DNA of 64,000 nucleotides from Micromonospora pallida. GTDB taxonomy: Bacteria > Actinomycetota > Actinomycetes > Mycobacteriales > Micromonosporaceae. The stretch spans positions 2,976,001 to 3,040,000 of the forward strand of contig NZ_FMHW01000002.1 of NCBI RefSeq assembly GCF_900090325.1, read 5' to 3'. Under the pieces are notes generated by a model that was not told where the DNA came from, made no database searches, and was given only the letters and a program-made list of their open reading frames with translations. The translations under genes were made by a program, and so were the position numbers. Below, piece after piece: positions 1 through 64,000 of the stretch (position 1 is its first letter; every line of letters starts with the position of its first letter).

Positions 1-2
1 GG

Positions 3-50
3 CGTGCCGACCGAGGACAAACCGGCAGAAAGGTACATGACATCGCTCAT
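3..50 (-). CDS. Start of an unidentified gene leaving the window (partial)
   Basis: A minus-strand ATG lies at 48-50 with a strong GAGGAGG ribosome site just upstream. The frame stays open to the window edge, giving about 16 residues beginning MSDVMYLSAG. This is too short to assign a family. The strong ribosome site in an otherwise empty stretch is the only reason to call it, and it could be chance. Confidence 0.35.
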   Translation of the reverse strand, partial: MSDVMYLSAGLSSVGT

Positions 51-189
51 GGAGCCTCCTCGAACACCATTCCATGTTCGAGGTCTCCTTCACCCACCGT
101 CGGTGGGCAACCACCCGGGGTCGCTCCGGGCGACCGTACTGACCGGAATGATTCGTGGGAAGTACTCCCCTCGTGAGGGCAAGGTTAGG

Positions 190-1224
190 TCAGCCCGGCG
201 GGGGCCGCCACACCGGGGACGACTGGCGTGTCGCCGCCCGCACGGCGTCGGTGACCAGCTTCACGCCCAGGTCGGCCAGGCAGGCCGGGCCGGTCGGGTC
301 GAGCGGGCAGTGCGCCTCCCACCAGCAGGGCTGTTCGGTGATCGCGGTGGCCCGGCGGTGCGGGCACCCCGGCAGCCCCTGGAGGTCGACGCCCCCGCCC
401 ACTCCGTACCGGCGCGCGTCGGTGGGGCCGAAGAGACCGACCGTCGCCGCGCCCGCCGCAGCGGCGAGTCGGAGGGGCCCGGTGTCCGGCCCGACGACCA
501 CCCCGCCCCGGCGGGCCACGGCGGCGAACTGCGCGGCAAGGGTGGGCAGGTCGCCCCGGGGCAGCGGCACGCCGGGCGGGTCGTCGCCCGCGCCGACGGC
601 CAGCACGGGGTGGCCGTCGGCGGCGAGCCGGCCGGCGAGCGTCCGCCAGGAGGCGTCGGGCCATCGCTTCACCGCCATGCCGGCGTCGGTGACCAGCACG
701 ACCGGTGGGGCCGCCGGTCGGTCGGCGGCGGCGACCAGTCGGCCGACGCTGGTCTCTCCGGCGGCGCGCGCCGCCGCGGGCAGGTGGACCCGGGGCCGCG
801 CGTCCAGGTCCGCCCGGGTCAGCAGTCCCTCGGCGTGCAGCAGGCGCAGGTAGCGGGCTCCGACCGGCTCGTCCGGCGGCGGCCCCCGCCACAGGTCGGT
901 GACGCAGCGGGCAGCGGCGGCGAGCAGCAGGTCGGGGATGCCGTCGTACCGGGTGGTGGTGACCGCCAGGTCCGGCCGCCGCGCGGCGAGCGCCTCGACG
1001 ACCGCCGCCCGCTCCGCGCCGGGCCGGCCGTGCCTCGGGGTACGGACCTCGGTCACCGCCGGGTCGACACGGGCCAGTTCGGCGCCGGGCTCGTGGGTGA
1101 GCACGCGCAGGCGGGAGTACGGGTTACGCCGGGCCAGCCCGTGGATCGCCGGCAGCAGCATCAGCAGGTCACCGATCCCGCCGAGCAGGTCGACGACCAG
1201 GATCTCGGCGTACCGGTCAGCCAT
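190..1224 (-). CDS. Glycosyltransferase family 9 (heptosyltransferase-like)
   Basis: The 344-residue product resembles ADP-heptose:LPS heptosyltransferases (GT9, GT-B fold). The N-terminus carries the early glycine-rich loop LLGGIGDLLMLLPA. The C-terminal half has the nucleotide-sugar site pattern VVVGPDTGPLRLAAAAG followed by GLFGPT, both usual in GT9. Actinobacteria lack LPS, so the acceptor is unknown; a surface glycan or glycosylated metabolite is plausible. The start codon lies inside the 3' end of the upstream glycosyltransferase (8-base overlap), so the two are probably co-translated. The family is clear; the substrate cannot be told from sequence. Confidence 0.85.
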   Translation of the reverse strand: MADRYAEILVVDLLGGIGDLLMLLPAIHGLARRNPYSRLRVLTHEPGAELARVDPAVTEVRTPRHGRPGAERAAVVEALAARRPDLAVTTTRYDGIPDLLLAAAARCVTDLWRGPPPDEPVGARYLRLLHAEGLLTRADLDARPRVHLPAAARAAGETSVGRLVAAADRPAAPPVVLVTDAGMAVKRWPDASWRTLAGRLAADGHPVLAVGAGDDPPGVPLPRGDLPTLAAQFAAVARRGGVVVGPDTGPLRLAAAAGAATVGLFGPTDARRYGVGGGVDLQGLPGCPHRRATAITEQPCWWEAHCPLDPTGPACLADLGVKLVTDAVRAATRQSSPVWRPPPG

Positions 1225-2404
1225 CGGGCCGTCCGAGCAACCGCTGGTAGAGGTCGCGGTGCGCGGTGGCGACCCGGGGCCAGGCGTGGCCGGCGGCGAG
1301 CGTCCGGCCTCGCTCGGCGAGCCGGCGGCGCAGCACCGGGTCGGCCAGCACCCGGCCGACGGTGGCGGCCAGCGCGTCGCTGTCCCGGCGTCGCGGAACC
1401 ACCGCCACCGCCCCGCTACGGTGCAGCTCGTCGCCGCCGTCCTCAGGCGCGGTGACCACGGTCGGTCGGCCGTGGCCCAGCGCGGCGAGCAACGCCCCGC
1501 TCTTCACCGTCACGCCCGCCGTGAAGGGCAGCACCACCACGTCGGCGGCGTGCAGGGCCGCCGAGGCGCGGTCCGGGGGCAGGTACCCGGTGAAGGTGAC
1601 CGCGTCGGCGACGCCGTACCGGTGGGTCAGCGCGGTCAGCTCGTCCCGGAACACGCGGGCCTCCGCCTCCGGCATGGCCTGCGAGGTGAACCCGCCGGCC
1701 ACCAGCAGCCGCAGGTCGGGGTGGGTGCGACGGAGCGCGGGCAGGGCCCCGATCAGGTGACGAATCCCCTTGACGGGGTGGACGAAGCCGAAGAAGACCA
1801 GTAGCGGCGTGCCCGGGGACAGGCCAAGTTCCGCCCGCAGCCGCCGGCCGGCGTCGGCCGCGCCGGGTGAGTCGGTCACGTTCGGGGCCAGCGGGACGTG
1901 CGCCGTGGGCACCCCGCAGCGGCCTCGGACGGCCGCCTCGTGTCCGTCGTTGGTGACCACCACCGTCGCGCTGGCCGGCACCAGTCGACCGGTCTCCCGG
2001 TCCCAGAGCCCGGCGCGTTCCAGCACCGACCACAGGGGACCGGGCAGCCAGCCGGGCACCGCCCACGAGCCGTACTCGTGCACGGTGGTGACCAGGGGGA
2101 CGCCCCGGGGCAGCCGGAACGGCAGCAGGCCGGGCAGACCGGAGAACCGGTACGCCGAGGGGGCGAACTGGACGTGCACCAGGTCGACGTCGAGGCGACG
2201 GACCCGCTCGGCGGCCCGGACAGTGGCGGTGAACCAGCGCAGCGGCGACCCTCCCCCGGTGGGGCGGACCGGCACGGGGACGACCGTCACCCCGGCCTCG
2301 TCCAGCGCGCGGACCAGGTGCGCGACGTAGTCGCTGACCCCGTCGTGGTCCACCGGAGCCGGGCCGAGCGGCATGGCCACCCGGATCCGGTCGCTGCCGG
2401 CCAC
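1217..2404 (-). CDS. Glycosyltransferase family 4 (GT-B)
   Basis: The 395-residue protein has the two-domain GT-B layout of GT4 enzymes. An N-terminal acceptor domain starts with the MPLGPAPVDHDGVSDYVAHL loop. The C-terminal nucleotide-sugar domain has the FGFVHPVKGIRHLI and PFTAGVTVKSGALLAALG segments, the latter in the position of the GT4 E-x7-E region. It overlaps the following GT9 gene by 8 bases and is presumably in one transcript with it. Together they look like a small glycan assembly pair. The sugar donor is not predictable. Confidence 0.85.
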   Translation of the reverse strand: MAGSDRIRVAMPLGPAPVDHDGVSDYVAHLVRALDEAGVTVVPVPVRPTGGGSPLRWFTATVRAAERVRRLDVDLVHVQFAPSAYRFSGLPGLLPFRLPRGVPLVTTVHEYGSWAVPGWLPGPLWSVLERAGLWDRETGRLVPASATVVVTNDGHEAAVRGRCGVPTAHVPLAPNVTDSPGAADAGRRLRAELGLSPGTPLLVFFGFVHPVKGIRHLIGALPALRRTHPDLRLLVAGGFTSQAMPEAEARVFRDELTALTHRYGVADAVTFTGYLPPDRASAALHAADVVVLPFTAGVTVKSGALLAALGHGRPTVVTAPEDGGDELHRSGAVAVVPRRRDSDALAATVGRVLADPVLRRRLAERGRTLAAGHAWPRVATAHRDLYQRLLGRPDG

Positions 2405-2535
2405 CGCGCCTCCCTCCCCGTCCGGTCCGTGGCGTTTCCGAGGCGGCGGTGACTTCCCCGGCCGGCGGCGGGGAAACCCGGTGCGGGCCCGTTCCGGGCC
2501 CCCACGGCCCGCTCCCGGTGCCCTATGGTGGCCCG

Positions 2536-3705
2536 GTGACCGACGAGACTGCGCCCACCGGTCCGCTCACCGGGCTGCGCGTGGTGGAGCTGGCCGGCAT
2601 CGGGCCCGGGCCGTTCGCCGCGATGATGCTCGCCGACCTCGGTGCGGACGTGGTCCGGGTGGACCGGACGGCCGAGGTCGACCCCGCCGCGTTCGGCACC
2701 CCGCACCCCGACCTGCTGAACCGGGGCCGCCGCTCGGTGGCGGTGGACCTGAAGTCCCCCGGCGGGCGCGAGGTGGTGCTGGCGCTGGTACGGGACGCGG
2801 ACGCGCTGATCGAGGGGTTCCGGCCGGGGGTGACCGAGCGCCTCGGCGTCGGGCCGGCCGACTGTCTCGCGGTGAATCCCCGGCTGGTGTACGGGCGGAT
2901 GACCGGGTGGGGCCAGGACGGCCCGAACGCGCCGTACGCCGGGCACGACATCGGCTACCTGGCGCTGACCGGCGCGCTGCACGGGATCGGGCGGGCCGGG
3001 GAGCGCCCGGTGCCGCCTCTGAACCTCCTCGGCGACTTCGGCGGCGGCGGCATGATGCTGGCGTTGGGCCTGGTCTCCGCGCTGTATGCCGTCCAGTCCG
3101 GCGCCAAGGGCCAGGTGGTGGACGCGGCGATCGTGGACGGTGTGGCGGTGCTGAGCACCATGATCCACGGCCTGCGCCGGATGGGGATGTGGCAGGACCC
3201 GCGCGGGGTGAACCTGCTCGACGGCGGGGCGCCCTTCTACGACACGTACGAGTGCGCCGACGGGCGGTACGTCGCGGTGGGCGCGCTCGAACCGCGCTTC
3301 TACGACGAGCTGGTCCGACGCACCGGGTTCCCGCTGCCGCCCGACGAGCCGCTGGACCGTACCGACCCGACGAACTGGCCGGCGTTGCGGCAGGCCTGGG
3401 CCCGGTTGTTCCGCACCCGGACCCGGGACGAGTGGGCCGCGTTGGTGGGTGACTCCGACGCGTGCCTGGCCCCGGTGCTCGACTGGCGGGAGGCCGCGGC
3501 GCACCCGCACATGGCCGCCCGGAAGGTCTTCATCCCGCACGACGGGGCGGAGCAGCCGGCCCCCGCGCCGCGCTTCTCCGGCACCCCGACCGCGCTGCGC
3601 CGCCCGCCGCCCCACCCCGGGGAGCACACCGACGAGGTCCTCGCCGAGCTGGGCTACTCCCCCGACCGGATCGACGCGCTGCGGACCGCCGCCGCCATCG
3701 CCTGA
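2536..3705 (+). CDS. CaiB/BaiF CoA transferase family, alpha-methylacyl-CoA racemase-like
   Basis: With the GTG at 2536 the product is 389 residues; the longer reading back to 2449 adds a Gly/Pro-rich stretch with no family similarity. The protein follows the class III CoA-transferase fold. Residues matching the catalytic set of mycobacterial alpha-methylacyl-CoA racemase are present: His in GHDIGY, Asp in LLGDFGGGGM and Glu in GALEPRFY. The likely role is epimerising 2-methyl-branched acyl-CoAs during branched-chain fatty acid turnover. It is a single gene, divergent from the glycosyltransferase pair, and I see no operon partner. Confidence 0.85.
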   Translation: MTDETAPTGPLTGLRVVELAGIGPGPFAAMMLADLGADVVRVDRTAEVDPAAFGTPHPDLLNRGRRSVAVDLKSPGGREVVLALVRDADALIEGFRPGVTERLGVGPADCLAVNPRLVYGRMTGWGQDGPNAPYAGHDIGYLALTGALHGIGRAGERPVPPLNLLGDFGGGGMMLALGLVSALYAVQSGAKGQVVDAAIVDGVAVLSTMIHGLRRMGMWQDPRGVNLLDGGAPFYDTYECADGRYVAVGALEPRFYDELVRRTGFPLPPDEPLDRTDPTNWPALRQAWARLFRTRTRDEWAALVGDSDACLAPVLDWREAAAHPHMAARKVFIPHDGAEQPAPAPRFSGTPTALRRPPPHPGEHTDEVLAELGYSPDRIDALRTAAAIA

Positions 3706-3816
3706 CGCGGCCGGGCCAGCTCCGTTCCGCCAATCGGCGCCCGGTCTGGCACCGGGCGGAAGGTCGGCGGACGACGGCCCGTTCGGGCGCCGGGGCGGTC
3801 GGTCGGGCCGACCTGG

Positions 3817-4227
3817 TCAGGCGCGGCGGATGGCCGTGCCAGGAGCCAGCGTCGACTCGACGAGTTCCCGGTACTCCCGGGGAAGCTGGGCCGCCACGTC
3901 GTCGAACTCGCCGCCGGTGATCGCCTCCCGCAGGGTGCTGAAGACGGCCCGGATGCCCGACCGGGCGGACGATGGGTCCGCGTCGGCGCGCTGACCGACC
4001 CGGGCCACGAACTCCGCCGCGCCGAACCGGTCGGCGTGCTCGGTGCTCGGGGTCTTCTTCAGCAGCAGTTGCAACGGCTTGGGCAACTGGGCCGCGAGAT
4101 CGAGGGCCTCGCCCCCGGTGAGTCGGTCGGCCAGCGTCTCCAACGTGGCACGGGTCAGCTCCACCGCCCGGGTGGACGGCACCCCAGCCCGCTGGGCGAC
4201 CTGGTCGACGAAGGTGTCGTAGTTCAT
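3817..4227 (-). CDS. DUF2267 protein
   Basis: The 136-residue protein starts MNYDTFVDQVAQRAG. It contains two copies of a helical unit of the form ATLETLADRLTGGEALDLAAQLP / STLREAITGGEFDDVAAQLP, the duplicated pattern of DUF2267. The start at 4227 is supported by a GAGGGGAGC ribosome site; upstream extensions of this frame lack conserved sequence. DUF2267 proteins are small, soluble and often near stress genes; the function is unknown. It is divergent from the DUF2795 gene. Confidence 0.82.
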   Translation of the reverse strand: MNYDTFVDQVAQRAGVPSTRAVELTRATLETLADRLTGGEALDLAAQLPKPLQLLLKKTPSTEHADRFGAAEFVARVGQRADADPSSARSGIRAVFSTLREAITGGEFDDVAAQLPREYRELVESTLAPGTAIRRA

Positions 4228-4394
4228 GCCGGCGCTCCCCTCGGCTGTGACGAACCGGAGGCGTACCCGGTGGACGACCCGGAAAACGACGGCCGCCGGG
4301 GCCGCTTTTCCCTGGGTACGGCGGGCGTGACCGCCGGGTGGACGGGTAACCGCGGCCGGTCGTGACCGACGAGAGGCGGCGGAGGAGTCCTGCC

Positions 4395-4664
4395 ATGGCG
4401 AGTTACACCGACGTGCTGCGGTACCTGTCGAGCCTGGACTACCCGGCGGGCAAGGACGACGTGGTACGCCAGGCCGAACGGGAGGGGGCACCCCCCGAGG
4501 TGCTGCAGGCGCTGCGCGCGCTCCCGCCGGTCGACTACGCCAACGGCAACGAGGTCGCCCGCTCGGCCGGTATCGACGCCGCGCCGGAACTCTCTCCCGC
4601 CCAGCGGGCGGCCCAGGCCCGCGAACCGCACACCCGCGTCTCGCAGCACCTGCGCCGGATCTGA
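4395..4664 (+). CDS. DUF2795 protein
   Basis: The 89-residue protein begins MASYTDVLRYLSSLDYPAGK and contains the DUF2795 pattern (YPAGKDDVVRQA ... VLQALRALP). The ATG at 4395 has a GGAGGAG ribosome site 7 bases upstream, which decides it over an earlier start at 4362. Members are small actinobacterial proteins of unknown function. The tail from about residue 65 is charged and probably disordered. It sits 37 bases before the DUF1345 gene and may share its transcript. Confidence 0.8.
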   Translation: MASYTDVLRYLSSLDYPAGKDDVVRQAEREGAPPEVLQALRALPPVDYANGNEVARSAGIDAAPELSPAQRAAQAREPHTRVSQHLRRI

Positions 4665-4701
4665 CCGGCGGGCGGGACGGCACCGGGGGACGGGCACACC
4701 G

Positions 4702-5364
4702 GTGTGGCGGTTGACGGCCCGGCATCCGGACCGGTCGACGCCGGCCTCGGTGCAGCTCACCGTGATGGGCCTGATCGGGCTCTGCACCGGGGCCCTGTTC
4801 GGGCTGCTCGTCTCGCCCCGCCTCGCCCCGCTCGTCGGCTGGGACGTCGCCGCGCTGACCTACCTGGTCCTGGCCTGGCGCGCGCTCTGGCCGATGGACG
4901 CGGAACGGACCGCCCGGCTGGCCATCCAGGAGGACCCGAACCGGGCGGTCCGGGACGTCCTGCTGCTGGTCGCCTGCGTGGCGAGCCTGGTGGCGGTCGG
5001 GGTCATCATGAGCGGTGCCCGCGGTGAGCCGGCCGGGCCGTCCCGGGACTTCTACAGCGCGCTCGGCATGGTGAGCGTGCTGCTGTCCTGGCTGGTCGTG
5101 CACACCGTCTACACCACCCGGTACGCCCGGATCTACTACACCGGTCCGGACGGCGGCATCGACTTCCACCAGGACCAGCCACCCTGCTACGCAGACTTCG
5201 CGTACATGGCGTTCACCGTCGGGGCCACCTTCCAGGTCTCCGACACCGACCTGTGCAGTCACGAGATGCGCAGGACCGTGCTGCGGCACATGCTGGTGTC
5301 GTACCTGTTCGGGGCGATCATCATCGCCGCGACGGTGAACCTGGTGGCCGGCCTCGCCCACTGA
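4702..5364 (+). CDS. DUF1345 integral membrane protein
   Basis: The 220-residue protein has about five hydrophobic segments: VMGLIGLCTGALFGLLV, a second near residue 50, VLLLVACVASLVAVGVIM, MVSVLLSWLVVHTVY and a C-terminal LFGAIIIAATVNLVAGL. The DUF1345 signature is visible as YADFAYMAFTVGATFQVSDTD. The function is unknown. The GTG start is the first in frame after the previous gene. A terminator-like hairpin follows about 90 bases after the stop. Confidence 0.82.
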   Translation: MWRLTARHPDRSTPASVQLTVMGLIGLCTGALFGLLVSPRLAPLVGWDVAALTYLVLAWRALWPMDAERTARLAIQEDPNRAVRDVLLLVACVASLVAVGVIMSGARGEPAGPSRDFYSALGMVSVLLSWLVVHTVYTTRYARIYYTGPDGGIDFHQDQPPCYADFAYMAFTVGATFQVSDTDLCSHEMRRTVLRHMLVSYLFGAIIIAATVNLVAGLAH

Positions 5365-5373
5365 CCGCCGGCT

Positions 5374-5419
5374 GGTCCTGACCCGTCGACTGGCCCGGTC
5401 CTGCCCCGTCGACTGGCAC
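5374..5419. repeat. Tandem 23-bp direct repeat (two copies)
   Basis: Two head-to-tail 23-bp units occupy 5374-5396 and 5397-5419 and differ at two positions; each contains CCCGTCGACTGG. They lie just after the DUF1345 stop codon and look like a local duplication. Confidence 0.8.
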
Positions 5420-5456
5420 ACCTGGGCCGCGGAAGGAGACGGGCGGACAGGTGAGG

Positions 5457-5483
5457 GCCCGGGTCACGAACCGCGACCCGGGC
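5457..5483. terminator. Hairpin terminator between convergent genes
   Basis: A perfect 9-bp stem (GCCCGGGTC / GACCCGGGC) with a 9-base loop lies between the convergent DUF1345 and HhH genes. There is no T-tract, which is common for actinobacterial terminators. It could serve both directions. Confidence 0.55.
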
Positions 5484-5636
5484 ACCACACGACATGCACC
5501 ACCCGGTCTGCGTACCCCCGGGTACGACCGCCAGGCGGCCGGCACTCGCTGGAACCAAACGGCCAGCTCTGCCGCCATCAGCGTACGATGCCATGTCCCC
5601 TGAACAGCCGATTATCGGGTAACTGTGGGACGTAGA

Positions 5637-6302
5637 TCACCTGGCCAGTTCGGCGTACCGCTTCTCCAGGTCCACCCGGGCGAGCGCCCCGACCAGCCAG
5701 GCCAGCCGCTCGGACTCGCCGCTGCCGGCGAGACCGGCCAACTCACCGGCGGACCGCCCAAGGCCGAGGCGGCGGGCGGCGGCGAGCGCCCGGCGGTCGG
5801 CGACCGGTGCCACCTCCCGCCACAGCACCTGTGCCTCGCGCAGGAAGAGGTCGACGACCTGGGCGTCCACGCCGGGCAGCTCGGCCAGCAGTGCCCGCTC
5901 GCGGGCCGGGTCGCGGTGGGCCAGGGCCCGCAGTCGTCGCAGGTCGCCGCGGTAGTGCTCGACGACGGTGAGGGCCAGATCGCCGAGCAGGTCGGCGATC
6001 GCCTCCGGGTTCGCGCGGAACCCGCTGTCACGCAGCAGCCGGGTGCGTTGCTCGTGCCGGGACCGGGACATCCGGCCGGGGCTGTCCCAGCCGGCCTCCT
6101 GGAACGCGCGGGTGGCGGTCAGCGCGCGCCGGAAGTCACCCGGCCGGGCGAGCAGCACGGCGAGCACCAGCACCTGGAACAGGCTCCCCGGGTTGTTGGT
6201 GACGCGGAATCCGTACTCCTCGGCGAAGCCCCGGCCCCCGCCCGCCAACCGGCGGACCAGCCGTTTCTTCTCTTCGATGGTCGAGGTCGCAGTCGTCGCC
6301 AT
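5637..6302 (-). CDS. HhH-GPD endonuclease III-like protein
   Basis: The 221-residue, mostly helical protein resembles actinobacterial proteins annotated as HhH endonucleases. It has the pattern LLAELPGVDAQVVDLFLREA, which corresponds to the helix-hairpin-helix LPGVG-x-KTA region, followed by VAPVADRRALAAARRLGL. The catalytic Lys of endonuclease III and the C-terminal 4Fe-4S cysteines are not evident, so activity as a glycosylase/lyase is uncertain. It is monocistronic, 49 bases downstream of the pirin gene on the same strand. Confidence 0.6.
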   Translation of the reverse strand: MATTATSTIEEKKRLVRRLAGGGRGFAEEYGFRVTNNPGSLFQVLVLAVLLARPGDFRRALTATRAFQEAGWDSPGRMSRSRHEQRTRLLRDSGFRANPEAIADLLGDLALTVVEHYRGDLRRLRALAHRDPARERALLAELPGVDAQVVDLFLREAQVLWREVAPVADRRALAAARRLGLGRSAGELAGLAGSGESERLAWLVGALARVDLEKRYAELAR

Positions 6303-6351
6303 GCCCGCGACTACCCGTGCCGGGCCAGGCCACTCCTGCCCCGCCGGCCGC

Positions 6352-7305
6352 TCAGCCGAGGAGTTGTCCGTGCCGGTCGCGGGCCTTGAGCCGGACGGTG
6401 GGCATGGCCGGTGCCGGCAACGGCGGGTCGGAATCGTCGACCACGACGCCGAAGCGCCGCCCGGCCGTCCAGTCGTCGGACGCCGCCACGATCTCCTCGT
6501 GCGTACGCCCGACGAAGTTCCACCACATCACCAGCGGCTCCTCGAACGGCGCTCCGCCGAGCAGCAACAACCGGCAGTCGGGCCCGCCCTCGACGGTCAG
6601 GGTCCGACGCCCCGGCGGCAGGTAGAGCAACGCGCCGGGGGTCAGCCGTACGCCGTCCACCTCGGCGGCGCCGGACATGGCCAGCAGGCCGTGCTCGAAG
6701 TCGTGGCGCAGCGGCACCCGGGCCGGCGCGGACCCACCGGGCTCCAGTTGCGCGCCGAGCAGCGGCGTGTGCACCACCGCCGGGGACCGGGCACCGGCCA
6801 GTTCCCCGACGAGCAGGGTCACGTCGAGGCCGCCGTCGCGCCACCGGGGCAGGTCCGCGTGGTGGCTGAAGTCGGCCGGGCCCGACCGGGCCGCGTCGGG
6901 CAGCGCGACCCAGAGCTGTACGCCGTGCATCGTCCTCGGCCGCTGCGGTGGGGACTTCTCGGAGTGCGCGATGCCGTGCCCGGAGGTCATCACGTTGAGC
7001 TGGCCGGGACGGATCAGCTGAACGTTGCCGAGGCTGTCCCGGTGCAGGATCTCCCCCTCCACCAGCCAGGTGACCGTCTGCAGCCCGCTGTGCGGGTGCG
7101 GCGGCACCTGCATGCCCAGCCGTTCCCCGACGTCGTCCGGCCCGAAGTGGTCGACGAAGCACCACGCGCCGACCATCCGCCGGGTGCGCTGCGGCAGCAG
7201 CCGGCGGACGGTGGTGTACCGGCCGAGTGGCACGTCGTGCCCGGGCAGCAGCACACTCTCCGGGTCGGCGGGTACGGCACCCGGGGGCCGGGTCTGTGCC
7301 GGCAT
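6352..7305 (-). CDS. Pirin family protein
   Basis: The 317-residue bicupin protein has the pirin metal-binding motif around PPHPHSGLQTVTWLVEGEI, with further histidines and Glu in SGHGIAHSEKSP. The C-terminal pirin domain includes LLLLGGAPFEEPLVMWWNFVG. Bacterial pirins are cytoplasmic Fe-binding proteins, some with quercetinase activity, others regulating metabolic enzymes. The ATG at 7305 is chosen because GGAG lies 6 bases upstream; an ATG at 7317 is possible but has poor spacing. Confidence 0.9.
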   Translation of the reverse strand: MPAQTRPPGAVPADPESVLLPGHDVPLGRYTTVRRLLPQRTRRMVGAWCFVDHFGPDDVGERLGMQVPPHPHSGLQTVTWLVEGEILHRDSLGNVQLIRPGQLNVMTSGHGIAHSEKSPPQRPRTMHGVQLWVALPDAARSGPADFSHHADLPRWRDGGLDVTLLVGELAGARSPAVVHTPLLGAQLEPGGSAPARVPLRHDFEHGLLAMSGAAEVDGVRLTPGALLYLPPGRRTLTVEGGPDCRLLLLGGAPFEEPLVMWWNFVGRTHEEIVAASDDWTAGRRFGVVVDDSDPPLPAPAMPTVRLKARDRHGQLLG

Positions 7306-7360
7306 GACCTGCTCCATCCCACCGACCCTACGTCAGCGGCCAGGCCCCGGACACGCGCGT

Positions 7361-7393
7361 GGGCCGGCACCCCGGGGTTCGGGGTGCCGGCCC
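7361..7393 (-). terminator. Strong hairpin terminator of the secreted-protein gene
   Basis: A perfect 13-bp stem (GGGCCGGCACCCC / GGGGTGCCGGCCC) with a 7-base loop lies 20 bases past the stop codon of the minus-strand gene at 7414-8013. It is well placed as its terminator. Confidence 0.75.
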
Positions 7394-7413
7394 ATCAGCG
7401 TTGTTGCCGTGTG

Positions 7414-8013
7414 TCAGCTGTTCCAGTGCTGGGCGACCAGGTCAGCGGCCTGGGTTTCCCACTGGGCGTAGTGGTCCGGGTACGCCGACACCTGCACCGT
7501 CTGCGCGGCCTGGGTGAGCGGCATGTCCTGCCAGCCGTCCACACCCTTCAGGCCCTTCAGGAACGCGGTGGTGGCGTACTCGGGGTCGGTGATCTGCTCC
7601 ACCGTGCCCCACCCGGACGACGGGCGCTGCTGGAACAGGCCCTGCGAGTCGTGGTCGTTGCGGTCACCCAGATGACCCAGGTTCTCCAGCTTCGACTCCT
7701 GCAGGCTCGTGGCGATGGCCACCACGGCGGCCCGCTCGTTCATGCCGGTCTTCTTCGTGGCCTTGATGATCGCCTTCGCGTTGGCGGTCTGCTCGGCGTT
7801 GAGCGGGATCCGCGACTGGGCGCCCTGCACACCGTGCGGGATCAGCTTGCTGGTGTCCGGCTTGTCGGCCTGCACCACGGCCACCGGGGTGGCGGTGGCG
7901 GCGTGGGCGGCAGTGCTGTCGAGGACGGTGCCGACCGGACCGCCGATGACACCACCGGCGAACGCCAGACCAGCAACACCGAGAACAGTCTTACGCAGCA
8001 GCTTCGTAGCCAT
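7414..8013 (-). CDS. Secreted protein with lysozyme-like fold
   Basis: The 199-residue protein has a Sec signal peptide: a KLLRK basic start, a hydrophobic core from TVLGVAGLAFAGG onward and an AHA-AT cleavage site near residue 39. The mature part carries an actinobacterial secreted-protein pattern, AIATSLQESKLENLGHLG ... SQGLFQQRPSSGWGT, resembling the catalytic-Glu region of transglycosylase/lysozyme-like folds (Glu in LQESK). It may remodel peptidoglycan. The start at 8013 has GGAG upstream. About 140 bases upstream lie two tandem SigR-like promoters, so thiol-oxidative stress control is plausible. A strong terminator follows. Confidence 0.75.
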   Translation of the reverse strand: MATKLLRKTVLGVAGLAFAGGVIGGPVGTVLDSTAAHAATATPVAVVQADKPDTSKLIPHGVQGAQSRIPLNAEQTANAKAIIKATKKTGMNERAAVVAIATSLQESKLENLGHLGDRNDHDSQGLFQQRPSSGWGTVEQITDPEYATTAFLKGLKGVDGWQDMPLTQAAQTVQVSAYPDHYAQWETQAADLVAQHWNS

Positions 8014-8154
8014 GAGGGGTACTCCATTCGGGGGTCGGCACACCGCCAGGGGGGCAGGGGGTGTGCGAGCACCGTCCGGCGCCCAAAAGAAAGGGGGGAA
8101 GGGAAGTTCGAGGGGGGTGCGGCGGGGAGCGAGGCTCACCACGCCGGGTCCAGA

Positions 8155-8183
8155 TGTAACGACCGCCAGCCCGCCGGCATTCC
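8155..8183 (-). promoter_or_regulatory. SigR/SigH-type promoter, proximal copy
   Basis: On the minus strand, GGAAT (8183-8179) is followed by exactly 18 bases and then GTTACA (8160-8155), the GGAAT-N18-GTT pattern of SigR-type ECF promoters. It would place the transcription start about 135 bases before the secreted-protein ATG. Confidence 0.6.
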
Positions 8184-8244
8184 ACCCCACCACCACCCGA
8201 GGGGGTGGGGGGTGCCGGGGCTGCTACCTCGGTCGTCCGGAGGG

Positions 8245-8273
8245 TGTAACGACCCCCGACCAGCCGACATTCC
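8245..8273 (-). promoter_or_regulatory. SigR/SigH-type promoter, distal copy
   Basis: This second GGAAT-N18-GTTACA lies exactly 90 bases upstream of the proximal copy (GGAAT at 8273-8269, GTTACA at 8250-8245). The spacers are related, so the two appear to be a duplicated promoter. Confidence 0.58.
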
Positions 8274-8380
8274 AGCCCGCGACCCGGGGACCCCGTCCGG
8301 GCCCCACCCCACCGGGTCCCGAACCAGACACCGGGTGCCTAACAGGCCAGTCAGGGACGTCGAGCCTGATCGGCTCCATA

Positions 8381-8437
8381 TCGCCGAAAAGGCGGCACCC
8401 ACCGCTTCGGACAGCCCTACTTCGCTGAAAAGGCGGC
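8381..8437. repeat. Direct repeat upstream of the MOSC gene
   Basis: TCGCCGAAAAGGCGGC at 8381-8396 is repeated with one mismatch at 8422-8437, and a degenerate third copy starts near 8450. Each unit contains the small inverted repeat GCCGAAAAGGC, so each could also form a short hairpin. Confidence 0.6.
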
Positions 8438-8698
8438 CTCGGGCGTCCGTGCGCCGAAACGGAATCGATCACGGCGCTCCGGGGCCCGTGACCGGAGCCC
8501 CGTCGGGCGGGGCGGAGCTCGTACGTCAGCCAACGGGAGGTGGACGCTGGGGACGTCCGGGCGGATTCGTGACGGCGCGCGCCGGTACGGTGGGCGGGTG
8601 TTTTCCAGCGTCCCGGCATCGTCCCCGAGCGGGGCGGTCGCCCGTACCGTGTCGGTCCTGTCGTCCGGAGGCCGGGTGACCGTGGGTGAACGGCCGTC

Positions 8699-9511
8699 AT
8701 GATCCTCGAGGGGATCCGGCGCTACCCCGTGAAGTCGATGCTTGGCGAGCGACTGACCCACGCGGAGGTCACCCCGGCCGGACTCGAGGGTGACCGGCGT
8801 CTGGCCCTGCTGGACCTGACGACCGGTCGAGTGGTCAGCGCCAAGGATCCCCGGCGGTGGCGGGCCATGCTGACCCTCCGCGCCACGGGTGCCGTCCCCG
8901 GGCCGGTCCGGATCAGTGGGCCCGACGGCCGGGACCTCGGGGACGACGTGGACGCTGTCCTCAGTGGGATCCTCGGCGCGCCGGTCTCCCTGATCGCGAC
9001 CGTGCCGCCCGGCGCGGCCCTGGACCGGGCCCGACCGGACGAGGTCCTGGCGGCCGGTGTGACGGCTCCGGTGACCGTCGACGAGACCCCGCTCGGCGGC
9101 GGGACGACCTTCGTGGACTTCGCCCCGCTCCACCTGGTCACCACCGCCACCCTGGACCGGATCGCCGAGGCGGCTGGCCCGGGACGGCCGGTCGACGCCA
9201 CCCGGTACCGGCCGAACCTGGTGCTCCGGACCGCCGGCCTCCCGGGCTTCGTCGAGAACGACTGGGTCGGCCGGGAACTGCGGATCGGGCGGGAGGTGGT
9301 GCTCCGGGTGGTGGCGCCCACCCCACGCTGCGCGGTGCCGACCCTGGCCCACGGCGACCTCCCCGCCGAACCGGACGCGCTACGCGTACCGGCGCGACTG
9401 AACCGGGTCGCCCCGGTGCCGCAGCTCGGCCCGCTCCCCTGCGTCGGCGCGTACGCCCAGGTCGTCCGACCCGGCCCGGTCGGTGTGGGCGATCCTGTCC
9501 GGCTGGACTGA
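8699..9511 (+). CDS. MOSC domain protein
   Basis: The 270-residue protein has an N-terminal MOSC beta-barrel subdomain (RRYPVKSMLGE ... GLEGDRRLALLD) and a C-terminal MOSC domain with the conserved Cys in PTPRCAVPT. MOSC proteins handle molybdenum cofactor-bound sulfur; related proteins include mARC-type reductases that reduce N-hydroxylated compounds. No partner gene is adjacent. It is convergent with the kinase gene 24 bases downstream. Confidence 0.85.
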   Translation: MILEGIRRYPVKSMLGERLTHAEVTPAGLEGDRRLALLDLTTGRVVSAKDPRRWRAMLTLRATGAVPGPVRISGPDGRDLGDDVDAVLSGILGAPVSLIATVPPGAALDRARPDEVLAAGVTAPVTVDETPLGGGTTFVDFAPLHLVTTATLDRIAEAAGPGRPVDATRYRPNLVLRTAGLPGFVENDWVGRELRIGREVVLRVVAPTPRCAVPTLAHGDLPAEPDALRVPARLNRVAPVPQLGPLPCVGAYAQVVRPGPVGVGDPVRLD

Positions 9512-9535
9512 GGGCCGCCGGTCCGCACCGGGCGC

Positions 9536-11074
9536 TCAGTCGTCCTCGTCCTCCTCGCCTCCGGCGTCCACCCGGTTGACGGAGAACTGCTCCAGCATGG
9601 TCAGCAACCGGACCGCCGTGGCCCCGTCGATCTGCCGCCGCTGGGCCGCCTCGCCGAGGCGTTCCCCCAGTTCCCGGAAACCCTTGGCCTGGTCCTTCGG
9701 CTTGTCCGACTCGAGCTTTTCGATCGTGTCGCGCAGCCGGTCGGCGGCCCGCTCCTCGATGTCGCCCCGTTCCTCCGCCTCGTCGATGATCGCCCTGAGC
9801 TGGCCGGCCAGTTCCCGCACCGTGGTCGGTTGGGGCTGGGCGGTGGTCGGGGCGGGGCGCGGGGGCGCGGTGGACTCGACGGGGGTGGGCGCTGGCTCGG
9901 CCGACGAGCCGGCGCCGGCCTGGTTTGCGGTGGACCGGCCGGACGGGTCGTCGTCGCTGCGGGCGAGCACCCCCACCAGGCCCACGATCAGCGCCACGCC
10001 GGCCGCGACCAGGACACCGATCAGCCGGTTGGACTGGCGCGGCGGTACTCCGCCCGGCGGTCGGGCGGCCACCCGGGTCGGATCGACACCCGGACGAGGA
10101 GACCAGCCGGGCGTGGACGGTGGTCCGACGAGGGTCCGGTCGACGCGCGGCGGCACAGGCGCGACGAGGGTGGGCTGCGGTGCGGTGGACGGGGGTGGGA
10201 CGGTCGGGAAGATCGCGGTGGGCGGGTGCGCGGGCCGGCCCGCACCGAGTCGGGAGGCGACGTCGACCGCGGCCGGCCGACGGGTCGGGTCGGCTGCCAG
10301 GCAGGCCATCACCAGGCGGTCGACGTCGACGGGCAGCTCGGGAATACCCAGCGGCGGGACCGGGGTTCCCCGGCCGTGTACCGCCAGGGCGTCCTCCCAG
10401 CTCTGTACGGGCAGCGGCGCGCGTCCGGTGAGCGTCCGGTAGAGCAGCACGCCGAGCGCGTAGATGTCGCTGGCCGGATCGGGCGACCCGGCGGCGAACC
10501 GTTCGGGGGCGATGTACGCGGGGGTGCCCAGCAACGGTTCGCCCCCGCCCCGCCGGGCGAGCGGATGGCCTGGCCCGGCGAGCGCGGCGATGCCGAAGTC
10601 GAGGACCTTCGCGCCGGTGTCGGTGAGCATCACGTTGCCGGGCTTGATGTCGTGGTGCACCACCCCGATCCGGTGGGCGGCGGCGAGGGCGGCCGCGACC
10701 TGTCCACCGAGGCGAACGGCGTCCGGCCAGGCGAGCGGCCCCCGGTTCAGCCGGTCGGCGAGGTTCTCCCCCTCGACGAGTTCCATCACCAGGTACGGCA
10801 CCACGACACCGCCGGGCAGGGTCGCCTCGCCGTAGTCGTACACCTGGGTGACGTGGGGGTGGGTCAGCCTGGCCGCCGCGCGGGCCTCGCGCTGGATGGT
10901 GGCGCGCAACTCCAGGTCGGCGGCGAGCTGACCGGCGAGGGCCTTGACGGCGACCGGACGGTGCAGTACGTCGTCATCGGCGCGCCACACCTCGGACATC
11001 CCGCCGAGGCCGATGCGCTCGCGCAGGACGAACCGGTCGTGCAGCCGGAGGCCGGGCGTGAAGGGCGGCGACAT
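9536..11074 (-). CDS. Transmembrane Ser/Thr protein kinase (PknB-like)
   Basis: The 512-residue protein has a Hanks-type kinase domain (about residues 10-270) with the glycine loop RIGLGGMSEVW, VAVKAL lysine, VVHHDIKPGNVM catalytic loop (HRD appears as HHD, with the Asp and Lys retained), DFG, and APE as YIAPERF. A Pro/Thr-rich linker leads to one membrane segment (LIGVLVAAGVALIVGLVGVL, about residue 330), a Ser/Pro-rich stretch and a C-terminal charged helical domain, presumably extracytoplasmic. The ATG at 11074 is preferred because GGAG lies just upstream. The function is signal transduction with unknown stimulus. Confidence 0.88.
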   Translation of the reverse strand: MSPPFTPGLRLHDRFVLRERIGLGGMSEVWRADDDVLHRPVAVKALAGQLAADLELRATIQREARAAARLTHPHVTQVYDYGEATLPGGVVVPYLVMELVEGENLADRLNRGPLAWPDAVRLGGQVAAALAAAHRIGVVHHDIKPGNVMLTDTGAKVLDFGIAALAGPGHPLARRGGGEPLLGTPAYIAPERFAAGSPDPASDIYALGVLLYRTLTGRAPLPVQSWEDALAVHGRGTPVPPLGIPELPVDVDRLVMACLAADPTRRPAAVDVASRLGAGRPAHPPTAIFPTVPPPSTAPQPTLVAPVPPRVDRTLVGPPSTPGWSPRPGVDPTRVAARPPGGVPPRQSNRLIGVLVAAGVALIVGLVGVLARSDDDPSGRSTANQAGAGSSAEPAPTPVESTAPPRPAPTTAQPQPTTVRELAGQLRAIIDEAEERGDIEERAADRLRDTIEKLESDKPKDQAKGFRELGERLGEAAQRRQIDGATAVRLLTMLEQFSVNRVDAGGEEDEDD

Positions 11075-11223
11075 GATGCTCCAGTCTGCCTTCTCCTGAG
11101 CGCCAGCACCAACCTCCGCCCACCCGGCGGGGCCGCCAGCCACGACCAGGGGTCATTGTCCGCGGACTCGGCGACAACCACACGACCTGGCAGTCGGCGT
11201 CGCAGTCGGGCGACGCGCGCCGG

Positions 11224-12111
11224 TCAGGCGTGGCGCAGGTCGTCGAGGATGCGGCGGAGGATGTCTGGGGTGCGTTCCGGCGGTTCGGCCTCCACGCAGA
11301 GTCGCTCCATCGCGGCGGCGTAGTGGTCGACGTCGTCCCGCTTGTCGAGGTAGAGCGCGCTGGTGAGCTGTTCGATGTAGACGATGTCGGGCAGATCCTG
11401 GTCACCGAAGCGCAGGATGGTGAAGGCCCCGCCGGCGGCCGCGTGCCCGCCGGCGTCGAACGGGACGATCTGGAGCCGGATGTTGGGCGTCTTGGTCGCC
11501 TCGATCAGCGCGGTGACCTGGCCGCGCATCACCTCCGCCCCGCCGATCGGCCGACGGAGGGCGGCCTCGTCCACCACTGCCCAGAGCAGCGGCGCGTCCG
11601 GGTGGTACAGCAGCCGTTGGCGCTCCATGCGCAGGCCGACCCGGCGGTCGATCTCCGCCGCGCCGGCCGCGCCGTGCCCGAGCATGACCACCGCGCGGGC
11701 GTAGTCGCGGGTCTGTAGCAGGCCGGGCACGAACTGGACCTCGTAGCTGCGGATCAGGGCCGCCGCGGCCTCCAGACCGAGGTACGACTGGAACCAGCCG
11801 GGCAGGACGTCGCCGAAGCGGTGCCACCAGCCGGGGTTGTTGGCGTCGCGGGCCAGTTTCAGCAGCGCGTCGCGCTCTCCCCGCTCGCTGACGCCGTAGA
11901 GAGTGAGCAGGTCGGCGACGTCACGTTCCTTGAAACCGACCCGACCCAGCTCCATCCGGCTGATCTTGGACTCGGAGGCGCGGATCTCCCAGGCGGCGTT
12001 CTCCCGGGTGACCCCACTACCTTCGCGCAACCGGCGCAGCTGCGCGCCGAGCAACATGCGCAGCACGGTCGGCCCACTCGTCGGACCGCCCTCGGCTGGA
12101 CCCGTCGTCAC
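11224..12111 (-). CDS. XRE-family regulator with DUF5753
   Basis: The 295-residue protein has an N-terminal helix-turn-helix (LGAQLRRLREGSGVT ... ASESKISRMELG) and a C-terminal DUF5753 domain marked by VQFVPGLLQTRDYARAV and IRLQIVPFDAGGHAA. The GTG at 12111 follows a GGAGG site. This family is abundant in mycelial actinomycetes, paired with DUF397 proteins, and several pairs affect development or antibiotic production. The DUF397 partner is encoded immediately upstream on the same strand. Confidence 0.88.
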   Translation of the reverse strand: MTTGPAEGGPTSGPTVLRMLLGAQLRRLREGSGVTRENAAWEIRASESKISRMELGRVGFKERDVADLLTLYGVSERGERDALLKLARDANNPGWWHRFGDVLPGWFQSYLGLEAAAALIRSYEVQFVPGLLQTRDYARAVVMLGHGAAGAAEIDRRVGLRMERQRLLYHPDAPLLWAVVDEAALRRPIGGAEVMRGQVTALIEATKTPNIRLQIVPFDAGGHAAAGGAFTILRFGDQDLPDIVYIEQLTSALYLDKRDDVDHYAAAMERLCVEAEPPERTPDILRRILDDLRHA

Positions 12112-12238
12112 GTGGTGACCTCCACATGCCCGCTCTCCCCGAGCCGGACGCCCCGACCGGCTGACGTGTAAGCATGCCATGAACCCAGAGTCAGGCGTAG
12201 CCGACCGGACACGCGAGAGCCCTGGTGACGGGATCGAC

Positions 12239-12478
12239 TCACGTGATCAGATGGTCGAAGTCCCCGTCCCGGGCACCCAGCACGAAGGCCGCGATCTCGT
12301 CGACCGTGTAGATCAACGCCGGGCCTTCCGGATGACGCGAGTTGCGCATCGCGATCCCGCCACCGCCCGGCAACTCGGCCAACTCGACACAGTTGCCGCT
12401 GGGGTTGCTCCGACGGCTCTTCTGCCACTTCAGCGGAGGCAGGTCACTGCTGGGAACGCCGTTCTGTGGTTGCTGCAT
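12239..12478 (-). CDS. DUF397 protein
   Basis: The 79-residue protein has the DUF397 pattern: WQKSRRSNPSGNCVELAEL ... IAMRNSRHPEGPAL ... AAFVLGARDGDFDHL. DUF397 proteins are the small partners of XRE/DUF5753 regulators such as the one encoded next. The upstream region carries a perfect 20-bp palindrome that may be their operator. Confidence 0.9.
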   Translation of the reverse strand: MQQPQNGVPSSDLPPLKWQKSRRSNPSGNCVELAELPGGGGIAMRNSRHPEGPALIYTVDEIAAFVLGARDGDFDHLIT

Positions 12479-12559
12479 GGGCGTCTCTCGTTCGGTTGGC
12501 CGTCCGCCACCGCGTGCGGCGGGGCGACGACGAAGGGTGCACAAAATATCGACTGATCG

Positions 12560-12591
12560 GCAGATGCACGTGCATCTGCTATTGCATCTGC
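12560..12591. promoter_or_regulatory. Perfect 20-bp palindrome plus extra half site
   Basis: GCAGATGCACGTGCATCTGC at 12560-12579 is a perfect palindrome, and its TGCATCTGC half site recurs at 12583-12591. It sits between the divergent DUF397/XRE and GGDEF genes, about 80 bases upstream of the DUF397 start, in an AT-richer pocket. It is a good candidate operator for the XRE protein or for a GntR-type regulator. Confidence 0.6.
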
Positions 12592-12744
12592 ACTGGACAG
12601 CGAGCATGATAACGCACATGAGCGGTACCGGGCCGTTCACTATCAGTTACCCATACCCGGGTGCGACCAGGGCAAAGAGGTCCGGCACAGGGGATGTGCC
12701 GGCCGTCCCACGGCGCCCCGTGACGCGATGACGGGGGGACGTCG

Positions 12745-13422
12745 GTGCCAGATCCGTTCACCATCGTGTCCGGCATCTGCGCCGCCGGAGCTGTCGCCGC
12801 CGGTTTGCAACTCCGGCAGCGAGCGATCCGCGCCGAGGCGCGGCTCGATACGCTCCAGGCGGAACTCACCGCCGAACGGCACGCCGCCAGCCACGACCCA
12901 CTGACCGGCCTGCCCAACCGCCGGGCCTTCTACCGCCTCGCCGCCACCCTGCTCACCGACGCCGCCGGGCAGCCACTCATCGCCGTCGTCCTCGACCTCG
13001 ACGACTTCAAGCTGGTCAACGACCGGTACGGCCACGCCGCCGGGGACCAGGTGCTGGTCAGCGTCGCGCAGCGCTTCGCGGCGTTCGCCGGGGAGAACCT
13101 GGTGGCCCGGCTCGGCGGTGACGAGTTCGCCGGGCTGCTGGCCAGCCACACCGAGGACCGCCGGTGGATGGACCACACCGCCCGCCGGCTCGGCGACGCG
13201 CTCGCCGCGCCGATCCAGCACGGCACGGTCAGCCTGCGGATCACCGCCTCGGTCGGCCTGGCGCCGGTACGCTGCCCGGCCCAGCTCGCCGACGCGCTCT
13301 GCCGCGCCGACGCCGCGATGTACCGGGCGAAGAGCCTCGGGGCAGCGCGTCCGCCCCGCCAACTGGTCGACACCCACCACGTCGACACCCACCACATAGA
13401 CCCGATGACCGTCCATCACTGA
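12745..13422 (+). CDS. GGDEF diguanylate cyclase
   Basis: The 225-residue protein has one N-terminal hydrophobic helix (FTIVSGICAAGAVAAGL), a coiled segment, and a full GGDEF domain from about residue 50. DPLTGLPNRRAF, the D-x-DDFK metal site and an intact active site ARLGGDEFAG are present, so it should make cyclic di-GMP. No RxxD inhibitory site is obvious. The last residues contain a duplicated VDTHH unit encoded by a 15-bp tandem repeat, giving a His-rich tail. The GTG start is the first after the intergenic region. Confidence 0.88.
   Translation: MPDPFTIVSGICAAGAVAAGLQLRQRAIRAEARLDTLQAELTAERHAASHDPLTGLPNRRAFYRLAATLLTDAAGQPLIAVVLDLDDFKLVNDRYGHAAGDQVLVSVAQRFAAFAGENLVARLGGDEFAGLLASHTEDRRWMDHTARRLGDALAAPIQHGTVSLRITASVGLAPVRCPAQLADALCRADAAMYRAKSLGAARPPRQLVDTHHVDTHHIDPMTVHH
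13366..13395. repeat. 15-bp tandem repeat at the 3' end of the GGDEF gene
   Basis: GTCGACACCCACCAC occurs twice in tandem, in frame, encoding VDTHHVDTHH. It is likely a slippage product. Confidence 0.8.
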
Positions 13423-13555
13423 CCGTCGACCGCGCCCGGCCGGCCTGGACACCGCCCCGGCCGGATCGGGCATCGGAGTCGACGCCGAGACGACGCCCGG
13501 CGGCACGGCCGCCCAGCGGGCCGCACCCCACGGCCGTGACCCGGGCGTCCGGACA

Positions 13556-13591
13556 CGACGGACCCCCGGCACGCGTGCCGGGGGTCCGTCG
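13556..13591. terminator. 36-bp perfect palindrome, bidirectional terminator
   Basis: Two perfect 18-base arms (CGACGGACCCCCGGCACG and its complement) lie between the convergent GGDEF gene and the end of the NRPS/PKS operon. The stem is strong enough to terminate both, and no other terminator is visible here. Confidence 0.8.
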
Positions 13592-13639
13592 GGCCGGTCG
13601 GTCATCGCGGCAGATCGCCGCCCGGCTGCGTCGTGACCG

Positions 13640-19146
<5,507 letters not shown>

Positions 19147-19147
<1 letters not shown>

Positions 19148-22100
19148 CAGGGCTTTTCCTCTTCCGCCGCGAGCAGCGCGGCGACCTCGGCTGCGGAGAG
19201 CTCGTCGACCTCGGCGGCGATCAGCGCCTCGATCTGGGTGGCCAGGTCGGCGACGACCGGGGCGCTGAACAGGGCCCGCATCGGCAGGTCCACGTCGACC
19301 TCGGCGCGGATCCGGGACATCGCCCGCATGCCGCGCAGCGAGTTGCCGCCGAGGGCGAAGAAGTCGTCGTACGCGCCGACCTTCTCCACCCCGAGGATGT
19401 CGGCGAAGACCTCCGCGACCAGCACCTCGGCGTCGGTGCGCGGGTCCACGTGGGACGGTTCGGCCGTCGGCGCCGCCGGGGCGGGCAGCGCGGCCCGGTC
19501 CAGCTTGCCGTTGGGGGTCAGCGGCAACGCGTCGAGGCGGACGAACGCCACCGGCACCAGGTGCACGGGAAGCTGCCGGGCCGCCTCGGCCGCCACGTCC
19601 GCCTCGGCGGCGGTGCCGACGAGGTACGCGACCAGGCTCGGCTCACCCGAGTCGGTGCGGACGGCGACCACGGCCTCGCGGACGCCCGGGTGGGCGAGCA
19701 GCGTCGACTCGATCTCGCCCAGCTCGATCCGCATGCCCCGCACCTTCACCTGGTGGTCGCGGCGGCCGAGGTACTCCAAAGTCCCGTCGGCCCGCCAGCG
19801 GGCCAGGTCGCCGGTGTGGTACATCCGCTCCCCCGGCGCCCCGTACGGGCAGGGCAGGAAGCGTTCGGCGGTCAGGCCCGGCCGACGTAGGTAGCCCCGG
19901 GCGAGCTGGACCCCGGCGACGTACAGCTCGCCGACCACGCCCGGCGGCACCGGGTTCAACGTCGCGTCGAGCAGGTAGGCGCGCATGTTCCAGGTGGGCC
20001 GGCCGATTGGCACCGGCCCGGCCGGCACCGACTCGCCAGGGGCGATCCGGGCGGCCACGCAGCCGACGGTCGCCTCGGTCGGGCCGTACTCGTTGATCAC
20101 GGCGACGCCCGGGTGGTCGGCCCGCCAGGCGGTGAGCTGCTCGCCGGTGAGCGCCTCGCCGCCGATGACCAGGTCGGTGGTGGGCGACAGCGCGGCGTCG
20201 AGCAGCGGCAGGTGGCTCGGGGTGACCTTGAGGAAGTCCGGCGGCCCGCCGGCCCGAGCGGCGGCCTCGTCGATCCCGGCCAGCCGGACCGTGCCGCCCG
20301 CGGTGAGCGGGCCGAGCAGGCCGGTGACGGTCAGGTCGAAGGAAACCGGCGAGTGCAGCAGCGCGGTGCCGGCCAGCCCCGGGTAGGTGGCCCGGGCCCA
20401 GGCCAGGTACGCGTGCGCCGCCCGGTGCTCCACCACGACGCCCTTGGGACGGCCGGTGGAGCCGGAGGTGTAGAGCACGTACGCCGGGTGGGCGGCCCGC
20501 AGCGGCGCGGTCCGCTCGGCGTCGGTCAGATCGGCACCGTCCCCGTCGACGGTCAGCGCCCCGTCGAGCACCAGCGCGCCGGACGGGACGAGTGCGGCGG
20601 TGTCGGCCGTGGCGAGCACCAGCGCCGGTGCCGCGTCCTCGAGCAGGTACGCGATCCGCCCGGCCGGGTACGCGGTGTCCACCGGCAGGTACGCCGCGCC
20701 GGACTTGAGCACGGCGAGGATCGCCACCAGCAGTTCCGCCGAGCGGGGCAGCGCCAGGGCGACCAGCTCCCCCGGCCCCGCGCCCCGGGACACCAGCACC
20801 CGGGCCAGGCGGTTGGCGCGGGCGTTCAGCTCGGCGTACGTCAGCCGGACGTCGTCGGCGACCAGGGCGGTGGCGTCGGGGGTGGCCGCCACCTGCCGCT
20901 CGATCTCGGCGACCAGGGTGGAGTCCGGGACGTCCCGGGCGGTGTCGTTCCAGGTCCGCAGCACCCGCTCCCGCTCGGCGTCGTCGAGCAGCGGCAGCGC
21001 GGAGACCCGCTGCCCCGGGTCGGTCACGGCGGCGTCGAGCAGCCGGACGTAGCGGGCGACCACCACCTCGGCGGTGGCCCGGTCGAACAGCGCGGTCCGG
21101 TAGAGCAGCCGGCTGGTCGTGGTGGTGATGTCGAAGGCCAGGTCGTCCTTGGTGGTGCCGAGGGCGACCGGGTCCAGACCGGAGTCCGGGATGAAGTTGA
21201 ACGCGGTCTGGAAGAGCGGCTGCACCGACGGGTCGCGCTGCGGGGCGACCGCCTCGACGATCCGCTGGAACGGCGTGCCACCGTGCTCCATCGCGTCGAC
21301 CAGGGCGTCCCGGGTGCGGGCGACCAGTTCGGCGAAGGTCGGGTCACCGGCCAGGTCGCAGCGCAGCGCCACCGGGTTGACGAACATGCCGATCAGCGGG
21401 ACCAGTTCGGGGTTGTCCCGGCCGGCGGTGGAGACCCCGACGACCAGGTCCCGGTCGCCGGAGATCCGGTGCAGCAGGGCGGTGAAGGCGGCCAGCAGCA
21501 CCATGAACGGGGTGGCCGTCGACCCGGTGGCCAGCCCGCCGACCCGGTCGAGCAGACCGTCGGGCAGGGTGAAGTGCAGCTCGTCCCCGGCATAGCCGAG
21601 TTCCGCGGGTCGGGGCCGGTCCAGCGGCAGGGTGGTCGCCGCCGGGGCACCGGCCAGCCGCTCCCGCCAGAAGCCGAGCTGCCGGTCCAGTTCCGCGCCG
21701 ACCAGTTGGTCACGCTGCCAGACCGCGAAGTCGGCGTACTGGATGGGCAGTTCGGGCAGGTCGAGGCGGGTGCCGCCGAGCGCGGCCCGGGCCAGCGCGG
21801 CCAACTCCTCGGTGAGGATCACCGCGGACCGGCTGTCGAAGACCACGTGGTGCACCACGCCCTGGAGGACCACCCGGTCGTCGGCCATCCGGACCAGCCG
21901 GGCCCGCCAGAGCGGCCCGGCGTCCATCGGGACCGGGGTGCGGGCCAGCTCGGCGAGCAGTTCGTCGAAGCGGGGCCGCCGCTGCGGCTCCGGCAGGTCG
22001 CGCAGGTCGATCACCTCGAGGTCGACCTGCTCGGCAGGGCGGACGACCTGGGTCAGCGTCCCGTCGTCGACCCGCAGGTGGGTGCGGAGCGCCTCGTGGC

Positions 22101-22272
22101 GGGCGACCACCGCGCCGAACACCGCGCTGGCCTGCTCGGCGGTCAGCCCTTCGGGGAAGGTCCACAGCAGGGAGACGTTGTAGACCGGAGAGGCGGCGTC
22201 GAGCTGGTTGGCGATCCAGACGCGCTCCTGCGCGTACGACGCCGGAAAGGTCCACTCCTTCACGTCGGTCAT
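19147..22272 (-). CDS. NRPS elongation module C-A-T (Asn-like code)
   Basis: The 1041-residue protein has a condensation domain (about 1-440), adenylation domain (about 465-950) and carrier domain with GGNSL (Ser near 977). The C-domain motif is HHVVFDS: catalytic His and Asp are kept but the final Gly is Ser. Code residues read from the A4-A5 region are DLTKVGEVGK, closest to asparagine codes and next to aspartate. It starts inside the MbtH stop (ATGA), so MbtH and this module are probably translated together. The dioxygenase two genes upstream may hydroxylate its residue. Residue identity is a prediction. Confidence 0.9.
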
Positions 22273-22460
22273 GATGCGGCGGCCTCCCGCACGGACTTCG
22301 GCCGCATGTCCGTCCACACGGTGTCGATGTGGGCGAGGCACTCCTCACGGGTGCCGGCGAAGCCGGCATCCTGCCAGCCCGCCGGGAGCTCCCGGTCGGC
22401 CGCCCAGATCGAGTACTGCTCCTCGTCGTTGCGGACGACCAGGAAACGGGGGTCGGACAT
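22269..22460 (-). CDS. MbtH-like protein
   Basis: The 63-residue protein matches the MbtH signature: [14 protein letters not shown], then TDMRPKS near the C-terminus. It lacks the usual Pro after the second Trp (Ala instead). MbtH proteins bind adenylation domains and are needed for their solubility or activity; here the likely clients are the two following modules. The ATG at 22460 has GGAGAG 7 bases upstream; its stop overlaps the next start and its start overlaps the previous stop. Confidence 0.93.
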
Positions 22461-23404
22461 CACTTCTCTCCAGGGGTGTGCGGTTCGGCCATGGCGACAG
22501 CGATCTTGCGGGGACCGGTGAACGGCTCGCGGCCGTGCGCGGCGGTCATGTTGTCCACCACCAACACGTCGTCGCGCTGGTAGTCGAAACGGACGCTGGC
22601 GGCACGATACGCCTCACGCAGATGGTCCATGACATCGGTGGGGATCTCCGCCCCGTCGCCGTAGTAGGTGTTCGCGGGGAGCCCCTCGGCACCGAAGAGT
22701 TCCAGCAGCCCCTCCTGGAGGTCCTTGGCGAGGCTGGTGACGTGGAAGAAGGTGGCGTGGTTGAACCAGCGAGGGATGTCCGAGCCGGGCCGGTGGTGCA
22801 CCACGTCCCGCACCGCGCGGGTGCGCAGCCCGTCGGCGCCGAGCCACTCCAGCTCGATCCGGTTCGCCGCCGCGTACGCCTCGACCTCGGCCCGGTCGTC
22901 GGTGTTGAACACGTGCTGCCACTGGGTGCCGAAGTCGGCGTGGAAGTTGCGGACCAGCATCCAGCGCCGCCGGACGAACTCCTCACGTACCGCCGGGTCG
23001 ATGTTCTGGTAGACCCGGCGTACGTCGGCCAGGGGCGTCGCCCCGAGGGTGTCCGGCGGGGTGATGCAGTAGAAGAACAGCGTCAGCGGCCAGCGCGCCT
23101 GGTACGAGTTCTCGTTGTGCAGGAAGATCTCCTCGTCCTGCGGGTAGTCGGTGGAGGTGTAGACCTTCCCCTTGATGGCGTGCCGGGGCGAGGAGCGTTC
23201 GGTGTAGGTCAGCGGCTCTCCGGCCAGGGCCCGGACCACCCGGTCGAACCCGTCCACCCCGCCGACGTCGAAGCCGCGGAACAGCAGTCCGCCGTGCTCG
23301 ACCAGGGTCGTCCGCAGTTCCGCCCGGCGCCGGTCGATCAGGTCGGTGAGCGGGGTGCCGTCGTTCTCGACGACCACCGGCAGCGTGGCGATCGTGTCGC
23401 TCAT
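22460..23404 (-). CDS. TauD/SyrP-type Fe(II)/2-oxoglutarate dioxygenase
   Basis: The 314-residue protein has the facial triad His96-x-Glu98 (LHNENSY) and His290 (AAHGREP), and the 2OG-binding Arg in the following FTGPRK. The surrounding pattern FFYCITPPDTLGATPLADVR is typical of SyrP-like NRPS-associated hydroxylases. Such enzymes add a beta-hydroxyl to carrier-bound Asp or Asn; the Asn-like module two genes downstream is the likely substrate. GAGGAG precedes the ATG. The triad uses Glu rather than Asp, as in asparagine and arginine hydroxylases. Confidence 0.88.
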   Translation of the reverse strand: MSDTIATLPVVVENDGTPLTDLIDRRRAELRTTLVEHGGLLFRGFDVGGVDGFDRVVRALAGEPLTYTERSSPRHAIKGKVYTSTDYPQDEEIFLHNENSYQARWPLTLFFYCITPPDTLGATPLADVRRVYQNIDPAVREEFVRRRWMLVRNFHADFGTQWQHVFNTDDRAEVEAYAAANRIELEWLGADGLRTRAVRDVVHHRPGSDIPRWFNHATFFHVTSLAKDLQEGLLELFGAEGLPANTYYGDGAEIPTDVMDHLREAYRAASVRFDYQRDDVLVVDNMTAAHGREPFTGPRKIAVAMAEPHTPGEK

Positions 23405-23421
23405 GTTTGGTCTCCTCTCTC

Positions 23422-26400
23422 TCAGGCGCGGGGCAGTCGGGGGATGGCCGAAATGGTCGGTGCGGCGGTCGGTTCCTCGGCCGGCGCGGTGGCGCGCAGT
23501 TCCTCGATCCGGGCCGCCAGGCCCGCCACGGTGGGCGTCTCGAAGAGGCTGCGCATCGGCAGGCGGATCCCGGTGGCCTTGCGCATCGCCGCGATGAGCT
23601 GCACCGCGACCAGGGAGTTGCCGCCGAGGGCGAAGAAGTCGTCGTCCACGCCGACGGTGTCCACGCCGAGGTTGTCCTGCCAGACCCCGGCGATGGTCGC
23701 CTCCAGTTCGGTGCGGGGTGCGGCGGAGGTGCCGGCGACGGCGGTGGTCCCGGTCGGTTCCGCCTCGGTCTCCAGCGTCTCCGTGGTGAACCGGCCGACC
23801 CGCTGCCGGAGGTCGGCGACGCTCCGGGTGGCGATGACGACCTGCGCGCCGAGGCCGGCGGCGAGGCTGCGGCGGAACGCCTCCGCCCCGTCGACCGGGC
23901 GGATGTCCTCGGTCGGCCCGGTACCGGCCGGCCCGGGGGCCGGCGACGCCGTCGTGGCGAGTCCACCGGTGACCGCGTCCTGGTCCACCTTGCGCAGCAC
24001 GAAGTCGCTGATCGCGACGAGTTCCCGCCCGTCGGCGTCGACCAGGGAGAGGTCGGCGGCGACCACCTCGTCGGTCTCGCCGTCGCGGTAGCGCAGGTGG
24101 CTCGCGAAGGTGGCCGGCAGCGGGCCGCGCACCACGATCCGCCCGTACGACAGCGGCAGGTAGGTGCCGGAGCCCCGGCCCCGCCCGAACGCGGTCGCCA
24201 CGTCGAGCAGCGCCGGGTGCAGACCCCAGGCGGACAGGTCGCCCCGCGCCGCCGCCGGGGCCTCGATCCGGGCCAGTTCCTCGCTTGCGCCGAGGTGGTG
24301 CTCGCGCAGCGAGTGCCAGCGGGGACCGAAGGTGAGCATGCTGGTCCGGCCCCGCCCGAAGGACGAGTCGTCGTCGATCCGCCGGCAGGCGGCGGTCACC
24401 GGGGCGAGGTCCCGGGCCGCCGGGGCGGGCTCGGTGGTCCACCCGGCCGAGCCCCGGACATGGGTACGCAGCTCACCGGCGGCGAGGCTGCGGACCGCGA
24501 AGTCCACCCCCTCGTCGGTGCCGGTCAGCTCGACCCGGTACTGGGCGACCGTGCCGTCGGGCACCGAGAACGGCTCGAGGAAGACCACGTCCCGCAGTTC
24601 CACCAGGGCGTCCCCGGCGGGGGCGGGCACGGCGGCGACCACGGCGGCGCGGACCGCCTCCAGGTGGGCGGTGCCGGGCACCACCGGCACCCCGCCGATG
24701 CGGTGTTCGTCGAGCAGCCAGTGGGTGGTGGCGGAGACCAGGCCGTGCAGCACGGTCTCCGTGCCGGTGGTGACCCGGGTGGTGAGGACCGGGTGGTCGA
24801 CCGTGGTGGTGACCGTGTCCCGACTCGCGGCCCGGAATCCGGCCGGCACGTTCGTCTCGACGGCCATGCCGACCTCGGCCCAGCCGCCCCAGTTCTGCGA
24901 CAGCACCGGCGCCCGCCAGCCCAGCCCCGCACGGGCGTACGCGTCCAGGGCGTTGTTGGCCGCGCAGTAGTCGACCTGACCGAAGCCGCCGATCACGGCG
25001 GTGATCGACGAGCAGAGCACGACGAAGTCCATCGGCAGGTCACCGAAGACCTGGGCGAGGGCAAGGGTGCCGGCGACCTTGGGGGCGAGGACCCGCTCCG
25101 CCTCGGCGCGCTCCTTGATCTCGGCCATGCCCCCGCCGGGCAGGCCGGCGGCGTGCACGAGGCCGTCGATCCCGCCGTACGCCTCTTCGGCGGCGACGCG
25201 GACCCGGCGCAGGTCGGCCGGGTCGGTGACGTCGGCGGCGAGGACGAGCACCTGCGCGCCGGCCGCCTCCATCCGGCGGATCGCCGCGATGGCCCGGCCG
25301 GCCCGGTCGTCGCCGTGCACCGCCAGGTGGTCGTCCCACGCCTCGCGCGGCGGCAGGCCGGAGCGGGCCAGCAGCACCAGCTTCGCGCGGGCCCGGCGGG
25401 CGAAGTCCTCGGCCAGGGTGATGCCGATGCCGCCCAGGCCACCGGTGATCACGTACCGGCCGCCCTCGCGCAGGGTCGTGCCGGCCTCCTCCCCGTCGAG
25501 GGTGACCTGCTCGTGGTCGGTGACCCAGCGCCGGGTGCCGCGCAGCGCCACCTCGGTGACGTCGCCGGTCGGGCGGGTCAGTTCGGCGGCGAGCGCGGTG
25601 GCGTCGGTGGCCGCCGGGTCCGCGTCGACCAGCCGCACGGTCAGGCCGGGCAGCTCGACCGGGAGCACCCGGGCCAGGCCGCGCAGGGTGGCGTGTTCGG
25701 GGCGGGTCAGGTCCGGGCCGGTCACGTCGCCGATGCCGGCGGTGACCAGGTCCAGGGTGAGGTTCCGCTCCTCGGCGGTCCGTCCGGCCCCGGCGAGCGC
25801 CTGCACCAGGTGCAGCGCGTCGAAGAAGCCCCGGTCCAGGGCGGCGGAGGTGGCGGCGAGGTCGGTGCCGGTCGGGTCGCCGTCCAGGGCGAAGGCGTGC
25901 ACGAGCCGGTCGGGCAGCTCCGCGCCGAGCGCGGCGACAAGCGCGTCGTGGTCAGCGCGGACCCCGGGGCGCAGCCGGTAGCCGTCAGCCGTGGCGGCGA
26001 ACTCGTCGCCGGCACGCACGACGACCGGGTCGGCCCCGCCGTCCCGCAGCGCGCCGACCAGCGCCTCCCCGCGTGCCCCGTCAACCAGCACCAGGCAGCG
26101 GCCGAGTGGGACGCGGCGCGGTTCGGGCGCGGCCTGCCGCCACACCGGTACGGCGAACCACTCCGGCAGCGGCCGGGGCCCGGACGGGGTCTCCGCGACG
26201 GCGGCCGGCTGGACCGGGTCGGCGTCGATCCAGTACCGCTTCCGCTCGAACGGGTAGGTGGGCAGCGGCACCCGCCGGGCGGCCGGGTCCCGGTCGAGCC
26301 GGACGCCGACGCCGGTGCACCAGAGGGCGCCGGCGGTGGCGAGGAAGGTGGCCAGGTCGCCGGTGTCCTCGGTCGGTCCGGGGAGGCTGCCAAGCGGGGT

Positions 26401-28893
26401 CAGCGCCCGCTGCTCCGGCGCGCCCTTGGCGACCTGCATCCGGGCCAGGTTCGCCAACTGCTTCCCCGGGCCGCACTCCACCAGCGACCAGGTGCCCTCG
26501 GCGAGCAGGGTGGCCACGCACGCCCCGAAGCGGACCGGCTGGCGCAGGTGCGCCGCCCAGTACGCCGGGTCGGTGGCCTGCGCGTCGGTGATCCAGGTGC
26601 CGGTCACGTTGGACAGGAACGGCACGGTCGGCTTCCGCAGTGCCACGGTGGCCATCAGCGCGGTGAACTCGCCGAGGATCGGGTCCATCATCGGCGAGTG
26701 GAAGGCGTGCGAGGTGCGTAGCGGCTTGCACTTGCCCTTGCGGGTCTCGGCGTACGCGGCGATTGCCTCGGTGGGGCCGGCGACCACGCAGGTGCCCGGC
26801 CCGTTGACGGTGGCGATCGACAGCCCCTCGGGGATGGTCTCGGCGACCACCGACTCGTCCAGGCTGACCGCGAGCATCGCGCCGGTGGGCAGCGAGTGCA
26901 TCAGCCGGCCCCGGGCGGCGACCACCCGCAGCGCGTCGGGGAGGGTGAGCACCCCGGCGACGGTGGCGGCGACGTACTCGCCGATGGAGTGGCCGATCAT
27001 CGCCGCCGGGCGGACCCCGGCGCGCTGCCAGAGGGTGGCCAGGGCGTACTCGACGACGAAGAGGGCGGGCTGGGTGTAGCGGGTCTCGGTGAGCCGCTCC
27101 GCCGCGTCCGGGTCCCGGCCGAGGATCAGGTCACGCAGGTCGAGGCCGAGTTCGGGACGGAGCAGTTCAGCACACTCGTCCACCATGGCGGCGAAGGCCT
27201 GCTCCTCGGCGTAGAGCTGCGCGCCCATGCCCGCGTACTGGGCGCCCTGGCCGCTGAACAGGAAACCCACTCTCGGCGCTGGACCATCGGTCAGACCGCG
27301 ATGTCCGCGCCTCCGATCACGAAGTCCGGACGCTGCAGTGGGCAGGTCGGTGGCGACCACGGTCGCCCGGTGGGCGTACTCCTGCCGGCCGACGCGCAGG
27401 GTGTGCGCGACGTCGGCGAGCAGTTCCGGTCCACCGCCGGTGGCCTGCTCCAGGTGGTCGGCGAGCCGGGTGAGCGCGGTGTCCAGCGCGGTGGCGGTAC
27501 GCGCCGAGACGTGCAGCAGGTGGGCCGGGCGGACCCGCCGCTCGGCCCGGTACACCGCCGGGGCCTCCTCCAGCACCACGTGCGCGTTGGTGCCGCCGAT
27601 GCCGAACGAGCTGACCCCGGCGCGGCGCGGGCCGGCGTCGTTGTCCCACTTGGTGAGGGTGTTGGCCACGTAGAACGGGGTGTCGGCGAAGTCGATCGCC
27701 GGATTCGCGGTCTCGTAGTTGATGGTCGGCGGGATCAGCCCGTGCTCCATGGCCAGCACGGTCTTGATCACGCTGACGATGCCGGAGGGCTGGCTGAGGT
27801 GGCCGATGTTGCTCTTCACCGAGCCGATGCCGCACCAGCCGCGCTCGTCGGTGTCCCGGCCGTAGACGGCGGCCAGGGCGGCGATCTCGATCGGGTCGCC
27901 CATCGCGGTGCCGGTGCCGTGCGCCTCGACGTAGGTGATGGTGCGCGGGTCGACGCCGGCCACCTCGACGGCCTGCGCGACGGCCTCCATCTGCCCGTCG
28001 ACGCTGGGCGCGGTGAAGCCGACCTTGCCGGCGCCGTCGTTGTTGATGGCGTTGCCCCGGACGACGGCCCGGATGGTGTCGCCGTCGGCGATGGCGTCGG
28101 AGAGGCGCTTCAGGACGGTGACCCCGACGCCGCTGCCCCAGACGGTGCCGTTCGCGCCGGCGTCGAACGGGCGGCAGCGGCCGTCCGGGGAGGTGAAGCC
28201 CTCCATGCCCATGAAGCCGACGCCGTGCGGCAGCTCCACGTTGACCCCGCCGGCCAGGGCCATGTCGCACTCGCCGTTGCGCAGCGACTCGCAGGCCAGG
28301 TGGAACGCGACCAGCGAGGTGGAGCAGGCGGTGTGCACGGTCAGGCTCGGTCCGCGCAGGTCCAGCCGGTACGACACGTTGGTGGCCACGTAGTTCGGCG
28401 AGTTGCCGGTGGCCACCGAGACGGCCGAGTGCAGGGCCCCGCCGACCCGCTTGTTCTTCGAGACGTGCAGTTGCAGGTAGAGGTTCCCGCCGGTGCCGGC
28501 GTACACGCCGACCGCGCCGTCGTAGCGGGCCGGGTCGTAGCCGGCGTCCTGCAACGCGGTGTAGCAGGACTCCAGGAAGATCCGGTGCTGCGGGTCGGTC
28601 ATCTCCGCTTCCCGGGCGGTCATGCCGAACAGGCCGGCGTCGAGTTCGTCGAACGCCTCCAGCACCGGGGCCTTGTGGACCCAGCTCGGGTCGTCGACCT
28701 CCTCGACGGTCGCGCCCCGGGCGAGCTGTTCCTCGCGGGTGAAGGTCGTCACCGACTCCACGCCGTCGACCAGGTTGCGCCAGAACTCGTGCACGTCCGC
28801 CGCGCCCGGCAGGCGGGCGGCCAGGCCGACGATCGCGATCGGCTCGACGCCGTCTTCCTCGCCGGGAAGAACGGTTGTGAGCGGGTTGTCCAT
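23422..28893 (-). CDS. Type I PKS module KS-AT-KR-DH-ACP
   Basis: The 1823-residue protein has KS (about 17-440; HTACSTS with Cys190, HGTGT and GHL histidines present), AT (about 545-850; GHSIGE with Ser636; HAFH motif near 728 indicates malonyl-CoA), KR (about 1130-1330; GGLGGIG and a Ser/Tyr/Asn set in SSITAV ... YCAANN), then DH (about 1385-1640; HRIGGVPVVP, LLDVA) and a carrier domain (GGNSL near 1757). DH following KR is the reverse of the usual order. The expected product of the module is an alpha,beta-unsaturated two-carbon extension. It starts 8 bases after the preceding stop. Confidence 0.92.
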   Translation of the reverse strand: MDNPLTTVLPGEEDGVEPIAIVGLAARLPGAADVHEFWRNLVDGVESVTTFTREEQLARGATVEEVDDPSWVHKAPVLEAFDELDAGLFGMTAREAEMTDPQHRIFLESCYTALQDAGYDPARYDGAVGVYAGTGGNLYLQLHVSKNKRVGGALHSAVSVATGNSPNYVATNVSYRLDLRGPSLTVHTACSTSLVAFHLACESLRNGECDMALAGGVNVELPHGVGFMGMEGFTSPDGRCRPFDAGANGTVWGSGVGVTVLKRLSDAIADGDTIRAVVRGNAINNDGAGKVGFTAPSVDGQMEAVAQAVEVAGVDPRTITYVEAHGTGTAMGDPIEIAALAAVYGRDTDERGWCGIGSVKSNIGHLSQPSGIVSVIKTVLAMEHGLIPPTINYETANPAIDFADTPFYVANTLTKWDNDAGPRRAGVSSFGIGGTNAHVVLEEAPAVYRAERRVRPAHLLHVSARTATALDTALTRLADHLEQATGGGPELLADVAHTLRVGRQEYAHRATVVATDLPTAASGLRDRRRGHRGLTDGPAPRVGFLFSGQGAQYAGMGAQLYAEEQAFAAMVDECAELLRPELGLDLRDLILGRDPDAAERLTETRYTQPALFVVEYALATLWQRAGVRPAAMIGHSIGEYVAATVAGVLTLPDALRVVAARGRLMHSLPTGAMLAVSLDESVVAETIPEGLSIATVNGPGTCVVAGPTEAIAAYAETRKGKCKPLRTSHAFHSPMMDPILGEFTALMATVALRKPTVPFLSNVTGTWITDAQATDPAYWAAHLRQPVRFGACVATLLAEGTWSLVECGPGKQLANLARMQVAKGAPEQRALTPLGSLPGPTEDTGDLATFLATAGALWCTGVGVRLDRDPAARRVPLPTYPFERKRYWIDADPVQPAAVAETPSGPRPLPEWFAVPVWRQAAPEPRRVPLGRCLVLVDGARGEALVGALRDGGADPVVVRAGDEFAATADGYRLRPGVRADHDALVAALGAELPDRLVHAFALDGDPTGTDLAATSAALDRGFFDALHLVQALAGAGRTAEERNLTLDLVTAGIGDVTGPDLTRPEHATLRGLARVLPVELPGLTVRLVDADPAATDATALAAELTRPTGDVTEVALRGTRRWVTDHEQVTLDGEEAGTTLREGGRYVITGGLGGIGITLAEDFARRARAKLVLLARSGLPPREAWDDHLAVHGDDRAGRAIAAIRRMEAAGAQVLVLAADVTDPADLRRVRVAAEEAYGGIDGLVHAAGLPGGGMAEIKERAEAERVLAPKVAGTLALAQVFGDLPMDFVVLCSSITAVIGGFGQVDYCAANNALDAYARAGLGWRAPVLSQNWGGWAEVGMAVETNVPAGFRAASRDTVTTTVDHPVLTTRVTTGTETVLHGLVSATTHWLLDEHRIGGVPVVPGTAHLEAVRAAVVAAVPAPAGDALVELRDVVFLEPFSVPDGTVAQYRVELTGTDEGVDFAVRSLAAGELRTHVRGSAGWTTEPAPAARDLAPVTAACRRIDDDSSFGRGRTSMLTFGPRWHSLREHHLGASEELARIEAPAAARGDLSAWGLHPALLDVATAFGRGRGSGTYLPLSYGRIVVRGPLPATFASHLRYRDGETDEVVAADLSLVDADGRELVAISDFVLRKVDQDAVTGGLATTASPAPGPAGTGPTEDIRPVDGAEAFRRSLAAGLGAQVVIATRSVADLRQRVGRFTTETLETEAEPTGTTAVAGTSAAPRTELEATIAGVWQDNLGVDTVGVDDDFFALGGNSLVAVQLIAAMRKATGIRLPMRSLFETPTVAGLAARIEELRATAPAEEPTAAPTISAIPRLPRA

Positions 28894-28901
28894 TGGTTCC
28901 T

Positions 28902-31900
28902 CTATTCCGCAGCGCCGCCGGGGCGGCGAGGTGGGGTACGACGGGTACGACTGCGTCGGGCGGCCGCGCGGAGCGCGGCCCGGGCCAACTCCGGCCGGTC
29001 GACGGCGCCGTCGAGGTGGGCGGCGAGCGCCCTCACGGTGGGATGGCGGAACAGGTCGAGCAGCGCCAGGGACCGCCCGGTGGCGGCGGTCAGCCGGGCG
29101 TGCACGGCGGTCAGGGCCAGCGAGTGTCCACCGATGTCGAAGAAGTTGTCGGTCACCCCGACCCGGTCCCGGTCCAGCACCTCCCGCCAGATCCCGGCGA
29201 TCAGCTCCTCGGTGTCGGTCAGCGCGTCCGGCCCGGCGGGCAGCAGGCCGCGCGGCGCGTCGCCGGCCGCGACGGTCATCGCGCCGAGCCGGGCCACCCG
29301 TACGGTCGGCCGGGGCAGCTCGACGGCGACCGTGTCGACCGGCTCGTGCGGGGCGGCGGCCAGCACGCCGACCAGCGCGGCCAGGTCGGCCAGGAGCGCG
29401 TCGATCCGCTCCGCGTCGAACAGGTCCGGGTTGTGCACCACCTCGACGCCGAACCGGCCGTCGTGCTCCACCACGTAGACAGTGATGTCGAACGGGGAGC
29501 CGGGCTTGTCCACCCGCACCGGTTCGCCAATCAGTCCGGCGAGCGCCAGCCGGGGCGGGGCGAAGTTGAGCACGTTGAACAGCACCTGCACCAGCGGGGC
29601 GTGGGAGGTGTTCCGGCCGATGCCGAGCGCCTCCACGATCTTCTGCAGCGGCGCGCCCGAGTGGGCGGTGGCTTCGTGCAGCTCGGTCGCGCAGCGGTCG
29701 ACCAGCTCGGCGAAGCCCACTCCGCCGCCGGTGCGGACCCGGAGCGGGACGGTGTCGATGAGGAAACCGATCACGTCGTCGAAGGCGGCCAGCCGCCGAT
29801 CGGCGACCACCGCGCCGAGGACGTGGTCGTCGCCACCGGTGAGCCGGCCGGCCAGCACGCCGAACCCGGCCAGCAGCACCGCCGCGCAGGTGGTGCCCCG
29901 GTCGGCGGCGAGCGTCCGGATCGCCCGGTCCGCCTCGGCGGAGAGCGTCACCGTGGCCTCCGCGCCCAGGTAGGTCTGCACCGCCGGGCGGGGCCGGTCC
30001 CGGGGCAGCTCCAGCACGGTCGGCGCGCCCCGCAGGTGCGTCGTCCACCAAGCCACGTCGGCCGGGCCGCGCCGCCGGTCCCGCTCGGCCTGCCAGACCG
30101 CGTAGTCGGCATACGAGACGGCCAGCGGCGGCAGGCTCGGCGTCCGGCCGGCGACCGCCTGGGCGTACGCGGCGGCGAGGTCGTCGTAGAGGACCCCCTC
30201 GGACCAGCCGTCGAAGACCGCGTGGTGCAGGGTGATCGCCACCACGTGCTCCTGCTCGCCGAGCCGGTACACGGTGACCTGCCAGGACGGGCCGGTGGCC
30301 AGGTCGAAGGAGTGCCCGGCACCGACGGTCAGCATGCCCCGCAGCTCCGCCTCGGCGTCGGCGCTGCCGGTCAGGTCGACCACCGGCACGGCCACGTCGG
30401 TCGGTTCGGCGCACACCGCGTACGGCACCCCGGCGGTCTGCAGGATCCGCCAGCGCAGCACGTCGTGCCGCTCGGCGACGGCCCGCAGCGCCGCTCCCAG
30501 GGCCGGTACGTCCAGCGGGCCACGCAGCCGGTGCGCCATCGCGATGTTGTACGGGGCACTGGACGAGGCGATCTGGTCGACGAACCAGAGCCGGCGCTGC
30601 GGCGCGGAGAGGGTCGGCGGGTTGCCGGTGGTCAACCCGTCCGCCTCGGCGCGGGCGGCGGCGCGGACCGTGTCGACCAGCCCGGCGAAGGTGCGGGCGG
30701 CGACCACGTCCCGGGCGTCGACCTGCCGGTCCAGTTCGGCGCGGAGCGCGGCGACCAGGCGCATCGCGGCGACGGAGTTGCCACCGGCGGCGAGGAAGTC
30801 GGTGTCCGGGGCGGGGGCGGCACCGAGCAGTCGGGTCCAGAGCCGGGCCACCGCCGTCTCGACCGGATCACCGGTGGCGGCCACCTCGGCGGCCGGGTGA
30901 GGGCGGGTCGCGGCGGCCTGTTCCCGCAGGGCGGCCCGGTCGAGCTTGCCGGTACGCGGGTCGACCGGCAGCGCGGCCAGGCGCAGCAGCCGGGCCGGTT
31001 GCATGGCCGGGGTGAGCCGGTCGGCGGCCCAGTCCCGGATCTCCTCGTCGCCGGGGGCGTCGGCGGGGGTGAGGAAGGCGACCAGTTCGGTGCCGGACGG
31101 GCCGTCGACGGCCTCCACCGCCACCCGGTCGACCGCCGGGTGGTCGGCGAGCACCGCCTCGACCTCACCCAGCTCGATGCGCTGCCCCCGGATCTTCACC
31201 TGGCGGTCGATCCGTCCCAGGTAGACGAGCCGGCCGTCCGGGCCCTGCCGGACCAGGTCGCCGGTGCGGTAGAGCCGCTCACCGGGGAGGCCGGAGAACG
31301 GGTCGGGGACGAAGGCCGCGCCGGTCAGCGCCGGCCGGTCGAGGTAGCCGTCGGCCAGGCCGGGGCCGCCGACGAGCAGTTCCCCGCTCTGCCCCGGCGC
31401 GACCGGACGCAGGTCGGCGTCGACGACGTACACCCGGTGGTTGGGCAGCGGCAGACCGATGGGCACCGGGTCGGTCTCGTCGCCGGTGAGGTCGCCGGCC
31501 ACCACCGCGACGGTCGCCTCGGTCGGGCCGTAGGCGTTGACGAACCGCCGGCCGGGGGCCCAGCGGGCGGCGAGTTCCGCCGGGACGGCCTCGGCCCCGC
31601 AGAGCACCGTCCGCCAGCCGGGCAGGGCGGCCGGGTCGAGCAGGGCGAGCACGGTCGGGGTGAGCAGTCCCCAGGTCACGTCGTGCGCGGCGGCGAACCG
31701 CTGCAACCGGACCGGGTCGGCCCGGTCGTCCGCGCCGACCAGTTGCACCGCGCCGCCGTGGGCCAGCGGCACGAACAGGTCGATGACGGCGGCGTCGAAG
31801 CTGAGCGAGGCGCTGGCCAGACTCCGGGTGTCGGCGTCGACGCCGGTGCGGGCCGCCCAGCTCGTGACGAACTCGACCAGACCCCGGTGGGTGATCCGAA

Positions 31901-32417
31901 CGCCCTTGGGACGCCCGGTGGAGCCGGAGGTGAACAGCACGTACGCGAGGTCGCCGGGACGGGCCGGGCAGGGCGTCAGCGGGGCCGGGCCGGGCAGCCC
32001 GACGGTCCGTACCCCGGCGACGTCGCCGAACTCCGCCTCGGCGGCGTCGCCGACCACGATCCGCACGTCGGCGTCCCGGACGATCTCCCGCAGCCGCCCG
32101 CGCGGACCGCCCGGGTCCAGCGGTACGTACGCCCCGCCGGCCAGCAGCACGCCGAGCACGGTGACCACCAGGTCGGGCCGGCGGGTGGCGCACACCCCGA
32201 CCGGGGTGCCCGGGACGACGCCCTCCTCCCGCAGCGCGGTGGCCACTCCGGCGGCCCGCTCCACCAGGTCGCGGTAGCTGAGCCGGTCGTCCCACTGGCG
32301 TACCGCCGTGGCGTCGGGGGTCCGGGCGGCCTGTGCCCGGACCAGGTCGGCGAGGGTTGTGTCCGGCCAGGGCAGCTCGGCACCGTGGGCGGCGGCCGGG
32401 TACGGGGTGGGGCTCAT
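28902..32417 (-). CDS. NRPS A-T-C-T protein
   Basis: The 1171-residue protein has an A domain (about 20-510; [22 protein letters not shown] and terminal Lys region present), T1 (GGNS, Ser548), a C domain (about 600-1030; HHAVFDG near 730) and T2 (GGHSL near 1095). The A-domain code I read is DAILLGAVAK, which I cannot match to a known amino acid. T2 has no A domain of its own and must be loaded in trans or receive the condensed chain. It overlaps the TE-LanB gene by 4 bases (ATGA) and is followed by the PKS. Confidence 0.9.
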   Translation of the reverse strand: MSPTPYPAAAHGAELPWPDTTLADLVRAQAARTPDATAVRQWDDRLSYRDLVERAAGVATALREEGVVPGTPVGVCATRRPDLVVTVLGVLLAGGAYVPLDPGGPRGRLREIVRDADVRIVVGDAAEAEFGDVAGVRTVGLPGPAPLTPCPARPGDLAYVLFTSGSTGRPKGVRITHRGLVEFVTSWAARTGVDADTRSLASASLSFDAAVIDLFVPLAHGGAVQLVGADDRADPVRLQRFAAAHDVTWGLLTPTVLALLDPAALPGWRTVLCGAEAVPAELAARWAPGRRFVNAYGPTEATVAVVAGDLTGDETDPVPIGLPLPNHRVYVVDADLRPVAPGQSGELLVGGPGLADGYLDRPALTGAAFVPDPFSGLPGERLYRTGDLVRQGPDGRLVYLGRIDRQVKIRGQRIELGEVEAVLADHPAVDRVAVEAVDGPSGTELVAFLTPADAPGDEEIRDWAADRLTPAMQPARLLRLAALPVDPRTGKLDRAALREQAAATRPHPAAEVAATGDPVETAVARLWTRLLGAAPAPDTDFLAAGGNSVAAMRLVAALRAELDRQVDARDVVAARTFAGLVDTVRAAARAEADGLTTGNPPTLSAPQRRLWFVDQIASSSAPYNIAMAHRLRGPLDVPALGAALRAVAERHDVLRWRILQTAGVPYAVCAEPTDVAVPVVDLTGSADAEAELRGMLTVGAGHSFDLATGPSWQVTVYRLGEQEHVVAITLHHAVFDGWSEGVLYDDLAAAYAQAVAGRTPSLPPLAVSYADYAVWQAERDRRRGPADVAWWTTHLRGAPTVLELPRDRPRPAVQTYLGAEATVTLSAEADRAIRTLAADRGTTCAAVLLAGFGVLAGRLTGGDDHVLGAVVADRRLAAFDDVIGFLIDTVPLRVRTGGGVGFAELVDRCATELHEATAHSGAPLQKIVEALGIGRNTSHAPLVQVLFNVLNFAPPRLALAGLIGEPVRVDKPGSPFDITVYVVEHDGRFGVEVVHNPDLFDAERIDALLADLAALVGVLAAAPHEPVDTVAVELPRPTVRVARLGAMTVAAGDAPRGLLPAGPDALTDTEELIAGIWREVLDRDRVGVTDNFFDIGGHSLALTAVHARLTAATGRSLALLDLFRHPTVRALAAHLDGAVDRPELARAALRAAARRSRTRRTPPRRPGGAAE

Positions 32418-35400
32418 CGGCGCGCTCCGGATCCGGTGGCGACGGCTTCGCCGTCGACGATGTGCAGCCGCAGCTCGCTGAAGTACCGCCGGCCGGCTTG
32501 GTCGGGCACCCAGGCCTGGTCGGGAGTGGGCAGCATCTCGCTGAGCGTCACCGACACCGCGTCACCGCCCGCGCCCCGGGCGGTACGCAGCATCGAACAG
32601 AACGCCGAGGCGTAGAACGGGCTGCTCAGGTCGAGGAAGCAGGGCTTGGTCTCGGTGCCGAGCTTCACGTACACCTGCTCGGGCAGGCCCAGTTCGCGCC
32701 GCCACCGCCGGACGGCGAGGAACCGCTCCCGTTCGCCGGTGACGTCGGCCAGCCCGGTCTCGCCGAGCGTGGTCCGCCAGGTCTCCCGGGCCACCACCAG
32801 CTTGTCCAGGGTGATCCGGGGCGTGTGCGGGGCGGCGGCGACCAGCTTGAAGCCGTCTACCGCGTGCATGGCGAGCGGGCCGGCGAAGATCTCGTCGAGG
32901 GTCCACGTCCGCCCGTCCCGGGCGACGGCGACCAGTTCCCCGTCGCGGTCGGCGACGGTGAGGTCCACGGTGGGCAGCACCCGGTCCGGGTCGGCCCCGG
33001 CGGCGGGGGCGAAGGCGAGCTGCCGGTCGGTCGGGCCGACCAGGCTCTCCGCGACCCGGCTGGTGCGGCGCGGCCACTCGTCCGGCACCAGCAGCCGGAT
33101 CCGGCCGCCACCCAGGTCCTCGTCGAGGGCGGCGCGCAGCCGCGCCACGTCCGGGTGGGACGGGGTGAACACCTCGCAGTCGAACGACGCCCAGGCGGCG
33201 TGCAGCTCGCCGAGGACCACGGTGTACTCGCCCCGGGCCAGCGCCTCGGCGTCCCGCGCGCAGATTTGCAGGTCGGGGCTGTGCAGCCGGCCGTTGGCCC
33301 AGGTCGGCGGGACGGCCGGGAAGACCTCGGCGACCCGGTCGGCGATCTCGTCGGTCCGGACGTCGACCCGGTTGGCGTCGGCCGGCACCGGGTCCAACCC
33401 GAACAGTCCGGCCCAGCGCTCGGCGAAGGCGGCGGCCACCGCGTCGACCGGCCGGTCGCCGGTGCCCCAGAACAGTCCCTGCGCGAGGAACCACAGGTCG
33501 GCCAGGGACACCTCACCGCCGCGCGCGTCGGCGCGCAGTTCCTCGTACAGCTCGCGGAACGCGTCGGCGTAGGCGCGGCGCAGCGCCTCGACCAGCCACC
33601 GGGCGGCCTGGAGCAGCACCGCCATCGGCGCGGCGATCTCCCGCAGCAGCGGCCCGCCGACCACGGCGTCGAGGTCCCGGCTGGTGTCCTCGTAGCAGAG
33701 GGTGCGGCCGGCGTACATCTGCCCGTCGCGGCGGCGGGGCGCGGCGCCGGTCAGTTCGGTGAAGAGGGCGTCCAGGTCGGCCAGGGCGACCCGGAGCCGG
33801 TCCGGCTCACCGGCCGCCGCGGCGACGGCCTCCCGGGCGGCGCGCAGCCGGTCCAGTCCGTCCCGGGCGTGGGTACGGGCCGGCTCGTCGCCGATCGCGT
33901 CGATCCGTTCGGCGAGCACCCGCTCGGCGGCCGGGCTCACCGGCAGCAGCGCGTCCCAGGTGATCAGTTCCCGGTCGACGAAGCGCTCCAGCAGGGCGTA
34001 CCCGTCGTCCGGGCGACGCAGCCCGAGGGTCGGGTCGGCGACCACCTGCGCGGCCGGCCGGCGACCGTCGCAGGCGGCCAGCAGCGCCGCCTCGACGGCG
34101 GAGAGCTCCAGCGGCGGGCGGCCCGGCCGGCGCACCGTCCGGCCGTCCAGGCCCAGGTGGGGGGCGAGCATCGGCGGCCACCAGCGCCGTACGGCCGGGT
34201 CCCGGCCGAGCGCGTCGGCGTACGCGGCCATCGCCCAGGACTCGAAGGCCACCCAGCGGTCACGGGTCAGCCGCTCCCCCGGCCGCGCGGTCAGCGGCGT
34301 CGTGGCGTCCGGGTCGACGGTCACCCAGCAGCTCGGCCCGAAGAAGCCGACCGTCTCGTTCTTGCCGCAGTAGCGCTGCCAGTAGCGCAGCAGGGCCTTC
34401 TCCCGGTCCCGGCGGCGCACGTTGCGGGGGGCGTCCGGCCCGGCGGCGACCAGCCCGTCGAGGGCGGTGAGCACGTTCGGGTTCTGCCAGGTGACCGCCT
34501 CGCGGAGCAGCGGGTCGGCGGCGATCTGCCGCAGCGTCTCGCCACCGGCCCGCAGCGCCTCGGTGAACGCCACGTCGAAGACCTCGGCGGGGCCGCCGTC
34601 GAGCAGGTCGTCGGCGGCGGCAGCGGCCTTCGGGGCGGCCAGCGCGGTCAGCCCGTCGGCCGGGAACCCGGTGGTCCGCAGCAGCGCGTCCCGCCAGACC
34701 GACCAGTGCGTGTCGCCCAGCGGCACCCGGTGCCCGCCCGGCCCGGACGACGGACCCCACGCTCCGATGCCGGCGGGCGCGGCCACACCGGCGACGGACG
34801 CGGCCGCGCCCGGCACCGTCGACCCGGCGGCGGTGGTGGCCGGGGCCGGCGGGGTGACCGCCGCGCGCAGGTCGGCCCGGATCACCGCCAATACGTCGGC
34901 GAGGCCGTCGTGCAGGAAGAAGTGTCCGCCGTCGATGTCGTGCAGGGTGAAGCCGGCCGCGGTGTGCCGCTCCCACGCCGCGCTGTGCGCGCGGGTCACC
35001 GCCAGGTCGGTACGGCCGCTGAACACCACGATCGGCACCGGCAGCGGCTCCTCGGGGGTGTACCGGTAGCTGTCCACCCGACCGAAGTCGGCCCGCAGCA
35101 GGGGCAGCAGCAACTCGACCAGCTCGCGGTGTTCGAGGATCTCGGCGGGCAGGCCGCCGCCGGCCCGCAGCCGCCGCAGCAGTTCCTCGTCGTCGACCCG
35201 GGAGAGCCCGTCGAAGTGGCTGACGTCGGTGACGTGCGGGGCGCGGGCCCCGCCGACGTACAGCCGGACCGGCAGGGGCCGGCCGGTGCGACGCAGCTCC
35301 CGCACCACGTCGAAGCCGAGCCGCCCGCCCATCGAGTGGCCGTAGATGGCGTACGGGCGGTCGGCCTGCCCGGCGATGGCGTCGGTGACCTCCGCGACGG

Positions 35401-35584
35401 TGAAGTCCGGGTCCTCGGCGATCCGTACCTCCCGGCCGGGCAGCTGCACCGCCTGCACCTCGACGTCCTCGCCGATGGCGTCCCGCCACCGGCGGAACGC
35501 ACTGGCCCCGGCTCCGGCGTAGGGCAGGCAGAACAGCTGCACCGGCGCTTCGGGACGACGTCCGGTGGAGGAGAACCAGTTCAC
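32414..35584 (-). CDS. Type II thioesterase fused to a LanB-like (lantibiotic dehydratase N-terminal) domain
   Basis: The 1056-residue protein has two parts. Residues 1-245 are a type II thioesterase: LPYAGAG, GHSMGG with Ser84, Asp in SGRTDLA, His in GGHFF. After an Ala/Pro/Gly linker, about 275-1056 match the N-terminal domain of class I lantibiotic dehydratases: DPLLREAVTWQNP near 370, GKNETVGFFGPSCW near 405 (where LanB has RPTPFGLF), and near the end PRITLDKLVVARETW, KPCFLDLSSP and EMLPTPDQAW. The SpaB_C elimination domain is absent. LanB-family enzymes use aminoacyl-tRNA, so a tRNA-dependent step on carrier-bound or released chains is inferred. The GTG start lies in the upstream stop (GTGA). 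No precursor peptide or LanC is nearby. Confidence 0.85.
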   Translation of the reverse strand: MNWFSSTGRRPEAPVQLFCLPYAGAGASAFRRWRDAIGEDVEVQAVQLPGREVRIAEDPDFTVAEVTDAIAGQADRPYAIYGHSMGGRLGFDVVRELRRTGRPLPVRLYVGGARAPHVTDVSHFDGLSRVDDEELLRRLRAGGGLPAEILEHRELVELLLPLLRADFGRVDSYRYTPEEPLPVPIVVFSGRTDLAVTRAHSAAWERHTAAGFTLHDIDGGHFFLHDGLADVLAVIRADLRAAVTPPAPATTAAGSTVPGAAASVAGVAAPAGIGAWGPSSGPGGHRVPLGDTHWSVWRDALLRTTGFPADGLTALAAPKAAAAADDLLDGGPAEVFDVAFTEALRAGGETLRQIAADPLLREAVTWQNPNVLTALDGLVAAGPDAPRNVRRRDREKALLRYWQRYCGKNETVGFFGPSCWVTVDPDATTPLTARPGERLTRDRWVAFESWAMAAYADALGRDPAVRRWWPPMLAPHLGLDGRTVRRPGRPPLELSAVEAALLAACDGRRPAAQVVADPTLGLRRPDDGYALLERFVDRELITWDALLPVSPAAERVLAERIDAIGDEPARTHARDGLDRLRAAREAVAAAAGEPDRLRVALADLDALFTELTGAAPRRRDGQMYAGRTLCYEDTSRDLDAVVGGPLLREIAAPMAVLLQAARWLVEALRRAYADAFRELYEELRADARGGEVSLADLWFLAQGLFWGTGDRPVDAVAAAFAERWAGLFGLDPVPADANRVDVRTDEIADRVAEVFPAVPPTWANGRLHSPDLQICARDAEALARGEYTVVLGELHAAWASFDCEVFTPSHPDVARLRAALDEDLGGGRIRLLVPDEWPRRTSRVAESLVGPTDRQLAFAPAAGADPDRVLPTVDLTVADRDGELVAVARDGRTWTLDEIFAGPLAMHAVDGFKLVAAAPHTPRITLDKLVVARETWRTTLGETGLADVTGERERFLAVRRWRRELGLPEQVYVKLGTETKPCFLDLSSPFYASAFCSMLRTARGAGGDAVSVTLSEMLPTPDQAWVPDQAGRRYFSELRLHIVDGEAVATGSGARR

Positions 35585-38500
35585 CGCTGGCCTTTCTGAG
35601 GGGGTTCGATCCAGTACCGCCGCCGCTGGAACGGGTAGGTGGGCAGGCCGACGCGCCGGCCGCCCCCGTCGGGGTGCAGCAGGGCCCAGTCGACGTCCCC
35701 GCCCGCCAGCCACCCGGCAGCCTGCTCCAGCAGGCCCGCCGGCGCCCCAGCCGCCCGGCCACCGGTGGCGAGCAGGTCGTCCAGCGCGGCCACCGCGCCG
35801 GCCGGGTCGGTCGCCGCGACCAGCGCCCGGCAGCCGAACGCCCGCCGGCCGGTGGCGAGGGTCCAGGCCACGTCCGCCAGCGGCGCGGTGGTGCCGGCCA
35901 GGTGTGCCCGCAGCCGGGTGACCACCGCCCGCAGCGCCTCGGGGGTACGCGCCGACAGCGGCAGCAGGTACGCCGCACCGGACGGCTCGGCCGCCGGCTC
36001 GGCCGGGGGCGGTTGTTCCACGACGACGTGCGCGTTGGTGCCGCCGAGGCCGAACGAGCTGACCCCGGCGACCCGGCGCGGACCCTCCGGCCAGTCCCGG
36101 GCCTTGGTCGGCACGTAGAACGGGCCGGCGGCCAGGTCGACCTCCGGGTGCGGGCGGGTGAAGTGCAGGTTCGGCGGGATGACCCCGTGCTGCACGGCGA
36201 GCACCGCCTTGATCAGCGAGGCGATGCCGGCCCCGGCGTCCAGGTGGCCGATGTTGGTCTTGACCGACCCGAGCGCGCAGCTCTCGGCGGGGGCCGCGCC
36301 GGAGTAGACCTCGTGCAGCGCGGCCACCTCGATGGCGTCGCCGAGCGGGGTGCCGCTGCCGTGGGCCTCGACGAGGCGGACCTCGCCGGGGTCGACCTCG
36401 GCGGCGGCGAGGGCGTTCGCCACGGCGGCGGCCTGCCCGGCCGGTCCGGGGACGGCGAATCCGGCTCGCTCCGCCCCGTCGTTGGTGACCGCCCAGCCGG
36501 GCAGGATCGCGTAGATCCGGTCCCCGTCGGCCTGCGCGTCGGCGAGCCGGCGCAGCACGACCACCCCGGCGCCGGAGCCGAACCCGGAGCCGGCGGCGGC
36601 CTCGTCGAAGGCCCGGCACCGGCCGTCCGGGGAGGCCAGCCCGCCCGGGGTGGCCCGGTAGCGCGGCCAGGTGACGTTGACGCCGCCGGCCAGGGCGATG
36701 TCGCACTGGTAGTCGGCGAGGCTCTGCGCGGCGAGGCAGACCGCCACCAGCGAACTGGAGCAGGCGCTCTGGGTGGCCACCGCCGGACCGGTCAACCCGA
36801 GCCGGTACGCGACCTGCCCAGGGAGGTGGTCGGTGAACTGCCGGCCGACCAGCCGGGCCTCCCAGTCGTCCGGGTCGACGTCACCGACCACGGCCGGGTT
36901 GTCCATCAGGTGGAAGAGGAAGTAGCGGTTCGCGGAGGTCGCCGCGTACACGCCGACCAGGCCGGGGAACCGCTCCGGGTCGCATCCGGCGTCCTCGAGG
37001 GCCTCCCAGGCGGTCTCCAGGAAGATCCGGTGCTGCGGGTCGGTGCGGGCCGCCTCGTCCGCGCCGAAGGAGAAGAAGTCGGCGTCGAACTCGGCCACCC
37101 CGGCGAGCCGCCCGGCGGCCTTCACGTGCCGGGGGTCCGCGCGCAGCCGGGGGCCGATGCCCAGGGCGGCCAGTTCGGCGTCGGTGTGGTCGTGGATGCC
37201 GTCCACCCCGGCGCAGAGGTTCCACCAGAAGGTGGCGACGTCCGGTGCGCCGGGGAACCGGCCGGCCAGGCCGACGACGGCGATCTCGTCGCCGGTGTGT
37301 TCCCGGTCGGAGACCGGCGGCGCGGGCGGCACGGGCAGGGCGGGAGCCGAGACTCCGGTGGCCGGGGCGTCCAGCAGCCGGGCCTGCGCCGCCACCGTGG
37401 GGTGCGCGAACAGGCGGGGCATGGGCAGTCGTACGCCGAACCGCTCGGCCAGCCGCTCCTGCACCAGGCCGAGCAGAAGGGACTGCCCGCCGAGGTCGAA
37501 GAAACTGTCGGTGCGGCCCACCGCGGACCGGCCGAGCACCGCGCACCAGATGTCGTGCACGGCCTGCTCGGTCGGGGTGGCCGGCTGCTCCCCCGTCGGT
37601 ACCAGTACTGGCGGCTCGGGCAGCGCGCGTTCGTCGACCTTGCCGGTGACGGTGAGCGGGAACGCGTCGACCACCACGACTGCCCGGGGCAGCGCGTACT
37701 CCGGCAGTCGCCGGGCCAGCGCCGCGCGCAGGGCCGCCGGGTCGAGCGGCCCGCCGGCCGGGACGGCGTACGCGAGCAGTTCGCCGTCGCGGGCGATGGC
37801 GCGGACGGCGGCGACGCCCGGCTGGTCGGCGAGGTGCGCCTCGACCTCGGTCAGCTCGACCCGGTGTCCGCGCACCTTGACCTGCCGGTCCAGCCGGCCG
37901 AGGCAGACCAGCTCTCCGCCGGGCAGCCGCTGGCCCAGGTCGCCGGTGCGGTACGTGGGCACCCCGTCCGGGTCGACGCCGAAGCGGTCGCTGTCGACGT
38001 TGAGGTAGCCGGGGGCCAGATAGGTGCTGCGGACCTCGATCTCGCCGTCGGCGGTGAGGTCGACGGCGTACCCGGGCAGGGCGTGGCCGATCGGCAGTGG
38101 ACCGCTGCGGGTGCCGTCCACCTCGGCCAGCGGGAGCGCGTACCGGGCGGCGAAGGTCAGTTCGGTGGCGCCGTAACCGTTGACCAGCACGCAGTCGGCG
38201 GCGAACCGGTCCCGGCCCCGGGCCGCGTCGGTCCAGGTGGCCTGCTCGCCGCCGAGCAGCACCACGCGCACGTGGTCGAGCCGGCGGTCGCCGAGGGTGT
38301 CCAACAGGAACCGGTAGACGGTGGGGGTGGAGTGATAGACGGTCACCCGGTGCCGGGCCAGTTCGTCGACGGCGTGGGCGAGCCCGTGCCGGCGCAGTTC
38401 GACCGGGACGACCGCCGCGCCGGTGAGCAGCGCCGGCCAGAGGTCCGGGATGGCGGCGTCGAAGCTGAACGAGGCGAGCAGGCTGAGCCGGTCGTCCGGG

Positions 38501-39123
38501 CCGATGGCGAGGGCGGCGATCTGGTTGTCCACCACGTGCCGCAGGTTGCGGTGGGTCTGGCCGACCGCCTTGGGCACCCCGGTCGACCCCGAGGTGAACA
38601 GCACGTACGCCACCGCGTCCGGGTCGACCGGTACGGGTGCCAGCGGCGCGGCGGCGGGTTCGTCGGTGACCACCACCCGCAGATCGGGGCAGTCGTCACT
38701 CAACCGACGCGCGAGCGGTTCTTGAGCGGCTCCGGTGAGGATGGTGCCGACGTCGGCGGCGGCGATCATGTGCCGCAGCCGGTCCTCGGGGAAACCCGGG
38801 TCCAGCGGCACGTACGCACAGCCGGCGGCGAGCGTGCCGAGCATGGCGGCGATGGTGGGCACGCCGTGCGCGGTGAGCAGGGCGACCCGGCTCCCGGCGG
38901 GGACCGCGGCGGCGGCGAGCAGCGCGGCGTACCCGCCGGCCAGGTCCCGCAGCTCCGCGTAGTGGACGGTCCGCTCGCCGAGCACGGCCGGTCGCTCGGG
39001 ATGCCGCGCCGCGCTGACGGTAAAGCGGTGCACGATCGTCGACTGTGGCATGTCAGTGCCCGACTGCCGTCCGTAGGCGGACATGCGCGCAGCGTCCGAC
39101 GCCTGCATCCACCCATCCCCCAA
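35581..39123 (-). CDS. Hybrid A-T-KS protein lacking its AT domain
   Basis: The 1180-residue first protein of the cluster has an A domain (about 30-505; LFTSGSTGVPKA, YGATE, YRTGD), a T domain (GGQSL, Ser548) and a KS (about 608-1035; SACSSS with Cys788, HGSGT, NIGHLDAG). The sequence then runs through the post-KS linker straight into a post-AT linker (PTYPFQRRRYW) with no acyltransferase between. There is no ACP. The A-domain code I read, DAPHLGGFAK, is unassigned. Several starts are possible (39123, 39108, 39084, 39051); family similarity begins near the 39051 ATG. Confidence 0.88.
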   Translation of the reverse strand: MGDGWMQASDAARMSAYGRQSGTDMPQSTIVHRFTVSAARHPERPAVLGERTVHYAELRDLAGGYAALLAAAAVPAGSRVALLTAHGVPTIAAMLGTLAAGCAYVPLDPGFPEDRLRHMIAAADVGTILTGAAQEPLARRLSDDCPDLRVVVTDEPAAAPLAPVPVDPDAVAYVLFTSGSTGVPKAVGQTHRNLRHVVDNQIAALAIGPDDRLSLLASFSFDAAIPDLWPALLTGAAVVPVELRRHGLAHAVDELARHRVTVYHSTPTVYRFLLDTLGDRRLDHVRVVLLGGEQATWTDAARGRDRFAADCVLVNGYGATELTFAARYALPLAEVDGTRSGPLPIGHALPGYAVDLTADGEIEVRSTYLAPGYLNVDSDRFGVDPDGVPTYRTGDLGQRLPGGELVCLGRLDRQVKVRGHRVELTEVEAHLADQPGVAAVRAIARDGELLAYAVPAGGPLDPAALRAALARRLPEYALPRAVVVVDAFPLTVTGKVDERALPEPPVLVPTGEQPATPTEQAVHDIWCAVLGRSAVGRTDSFFDLGGQSLLLGLVQERLAERFGVRLPMPRLFAHPTVAAQARLLDAPATGVSAPALPVPPAPPVSDREHTGDEIAVVGLAGRFPGAPDVATFWWNLCAGVDGIHDHTDAELAALGIGPRLRADPRHVKAAGRLAGVAEFDADFFSFGADEAARTDPQHRIFLETAWEALEDAGCDPERFPGLVGVYAATSANRYFLFHLMDNPAVVGDVDPDDWEARLVGRQFTDHLPGQVAYRLGLTGPAVATQSACSSSLVAVCLAAQSLADYQCDIALAGGVNVTWPRYRATPGGLASPDGRCRAFDEAAAGSGFGSGAGVVVLRRLADAQADGDRIYAILPGWAVTNDGAERAGFAVPGPAGQAAAVANALAAAEVDPGEVRLVEAHGSGTPLGDAIEVAALHEVYSGAAPAESCALGSVKTNIGHLDAGAGIASLIKAVLAVQHGVIPPNLHFTRPHPEVDLAAGPFYVPTKARDWPEGPRRVAGVSSFGLGGTNAHVVVEQPPPAEPAAEPSGAAYLLPLSARTPEALRAVVTRLRAHLAGTTAPLADVAWTLATGRRAFGCRALVAATDPAGAVAALDDLLATGGRAAGAPAGLLEQAAGWLAGGDVDWALLHPDGGGRRVGLPTYPFQRRRYWIEPPQKGQR

Positions 39124-39525
39124 GATTTCTACAGTGGAAGCAGCATATGCCTACCTGGCTAGGGAAAAAGATCATCGATTAGGAGTCAAACCAAAGGTCC
39201 GACCCCGGGTCGGACTTCGGACATGAAGAACTATCCGATCAGCCCTCTCCTGAACGGCTTGTTACGGCCTAAGGGGCTGCCAGACGATCAATCTTTCGCG
39301 AAAACGCGACCTGGTCGGGAAAACCTCCATCGGCCGAGTCCGGGGGCAGCTGTCCAGCCGGGGGTGGACGCTCGGATCATCATACGGTCCGTCGCGGGAT
39401 GGTGCCGCCCCGTCGATGTCGCGCGTCGGCGGGCATCAGGTTCCGCCGATCCGACCGGTGACCGCCGTCGGGGAGCGTCGCGGTCACCGGCGCGCGGACC
39501 GCCGCCGACCGCTACGGTGGGCGCC
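39124..39525. other. Intergenic region between NRPS/PKS operon and methyltransferase
   Basis: I see no convincing gene in these 402 bases. The half next to the cluster is AT-richer than its surroundings and holds the TTGACT and inverted repeat described above. I could not find a well-spaced -10. The rest has normal composition with no recognised element. Confidence 0.6.
39197..39215. promoter_or_regulatory. 9-bp inverted repeat upstream of the NRPS/PKS operon
   Basis: GTCCGACCC-C-GGGTCGGAC is a perfect inverted repeat with a 1-base centre; a partial third half site (TTCGGAC) follows. On the minus strand it lies just upstream of a TTGACT (39189-39184) about 65 bases before the first cluster gene. 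It is a candidate operator or activator site, or alternatively a small hairpin. Confidence 0.45.
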
Positions 39526-40119
39526 ATGGGCAAGCCGACCCGCTGGGTGACCGATACCGGACCCGACCACTCGCAGTGGTACGTCGACCGGTTCCGCCGG
39601 CTGGCCGCCGAGGGGGCGGACCTGGCCGGTGAGGCACGGCTGCTGGACGCCATGGTGCCGCCCGGCGCGCGGATCCTCGACGCCGGCTGCGGCACCGGCC
39701 GGGTCGGCGCGGCGCTGGCCGAGCGGGGACACACCGTGGTCGGGGTGGACGCCGACCCGGTGCTGGTCGAGGCGGCCCGCGTGGACCACCCCGGGCCGAC
39801 CTGGCTGGTCGCCGACCTGACCGAACTGGACCTGCCGGGCGAGCCGTTCGACGCGGCGGTGGTCGCCGGCAACGTGCTGACCTTCCTGGCCCCGGGCACC
39901 GAGCGGGAGGTGCTTCGCCGGCTCGCCGCCCACCTGCGCCCGGACGGGGTGCTGGTGGTCGGTTTCGGCACCGGCCGGGGGTATCCGCTCGCCGACTTCG
40001 ACGCCGACGCGGCTGCCGCCGGTCTGCGCCAGGAGCACCGGTTCGCCACCTGGGACCTGCGCCCCTGGCGGGCCGACGCCGACTTCGCGGTCACCGTGCT
40101 GCGCCGCCCGGCCGACTGA
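39526..40119 (+). CDS. Class I SAM-dependent methyltransferase
   Basis: The 197-residue protein has the SAM-binding motif ILDAGCGTGRVGAALAERG, the acidic VVGVDADPVLVEAA strand and FDAAVVAGNVLTFL motif II region. The longer frame back to 39223 is non-coding in character; the ATG at 39526 begins MGKPTRWVTDTGPDHSQWY, typical of this actinobacterial family. It is divergent from the NRPS/PKS operon, so a role there is possible but not shown. The substrate is unknown. Confidence 0.85.
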   Translation: MGKPTRWVTDTGPDHSQWYVDRFRRLAAEGADLAGEARLLDAMVPPGARILDAGCGTGRVGAALAERGHTVVGVDADPVLVEAARVDHPGPTWLVADLTELDLPGEPFDAAVVAGNVLTFLAPGTEREVLRRLAAHLRPDGVLVVGFGTGRGYPLADFDADAAAAGLRQEHRFATWDLRPWRADADFAVTVLRRPAD

Positions 40120-40133
40120 CCCCACCGGACCGC

Positions 40134-41510
40134 TCAGCCGGCGATCTGCCGCGCCGCCTCGGGATCCAGCGGGCTGCCGGCGGGCACCAGGCTGACCAGG
40201 CTCGCGGGCAGGCGCACCGGCCGGACACCGGGGTAACCGAGCACGCCCAGCACCTCGGCCGAGGCCACCACGTGCCGCCGACCGAGGTCGGTGACCACGG
40301 AGACGGCACCGCCGGTCGCACCGGGTGCGGCGACCGACTCGACGACCGCGCCCCGACCCGGCTCGACCACCACGTGGTCGGCGACCGTGCCCGCCGCACC
40401 GTCGGACCCCCCGCCCCGGGCAGCCGCCCCCGGCTCGGGCGCGGTCGCGCCGACGCGTACCTCCCGAACGCCGCCGTCGTCGCCGGCCTGCCCGCAGATC
40501 GCGCCCGGCTCGGGACGGGCCAGCCGGGGCGGGCTGGTCGGCGGGGCGGTGGGGCCGGTCGGCACCAGGTCGGGCAGCTTCGGCAGCCGGGCGAACCGGC
40601 CGAGGGTCAACGGTTCCGGGTCGCCCTGGCCGGTCCGGGCCAGCAGCAGACTCGCCTGCAACTCGGTGATCCCGGCGACCCCGTCCCGGTCGACCACCAC
40701 GTACTGGCGGCCGCCGCCGGAGTTGGCGACCAGGTAGACGTCCCCGATGTCGGCGCCGGAGACGGCGTCGGACGCCGTACCCAGGCCGGGCAGGTCCAGC
40801 GGGGCGAGGTCCGGGCCGGCCGGCAGGGTGTTCAGCAACGCCGGCGCCACCGGCACCGCCCGCTGCCGGGTCGCGGCCAGCGCGGCCAGCACACGGTTCA
40901 CGTCGCGCAGCCGGTGCCGGTGCCGATGCCAGACCAGGTGCAGGCTCCCGTCCGGGTGCCGCAGCAGCACCGCCTCGTCGCCGAGCGGCCGACCGTCCCG
41001 GGCCGCGGCGCCGACCAGCACCACCGAGCGGAGCGTCGAGTCCGGTCCGGTCACCGAGCAGACCGTCCAGGGCGCGGTGGAGAGGCGGCCGGCGGCCGGC
41101 AGCGAGTCCGGCGCGTCCGGGATGCCCAGCGGCAGGCCGCGCGGCACCCCCTCGATCGACCGGCGGGAGACCAGCACGGTCTTCGCCCGCTCGGCCCCGA
41201 TGATCAGCAGCGCCGAGGCGTAGTTCGACACCGGGTGGAGCTTGTCGTCCCGGTAGACGAAGCGGGCGCCGGACTCCTTCTCGACGATCACGGCCTGCTC
41301 GTTCCGCCAACCGGAGCCCCCGCCGGCGAACAGGCCGTAGAGCGCCGCCCCGCCGAGCACGATCACCGCCACCAGCACGCTGGCCAGGGCGGCGCCCGCC
41401 GACCGGCGGAACGGGGAGGTCGCCGGGTCTGTCTCCCGCATGACCAGGGCGGTGACCGCGCGTTGGACGGTGAACTGGTACGAGTGGAGCTGATCCTGCC
41501 GCGACGGCAT
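40134..41510 (-). CDS. eccB: Type VII secretion protein EccB
   Basis: The 458-residue protein begins MPSRQDQLHSYQFTVQR, the conserved cytoplasmic start of EccB, followed by one membrane helix (AALASVLVAVIVLGGAALYGLF, about 38-60) and a large periplasmic-side domain. EccB is a core subunit of the ESX membrane complex. No other ESX gene (EccC, EccD, MycP, WXG100) is in the window, so it is either an orphan or separated from its locus. Confidence 0.9.
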   Translation of the reverse strand: MPSRQDQLHSYQFTVQRAVTALVMRETDPATSPFRRSAGAALASVLVAVIVLGGAALYGLFAGGGSGWRNEQAVIVEKESGARFVYRDDKLHPVSNYASALLIIGAERAKTVLVSRRSIEGVPRGLPLGIPDAPDSLPAAGRLSTAPWTVCSVTGPDSTLRSVVLVGAAARDGRPLGDEAVLLRHPDGSLHLVWHRHRHRLRDVNRVLAALAATRQRAVPVAPALLNTLPAGPDLAPLDLPGLGTASDAVSGADIGDVYLVANSGGGRQYVVVDRDGVAGITELQASLLLARTGQGDPEPLTLGRFARLPKLPDLVPTGPTAPPTSPPRLARPEPGAICGQAGDDGGVREVRVGATAPEPGAAARGGGSDGAAGTVADHVVVEPGRGAVVESVAAPGATGGAVSVVTDLGRRHVVASAEVLGVLGYPGVRPVRLPASLVSLVPAGSPLDPEAARQIAG

Positions 41511-41605
41511 GCGTTCCCTTCCCCGTGATGGTCGGGGCCTAGGATAAGGCGTCGACGATCACCGGGAGTACCGCCCTGATCCGTCCGCGTGACCAGCCGG
41601 CGGGC

Positions 41606-42379
41606 TCAGCCGGCCCCGCTGATCTCGGCCAGCACCCGCTGCTGGACGGCCCGCGCCTGCGGGCCGCTCGGCGGCACACCGCCGCTGCGGGCCGCGATCG
41701 ACCGCTCGACCACCTCGGTGCACCAGCCGGCGTCCGCCAGTCGACGGCCGGCCTGTGTCTTCGACAGCCACACCCCGTCCCGGAAGCGCACCAGGGAACG
41801 GCAGGCGCCCAGCACCGCGTCCTCGGCCCCGGGGGCCGGGGCGTCGCCGTCGGGTGTGGGCAGCGCCAGCCACCACCGGAGCGCGTCGACCAGCAGGCGA
41901 CGCAGGTCCGCCGGTGCGGGGTCGGCGAACATCTCGGCGGCGGGCGGTCCGAACAGGACGCGTCCGTGCTGGTGCAGGATGCTGCGGTCGAGCCCGTACC
42001 AGAACAGCCCGTCGGCGGCGGGCCGGTCGGGGCCGTCCACCCCGGCCCGGAACGGCATCGCCCGTCCGGTGTTCAACTCGACCTCGTAGCCGGGCTCGGG
42101 GGTGCCGGAGCGGGTCACCGCCGCGCGGTAGAGGACCAGTTCCAGGCCGCGCGCCGGGCACGGGAGTGCCTCGTGCCGCAGCCGCGCCACCAGCTCCCGG
42201 CCGCGCGCGACCCCCGGCGGGTCCGCGCAGACCAGGGCCACGTCGATGTCGCTGCGGCCCGGTTCGTACGCGTCGAGCGCGAGCGACCCGGCGGCGTACG
42301 CGCCCACCAGGTTGTCGCCCAGCACGTCACGGGCGGCGTCGACCAGCTCGTCAAGGTACGTCTGCACGTCGGGGTCCAT
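41606..42379 (-). CDS. Nucleotidyltransferase-domain protein (AadA-like)
   Basis: The 257-residue protein has the nucleotidyltransferase signature AAGSLALDAYEPGRSDIDVAL (G-S-x-A ... S-D-x-D). The C-terminal helical domain resembles aminoglycoside adenylyltransferases of the ANT(3'')/DUF4111 type. Substrate may be an aminoglycoside or something else; resistance is not demonstrated. The ATG at 42379 begins the conserved region. It is divergent from the GntR gene. Confidence 0.78.
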   Translation of the reverse strand: MDPDVQTYLDELVDAARDVLGDNLVGAYAAGSLALDAYEPGRSDIDVALVCADPPGVARGRELVARLRHEALPCPARGLELVLYRAAVTRSGTPEPGYEVELNTGRAMPFRAGVDGPDRPAADGLFWYGLDRSILHQHGRVLFGPPAAEMFADPAPADLRRLLVDALRWWLALPTPDGDAPAPGAEDAVLGACRSLVRFRDGVWLSKTQAGRRLADAGWCTEVVERSIAARSGGVPPSGPQARAVQQRVLAEISGAG

Positions 42380-42515
42380 GCCCGCATTCTGTCCCGCCCG
42401 CCGGACGGGTGGTAGATCCACTCTCCGGGGCTGCGCGCACGGACCGTACAGGCGAGAATACCGATCGACACGAATGTCTCCGGCTCACGAGGCCGTGGTT
42501 GAGGAGGGAGGCCCC

Positions 42516-43271
42516 ATGGACACGAACTGGTCGGTACGACTCGACACCGAGGCCCGGACGCTCGGGGACCGTACCGCGACCCGCCTCCGGGAGCTGATCC
42601 GGGACGGCGTCTTCGCTCCCGGCGCGCGGCTGCCGGCCGAGCCGGAGCTGGCCCGCCGCCTCGGGGTGAGCCGACCGACCCTGCGCGCGGCCGTCACCGA
42701 ACTGATCGCGGACCTGCTCCTGGTACGTCGTCGTGGTGTCGGCACGTTCGTCTCGGCGGTGCCCCGCTCGACGCACGGTCTGGAGCGGCTGGTCGGCACC
42801 GGGCACGGCATCGCGCTGCTCGGGCGGCGGCCGGGCACCACCGGATTGCGGGTCCGACACGTCGGCGCGGACGCGTCGATCGCCGCCCAGCTGCACGTCG
42901 CGCCGGGCGATCCGCTCGTACGGATCAGCCGTACCCGCACCGCCGACGAGGTGCCGGTGGTGCACTGCGCCGAGTGGATCCCGGCGGACCTGCTGCCCGA
43001 GCCCACCGCGCTCGACGCGTTCGGCGCGGCGGACTCGCTCCACGACCGGCTCGCCGCGCTGGGCCTGCCGCTGCGGCAGGCGGTCGCGCGGCTCGTACCG
43101 GTGCTTCCCGACGCCGACCTGCGCGACCGGCTCGATCTGGCCTCCGACGCGCCGGTGCTGCTGCTCGAGCAGCGGCACTTCCCGGCGACCCGGACGGACC
43201 GGGTGGCGCTGTTCAGCCGGCACTGGTACGACAGCGGACGAATCGACCTCCAGGTCGTCCGTCGGGGCTGA
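42516..43271 (+). CDS. GntR/HutC-family regulator
   Basis: The 251-residue protein has an N-terminal winged helix (LRELIRDGVFAPGARLPAEP ... LGVSRPTLRAAV) and a C-terminal UTRA effector domain containing VRISRTRTADEVPVVHCAEW. The start is fixed by a GAGGAGGGAGG ribosome site. Members respond to sugars, amino acids or related ligands; the target is not evident, and the divergent nucleotidyltransferase gene is one candidate. Confidence 0.87.
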   Translation: MDTNWSVRLDTEARTLGDRTATRLRELIRDGVFAPGARLPAEPELARRLGVSRPTLRAAVTELIADLLLVRRRGVGTFVSAVPRSTHGLERLVGTGHGIALLGRRPGTTGLRVRHVGADASIAAQLHVAPGDPLVRISRTRTADEVPVVHCAEWIPADLLPEPTALDAFGAADSLHDRLAALGLPLRQAVARLVPVLPDADLRDRLDLASDAPVLLLEQRHFPATRTDRVALFSRHWYDSGRIDLQVVRRG

Positions 43272-43352
43272 CCGCCCCCGGGCGACCGGCGCCGCCGTCG
43301 AGGTGGCGTTGCCGGGGCTGCCCGGCCGGGCGCCTCGGCGGGTCCGGGCGGG

Positions 43353-44498
43353 TCAGGCCACCAGCGAAGGCTCGCGCACCACCGTCGGCTGGTCGTCCAC
43401 CGGGCCGGCGGCGGAGCGGTTCGGCAGGGACAGCCGGATCACCTTCCACCACGCCGAGGCCACCTGCTTCGGCAGCGATCCGGTGGTGTACGACAACCCG
43501 TACCGCCGGAAGACCTCGCGTACCTCCGGGGCGATCTCCCGGTAGCGGTTGCTGGGCAGGTCGGGGAAGAGGTGGTGCTCGATCTGGTGGGAGAGGTTGC
43601 CGGCCATCAGGTGCAGCAGCCGGCCACCGCTGATGTTGCCCGAGCCGAGCATTTGCCGCAGGTACCACTCCCCCTTCGTCTCCCCCTCGATGGAGGTCTT
43701 CTCGAAGGTCTCCACCCCGCTGGGGAAGTGCCCGCACATGATCACCGAGTGGCTCCACACGTTGCGGATCAGGTTCGCGGTGAAGGTGGCGGCCAGGGTG
43801 CTGAGGAAGGACGGCCCGGACAGCAGCGGGTGGAGGACATAGTCCTTGAGCACCTGGCGGCGGATCTTGCGCAGCACCGCCTTGGCGCGGCTCCGGAACA
43901 CCGGGTCCCGGGTGCTCTTCTCCTGGAGGTGACGGCCCAGCTCCAGGTCGTACGCGGCGATGCCGTACTCGAAGAAGCAGGCGTTGAGCAGGTTCCAGAA
44001 CGGCTGGCCCAGGTGCATCGGCTGCCAGGGCTGGTCCTCGTCGACCCGCATGATGCCGTAGCCGAGGTCGTTGTCCCGGCCGACGACGTTGGTGTACTTG
44101 TGGTGCAGCTCGTTGTGCGACTGCTTCCACTGCTCGGCCGGGGAGACGTGGTCCCATTCCCAGGTGGTCGAGTGGATCTTCGGGTCGCGCATCCAGTCCC
44201 ACTGGCCGTGCAGGACGTTGTGCCCGATCTCCATGTTCTCCAGGATCTTCGCCACCGCCAGGCCGGCGGTGCCGACCACCCAGGCGGGCGGAAAGAGCGA
44301 GAAGAGCAGTACGGCCCGGCTGCCCAGTTCCAGCTTGCGCTGGGTGCCGATGACCCGGCGGATGTACGCGGCGTCCCGCTCACCCCGGTTGGCCATGACC
44401 CGGTCCCGAATCGCGTCGAGCTCGGCGGCGAGCGCCTCGATGTCCGCCGGGGTGAGGTGGGCGATCGGATTGTGCGGCTTCTTCTGGATCACGGTCAT
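43353..44498 (-). CDS. DesA3-like membrane acyl-CoA desaturase
   Basis: The 381-residue protein has the three histidine boxes of membrane di-iron desaturases (GHNVLHGQWD, NELHHKYTN, HQIEHHLFP) and several hydrophobic segments. With the ferredoxin reductase encoded 17 bases upstream it matches the mycobacterial DesA3 (Rv3229c)/Rv3230c pair that converts stearoyl-CoA to oleoyl-CoA. It is likely under control of the divergent PucR-type regulator. Length is normal for the family. Confidence 0.9.
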   Translation of the reverse strand: MTVIQKKPHNPIAHLTPADIEALAAELDAIRDRVMANRGERDAAYIRRVIGTQRKLELGSRAVLLFSLFPPAWVVGTAGLAVAKILENMEIGHNVLHGQWDWMRDPKIHSTTWEWDHVSPAEQWKQSHNELHHKYTNVVGRDNDLGYGIMRVDEDQPWQPMHLGQPFWNLLNACFFEYGIAAYDLELGRHLQEKSTRDPVFRSRAKAVLRKIRRQVLKDYVLHPLLSGPSFLSTLAATFTANLIRNVWSHSVIMCGHFPSGVETFEKTSIEGETKGEWYLRQMLGSGNISGGRLLHLMAGNLSHQIEHHLFPDLPSNRYREIAPEVREVFRRYGLSYTTGSLPKQVASAWWKVIRLSLPNRSAAGPVDDQPTVVREPSLVA

Positions 44499-44515
44499 GC
44501 ACGCAACTCCCGTCG

Positions 44516-45607
44516 TCAGAGGTCGATGTCGCAGGGGCCGGCCGCCGCCGACACACAGGTCTGGACGAGCACGCCGTCGCCGGGCAGTGCGGTGGTCAGT
44601 TCCCCGGTACGCAGGTCACGAACCGCCCCCTGGCGCAACGGCAGGACGCAGCCGAAGCAGATGCCCATCCGGCAGCCGGAGGGCATCAGCACCCCGGCCT
44701 CCTCGCCCGCGTCGAGCAGCGCCCGGGATCCGTCGGCCTGGACGGTGACGCCGCTGCGGGTGAAGGTGACCGGCCCGCCCTCGCCGGCGGTGATCACGGT
44801 CGGGCGGAACCGCTCGGTGTGCAGCCGGTCGGCGGCGCCGGCGTCGGCCCAGTGCCGCTCGACCGCGTCGAGCAGCCCGACCGGGCCGCAGGCCCAGGTC
44901 TGCCGGTCGAGGTGGTCCGGCACGAGGTCGGCGAGTTCGGTCACGTCGAGCTGCCCGTCGCGGTCGGTGTGCCGCTCGACCAGGCGCAGGACGCCCTGCG
45001 CGGCGAGATCGCGCAGCTCGGCACCGAAGATCACGTCGGTCGGGGTGGGCGCGGAGTGCACCAGGACGACGTCGCTGTCGGCCAGGGCGCCGCAGCGCAG
45101 CATCCCCATGACCGGGGTGACGCCGCTGCCGGCGGTGACGAACAGGACCCGGGGCGGTGCCGGCCGGGGCAGGACGAAGTCCCCCTGCGCCTGGTCGAGC
45201 TGGACGATGGTGCCGGGCCGGACCCGCCGGACGAGGTGGTTGCTGACCACGCCGTCCGGGATCGCCTTGACGGTGATCGTGACGGGGGCGTTGCCCCGCC
45301 CGGGGGGTGCGGTGAGCGAGTACGCCCGCCACTGGCGCACCCCGTCGACGTCCACGCCGAGCCGGACGTACTGGCCGGGCAGGTGACCACGCCAGCCGCG
45401 TCCTGGACGGATCACGACGGTCGCCGCGTCGGGGGTCTCCGGCCGGACGTCGAGGATCCGACCACGCAGGTCGGCCCCGGCGCGCAACGGTGCGACGAGG
45501 TCGAGGTAGTCGTCGGGCAGGAGCGGGGTGGTGACCGCGCCGGCGAGCCGCAGGAGCCGGTCCCGGAGGGGCATCCGGGTGGACCGACGCGAAACGGTGG
45601 TGGCCAT
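44516..45607 (-). CDS. Ferredoxin reductase with C-terminal 2Fe-2S domain (desaturase electron donor)
   Basis: The 363-residue protein has an FAD-binding barrel (QYVRLGVDVDGVRQWRAYSL), an NAD(P) domain (FVTAGSGVTPVMGML) and a C-terminal plant-type 2Fe-2S centre (GCRMGICFGC ... QTC). This is the Rv3230c architecture, which feeds electrons to DesA3. It is first in an operon with the desaturase. The ATG at 45607 lies 85 bases from the divergent regulator start. Confidence 0.9.
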   Translation of the reverse strand: MATTVSRRSTRMPLRDRLLRLAGAVTTPLLPDDYLDLVAPLRAGADLRGRILDVRPETPDAATVVIRPGRGWRGHLPGQYVRLGVDVDGVRQWRAYSLTAPPGRGNAPVTITVKAIPDGVVSNHLVRRVRPGTIVQLDQAQGDFVLPRPAPPRVLFVTAGSGVTPVMGMLRCGALADSDVVLVHSAPTPTDVIFGAELRDLAAQGVLRLVERHTDRDGQLDVTELADLVPDHLDRQTWACGPVGLLDAVERHWADAGAADRLHTERFRPTVITAGEGGPVTFTRSGVTVQADGSRALLDAGEEAGVLMPSGCRMGICFGCVLPLRQGAVRDLRTGELTTALPGDGVLVQTCVSAAAGPCDIDL

Positions 45608-45631
45608 GTCACCATGGTGACCGCACCATTC

Positions 45632-45679
45632 GTACAAAATCTTGGCTCGGCAGGGTAAAAAGGGCCTGCCTTCTTGTAC
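45632..45679. promoter_or_regulatory. Nested inverted repeats in the divergent desaturase/PucR promoter
   Basis: GTACAA (45632-45637) pairs with TTGTAC (45674-45679), and inside these GGCAGG (45649-45654) pairs with CCTGCC (45665-45670). They lie in the 85-base space between the reductase/desaturase operon and its divergent regulator. This is a likely operator region. Confidence 0.5.
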
Positions 45680-45692
45680 CGAGGGAACAAAC

Positions 45693-46937
45693 ATGTCAGA
45701 GACCTTCCGTTCCACCCGCGAGGCGGCCCGGCTGGCCCTGGACGAGCGGGTGGCCCGGGAGTTGCAGGACCGGCTACCGCTGCTGGCCGAACGAACGGTG
45801 ACCGCGATCACCGGCGAGGTGCCCAGCTACTCCGGCACGCTCACCGGCCAGATGCGCGACAAGATCTCCAACGCCGTGCAGATCGCCCTGGGCACCTTCC
45901 TCAACCTGCTCGCCCACCCCCAGGGCAGCGACCCGAGCACACCGCTGGCCCCGGCGCTGGAGGCGGCGTACGCCCTGGGCAGCGGCGAGGCGCGCGCCGG
46001 CCGCAGCATGGACGCGCTGCTGGCCGCGTACCGGATCGGGGCCCGGGTCGCCTGGCGGGAGATGTCCACCACCACGGTCCGCAGCGGGCTGCCCGCCGCG
46101 ACGGTGGCGGAGTTCGCCGAACTGCTCTTCGCCTACATCGACGAACTCTCCGCCGCCAGCGTGGCCGGGCACGCCGACGAGCTGGCCAGCGCCGGGCGGG
46201 CCCGACGGCGCAACCTGGAGCGGCTGGCCCAGCACCTGCTCACCGGTGAGCCCGAGGATGTGCTGCTGGCCAGCGCCGAACGGGCGGACTGGCCGCCGCC
46301 GCAGACGCTCACCGCCGTCCTGGTTCCCCGGGCGAACCTGCGCGTGCCGCTGGCCCTGCTCAGTTCGCAGACCCTCGAGGCCGGTGAAGACCTGCCCGGA
46401 GCGGAGGCGGGCGCGGAGACCGCCGTGCTGCTCGTCCCGGACATGCACGGTGCCCGGCGCCGGCAGTTGGCCCGGGTACTGCACGGACGCCGGGCGGTGC
46501 TGGGGCCGTCCCGCCCCTGGCAGCGGGTCGCCGTGTCGTTCCGGCGGGCCTGCCGCCTGCTGGCCCTGGGCGTCGACCCGCCGACGGACGGCGCGCCGCT
46601 GGACACCGAGCACCACCTGGCCGAGCTGGTGCTCGGCGCGGACCCGGAGGGGCTGGCCGACCTGCGCACGCGGGCGCTCGAGCCGCTGGCGTCACTGCCG
46701 CCGGCCACCGCACACCGGCTCGCCGAGACGCTGCGGTCGTGGCTACTGCGGCACGGCCGACGCGACGACGTCGCGGCCGATCTCTTCGTCCATCCGCAGA
46801 CCGTCCGGTACCGGATGGGCCAGCTCCGGGAGTTGTACGGGGATCGGCTCACCGACCCGGCCTCGGTGCTGGAGCTGACCCTGGCCCTGGCCTTCTGGCA
46901 GCCCACGTTGACGGTCGACACCGTCGAGGCGGGCTGA
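45693..46937 (+). CDS. PucR/CdaR-type helix-turn-helix regulator
   Basis: The 414-residue protein has an N-terminal helical sensor-like region (RsbR/GGDEF-like linker), a middle variable domain and a C-terminal PucR HTH_30 domain, visible as LRSWLLRHGRRDDVAADLF followed by HPQTVRYRMGQLRELYG. This arrangement matches regulators next to DesA3-type desaturase genes in actinobacteria. GAGGGAAC precedes the ATG. It probably controls the divergent desaturase operon. Confidence 0.85.
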   Translation: MSETFRSTREAARLALDERVARELQDRLPLLAERTVTAITGEVPSYSGTLTGQMRDKISNAVQIALGTFLNLLAHPQGSDPSTPLAPALEAAYALGSGEARAGRSMDALLAAYRIGARVAWREMSTTTVRSGLPAATVAEFAELLFAYIDELSAASVAGHADELASAGRARRRNLERLAQHLLTGEPEDVLLASAERADWPPPQTLTAVLVPRANLRVPLALLSSQTLEAGEDLPGAEAGAETAVLLVPDMHGARRRQLARVLHGRRAVLGPSRPWQRVAVSFRRACRLLALGVDPPTDGAPLDTEHHLAELVLGADPEGLADLRTRALEPLASLPPATAHRLAETLRSWLLRHGRRDDVAADLFVHPQTVRYRMGQLRELYGDRLTDPASVLELTLALAFWQPTLTVDTVEAG

Positions 46938-46996
46938 CGCAGCGGGCCTGCCGACCTACGGCCCGAGCGCCACCGGCCCGGTACTAGCCTGGCCCG

Positions 46997-47410
46997 GTGG
47001 ACAGTGCGAACAAGACCCGGCCCACCGACGGCGACGTAGCCGCCTTCCTGGCCGCGGTTCCCGACGAGCGGCGACGCGCGGACGGCCAGTTCCTGGCCGG
47101 CCTGATGAGTGAGGTCACCGGCGAGCCGCCGGTGATGTGGGGCCCCTCCATCGTCGGCTTCGGCTCCCGGCACTACCGCTACGCCTCGGGGCGGGAGGGC
47201 GACGTCGCCGCTGTCTCGTTCTCCCCCCGCAAGGCCCAGACCGTGCTCTACCTGACCGGCGTGCCGGAGGACTACGCGGACCTGTTGGCCCGCCTCGGAC
47301 CGCACACCATGGGCAAGGGCTGTCTCTACCTGAAGCGCGTCGACCAGGCCGACCCGACCGCGCTACGCGAGATCATCGAGCGCTCCCACCAGGCCGCGCA
47401 GACCGGCTAG
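46997..47410 (+). CDS. DUF1801 protein
   Basis: The 137-residue protein contains the DUF1801 pattern: EPPVMWGPSIVGFGSRHYRY, FSPRKAQTVLYL and MGKGCLYLKRVDQAD. The function is unknown. Members are small soluble proteins. It starts with GTG and stands alone. Confidence 0.85.
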   Translation: MDSANKTRPTDGDVAAFLAAVPDERRRADGQFLAGLMSEVTGEPPVMWGPSIVGFGSRHYRYASGREGDVAAVSFSPRKAQTVLYLTGVPEDYADLLARLGPHTMGKGCLYLKRVDQADPTALREIIERSHQAAQTG

Positions 47411-47457
47411 GCCCCCCAACCACCACCGAACTTCCTGGTCAGCGCCAAATCGGAGCC

Positions 47458-47486
47458 TTGACGCATTGATGGACCTCATTTAATTT
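47458..47486 (+). promoter_or_regulatory. Sigma-70-type promoter of the secreted small protein
   Basis: TTGACG (47458-47463), a 17-base spacer and TAATTT (47481-47486) lie in a conspicuously AT-rich stretch 60 bases before the ATG at 47546. Confidence 0.6.
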
Positions 47487-47545
47487 AGTTAATTAACAGC
47501 TGCGACATGTCTCGGCTACCGGCCCTTCACAAGGAGAGGAAAGTC

Positions 47546-48016
47546 ATGCGACACCGCAAGCTGATCGCACTCTCTGCACTGGCCATCGTCTTCGCCGGTG
47601 GGCAGCCGGCCTATGCCGCCACCAACACGGTCGACGGCAGCATCACCGCCGGCAGCTCGGTCTGCAGTTGGACCAACGGTCGGACCAGCGCCAATCCGCC
47701 GAGCACGCTGACCATCGACCGCACGAGCATCAACCCGCCCGGCGGCAACCTGTCGTGCAGCAGCGGCTCGACCGTGGCGCTCAACAACAGCCCCACCGTG
47801 ACGTTCAACGACACCAACGCCACCGCCACCGCGGACGCCGTCGACGTGAGCGTCACCATCGGGATCACCTGCCGGTACCGGGTCACCAACCCGGTCTTCA
47901 ACCGCCAGGGCACCACCCGCGACTACGTCGGCGGCCCGTACACCGCCAGCCGGGTCTCCGGGTTCCTCTGTCCCAGCACCACCACGATCGACCGGGCGGT
48001 GCTCTCCTTCCGCTGA
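47546..48016 (+). CDS. Small secreted protein of unknown function
   Basis: The 156-residue protein has a clear signal peptide (MRHRK, then LIALSALAIVFAGG, cleavage near AYA-AT at residue 25). The mature part is rich in Thr, Ser and Asn with four spaced cysteines (VCSW, LSCSS, ITCRY, FLCPS), likely two disulfides, and beta-strand-like periodicity. I do not recognise the family. AAGGAGAGG precedes the ATG, and a promoter and terminator flank it, so it is a single-gene unit that may be well expressed. Confidence 0.78.
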   Translation: MRHRKLIALSALAIVFAGGQPAYAATNTVDGSITAGSSVCSWTNGRTSANPPSTLTIDRTSINPPGGNLSCSSGSTVALNNSPTVTFNDTNATATADAVDVSVTIGITCRYRVTNPVFNRQGTTRDYVGGPYTASRVSGFLCPSTTTIDRAVLSFR

Positions 48017-48027
48017 AACATCACACC

Positions 48028-48055
48028 GGTGAGGCTCCCCCTCGGGGGCCTCACC
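48028..48055 (+). terminator. Hairpin terminator
   Basis: GGTGAGGC-TCCCC and its complement form a stem around a CTC loop just after the secreted protein stop. A second GTGAGG/CCTCAC hairpin follows at 48065-48084, overlapping the end of the convergent gene. Confidence 0.65.
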
Positions 48056-48080
48056 CCGACGGCGGTGAGGGCCGAAAGCC

Positions 48081-48878
48081 TCACTCCCAGACGGTCACCC
48101 GGACGGTGAGCTGCTTCTCCACCGACCTGGTCACCACCAGCAGCGCGTAGCGCCCGGCCGACGTGACCACACAGACTCCCCGCCCCTCCAGCAGCCGGTC
48201 ACCCACCGGACGGGCCGACGGATCGCCGTACCGGGCACGGACACAGTCGGTACGCCGCCATGGTCCGTCACCCGACAGCGCCGCCGCGTACTTCGGATCC
48301 TCCCGGCTGACCAGCACGTTGTTGTTGGCGTCGTCCCGCCAGGAGGCGTACCCGGCGTCGCGGTCGGGTCCCCAGTCGTCCCGGGTCGGATTCCAGTCGG
48401 CGGCCATCGAGTCCAGGTCGTACGCGGTGTAGTCGGCCATGACCAGCGTCCCGCTCCGCCGCACCTGCGCCTCGACCTGGGCGGTGGTCGGCGGGGGTTG
48501 CGGGGGTGTGGTCCGGTCCGGTTCGGGCGCGGGCCCAGTGGGCTCGATCGGGTCATCGGACGGACCGTCGCTCGTCACCGGGCCACCCGACTCCCCGCGA
48601 TCCGAGGACGGCCCGCCGGGCAACGGGGTGGCGTCAGGGCGACTGCTGACGGTCGCGGGAGTCGGTGACGCGGAGGCGCTCGGCGCGGGACCGGACCAGG
48701 CGTGCCGCACCAGTTTCGCGCCCTGGGCCCACACTGCGCCGATGACGAGCGGGACCAGCGCCGCGACGACCGCCGTCTTGAGCTGCCAGCCCTGCCACCA
48801 CCTGCGCCGTCCGGGCGCCGGGGTACGCGGACGCAGTCGCTGCGGTACCGGATCGGGCTTCGGCTGACGACGTCGCAT
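48081..48878 (-). CDS. Membrane-anchored hypothetical protein
   Basis: The 265-residue protein has a basic N-terminus, one membrane helix (TAVVAALVPLVIGAVWAQG, about 35-55), a long Ser/Pro/Thr/Gly-rich linker to about residue 125, then a folded C-terminal domain with two cysteines (RTDCVRARYGD and GVCVVTS), probably a disulfide, outside the membrane. I do not recognise the domain. AGGAG precedes the ATG at 48878. Its neighbours give no function. Confidence 0.72.
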   Translation of the reverse strand: MRRRQPKPDPVPQRLRPRTPAPGRRRWWQGWQLKTAVVAALVPLVIGAVWAQGAKLVRHAWSGPAPSASASPTPATVSSRPDATPLPGGPSSDRGESGGPVTSDGPSDDPIEPTGPAPEPDRTTPPQPPPTTAQVEAQVRRSGTLVMADYTAYDLDSMAADWNPTRDDWGPDRDAGYASWRDDANNNVLVSREDPKYAAALSGDGPWRRTDCVRARYGDPSARPVGDRLLEGRGVCVVTSAGRYALLVVTRSVEKQLTVRVTVWE

Positions 48879-49164
48879 GGCTGCTCCTGTCCACAGCAGA
48901 CACCAGCTCCACCTGGCCGCTGATGGTAGGGACACGCGGCAACCACCGTCGATGGGACGAGCGCGTCGAACCCGCCAACCGGCCGGCGCCCGCCGCGCCC
49001 CACCGAGCCGGCCCGCAGCGCCCGTACGGGCAGCCTCGGTCGGCCTGGTGGGAGTTCAACCGCCAGGCACCACCCGCGCGCCGGCCAACTTGTTCCCGTG
49101 GACGGCGGTCAGGTGTCCGTACGCTGACCTCCGGCCGGACCGGCACCCCGACCCGGAACGCCGG

Positions 49165-49812
49165 TCAGTCCCGGAGCGCGTCCCGCACGCCCGGGTCCGC
49201 CGGTGAGACCACGGCCGGGGGTCGACGCCGCACCGCGTCCCACGCCGCCTTCCCGCTGGCGAAGTAGTCCCGGACCGTCTTCCCCACGAGCAGCGTCGCC
49301 GAACAGTCGTCGCAGCGCGCGGCCACCCCGTCGGCGTCGAGACCGACGTGCCGGCACAGCGTCACCGCGCGGGCCAGGTGGTACGACTGGGTCACCACCA
49401 GCACCCGGGTGACTCCGTACACCTCCCGGACGCGCACACAACTGTCGTACGTGTCCAGGCCGTGCGGGTCGGCGACGACCCGACGGGGATCGACGCCCAG
49501 CCGTTCGGTCAGGTACGCGGTCATCACTGAAGTCTCGTCGCCCGACGTACCCCCGCCGTCCCCGGACACCAGGACCACCCGGGCCCGACCGTCGCGCACG
49601 AGTTCGGCGGCGGTCTGCAACCGGCCGGACAGCCGCGCCCCCGGCTCGCGACCGTCCTGCGCGACCGCCGTCCCGAGCACGACGACCACGTCCGCGGTGG
49701 GCGCGTCGGAGGCGTCGTACAGGTGGCCCTGCGCGGAAATCGTCGTCCACAACCAGGGAGCGCTGGCAAGCAGCAGCGCGACGACACCGACACCGACGAC
49801 ACGTCGCCGCAT
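49165..49812 (-). CDS. YdcF/SanA-like DUF218 protein
   Basis: The 215-residue protein has an N-terminal hydrophobic anchor (VVGVGVVALLLASAPWLW) and a DUF218 domain: ADVVVVLGTAV, then RVVLVSGDGGG, DTYDSC and VTQSYHLARA. DUF218 proteins are membrane-associated and implicated in envelope integrity and vancomycin tolerance in E. coli (SanA). A longer start upstream is possible. Confidence 0.82.
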   Translation of the reverse strand: MRRRVVGVGVVALLLASAPWLWTTISAQGHLYDASDAPTADVVVVLGTAVAQDGREPGARLSGRLQTAAELVRDGRARVVLVSGDGGGTSGDETSVMTAYLTERLGVDPRRVVADPHGLDTYDSCVRVREVYGVTRVLVVTQSYHLARAVTLCRHVGLDADGVAARCDDCSATLLVGKTVRDYFASGKAAWDAVRRRPPAVVSPADPGVRDALRD

Positions 49813-49957
49813 CCGACGTGCGCCGAAAACCCTGCCACCCACTCCGGTCCTCCCCCACAGAACCCGGCCAGGACCATGATCGTAACGGCGGCGCACCGTG
49901 GTGACCGGCCGAGCTTCGGGTCGCCCGAAACCCAGCAGTCCAGGAAGGATGTTGCTC

Positions 49958-50645
49958 ATGCGGTTGTTCGATGGTGTGCTGCTGGACTGGAGCGGGACCC
50001 TCGTGCACGATCCCGAGCCCAGCGAACGGGGTCCGCTGGGCGCTCCGACGGTTGCACCGTCCCTGCGCCGACGCCGTGGTGAACCCGCTGGTCGACCGAC
50101 TGGAGCAGGCCCTCCAGCTACCGGAGGTCGTGGACGCGTTGCGCGGCCAGGATTGCAGCCCATAGCGGCATCGCAGCGGCGAGATGCTCTGGTACGCCGC
50201 AGCCGGGCTCGACGCCGAACTGGCCGAGCAGCTGTACGACTTCGACGCGCACGCCCCGAACCGGCCGCTCTACCCCGACGTCCTCGACGTCCTGCGCCGC
50301 CTCCGCGCTGCTCGGATCCGGCTGGTGGTGCTCAGCGACATCCACCTCGACCTACGTCCGCTGCTGGCGTACCACGGTGCGGCTGACCTCCTCGACGGAT
50401 ACGTCCTGTCGTGCGAGCACGGTCTGCAGAAACCTGATCCACGGCTCTTCCTGATCGGCCTCCGGACGCTGGGCACCACGCCGCAGCGGACCCTGATGGT
50501 GGGAGACCTCGCCACGAACGACGGCGGGGCCACCGAGGTGGGCATCACCACGCTGATCCTGCCGCGCGTCCTCGCGCGCCCCGACCGGCCACGGCTCGAC
50601 CACCTCGTGCGGCTTGTCGTACCGCAGGAGGCGGCGACCGGCTGA
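49958..50645 (+). pseudogene. HAD-superfamily hydrolase, frameshifted and with a nonsense codon
   Basis: The gene starts at an ATG with AAGGAT upstream and reads MRLFDGVLLDWSGTLVHDPE, the HAD motif I region (with DWSGT in place of DxDGT). Just after PSERG an extra G in a run of four near 50027 shifts the frame; the next frame continues sensibly (RWALRRLHRP ... LPEVVDALRGQDCSP) but meets TAG at 50163-50165. Beyond it the same frame gives the rest of a HAD protein, with motif II (LVVLSDIHLD), KPDPRLF and motif IV (MVGDLATNDGG). Two independent lesions argue for a real pseudogene rather than one sequencing error. Confidence 0.78.
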
Positions 50646-50667
50646 GGTTCTGGCCGCCGGTCACGGT

Positions 50668-51243
50668 CTACAGCAGGTGCGGCGTGCGGCACATCCGGGC
50701 TCGGACGTGTGGCTCGATCACGGCGGGCGAGGGCAGGATCCCGCCCGCGGCGGCGTCGACACCGTCGAAACTGACCAGCGGCAGACCGAGCCGGACAAGA
50801 ATCCGATAGGTCAGGTGGGCCCGGTGGGACAGTGACGTGTTCGCCGTCGACCGCAGGTAGATCAGGGCACCCGAATCAACTCCTGCGAGGGTCGCCAACG
50901 ATTCGGTCAGCTTGCGCCGACAGTCGCACAGTCCGCTGCGGAACACGTCACCGGCGACGCATTCGTTGTGGACGAGGACTGCGGGAACGGGGCCAGCGGT
51001 CTCCGGGCCGGAGGCGATTCCCCGGGTCAGGACGAGATGTTCCGCCGACTCGCCCGGGAACTGGAAGACGAACGCGTCCACGGGCCCGTGCACGGTCCGG
51101 ACGCGCACCGGACCGGCCACGGTGGCCACTGTCGGCGGCACCTCGGAGCGGGGCAACAGGGCGAGCCCACGATTCTGGGCGAGCGCGAGCAGGTCGGCGT
51201 CGGTGACCGGTGGACACATGGCCGGCGGGTTGGCGCTTGTCAT
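50668..51243 (-). CDS. Divergent GTP cyclohydrolase II (RibA)-like protein
   Basis: The 191-residue protein has the RibA zinc-site pattern: VHNECVAGDVFRSGLCDC with three spaced cysteines, and GALIYLR in the position of the RibA LLYHRQ strand. The adjacent conserved EGRxIGL motif is replaced by STANTSLSH and the C-terminal half differs, so ordinary GTP cyclohydrolase II activity is doubtful. It closes a flavin-related gene block (two flavin reductases, an LLM monooxygenase), which suggests a role in flavin supply or a specialised cyclohydrolase-type reaction. Confidence 0.68.
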   Translation of the reverse strand: MTSANPPAMCPPVTDADLLALAQNRGLALLPRSEVPPTVATVAGPVRVRTVHGPVDAFVFQFPGESAEHLVLTRGIASGPETAGPVPAVLVHNECVAGDVFRSGLCDCRRKLTESLATLAGVDSGALIYLRSTANTSLSHRAHLTYRILVRLGLPLVSFDGVDAAAGGILPSPAVIEPHVRARMCRTPHLL

Positions 51244-51253
51244 CTGATCTTCC

Positions 51254-51781
51254 TCACTCGACGGCGGGCTGGGGGCGCAGCCCGGCCAGCAGGAGCTGAA
51301 CTGGTCGGGCGTTCACCGCCAACCAGGTGTCCAGGACCTGGTCCAGTCGCTCCAGGTCGGCCATCGGGAGGAAGAAGCCCGGCGTCGGCACACAGGCGCC
51401 CAACTCGACGAGGAGCGGCCGAAGGTGCACGTCCGAGGCGAGGGCGTGGCGGTCCGACCCGGCCGTCATCACCGGGATGGTGGGCACTCCGGTGAGGGCC
51501 GCCTCGCCGTATCTATCGAGGAACGCCTTCAGGAGCCCGGTGTACGTCGCCTTGTAGGTCGGTGACGCGACCACCAACAGGTCGCTGGACGCCACCGTCC
51601 GTCCGAGCGCCGCCAACTCGTCGTCCGGCCAGCGGAACAGCCGGTCCGAGACGTCAGCGAGATCCACGACCAGGACCTCCGCGCCGCCCGCCAGGGCCGC
51701 CAGCCGCTCGGCCAGCGCCGCGCCGACCGCCAGGGTTCGCGACCCCGGCTTGGGGTTGCCGACGAGCACCGTAATCCGCAT
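51254..51781 (-). CDS. NADPH-dependent FMN reductase (SsuE-like)
   Basis: The 175-residue flavodoxin-fold protein begins MRITVLVGNPKPGSRTLAVG, an FMN-phosphate loop, and has VVASPTYKATYTGLLKAFLD, the SsuE/MsuE signature. It probably supplies reduced FMN to the LLM monooxygenase encoded in the same block. It lies 10 bases before the RibA-like gene. Confidence 0.87.
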   Translation of the reverse strand: MRITVLVGNPKPGSRTLAVGAALAERLAALAGGAEVLVVDLADVSDRLFRWPDDELAALGRTVASSDLLVVASPTYKATYTGLLKAFLDRYGEAALTGVPTIPVMTAGSDRHALASDVHLRPLLVELGACVPTPGFFLPMADLERLDQVLDTWLAVNARPVQLLLAGLRPQPAVE

Positions 51782-51875
51782 GTCTCACTCCCAGGAACAC
51801 TCTCGTTGTCGACACTCCCCCGCAGGGAAGGTGGCGTGTCTGTCGGTGGTCACCTGTTGCCGGGCAGGTCGACGC

Positions 51876-52412
51876 CTACCGTTGCAGCGGTTCGGCCAGC
51901 GTCCACAGCCGTGGCCCGTGCTGGATGAGCGGCGTGCGCGGTTCACCGCTGGCCGCCCCCTCCACGTGCAGGATGACCACCTCGTGGTCGCCGGCCGGCG
52001 TTGACGTCTCGACGTGACACTCGAGCCACAGCGCCGCGCCGTCGATGAACAGCGCTCCGGTGTCGGTCTGCGCGATGGACAGACCGGCGAACCTGTCCCT
52101 GCTCCGGGAGGCCAGTTGGTAGACCGCGGGCATCTGGTCGGCGGCCAGCGCGGACACGCCCAGGTGCTGGCGGTCCCGGAGGAGCGGCCAGGTCCGTGAG
52201 CTGTTCTGTACGGCGAAGAGCACCAGCGGCGGTTCGAAGGAGATGCCCACGGTGAACGACGTCGCCACGAATCCGACCGGCTGACCGTCGACCATCGCGC
52301 AGATCGCCGCGACCCCGGCCGGATAGAGCTTCGTCGCCTCGCGAATCCACTCCGGGCCGGTCCGCTTGAACTGGGAGACATGGCGGGGAACCGCACTCCT
52401 GGAGTCAGTCAC
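51876..52412 (-). CDS. Flavin reductase-like protein (HpaC/DIM6 family)
   Basis: The 178-residue protein matches the flavin reductase-like domain: YPAGVAAICAMVDGQPVGFVATSF, FEPPLVLFAVQNSS and HLGVSAL. Members give reduced FMN to two-component monooxygenases. The GTG start at 52412 shares its first base with the stop codon of the permease, so the two are translationally coupled. The block thus holds two candidate flavin suppliers. Confidence 0.85.
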   Translation of the reverse strand: MTDSRSAVPRHVSQFKRTGPEWIREATKLYPAGVAAICAMVDGQPVGFVATSFTVGISFEPPLVLFAVQNSSRTWPLLRDRQHLGVSALAADQMPAVYQLASRSRDRFAGLSIAQTDTGALFIDGAALWLECHVETSTPAGDHEVVILHVEGAASGEPRTPLIQHGPRLWTLAEPLQR

Positions 52413-53311
52413 TAGATCGCATCCCTCTGTACACCGAACGCGCGTCGGATCGCGTCGCCGAGCAGGATGAAGCCCGCCACCGACAAGCCGAGCGCGAGGA
52501 CTGGAAAGACGAGCAGGTGAGGTGCCGAGCTGAAGTAGCTCTGCGCCGAACCGAGTTGCAGGCCCCACGAGATCGCCGGCACCTGCAGGCCGATACCGAG
52601 GTAGGTCAGGGTCGACTCCGCGCCGATGATCACACCGATCGACGTCGTGAAGATCACGAGGATGGGCCCGAGGACGTTCGGCAGGATGTGCTGGACGATG
52701 ATGGCGACCGTGGGGCGTCCCATCGCCTGCGCGGCACGCACGTAGCTGCGTGCCTTCGCCGCGATCGTCGCCGACCGCACCACCCGCATCATCGGCACCC
52801 AGCTCAGGATGCCGAGCGTCACGCTGACCACGACCACTCCCCGCGACGAGACCGAGGCGAGGATGACGATCGCGCCGAGCACCATGGGGAAGGCGAAGAC
52901 GATCTCCGCGAGGCGGGACAGCAGCGCGTCGGTCCCCCCGCCGAAGTACCCGGTCACCAGTCCCACGGTCGTGCCCAACACGCCGGCCAGCCCCGCCGCG
53001 AGGAGGCCGATCGCGATCGAGTTGCTCGCTCCGTGGAGCACGTGCGCGTACATGTCACAGCCCTGGATGGTGAACCCGAACGGGTGCCCCGGTGCCGGAG
53101 GTCGACGGCTGTCCGCGAGCGCGCAGGCGTCCGGATCGCCGTTGCCGAACAGCCCGGCGAACAGCCACGGCACCGCCGCGACCAGCAGGAACAGGCCGAT
53201 GATCGCGCTGCCGGTCCAGAATCCGACGTCCCGGCGCAGGTGCGACCACCGACGTCCGACCTTCGGCGCGTCGTCGCTGACCGGATCGATCTTCGCCGTG
53301 TCCACCGTCAT
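52412..53311 (-). CDS. ABC transporter permease, DppC/OppC type
   Basis: The 299-residue protein has about six membrane segments and the binding-protein-dependent permease EAA-like loop (VRAAQAMGRPTVAIIVQHILPN). It is the second permease of a dipeptide/oligopeptide-type importer with the neighbouring DppB-like permease, binding protein and fused ATPase. Confidence 0.9.
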   Translation of the reverse strand: MTVDTAKIDPVSDDAPKVGRRWSHLRRDVGFWTGSAIIGLFLLVAAVPWLFAGLFGNGDPDACALADSRRPPAPGHPFGFTIQGCDMYAHVLHGASNSIAIGLLAAGLAGVLGTTVGLVTGYFGGGTDALLSRLAEIVFAFPMVLGAIVILASVSSRGVVVVSVTLGILSWVPMMRVVRSATIAAKARSYVRAAQAMGRPTVAIIVQHILPNVLGPILVIFTTSIGVIIGAESTLTYLGIGLQVPAISWGLQLGSAQSYFSSAPHLLVFPVLALGLSVAGFILLGDAIRRAFGVQRDAI

Positions 53312-53352
53312 CGTCCGTTACCGTCCTTCCCGTTTGGTCGCCATGTGCCCGC

Positions 53353-54270
53353 TCACGTGGTGGTCCGCAACCGGGGGTCGAGGAAGCGGTAGGCGAGATC
53401 GATGACGATGTTGATGACGGCCACGAGCACCACCAGGATCGTGACGAGGCCGACAATCGTCGATCCCTCGCGGCGCGAGACGGCGTTCACGATGAGGCCG
53501 CCGACCCCGCCGAGGTTGAAGATCGCCTCGACGATCACCGCGCCGCCGAGCATTCCCGCGAACGAGACGCCGAGATGGGTGACGAGGGGGATGATGCCCG
53601 GCCGGAGGATGTAGGAGAAGATCACCCGTGACCCGCTGATCCCCCGCGCTCGGGCCAGTCGGACGAACTCACTGTCCATGGTGTTGGCGACGCTGACCCG
53701 CGTGAGGCGTGCGGTCGAGCCGAAGCCGACCAGCGCGAGCGCGGCCGCCGGCAGGATGTAGGCCATCGGCCATCCCGCCCTGGTGCCGGCGACCGGGAAG
53801 AGCCCGGTTCCGAGACCGACGTAGTGCTGCAGCAGCAGCGCGACGGCGAAGGTGGGAACGGCCAGCGACAGCAGCGTGAGCGCCCAGCCGAGCCGGTCGA
53901 CGAGCCGGCCCGGGAGGAGCGCCGACGCGATCCCGATCCCGAGTCCGATCACGAGTTCGAGGATCCAGGCCGTCGCCGCGAGGAGCAGTGTCACGGGCCA
54001 CGCGAGCTCCAGCATGCGCGACACGTTGCGCCCGTCGGTCGTCCGTCCGAAGTCACCGCTGAGGACCGCCTGGACGTAGCCGGTGTACTGGTCCCAGAGC
54101 GAACCGTCGAGGTTGAACCGCGCGCGGAGCGCCGCTTCGACCTCCGGGCTGACCGGGTTGTCGCCCACGAGCGCGTCGATGGCGTCACCGGGCAGGACGA
54201 AGACCGCGGCGAAGATCAGGAAGGATGCGCCGATCACCGTGACAACGGATTGGAGGATGCGGTTGAGCAT
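53353..54270 (-). CDS. ABC transporter permease, DppB/OppB type
   Basis: The 305-residue protein starts MLNRILQSVVTVIGASFLIF, with the typical DppB N-terminal helix and the FVLPGDAID motif, followed by the EAA loop (RLARARGISGSRVIFSYILRPG). It has about six membrane segments. It is 41 bases upstream of the DppC-like gene. Confidence 0.9.
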   Translation of the reverse strand: MLNRILQSVVTVIGASFLIFAAVFVLPGDAIDALVGDNPVSPEVEAALRARFNLDGSLWDQYTGYVQAVLSGDFGRTTDGRNVSRMLELAWPVTLLLAATAWILELVIGLGIGIASALLPGRLVDRLGWALTLLSLAVPTFAVALLLQHYVGLGTGLFPVAGTRAGWPMAYILPAAALALVGFGSTARLTRVSVANTMDSEFVRLARARGISGSRVIFSYILRPGIIPLVTHLGVSFAGMLGGAVIVEAIFNLGGVGGLIVNAVSRREGSTIVGLVTILVVLVAVINIVIDLAYRFLDPRLRTTT

Positions 54271-54366
54271 GGTGCGACCTTCTTTCGAGGGGCGCCGGGC
54301 GCCTGGCGCGACGGCCGGCGGCTGCGGCGACCGAGGCGCGTTCGAGCGCCCGACGCCCCTGGCGGC

Positions 54367-55968
54367 TCAGTTCAGATCGACTACCTTGACGTCGCGGTAG
54401 TTGCTCTTGTTGAAGTTGTCGACCGGGAAGTCGACCACCCGGTCCGACAGTCCGAAGGCGTCGCCCTGACTCCAGAGCATGATGATCGGCATCTGCTCGA
54501 TCAGGATGTCCTTCGCCTCGTCGAACGCCGCCACCGCGGCCTGCTGGTCACGTTGCTGGAGGGCCTTCTGGATGGTCGTCTCGAACTCCGGGTTGTGCCA
54601 GTCGGTCCAGTTGGCCGTGCCGCCCTTGGTGAACTGCTGGACGAGGATGGTCGCGGGGCTGGGCGTGTCCGAGTAGCGGGACCGGGTGACCGGGTCGGCG
54701 AAGCCGCCTTCGTACGCCGTCGAGACGTTCGCGAGCGGCTCCAACTTGGCGACCTCGATGCCGAGGACGTCGCGCCACCCGTTGAGCACCGCGAGACCCC
54801 ACTCGTCCCAGCCGTAGTTGGCCGGCACACCCAGCGAGATGGGCGCGACCTCCCCACCGACGTCCGCCTTGACCTGTTCCCAGAGCGCCTTGGCGGCGGC
54901 CGGGTCGTACTTCAGGTACGGCAGGTCGGTCTTCTGCCGGTACCCGACGCTCGCCGGAACGGAGAAGTCGGTGAGCGGAACCGTGCTCTCGTCGAAGAAC
55001 GCCTTGATGATCGCCTCACGGTCGATCGCCATCGACAGCGCCTGGCGCACGCGCGGGTCGTTCCAACCGGCCAGGTGCGTCGGCACCATGAGGTAGACGA
55101 GGTCGTTGCTCTGCGCCTTGCGCACGAAACGGTCGCTCAGCTGCTTCTTCGCGTTCGGCTGGTCCGCGGCGGCGACCAGCGCGATGTCGAGCTCGTCGGC
55201 CTGCAACTGCACCCAGGGGGTGGCCTCCTCGGTCACGATCGTGAAGTGGATGCCGGGGTTCGCGGCCGGCTTCGGGCCCTTGTACGCCTCGTCGCGCACG
55301 AGCTCGATCTCCGCCTCACCGTCCCACGCCTTGGCCATCTTGTAGGGGCCGTTGCCGACGGGCTGCTTCGTGTACGCCTCGACGTCGTCGTACGCGGAGG
55401 CCGGGAGGGGGTAGAACGGCGCCGTGCCCAGCGCGTAGATGAACTGGTTGTCGGGAGCGGTGAGGGTCACCTTCAGGGTCTGGTCGTCCACGACCTGGAC
55501 GCCGCTGAGGAACTCCCCGGCGCCACCCGCGGCGTTCAGCTCCGCGTAGCCCGTGATCTGGGCGAACTTCGCGCTGTTGCGCCACTCGTTCTTGACGGTC
55601 GCCGCCTCGCTCCAGGACTTCTGGAACGTCTTGGCGGTGATCGCCTCGCCGCTGCTGAAGGTCCATCCGGTGCGCAGCCGGATGTCGAAGACGACGTTGT
55701 CCTCGGTCTTGATGGACTCGGCGACCATCATCACCGGCTCGCCGGTCTTCTGGTCGAACCGGATGAGGCCGTCGTAGAGGTTGTCGAGTACCTCGAACGC
55801 GTACGCGCCGGAGGAGTCCGGCGGGAACAGGCTCGCCGGCTGCATCGTCGCCACGCGCAGCGGTTCCCGGGCCGCGGCCGCGTCCTCGTTCTGGGAGTCC
55901 GCTGAGGAGCATGCTGTGGCCGCGAGCACGGCTACGAGGGCGACCGCTGCGCCCACTCTGCGTTTCAT
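54367..55968 (-). CDS. ABC transporter substrate-binding lipoprotein (family 5)
   Basis: The 533-residue protein has a lipoprotein signal (MKRRVGAAVALVAVLAATAC, lipid-modified Cys at 20) and the family 5 solute-binding fold: LYDGLIRFDQ near residue 90, VRQALSMAIDREAI near 315. These proteins bind peptides, nickel or other compounds. It should capture the substrate for the adjacent permeases; identity is unknown. Confidence 0.9.
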   Translation of the reverse strand: MKRRVGAAVALVAVLAATACSSADSQNEDAAAAREPLRVATMQPASLFPPDSSGAYAFEVLDNLYDGLIRFDQKTGEPVMMVAESIKTEDNVVFDIRLRTGWTFSSGEAITAKTFQKSWSEAATVKNEWRNSAKFAQITGYAELNAAGGAGEFLSGVQVVDDQTLKVTLTAPDNQFIYALGTAPFYPLPASAYDDVEAYTKQPVGNGPYKMAKAWDGEAEIELVRDEAYKGPKPAANPGIHFTIVTEEATPWVQLQADELDIALVAAADQPNAKKQLSDRFVRKAQSNDLVYLMVPTHLAGWNDPRVRQALSMAIDREAIIKAFFDESTVPLTDFSVPASVGYRQKTDLPYLKYDPAAAKALWEQVKADVGGEVAPISLGVPANYGWDEWGLAVLNGWRDVLGIEVAKLEPLANVSTAYEGGFADPVTRSRYSDTPSPATILVQQFTKGGTANWTDWHNPEFETTIQKALQQRDQQAAVAAFDEAKDILIEQMPIIMLWSQGDAFGLSDRVVDFPVDNFNKSNYRDVKVVDLN

Positions 55969-56007
55969 GACGCTCCTAGTTCAACTGGGGGATGTGCTAC
56001 GGGGGGA

Positions 56008-57660
56008 TCAGGCACCCACCGCGGGCGACAGCGACCGGGGACGGCCGGGGATGGCCGCCAGGAGCGCCTTCGTGTATTCCGAGGTGGGCGCCGCGAATAC
56101 GGCACGGCAGGTGCCCGCGTCGACGGCGACACCGTCGCGGAGCACGATCACGTCGTCGGCGATGCTGCTCACCACGCCCAGGTCGTGTGAGATCAGCAGG
56201 ATGCTCAGGTCGCTCTCCTGCTGGATCTGCTTGAGCAGGTCGATGACCTGTGCCTGCACGATGACGTCCAGCGCCGACACGGGTTCGTCGCACACGAGAA
56301 TCTGCGGGCTGAGCGAGAGGGCACGGGCGATCGCGACCCGCTGCTTCTGTCCACCGGACAGCTCGTGGGGCAGGCTCTGCAGCACCCGGGACGGGAGCGC
56401 GACCTGGTCGAGCAGTTCGCGGGCCCGGCGGGTCTTCTCCGTACGCCCGGAGACGCCCGCCTGACCGAGCGACTCGAAGAGCGTGCGTTCCACGGTGAAG
56501 CTCGGATCGAGGCTGGTGTGCGGATCCTGGAAGACGGGCTGCACCGCGGACCGGAACCCCGCACGCCGCTGACGCGACGGGTCGAGCATGCTCTGCCCGT
56601 TCCAGTGGAGCTCTCCGGCGTCCGGCTTGAGCAGACCCAGGGCGATCGACGACAGGGTCGTCTTTCCCGAGCCCGACTGTCCGACCACGGCGAGCGTGCT
56701 CTTCGCCCGGAGAGCGAAGTCGACACCGTCGAGCGCGGTAATCGTCGGATACCCCCGCCCGAGCCGGAGCCGCGACCGACGGCCGAACTGTTTACGCAGC
56801 CCGCTGCCCTGCAGCACGATCGGGCGCTGGAGATGGTCGTCGGTGCCAGCCGGGTCGTGGGTGAACCGCTCGGATGCCGCGAGGAACGCCTTCGTGTAGG
56901 CGGTGCGGGGGGCCGTCCGCAGTTGCTCGCCCGTGCTCTCCTCGACGATGCGCCCGCCCTTCATCACGATCACGCGGTCCGCGCGTTCGAGCGCGAGCTC
57001 GAGGTCGTGCGTGATGAACAGGACCGACGAGCCGTGTTCGGCGGTGAGACGTCCGAACAGGTCGAGCACCCGCTGCTGGGTGATCACGTCGAGTGCGGAG
57101 GTCGGTTCGTCCGCGAGCACGAGCGTCGGGTTGTGCAGCAGCGCGGTCGCGATGAGCGCCCGTTGCCGCATGCCGCCGGAGAGCTCGTGCGGGTACTTGT
57201 TCGGTATCGTCATGTGCGCGTCGGCCAGCCCCGCCTCCTCGTAGGCGTCCAGGACGTGCCGGCGGGCCTCGGCGCGGGTGCGGTCGCTGTGGGCACGGTC
57301 GACGTCGACCGACTGCGACACGACCTTGGCGACCGGGTTGAAGTTCGCGATGGGATCCTGCGGAACCAGTCCGACCCACTGGCCGCGCAGCGCGCTGACC
57401 GCATCGCCCTCGAGGTGCGCGACGTCGTGGGCACCCACGACGACGCGACCGGCCGTGATCCGGCCGTTGGCCGGGAGCATCGCCAGAATGGCGCTGATCA
57501 GGGTCGACTTCCCCGATCCGGACTCGCCGACCACCGCGACCGTCTCGCCCCGACCCACGCGGAGGCTCACGCCGTCGATCGCCGGCGCGTCGTCGCCGTA
57601 CTGAATGGTGAGATCCTCAACGACGAGGGCATCGTCCAGCTCTAGAGATGACTCGACCAT
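56008..57660 (-). CDS. Fused dual ABC ATPase (DppD-DppF type)
   Basis: The 550-residue protein contains two nucleotide-binding domains. The first has Walker A GESGSGKST, signature LSGGMRQR and Walker B LVLADEPTSALD; the second has GQSGSGKTT, LSGGQKQR and ILVCDEPVSALD. This single-chain form of DppD/DppF would energise the importer encoded downstream. It is the first gene of the transport part, following a 212-base gap containing a palindrome. Confidence 0.92.
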   Translation of the reverse strand: MVESSLELDDALVVEDLTIQYGDDAPAIDGVSLRVGRGETVAVVGESGSGKSTLISAILAMLPANGRITAGRVVVGAHDVAHLEGDAVSALRGQWVGLVPQDPIANFNPVAKVVSQSVDVDRAHSDRTRAEARRHVLDAYEEAGLADAHMTIPNKYPHELSGGMRQRALIATALLHNPTLVLADEPTSALDVITQQRVLDLFGRLTAEHGSSVLFITHDLELALERADRVIVMKGGRIVEESTGEQLRTAPRTAYTKAFLAASERFTHDPAGTDDHLQRPIVLQGSGLRKQFGRRSRLRLGRGYPTITALDGVDFALRAKSTLAVVGQSGSGKTTLSSIALGLLKPDAGELHWNGQSMLDPSRQRRAGFRSAVQPVFQDPHTSLDPSFTVERTLFESLGQAGVSGRTEKTRRARELLDQVALPSRVLQSLPHELSGGQKQRVAIARALSLSPQILVCDEPVSALDVIVQAQVIDLLKQIQQESDLSILLISHDLGVVSSIADDVIVLRDGVAVDAGTCRAVFAAPTSEYTKALLAAIPGRPRSLSPAVGA

Positions 57661-57720
57661 GACAAAACCTTAAGGCCCACTGATTCCACCCCTGTTACGT
57701 GCAGAACTCCCGAAGATTTC

Positions 57721-57732
57721 ATATCTAGATAT
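57721..57732. promoter_or_regulatory. 12-bp palindrome in the ABC-transporter promoter region
   Basis: ATATCTAGATAT is a perfect palindrome in an AT-rich pocket about 60 bases upstream of the ATPase gene. On the minus strand it sits between TCGACA and TATGAA elements with 16-base spacing, so a repressor bound here could block a promoter. A related imperfect site lies at 63450-63465. Confidence 0.5.
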
Positions 57733-57872
57733 ACGATCCTGTCGATCCGCCATCGGCCCCGCCGACGAGCGGCGCCGGACTTCTCACCGAGCGGGAACCA
57801 CGGATCGCGCGGCTTTCGGGCACCTCGGGTACTCCCGCCCGGATACGGGGAGAGGCCGGATGCGGGGAGAGA

Positions 57873-59183
57873 TCAGGGCGCCGCCGGCAGTCCGTAGTTC
57901 TCCCGGAGCGTGGTCCCGGTGTACTCGGTCCGGAACGCCCCGCGACGCTGCAGTTCGGGCACCAGCTTGTCGAGCACGGCATCCACGCCGTACCGGGTCT
58001 GGTCGCCGTGTCCCACGACGAAGCCGTCGACGGCTCCGTACTCGACCCAGTCCTGCATGTGGTCGGCGACCTCGCCGACGCTGCCGACGACGAGCTTGCT
58101 GTGCTTGCGCTGGCGCGTGTTCTCGATGAGTTCGCCCACGGTCGTGATGCCCTCGGACTCCACCATCTGGTGCATGCGGATGAGCTGCGTCTGGTAGTTG
58201 TTGGTGGAACGCGGATCCGGCAGCGGCGGCAGTGGGTCGCTCTCGGCCAGGGCGCTGAGGTCCCAGCCCGTCATCCGCTCCCACCGACGCAACTCGTCCG
58301 TTGCCGGCGTCAACGCGGTGATCCGGGCCATGTAGTCCTCGACCTCGGCGCGGGTGTCGGCCATCGCACCGTGCAGCGCCTGCACCAGCTTGATCGAGTC
58401 CGGGTCGCGCCCCTCCTTCTCGGCACGCACACGCAGCTCGTCACGGTACGCCTTCGCCGTCTCCCGGTTGTGGGCACCGGTGTAGACCAGCTCCGCGTAC
58501 CGGGCCGCGAGTGCCTTGCCGGCCTCGGACTCCCCCGCCTGCGACAGCACCGGCCAGCCCTGCGGCGGGCGGAACGTGGTCAGCGGTCCACGGACCTTGA
58601 AGAACGTGCCCTCGTGGTCGATCCGGTGGACCCGGCCGGGGTCGGTGAACAGACCCGTCTCCTTGTCGGCGACCAGCGCGTCCGCGTCGAAGCTGGTCCA
58701 CAGCTTGCGGATCACCTCGACGAACTCTGCGGCGCGCGCGTAACGCTGGTCGTGTTCGGGCAGCTCGTCCAGGCCGAAGTTCCGGGCGGCCGCGTCGAGC
58801 GCACTGGTCACGAGGTTGAACCCGGCACGCCCCTTGGACAGGTGGTCGAGCGAGGCGAGTTTGCGGGCCAGGTTGAACGGCTCGTTGAAGGTCGTCGACC
58901 AGGTGCCGATCAGACCGATCCGGCTGGTCGAGGCGGCCAGGGCGCTGAAGTAGCCGGTGGGCTCGAAGATCCGCGAAGGGGTGTACGCGGCGTCCTCGGG
59001 GTTGATGCCGAGGCTGTCCGCGTCGAACAGAGCGTGGATCGCCACGGCCTCGGCTCGTTGCGCGAGACGGCGGTACGTCTCGAAGTCGTACAGGGCCGCG
59101 ACGTCGGTCTCCGGCAGCCGCCAGAACGCGTTGAACTGCGAGGCGCGGATATCCAGATTTATGATCATCTTCTTGGGTGCCAT
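57873..59183 (-). CDS. LLM-class flavin-dependent monooxygenase (NtaA/SnaA/SoxA family)
   Basis: The 436-residue TIM-barrel protein has family landmarks: MIINLDIRASQFNAFWRLPE at the start, RIGLIGTWSTTFNEPFNLAR, SKGRAGFNLVTS and GWPVLSQAGESEAGKALAA. Enzymes of this family use externally supplied FMNH2 to oxidise substrates such as nitrilotriacetate, dibenzothiophene or S-alkyl cysteine derivatives. Two flavin reductases in the same block are the likely suppliers. The substrate is not known. Confidence 0.9.
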   Translation of the reverse strand: MAPKKMIINLDIRASQFNAFWRLPETDVAALYDFETYRRLAQRAEAVAIHALFDADSLGINPEDAAYTPSRIFEPTGYFSALAASTSRIGLIGTWSTTFNEPFNLARKLASLDHLSKGRAGFNLVTSALDAAARNFGLDELPEHDQRYARAAEFVEVIRKLWTSFDADALVADKETGLFTDPGRVHRIDHEGTFFKVRGPLTTFRPPQGWPVLSQAGESEAGKALAARYAELVYTGAHNRETAKAYRDELRVRAEKEGRDPDSIKLVQALHGAMADTRAEVEDYMARITALTPATDELRRWERMTGWDLSALAESDPLPPLPDPRSTNNYQTQLIRMHQMVESEGITTVGELIENTRQRKHSKLVVGSVGEVADHMQDWVEYGAVDGFVVGHGDQTRYGVDAVLDKLVPELQRRGAFRTEYTGTTLRENYGLPAAP

Positions 59184-59197
59184 GTGTCCACTCCCGG

Positions 59198-59578
59198 TCA
59201 GGCGATGGCGATCGCGTCGATCTCGACGCGGAAGTCGGGGCGGGCCAGACCGGCGACGGTGACGGTCGAGCGGGCCGGGAAGGTGCCGTCGAAGAACTCC
59301 CGGTAGACGGCGTCCATGCCGCGCAGGTCCTCGCCGTGGGTGAGGTAGACCGTCATCGAGACGACGTCGGCGAAGCCGGCACCGGCGGCCTCCAGGGTCC
59401 GGCCGATGCTCTCCATGGTCGCGCGGGTCTGCGCGGCGATGTCGTCGCCGGCGACCTGCCCGGTCTCGGGGTCGGTGCCGACGTGACCCGAGGTGAACAC
59501 CATCGCGCCCGCCCGTACCGCGGGACTGAAGGCGCCGGTGGGCCGGCGGGAGTTCGGAAAGTACGTGCTGATGGTCAT
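59198..59578 (-). CDS. ridA: RidA family enamine/imine deaminase
   Basis: The 126-residue protein has the RidA pattern: GAFSPAVRAGAMVFTSGHVG ... ATMESIGRTLEAAGAGFADV and a late R-S-T-V region containing the substrate-binding Arg. RidA hydrolyses reactive enamine or imine intermediates to ketones and ammonia. Here it probably clears imines produced by the monooxygenase or hydrolases. Its ATG overlaps the upstream stop by 4 bases. Confidence 0.92.
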   Translation of the reverse strand: MTISTYFPNSRRPTGAFSPAVRAGAMVFTSGHVGTDPETGQVAGDDIAAQTRATMESIGRTLEAAGAGFADVVSMTVYLTHGEDLRGMDAVYREFFDGTFPARSTVTVAGLARPDFRVEIDAIAIA

Positions 59579-60654
59579 TCCGACGTCTCCGGGAAGTAGC
59601 GGCCGGCGCGGAAGGCCCGGCCGGCGTTGTCGAGGTACGGGCGGCGCGGCAGGGCGACGACGTCGCGCAACTGGTCGAAGAGCCGCAGGTGGTATGCGGC
59701 GGGAACCCCGTCGATGTCGGGTACGGCCAGCCGGGAGGTCCCGTCGATGGCTCCGGCAGCGCAGGCCGCCTCGGCGACGCGCCGGTACGTCTCGGTCGTC
59801 GGCAGCGCCTCCGGACGGTCCGTCAGGTGGCCGACCGCGGCGGCGAGCGCGTACGCCCCCCAGTCGGAGACCGTGCAGGCGACGGTGGCGTCGGCCGACG
59901 CCTCGTTCGCCGTACCGCCGCCGCAGCCACAGCCGCAGGACCCACCTGCGGGCGTCTCCGCCCGCACGGCGTCGGCGATCGCGCCCATCCCCAGTTCGTT
60001 GCCGAAGTCACCGATCGCGACCGTCCGGCTGCCACGCCTGGCGACCTCGGCGAAGAGCGCGTCGACGCGCGCGATCGACGCCGTCACGTTGGCACCGCCG
60101 GCGAAGTGGTACTGGCCCTGGCGGTTCGCACCGGGCCGTTCGACCGCGACGCAGACGGCGGGACGGATGTCCTGCGCGAGCGCGGCGGCCAGCGCGGCGG
60201 GATCAGCGGCGTCGCGCGGGAACGGCACCAGGGCCGCGGTGTTGCCGCGCTCCTCGGCGGTCGCGACGTCGTCGACGACGGCGAGTCCCGCGCCGCGCAG
60301 CGCGGCGTCGACCACGGCGAACGCCTGTGGTTCGCACGCGAACACCGGCACCGCGCGCAGTGCGCGCACCAGCGCGTGGGCCAGCACCGCGCTGCCGATG
60401 GGCCCGTCGGTCTCGGGCACGTCACCCGGGGGAATGAGGAAACCGGTCAGGATCAGCACCCGATCGCCGGGGGCGACGTGATCGACGAGCAGGCGGGCCG
60501 CGGTGAGGGTGAGGGGTTCGTCGGTCAGCGCGCGTGCCGCGTCGTAGATGACCCGGCAGATCCCGTCGCCGCGCGCGTCGACGGTGATGAGCCGGTCGAG
60601 GTTCTCGCCGACGCTGCGGTCGAGCACGCGTTGGCTCGGCGTACGCGCGGTCAC
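59575..60654 (-). CDS. DUF4392 (D-glutamate cyclase-like) protein
   Basis: The 359-residue protein matches DUF4392, the domain found in mammalian D-glutamate cyclase: RVLILTGFLIPPGDVPETDGPIG, FGNELGMGAI and DWGAYAL. A short Cys-rich loop (CGCGC) is inserted near residue 238. It may act on a cyclic or lactam intermediate. The GTG start overlaps the preceding M20 stop (GTGA). Confidence 0.82.
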   Translation of the reverse strand: MTARTPSQRVLDRSVGENLDRLITVDARGDGICRVIYDAARALTDEPLTLTAARLLVDHVAPGDRVLILTGFLIPPGDVPETDGPIGSAVLAHALVRALRAVPVFACEPQAFAVVDAALRGAGLAVVDDVATAEERGNTAALVPFPRDAADPAALAAALAQDIRPAVCVAVERPGANRQGQYHFAGGANVTASIARVDALFAEVARRGSRTVAIGDFGNELGMGAIADAVRAETPAGGSCGCGCGGGTANEASADATVACTVSDWGAYALAAAVGHLTDRPEALPTTETYRRVAEAACAAGAIDGTSRLAVPDIDGVPAAYHLRLFDQLRDVVALPRRPYLDNAGRAFRAGRYFPETSE

Positions 60655-61853
60655 GCGATCACCGCCTCGAGCGCGGCGGCCGGGTCGTGCCCGCCCGCCC
60701 GGAACTCCTCGGTGGCCTCGGCGAGCAGGGTCGGCGAGGTGAACAGGTCCCACCCCAGTCCGGCCAGCGCGGTGGCCATCGCGACCATCGCCTCCTCGGC
60801 GCGTTCCGTCCCGGACGCCTGGGCGAACACCCGCGAGTGGCCGGGGGTGCCACGGTCGGCGATCTGCATGAAGGGATGCACCGTCGGGACCGCGAGGCTC
60901 ACGTTCCCGGCGTCCGTGCTCCCGGTGCCGTCGGTCGGCGAGGGCGCCTCGTGCGGGTGGCCGAGGGTCGCCAGGTGCTCCCCGACCCGCGCGGCCATCG
61001 TGTGGTTCGAGTTCAGGTGGGCGTACGGCGGCGAGGTCGGGACGATCTCGGTGCGCGTCCCGGTCATGGCCGCCGCGCCCCGGGCCACCTCGTACACACG
61101 CTCGGCGAGCGCTTGGGCGCGCTCCAGCGTGACGTCCCGCACGATGAAGGTCGCGCTGGTGTGCTCGGGCACGATGTTGGGTGCCTGGCCACCGTCGGTG
61201 ATGATCCCGTGCATCCGCGACCCGTCGCCGGCATGCTGGCGCAGCGCGTCGACGCCGTTGAAGAACAGCAGCATCGCGGCGAGCGCGCTGCGCCCGTCGG
61301 CGGGGTTCTTCGCGGCGTGCGCGGCGACTCCGTGGAAGTGCACGTCGAAGTGCAGGCAGGCGAGCATCCGCCGGGTGAGGATGGTCCGGTCGGCGGGGTG
61401 GAACATCATCGCCGCGTCGACGCCGTCGAACACCCCGGCGTCCAGCTCGATGACCTTGCCGCCCGCGCCCTCCTCGCCGGGTGTGCCGATGACCACGACG
61501 GTGCCGGCCGCGCCGGTCCGCTCAAGCTCGGCGCGTACGGCGGCGGCGGCCAGCAGCCCGCCGGAGGCGATGAGGTTGTGCCCACACGCGTGCCCGATGC
61601 CCGGGAGCGCGTCGTACTCCGCCATGAAGGCGATCCGGGGCCTGCCAGTGCCCCACTCGCCGACGAACGCGGTGTCGAGGCCGGCGACCCCGGCGGCCAC
61701 CGTGAAGCCCTCGTCGCGCAGCCAGTCCTGCAGGAGAGCGCTCGACCGGTGCTCGCGGAGGGCGAGCTCGGGGTCGGCGTGGATCGCCCGACTGACGCTC
61801 ACCGCTCGCGCGCGTCGGTCGGCGACCGCGGCACGGATACCTGGGTACGCCAT
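60651..61853 (-). CDS. M20D amidohydrolase (AbgB-like)
   Basis: The 400-residue protein has M20D metal-site motifs intact: GHACGHN (Cys and His ligands), GTPGEEGAGGK and later His in FHGVAAHAAKNP. This family includes p-aminobenzoyl-glutamate and peptide or N-acyl amino acid hydrolases. It probably hydrolyses an amide bond in the imported compound. It overlaps the upstream M20 gene by 1 base pair set (ATGA). Confidence 0.9.
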   Translation of the reverse strand: MAYPGIRAAVADRRARAVSVSRAIHADPELALREHRSSALLQDWLRDEGFTVAAGVAGLDTAFVGEWGTGRPRIAFMAEYDALPGIGHACGHNLIASGGLLAAAAVRAELERTGAAGTVVVIGTPGEEGAGGKVIELDAGVFDGVDAAMMFHPADRTILTRRMLACLHFDVHFHGVAAHAAKNPADGRSALAAMLLFFNGVDALRQHAGDGSRMHGIITDGGQAPNIVPEHTSATFIVRDVTLERAQALAERVYEVARGAAAMTGTRTEIVPTSPPYAHLNSNHTMAARVGEHLATLGHPHEAPSPTDGTGSTDAGNVSLAVPTVHPFMQIADRGTPGHSRVFAQASGTERAEEAMVAMATALAGLGWDLFTSPTLLAEATEEFRAGGHDPAAALEAVIA

Positions 61854-63334
61854 CAGCTCCGCTCCTTCATCCGGTCGGCCAGCCCCATCACGAGGTCGGC
61901 GGCGAACATCGCGACCTCGGCCAGCCCGTTTCGGCGGCCGCCGCCGTCGACGACGACGTACTCGTTCGGCTGGGCGACCCCGCCGCCGTGTCCGATGCCG
62001 GTGCCGAACACCAGTGGCGTCCCCCAGTCGTGGGCGAGGAACGACCACGGGCCGCCGTACGCCTGCACCGGCCAGACGACGGGCTTCCCACCCCACTCCC
62101 GCACGGCGTCGAGGAACGCCGACATCAGTGGGCTGTCCAGCGAGCTGCGCGACGCCGGGTAGGCGCTCAGCACGTCGATTTCGACGTCGGCGAAGCCCCG
62201 TGCGTCCAGGTGTGCGCGCAGCGCGTCCATGAAGACGCTCGGGGAGGCGGACGTGCACAGCCGGGCGTCGAGCCGCGCGACGGCGGACTCCGGGATCGTG
62301 TGGGTGCGGGTTCCCGGGCCGGTGTACCCGGCGCGCAGGCCCTGGATGTTCAGGGCCGAGCCGTACATGTAGCGCTCCAGCAGGGCGCGGTCGGCGAGCC
62401 CGTCGACGTACGCGGTCACCCCGGTGCCCGCCAGGCCCGGGATGACCTGGCTCATCGGCCTGCCGGCGTAGTGCGCCAGCAACTCCTCGATGACAGTCAG
62501 GTCGGCGGCGGGCGGCGTCGCTGGCTCGAGGTGTTCCGCCCACCCGTCCACGGCCATCCGGCCGTCCTCGGTGAACAGCGTTCCCACCGCCTGGGTGAGA
62601 CGCAGGGCCGGACTGTCCACGATGGTGCGCAGGGCGCTGTGCGCGCCACCGACGGCGGTGGGGCCACGGCCCCACGACTCTCCGCTGGCCGTCAGCTCGA
62701 AGGTGATGAACGACTTGTACCCGAGCCGCACGGAGACGACGTTCTCGTCGTTCTGGTCGGCCCGGAGGTAGATGAGGCCCGCGACGTCGGCGAGGCGGTC
62801 CCGGTAGCGGTCGAGCAGTCCGGCGTACGAGATGCTGCCCAGGATCTCGTCGCCCTCCGCGAGGAACGCGATGTTCACGGGCAGCTCTCCGACGGCCTCC
62901 CGTAGCGCCTTCAGGCCCGCCATCCACGCGGTGTCCGGACCCTTCGGCACCCGGGCGCCACGGCCGTAGAGGACGGCCGGGATGTCGCCACGCGGGGCGA
63001 CGACCGGCTCGAACGGATCGGTGTCCCACGCCGTGAGGTCGCCGACCGCGCGGACGTCGTACATGTTGTAGTTCAGGATCGTGATCGGCGATCCCGCGTC
63101 GTAGTACGCCCAGACGCCGGGGAACGTCTCCGTCTCCACGATCTCGACCTCTTGACAGCCGAAGTCCCGGTAGCGCCTGGCGAGGAACTCGGCGGCCTCG
63201 CGCATGCCCGTGCCGTCGCCGACGCTGACCGTCGGGATACGGATGTACTCCTTCAGCTCTTCGATGGTCGCGTCGAGGTTCCCGGTGACGTGCGCCCGGA
63301 CCTTCTCTCGGGTCGCGGGATCCATTGCCAGCAC
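61853..63334 (-). CDS. M20-family peptidase-like protein with altered metal ligands
   Basis: The 493-residue protein has the ArgE/DapE/carnosinase layout, with a dimerisation domain inserted. Key ligands differ: the first His motif (GHxDV) reads NYNMYDV near residue 90, and the bridging Asp motif (GRGxxDDKG) reads GRGARVPKGP near 125. Later Glu and His regions (AEGDEILGS and QPNEY) look normal. It may be a weakly metal-dependent or inactive homologue. The GTG start at 63334 has AAGGAGG upstream; a good promoter lies at 63451-63479. Confidence 0.82.
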   Translation of the reverse strand: MLAMDPATREKVRAHVTGNLDATIEELKEYIRIPTVSVGDGTGMREAAEFLARRYRDFGCQEVEIVETETFPGVWAYYDAGSPITILNYNMYDVRAVGDLTAWDTDPFEPVVAPRGDIPAVLYGRGARVPKGPDTAWMAGLKALREAVGELPVNIAFLAEGDEILGSISYAGLLDRYRDRLADVAGLIYLRADQNDENVVSVRLGYKSFITFELTASGESWGRGPTAVGGAHSALRTIVDSPALRLTQAVGTLFTEDGRMAVDGWAEHLEPATPPAADLTVIEELLAHYAGRPMSQVIPGLAGTGVTAYVDGLADRALLERYMYGSALNIQGLRAGYTGPGTRTHTIPESAVARLDARLCTSASPSVFMDALRAHLDARGFADVEIDVLSAYPASRSSLDSPLMSAFLDAVREWGGKPVVWPVQAYGGPWSFLAHDWGTPLVFGTGIGHGGGVAQPNEYVVVDGGGRRNGLAEVAMFAADLVMGLADRMKERS

Positions 63335-63450
63335 CGTCGTGGCCTCCTTCGTACAGGCGTCGTCGCTCCACCTCGGCTGCCCCGGAGCGGGGCGGCGGGC
63401 ACTCGTGGCGAGGCGCGAGATTCGCCATACCTGCTGTCTGGCGCCATGAC

Positions 63451-63479
63451 TATATATGGAGATAGAGTCGCCCCGTCAA
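63451..63479 (-). promoter_or_regulatory. Promoter of the M20/DUF4392/RidA/LLM operon
   Basis: On the minus strand TTGACG (63479-63474), a 17-base spacer and TATATA (63456-63451) form a near-consensus promoter about 120 bases before the first gene. CTAT-N8-ATAG, an imperfect palindrome related to the one at 57721, overlaps its -10 and spacer. Confidence 0.7.
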
Positions 63480-63495
63480 TCACTTGGAAGGTGCC

Positions 63496-64000
63496 ATGAA
63501 GACTTCTTCCTCTCCCGCAAGGGACGTGCTCGCGACCCTCGACGAGCGCGTCCTGGACGGCCTCGTCGAGGACTACCGCTGGTTCCACGCCCACCCCGAG
63601 CTGGGTTACCGCGAGTTCGAGACCGCCGGTCGCGTCGCGGAGCGGCTGTCCGCCCTCGGCTACGAGACGCACACCGGCGTCGGCGGCACCGGTGTGCTGG
63701 GCGTACTACGCAACGGCGACGGTCCGGTGATCGCGCTGCGGGCGGACATGGACGCCCTGCCGATCCTCGAGCAGACCGGCCTCGACTTCGCCAGCACCGC
63801 GACCCAGCTCGTCGACGGCGCACCGGTACCGCTCATGCACGCCTGCGGTCACGACATCCACGTCACGAGCCTGCTCGGCGCGGCCAGCCTGCTCGCGGCG
63901 GCGCGCGACGCCTGGTCGGGCGTCCTCGTACTGATCTTCCAGCCCGCGGAGGAGGGCGGCCTCGGCGCCCAGGCCGTGGTCGACTCCGGGATCTTCGACC
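63496..64000 (+). CDS. M20D amidohydrolase, 5' part (runs off the window)
   Basis: The ATG at 63496 follows GGAAGG. The visible 168 residues read as the N-terminal half of an M20D amidohydrolase: WFHAHPELGYREFETA, ALRADMDALPI, LMHACGHDIHVT and FQPAEEGGLGA, with ligands intact. It is divergent from the two minus-strand M20 genes and shares their promoter region, so it is probably co-regulated. Confidence 0.9.
   Translation, partial: MKTSSSPARDVLATLDERVLDGLVEDYRWFHAHPELGYREFETAGRVAERLSALGYETHTGVGGTGVLGVLRNGDGPVIALRADMDALPILEQTGLDFASTATQLVDGAPVPLMHACGHDIHVTSLLGAASLLAAARDAWSGVLVLIFQPAEEGGLGAQAVVDSGIFD

Follow-up and report, generated by a model that had tools for sequence, protein, structure and literature searches.

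The 64,000-nucleotide window of Micromonospora pallida analysed here holds eight minus-strand genes whose spacing suggests a single operon (Table 1). In operon order they encode an A-T-KS protein, a thioesterase (TE)-LanB fusion, an A-T-C-T protein, a KS-AT-KR-DH-ACP module, a TauD-family dioxygenase, an MbtH-like protein, a C-A-T module and a C-A-T-TE-MFS protein, with gaps of -4, -4, 8, 17, -1, -4 and -1 bp. The TE-LanB gene shares GTGA with the A-T-KS gene upstream of it and ATGA with the A-T-C-T gene downstream, and the start of the C-A-T gene is better placed at 22272 because the MbtH-like gene sits just before it. No gap exceeds 17 bp, too little for a precursor peptide gene between the operon members, among which the sole small ORF (22269-22460) is the MbtH-like one. 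No LanC family match was obtained among the window proteins scanned with Pfam, and no tRNA gene was found within the window.

Table 1. Genes of the operon, and domains and residues of the TE-LanB protein (window positions; residue numbers refer to the TE-LanB protein).
Feature	Position	Strand	Remarks
A-T-KS protein, first ORF of the operon	35581..39123	-	TTG start uncertain; A code DAPHLGGFA
TE-LanB fusion protein	32414..35584	-	1056 aa; GTG start; uninterrupted frame
Type II thioesterase domain	34874..35539	-	residues 16-237; PF00975, E 8.5e-34
Linker	34736..34864	-	residues 241-283; Pro/Ala/Gly-rich
LanB/PEARL-type domain	32447..34735	-	residues 284-1046; PF04738, fold match, SnaE homology 406 bits
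Y401-x-x-R404	34373..34384	-	pattern equivalent of BhaBC-Trp tRNA 3'-end contacts Y205/R208; invariant 33/33
KNETVGFFGP	34334..34363	-	residues 408-417; equivalent of the LanB R-x-TPFGLF region, by alignment
RRE/PqqD-like subdomain	33947..34180	-	residues about 469-546
D771, candidate Mg/ATP acid	33272..33274	-	invariant 33/33; non-Asp at this column in aligned LanBs
E793, candidate Mg/ATP acid	33206..33208	-	invariant 33/33; non-Glu at this column in aligned LanBs
E1037-L-R1039, candidate equivalent of TglB E801/R803	32468..32476	-	invariant 33/33
A-T-C-T protein	28902..32417	-	A code DAILLGAVA; C motif LHHAVFDG
PKS module KS-AT-KR-DH-ACP	23422..28893	-	1823 aa
TauD-family dioxygenase	22460..23404	-	314 aa; PF02668
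MbtH-like protein	22269..22460	-	63 aa; PF03621, E 9.1e-21
C-A-T module	19147..22272	-	A code DLTKVGEVG (presumably Asn)
C-A-T-TE-MFS protein	13640..19147	-	1835 aa; A code DVWHISLID (presumably Ser)

We take the A codes of the last two modules, DLTKVGEVG and DVWHISLID, to stand for Asn and Ser. This reading is in line with tables published for orphan clusters, as far as the accessible parts of the two papers go (PMC8698034, PMC5075396). There, pks/nrps-3 of M. okii TP-A0468 and of strain TP-A0316 is given as A/T-KS, A/T-C/T, KS/AT/KR/DH/ACP, C/Aasn/T and C/Aser/T-TE, with x-pk-x-y-pk-asn-ser as the predicted product (PMC8698034), and pks/nrps-3 of strain DSW705 is predicted to yield X-X-?-C2-Asn-Ser (PMC5075396). 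The TP-A0468 and TP-A0316 clusters thus share the module order of the window operon. In their accessible form these tables count PKS/NRPS genes only and do not name the TE-LanB gene; the terms 'LanB' and 'lantibiotic' have 0 occurrences in the main text of PMC8698034. The TauD dioxygenase, possibly an asparagine hydroxylase, adjoins the Asn-type module, which suggests beta-hydroxy-Asn. The terminal NRPS protein carries an MFS exporter at its C-terminus, a fusion that recurs in relatives and gives the assembly line a pump of its own. The KS-AT-KR-DH-ACP protein has an unusual PKS domain order that is present in many LanB-linked clusters.

The 1056-aa protein combines, in one ORF, a RifR-like type II thioesterase and a complete LanB fold of the glutamylation type. 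Pfam assigns residues 16-237 to Thioesterase (E 8.5e-34) and residues 356-797 to Lant_dehydr_N (E 2.1e-31), the latter match covering only profile positions 1-429 of 649. The thioesterase part is RifR-like (3fla, 2.1e-40), and S84 (in GHSMGG), D193 and H221, which we take to be its Ser-Asp-His triad, are invariant in all 23 aligned fusions. It thus shares domain, motif and triad with the RifR-type II thioesterases, which unlike this one are normally stand-alone and not joined to a ligase-type domain in one ORF. The second part matches the folds of TbtB, MadB, MibB, NisB and GodF, in the case of TbtB, NisB and MibB over about 640-670 residues. Between the two, residues 245-284 are predicted to be disordered and have pLDDT below 50 in the full-length model, which as a whole (pLDDT 72.4, pTM 0.54) is too poor for the relative placement of the two active sites. 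Ka/Ks is 0.26-0.54 for both domains in six pairs, a sign of purifying selection. Conservation of the fusion in relatives rules out a chance fusion, a frameshift or an assembly error.

The LanB-type domain differs from the class I LanB enzymes in several respects. No PF14028 (SpaB_C-type elimination) domain was found in the protein by the Pfam scan; this domain is also absent from the window cluster, and the nearest one in the genome lies about 2 Mb away. A true dehydratase is ruled out by this absence. The class I R-x-TPFG core is likewise missing: K408-N-E-T-V-G-F-F-G-P aligns with R-A-T-P-Y-G-L-F-A of a lantibiotic LanB, in an alignment whose row L107_G213, a wrongly chosen frame, was left unused. 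The original prediction, of a type II thioesterase fused to a LanB-like domain that has an altered RPTPFGLF-like core, overlaps its neighbours at both ends and has neither SpaB_C domain, LanC nor precursor peptide, is thus borne out for the proteins and gene gaps covered here, and the comparison with NisB and MibB that it proposed upholds the LanB fold.

The genome search for TE-LanB fusions, also proposed there, showed that they are common. At least 734 homologues were found at E<=1e-3 among 8000 candidates scored, and a thioesterase domain is present in 114 of the 120 homologues listed (precomputed Pfam column). In the window's own genus, 137 of 151 genomes give a match of some kind at E<=1e-30, and a full-length TE-LanB match is listed in 56; four genomes listed by the LanB part only (G149, G141, G091 and G066) also have TE and LanB in one frame. 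Across the family sample, a LanB-domain match at E<=1e-20 occurs in 146 of 350 genomes and 28 of 44 genera. The fusion is present in at least seven family genera besides its own (g1), with TE and LanB in one frame in g9 (G158), g12 (G198), g17 (G166), g23 (G172), g29 (G329), g36 (G185) and g40 (G210). The TE is split between frames in G217, TE and LanB are separate adjacent ORFs in G237, and LanBs without a TE have the same neighbours in G199, G245, G267 and G273 (genus g16) and in G191 (g42). The TE-fused LanBs do not form one clade in a tree of 66 LanBs, in which G172 is labelled unfused though its TE and LanB share one frame and from which one G091 fragment was left out as too short. Outside the family, no TE-LanB was found in a phylum sample of 396 genomes (E<=1e-60), where the two genomes with matches were the window's own and one with partial LanB matches only. 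The window's own genome also encodes a C-A-T protein fused to a LanB domain (L061:7928-14350, 2140 aa) and, farther on, an unfused LanB; the fusion is of the thiolation-fused LanB type mentioned in the accessible part of PMC11212132.

The original prediction proposed an unexplored use of aminoacyl-tRNA on nonribosomal chains. The direction of this proposal holds, but its novelty does not, as there is a precedent in SnaE and fusions to TE domains have already been mentioned. According to the accessible parts of two reports (PMC10769383, PMC11212132), SnaE is a 'lantibiotic dehydratase' of an NRPS/PKS cluster, that of the threopeptin pathway of Stackebrandtia nassauensis. By heterologous expression with genes omitted, Yu and van der Donk (2023/2024) found it to be required for the addition of Thr to a nonribosomal chain, on the carboxylate left by a ureido-forming C domain; its use of ATP and Thr-tRNA was inferred by these authors from PEARL homology. 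The same texts put the NRPS/PKS clusters with SnaE-like proteins at about two thousand and mention that some of these proteins are fused to thioesterase domains. No follow-up study on TE-LanB fusions was found in a search of mainly openly accessible literature. Already known were the reaction class, reported for one related cluster, and the existence of TE fusions; the present analysis adds evidence from conserved residues, a distribution that is both wide and structured, the occurrence of tandem LanB copies, the close association with A-T-C-T proteins and the absence of UreaC.

In genome G194 we found, in order, an A-T-C-A-T protein with the motif EHHLVHDG, a KS-AT-ACP protein, a TE and an 845-aa LanB, and from these gene neighbours we identify the last as SnaE. 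The window LanB domain is homologous to it over the full length (406 bits, query residues 10-769; 35% identity in alignment A1). The two have the same invariant residues and the core KN(E/D)T(V/I)GFFGP (KNDTIGFFGP in SnaE); both belong to NRPS/PKS clusters, and no carrier peptide gene is reported for either. They differ in that SnaE has no TE fusion, the TE of the sna cluster being a separate protein, that the sna carboxylate is left by a UreaC (EHHLVHDG) domain with no counterpart in the window cluster, and that the sna modules and product are not those of the window cluster. A phmmer search of SnaE against PDB sequences gave no match.

Candidate active-site residues were sought in an alignment of 33 LanB-type domains chosen from the loci of relatives, SnaE included; most come from NRPS/PKS clusters, and those of G008, G133c (two) and G151 (two) have weak NRPS-type neighbours only. 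Invariant in all 33 are R303, W366-Q367, Y401, R404, G413, F415-G416-P417, D771, V790-L-G-E793, H795, R843, R923, R933, D985, E1016, E1037 and R1039, and K408 is kept in 32. In BhaBC-Trp and TglB, an E-x-R pair and acids serve ATP and carboxylate activation, and Y205 and R208 of BhaBC-Trp contact the tRNA 3' end (PMC11962472). E1037-x-R1039, D771 and E793 are candidates for the roles of TglB E801/R803/E542 on the basis of pattern and position rather than of a direct PEARL alignment. K408 was also considered as the equivalent of BhaBC R208 and was dropped, since the alignment with the lantibiotic LanB puts R404 there. The classical PEARLs (TglB, AmmB, BhaBC) are like the window domain in being LanB-related, in having no elimination domain and in the candidate E-x-R and Y-x-x-R residues; unlike it, they act on a ribosomal scaffold peptide, which could not be encoded between the genes of the window operon. 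A plasmid search for relatives returned 15 records (14 from Streptomyces, one from Kitasatospora) and no identified PEARL.

The candidate ATP-site residues are altered in two glutamylating enzymes. In a thiopeptide-type enzyme of the same genome, which adjoins YcaO, nitroreductase and PF14028 genes, the E-x-R pair is E-L-T and the columns of D771 and E793 are non-acidic in the alignment. TbtB, placed via its alignment to that enzyme, has E-F-L at E-x-R and no acids at the two columns. Since the residues are invariant in the 33 domains and altered in these two enzymes, an ATP- and aminoacyl-tRNA-dependent ligase is the most likely function of the window domain. TbtB and the class I LanBs NisB and MibB, which share its fold, serve glutamylation for dehydration and have a partner elimination domain. 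It is very improbable that the window domain is itself a true glutamylation domain that transfers Glu from tRNA onto the Ser of the last module, with elimination elsewhere giving dehydroalanine. Such a reaction would suit the LanB fold and the Ser-type A domain of the terminal module, but neither the cluster nor its surroundings contain an elimination domain, the ATP-site pattern is not that of the two glutamylating enzymes, and SnaE, the nearest characterised relative, is required for formation of an amide. A catalytically inactive scaffold for the docking of carrier proteins is less probable still: the RRE-like subdomain is kept though no precursor gene fits in the operon, as a docking role might predict, yet residues of catalytic type are invariant in 33/33 domains and the domain is under purifying selection.

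We therefore consider it fairly probable that the TE-LanB protein is a two-domain release-and-extend enzyme whose LanB part is an amide ligase of the SnaE/PEARL kind, dependent on ATP and aminoacyl-tRNA. The N-terminal type II thioesterase would hydrolyse a carrier-bound thioester, and the LanB-type domain would phosphorylate the free carboxylate of the nonribosomal chain with ATP. The activated carboxylate would then be joined to the amine of an aminoacyl-tRNA and the tRNA hydrolysed off, leaving a chain longer by one proteinogenic residue for which there is no adenylation domain.

The C domains bear on the origin of the carboxylate. The UreaC motif (EHHXXHDG) is absent from the C motifs of the window [24 protein letters not shown], and UreaC-type chain reversal in this cluster is ruled out by these motifs. 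In the annotated fused loci, the neighbour of the LanB is an A-T-C-T or A-T-C-A-T protein; in G066, G091, G141 and G149 the sequence stretch ends inside the A-T-C-T-type partner. The C-T half of the window A-T-C-T protein has at least 100 homologues at 46% identity or more in the 350 family genomes. A listed LanB is found no more than 12 kb from 93 of the 100 listed, a set from which the second of two fragments of the G352 gene was omitted. Of the remaining seven, a LanB is in fact present in G273 and G154, the contig breaks off in G124 and G152, and no LanB accompanies the TE, A-T-C-A*-T protein and PKS of G202, G222 (second cluster) and G259. In a tree of 80 C domains from the loci, the 30 that belong to A-T-C-T-type proteins beside LanBs form one clade (support 1.0). 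None of these 30 has the UreaC motif, which SnaA does have; nine of the 80 domains, none of them among the 30, fall outside the motif pattern. The loci L157, L158 and L161 encode a TE, an A-T-C-A*-T protein with a divergent second A domain, and a KS-AT-KR-DH-ACP protein without LanB, and in the related G210 the second A code is DPRHAGLQA.

Because the window cluster has no UreaC domain, the carboxylate must arise otherwise than in sna. Hydrolysis by the fused TE would be the simplest source, and the terminal TE or a side chain is possible too. It is conceivable, if rather doubtful, that a PEARL-like ligase acts on a carboxylate not made by the fused TE (one in a side chain, or that of the finished peptide after its release at the terminal TE), and that the fused TE only proofreads mis-primed carriers. 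The terminal C-A-T-TE is able to release a free acid, LanBs without a TE occur in the same gene context, and the TE of the sna cluster is a separate protein; against this, TE and LanB are fused or adjacent in several branches, which suggests that the two are coupled. The TE-less relatives in the same context, together with TE-bearing clusters without LanB, argue that the TE and LanB functions are separable.

In close relatives (70-74% identity) the operon is the same, often with a second, stand-alone LanB directly after the TE-LanB gene. A second LanB lies within 3 kb in at least 47 of the 63 close matches of the family listing, a lower bound because two candidates per genome were scored; the genus listing has more (for example G092, G057 and G063). 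One LanB copy is present in the window and in G133, G100, G143, G018, G116 and G020. In G091 the second LanB consists of fragments only (L143:8460-9044), an apparent loss in progress. The number of LanBs thus varies in an otherwise constant assembly line. We tentatively suggest, as one speculative extension of the release-and-extend reading, that the TE-LanB protein is a self-contained module that hydrolyses and religates with no need of ureido reversal, and that the count of tRNA-derived residues follows from how many LanBs stand in tandem (two in many relatives, a single one here, fragments in G091). If so, evolution could adjust the length of a nonribosomal peptide simply through the LanB copy number.

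Residues added from tRNA would be missed by module-based NRPS/PKS structure prediction. The cluster described here is a common orphan cluster of Micromonospora in which such an enzyme is fused to a TE and which has no counterpart of the published route to its free-carboxylate substrate, and the origin of the carboxylate is thereby directly testable in a cultivable genus. The protein might also serve as a single-protein tool that joins an aminoacyl-tRNA residue to small acids.

Elsewhere in the window, a fatty acid desaturase adjoins a ferredoxin-reductase-like protein (43353-45811), perhaps as a redox pair. A separate block (50668-63334) encodes a GTP-cyclohydrolase II-like protein, an FMN reductase, a dipeptide-type ABC transporter, a luciferase-like monooxygenase, a D-glutamate cyclase-like protein and an M20 peptidase.
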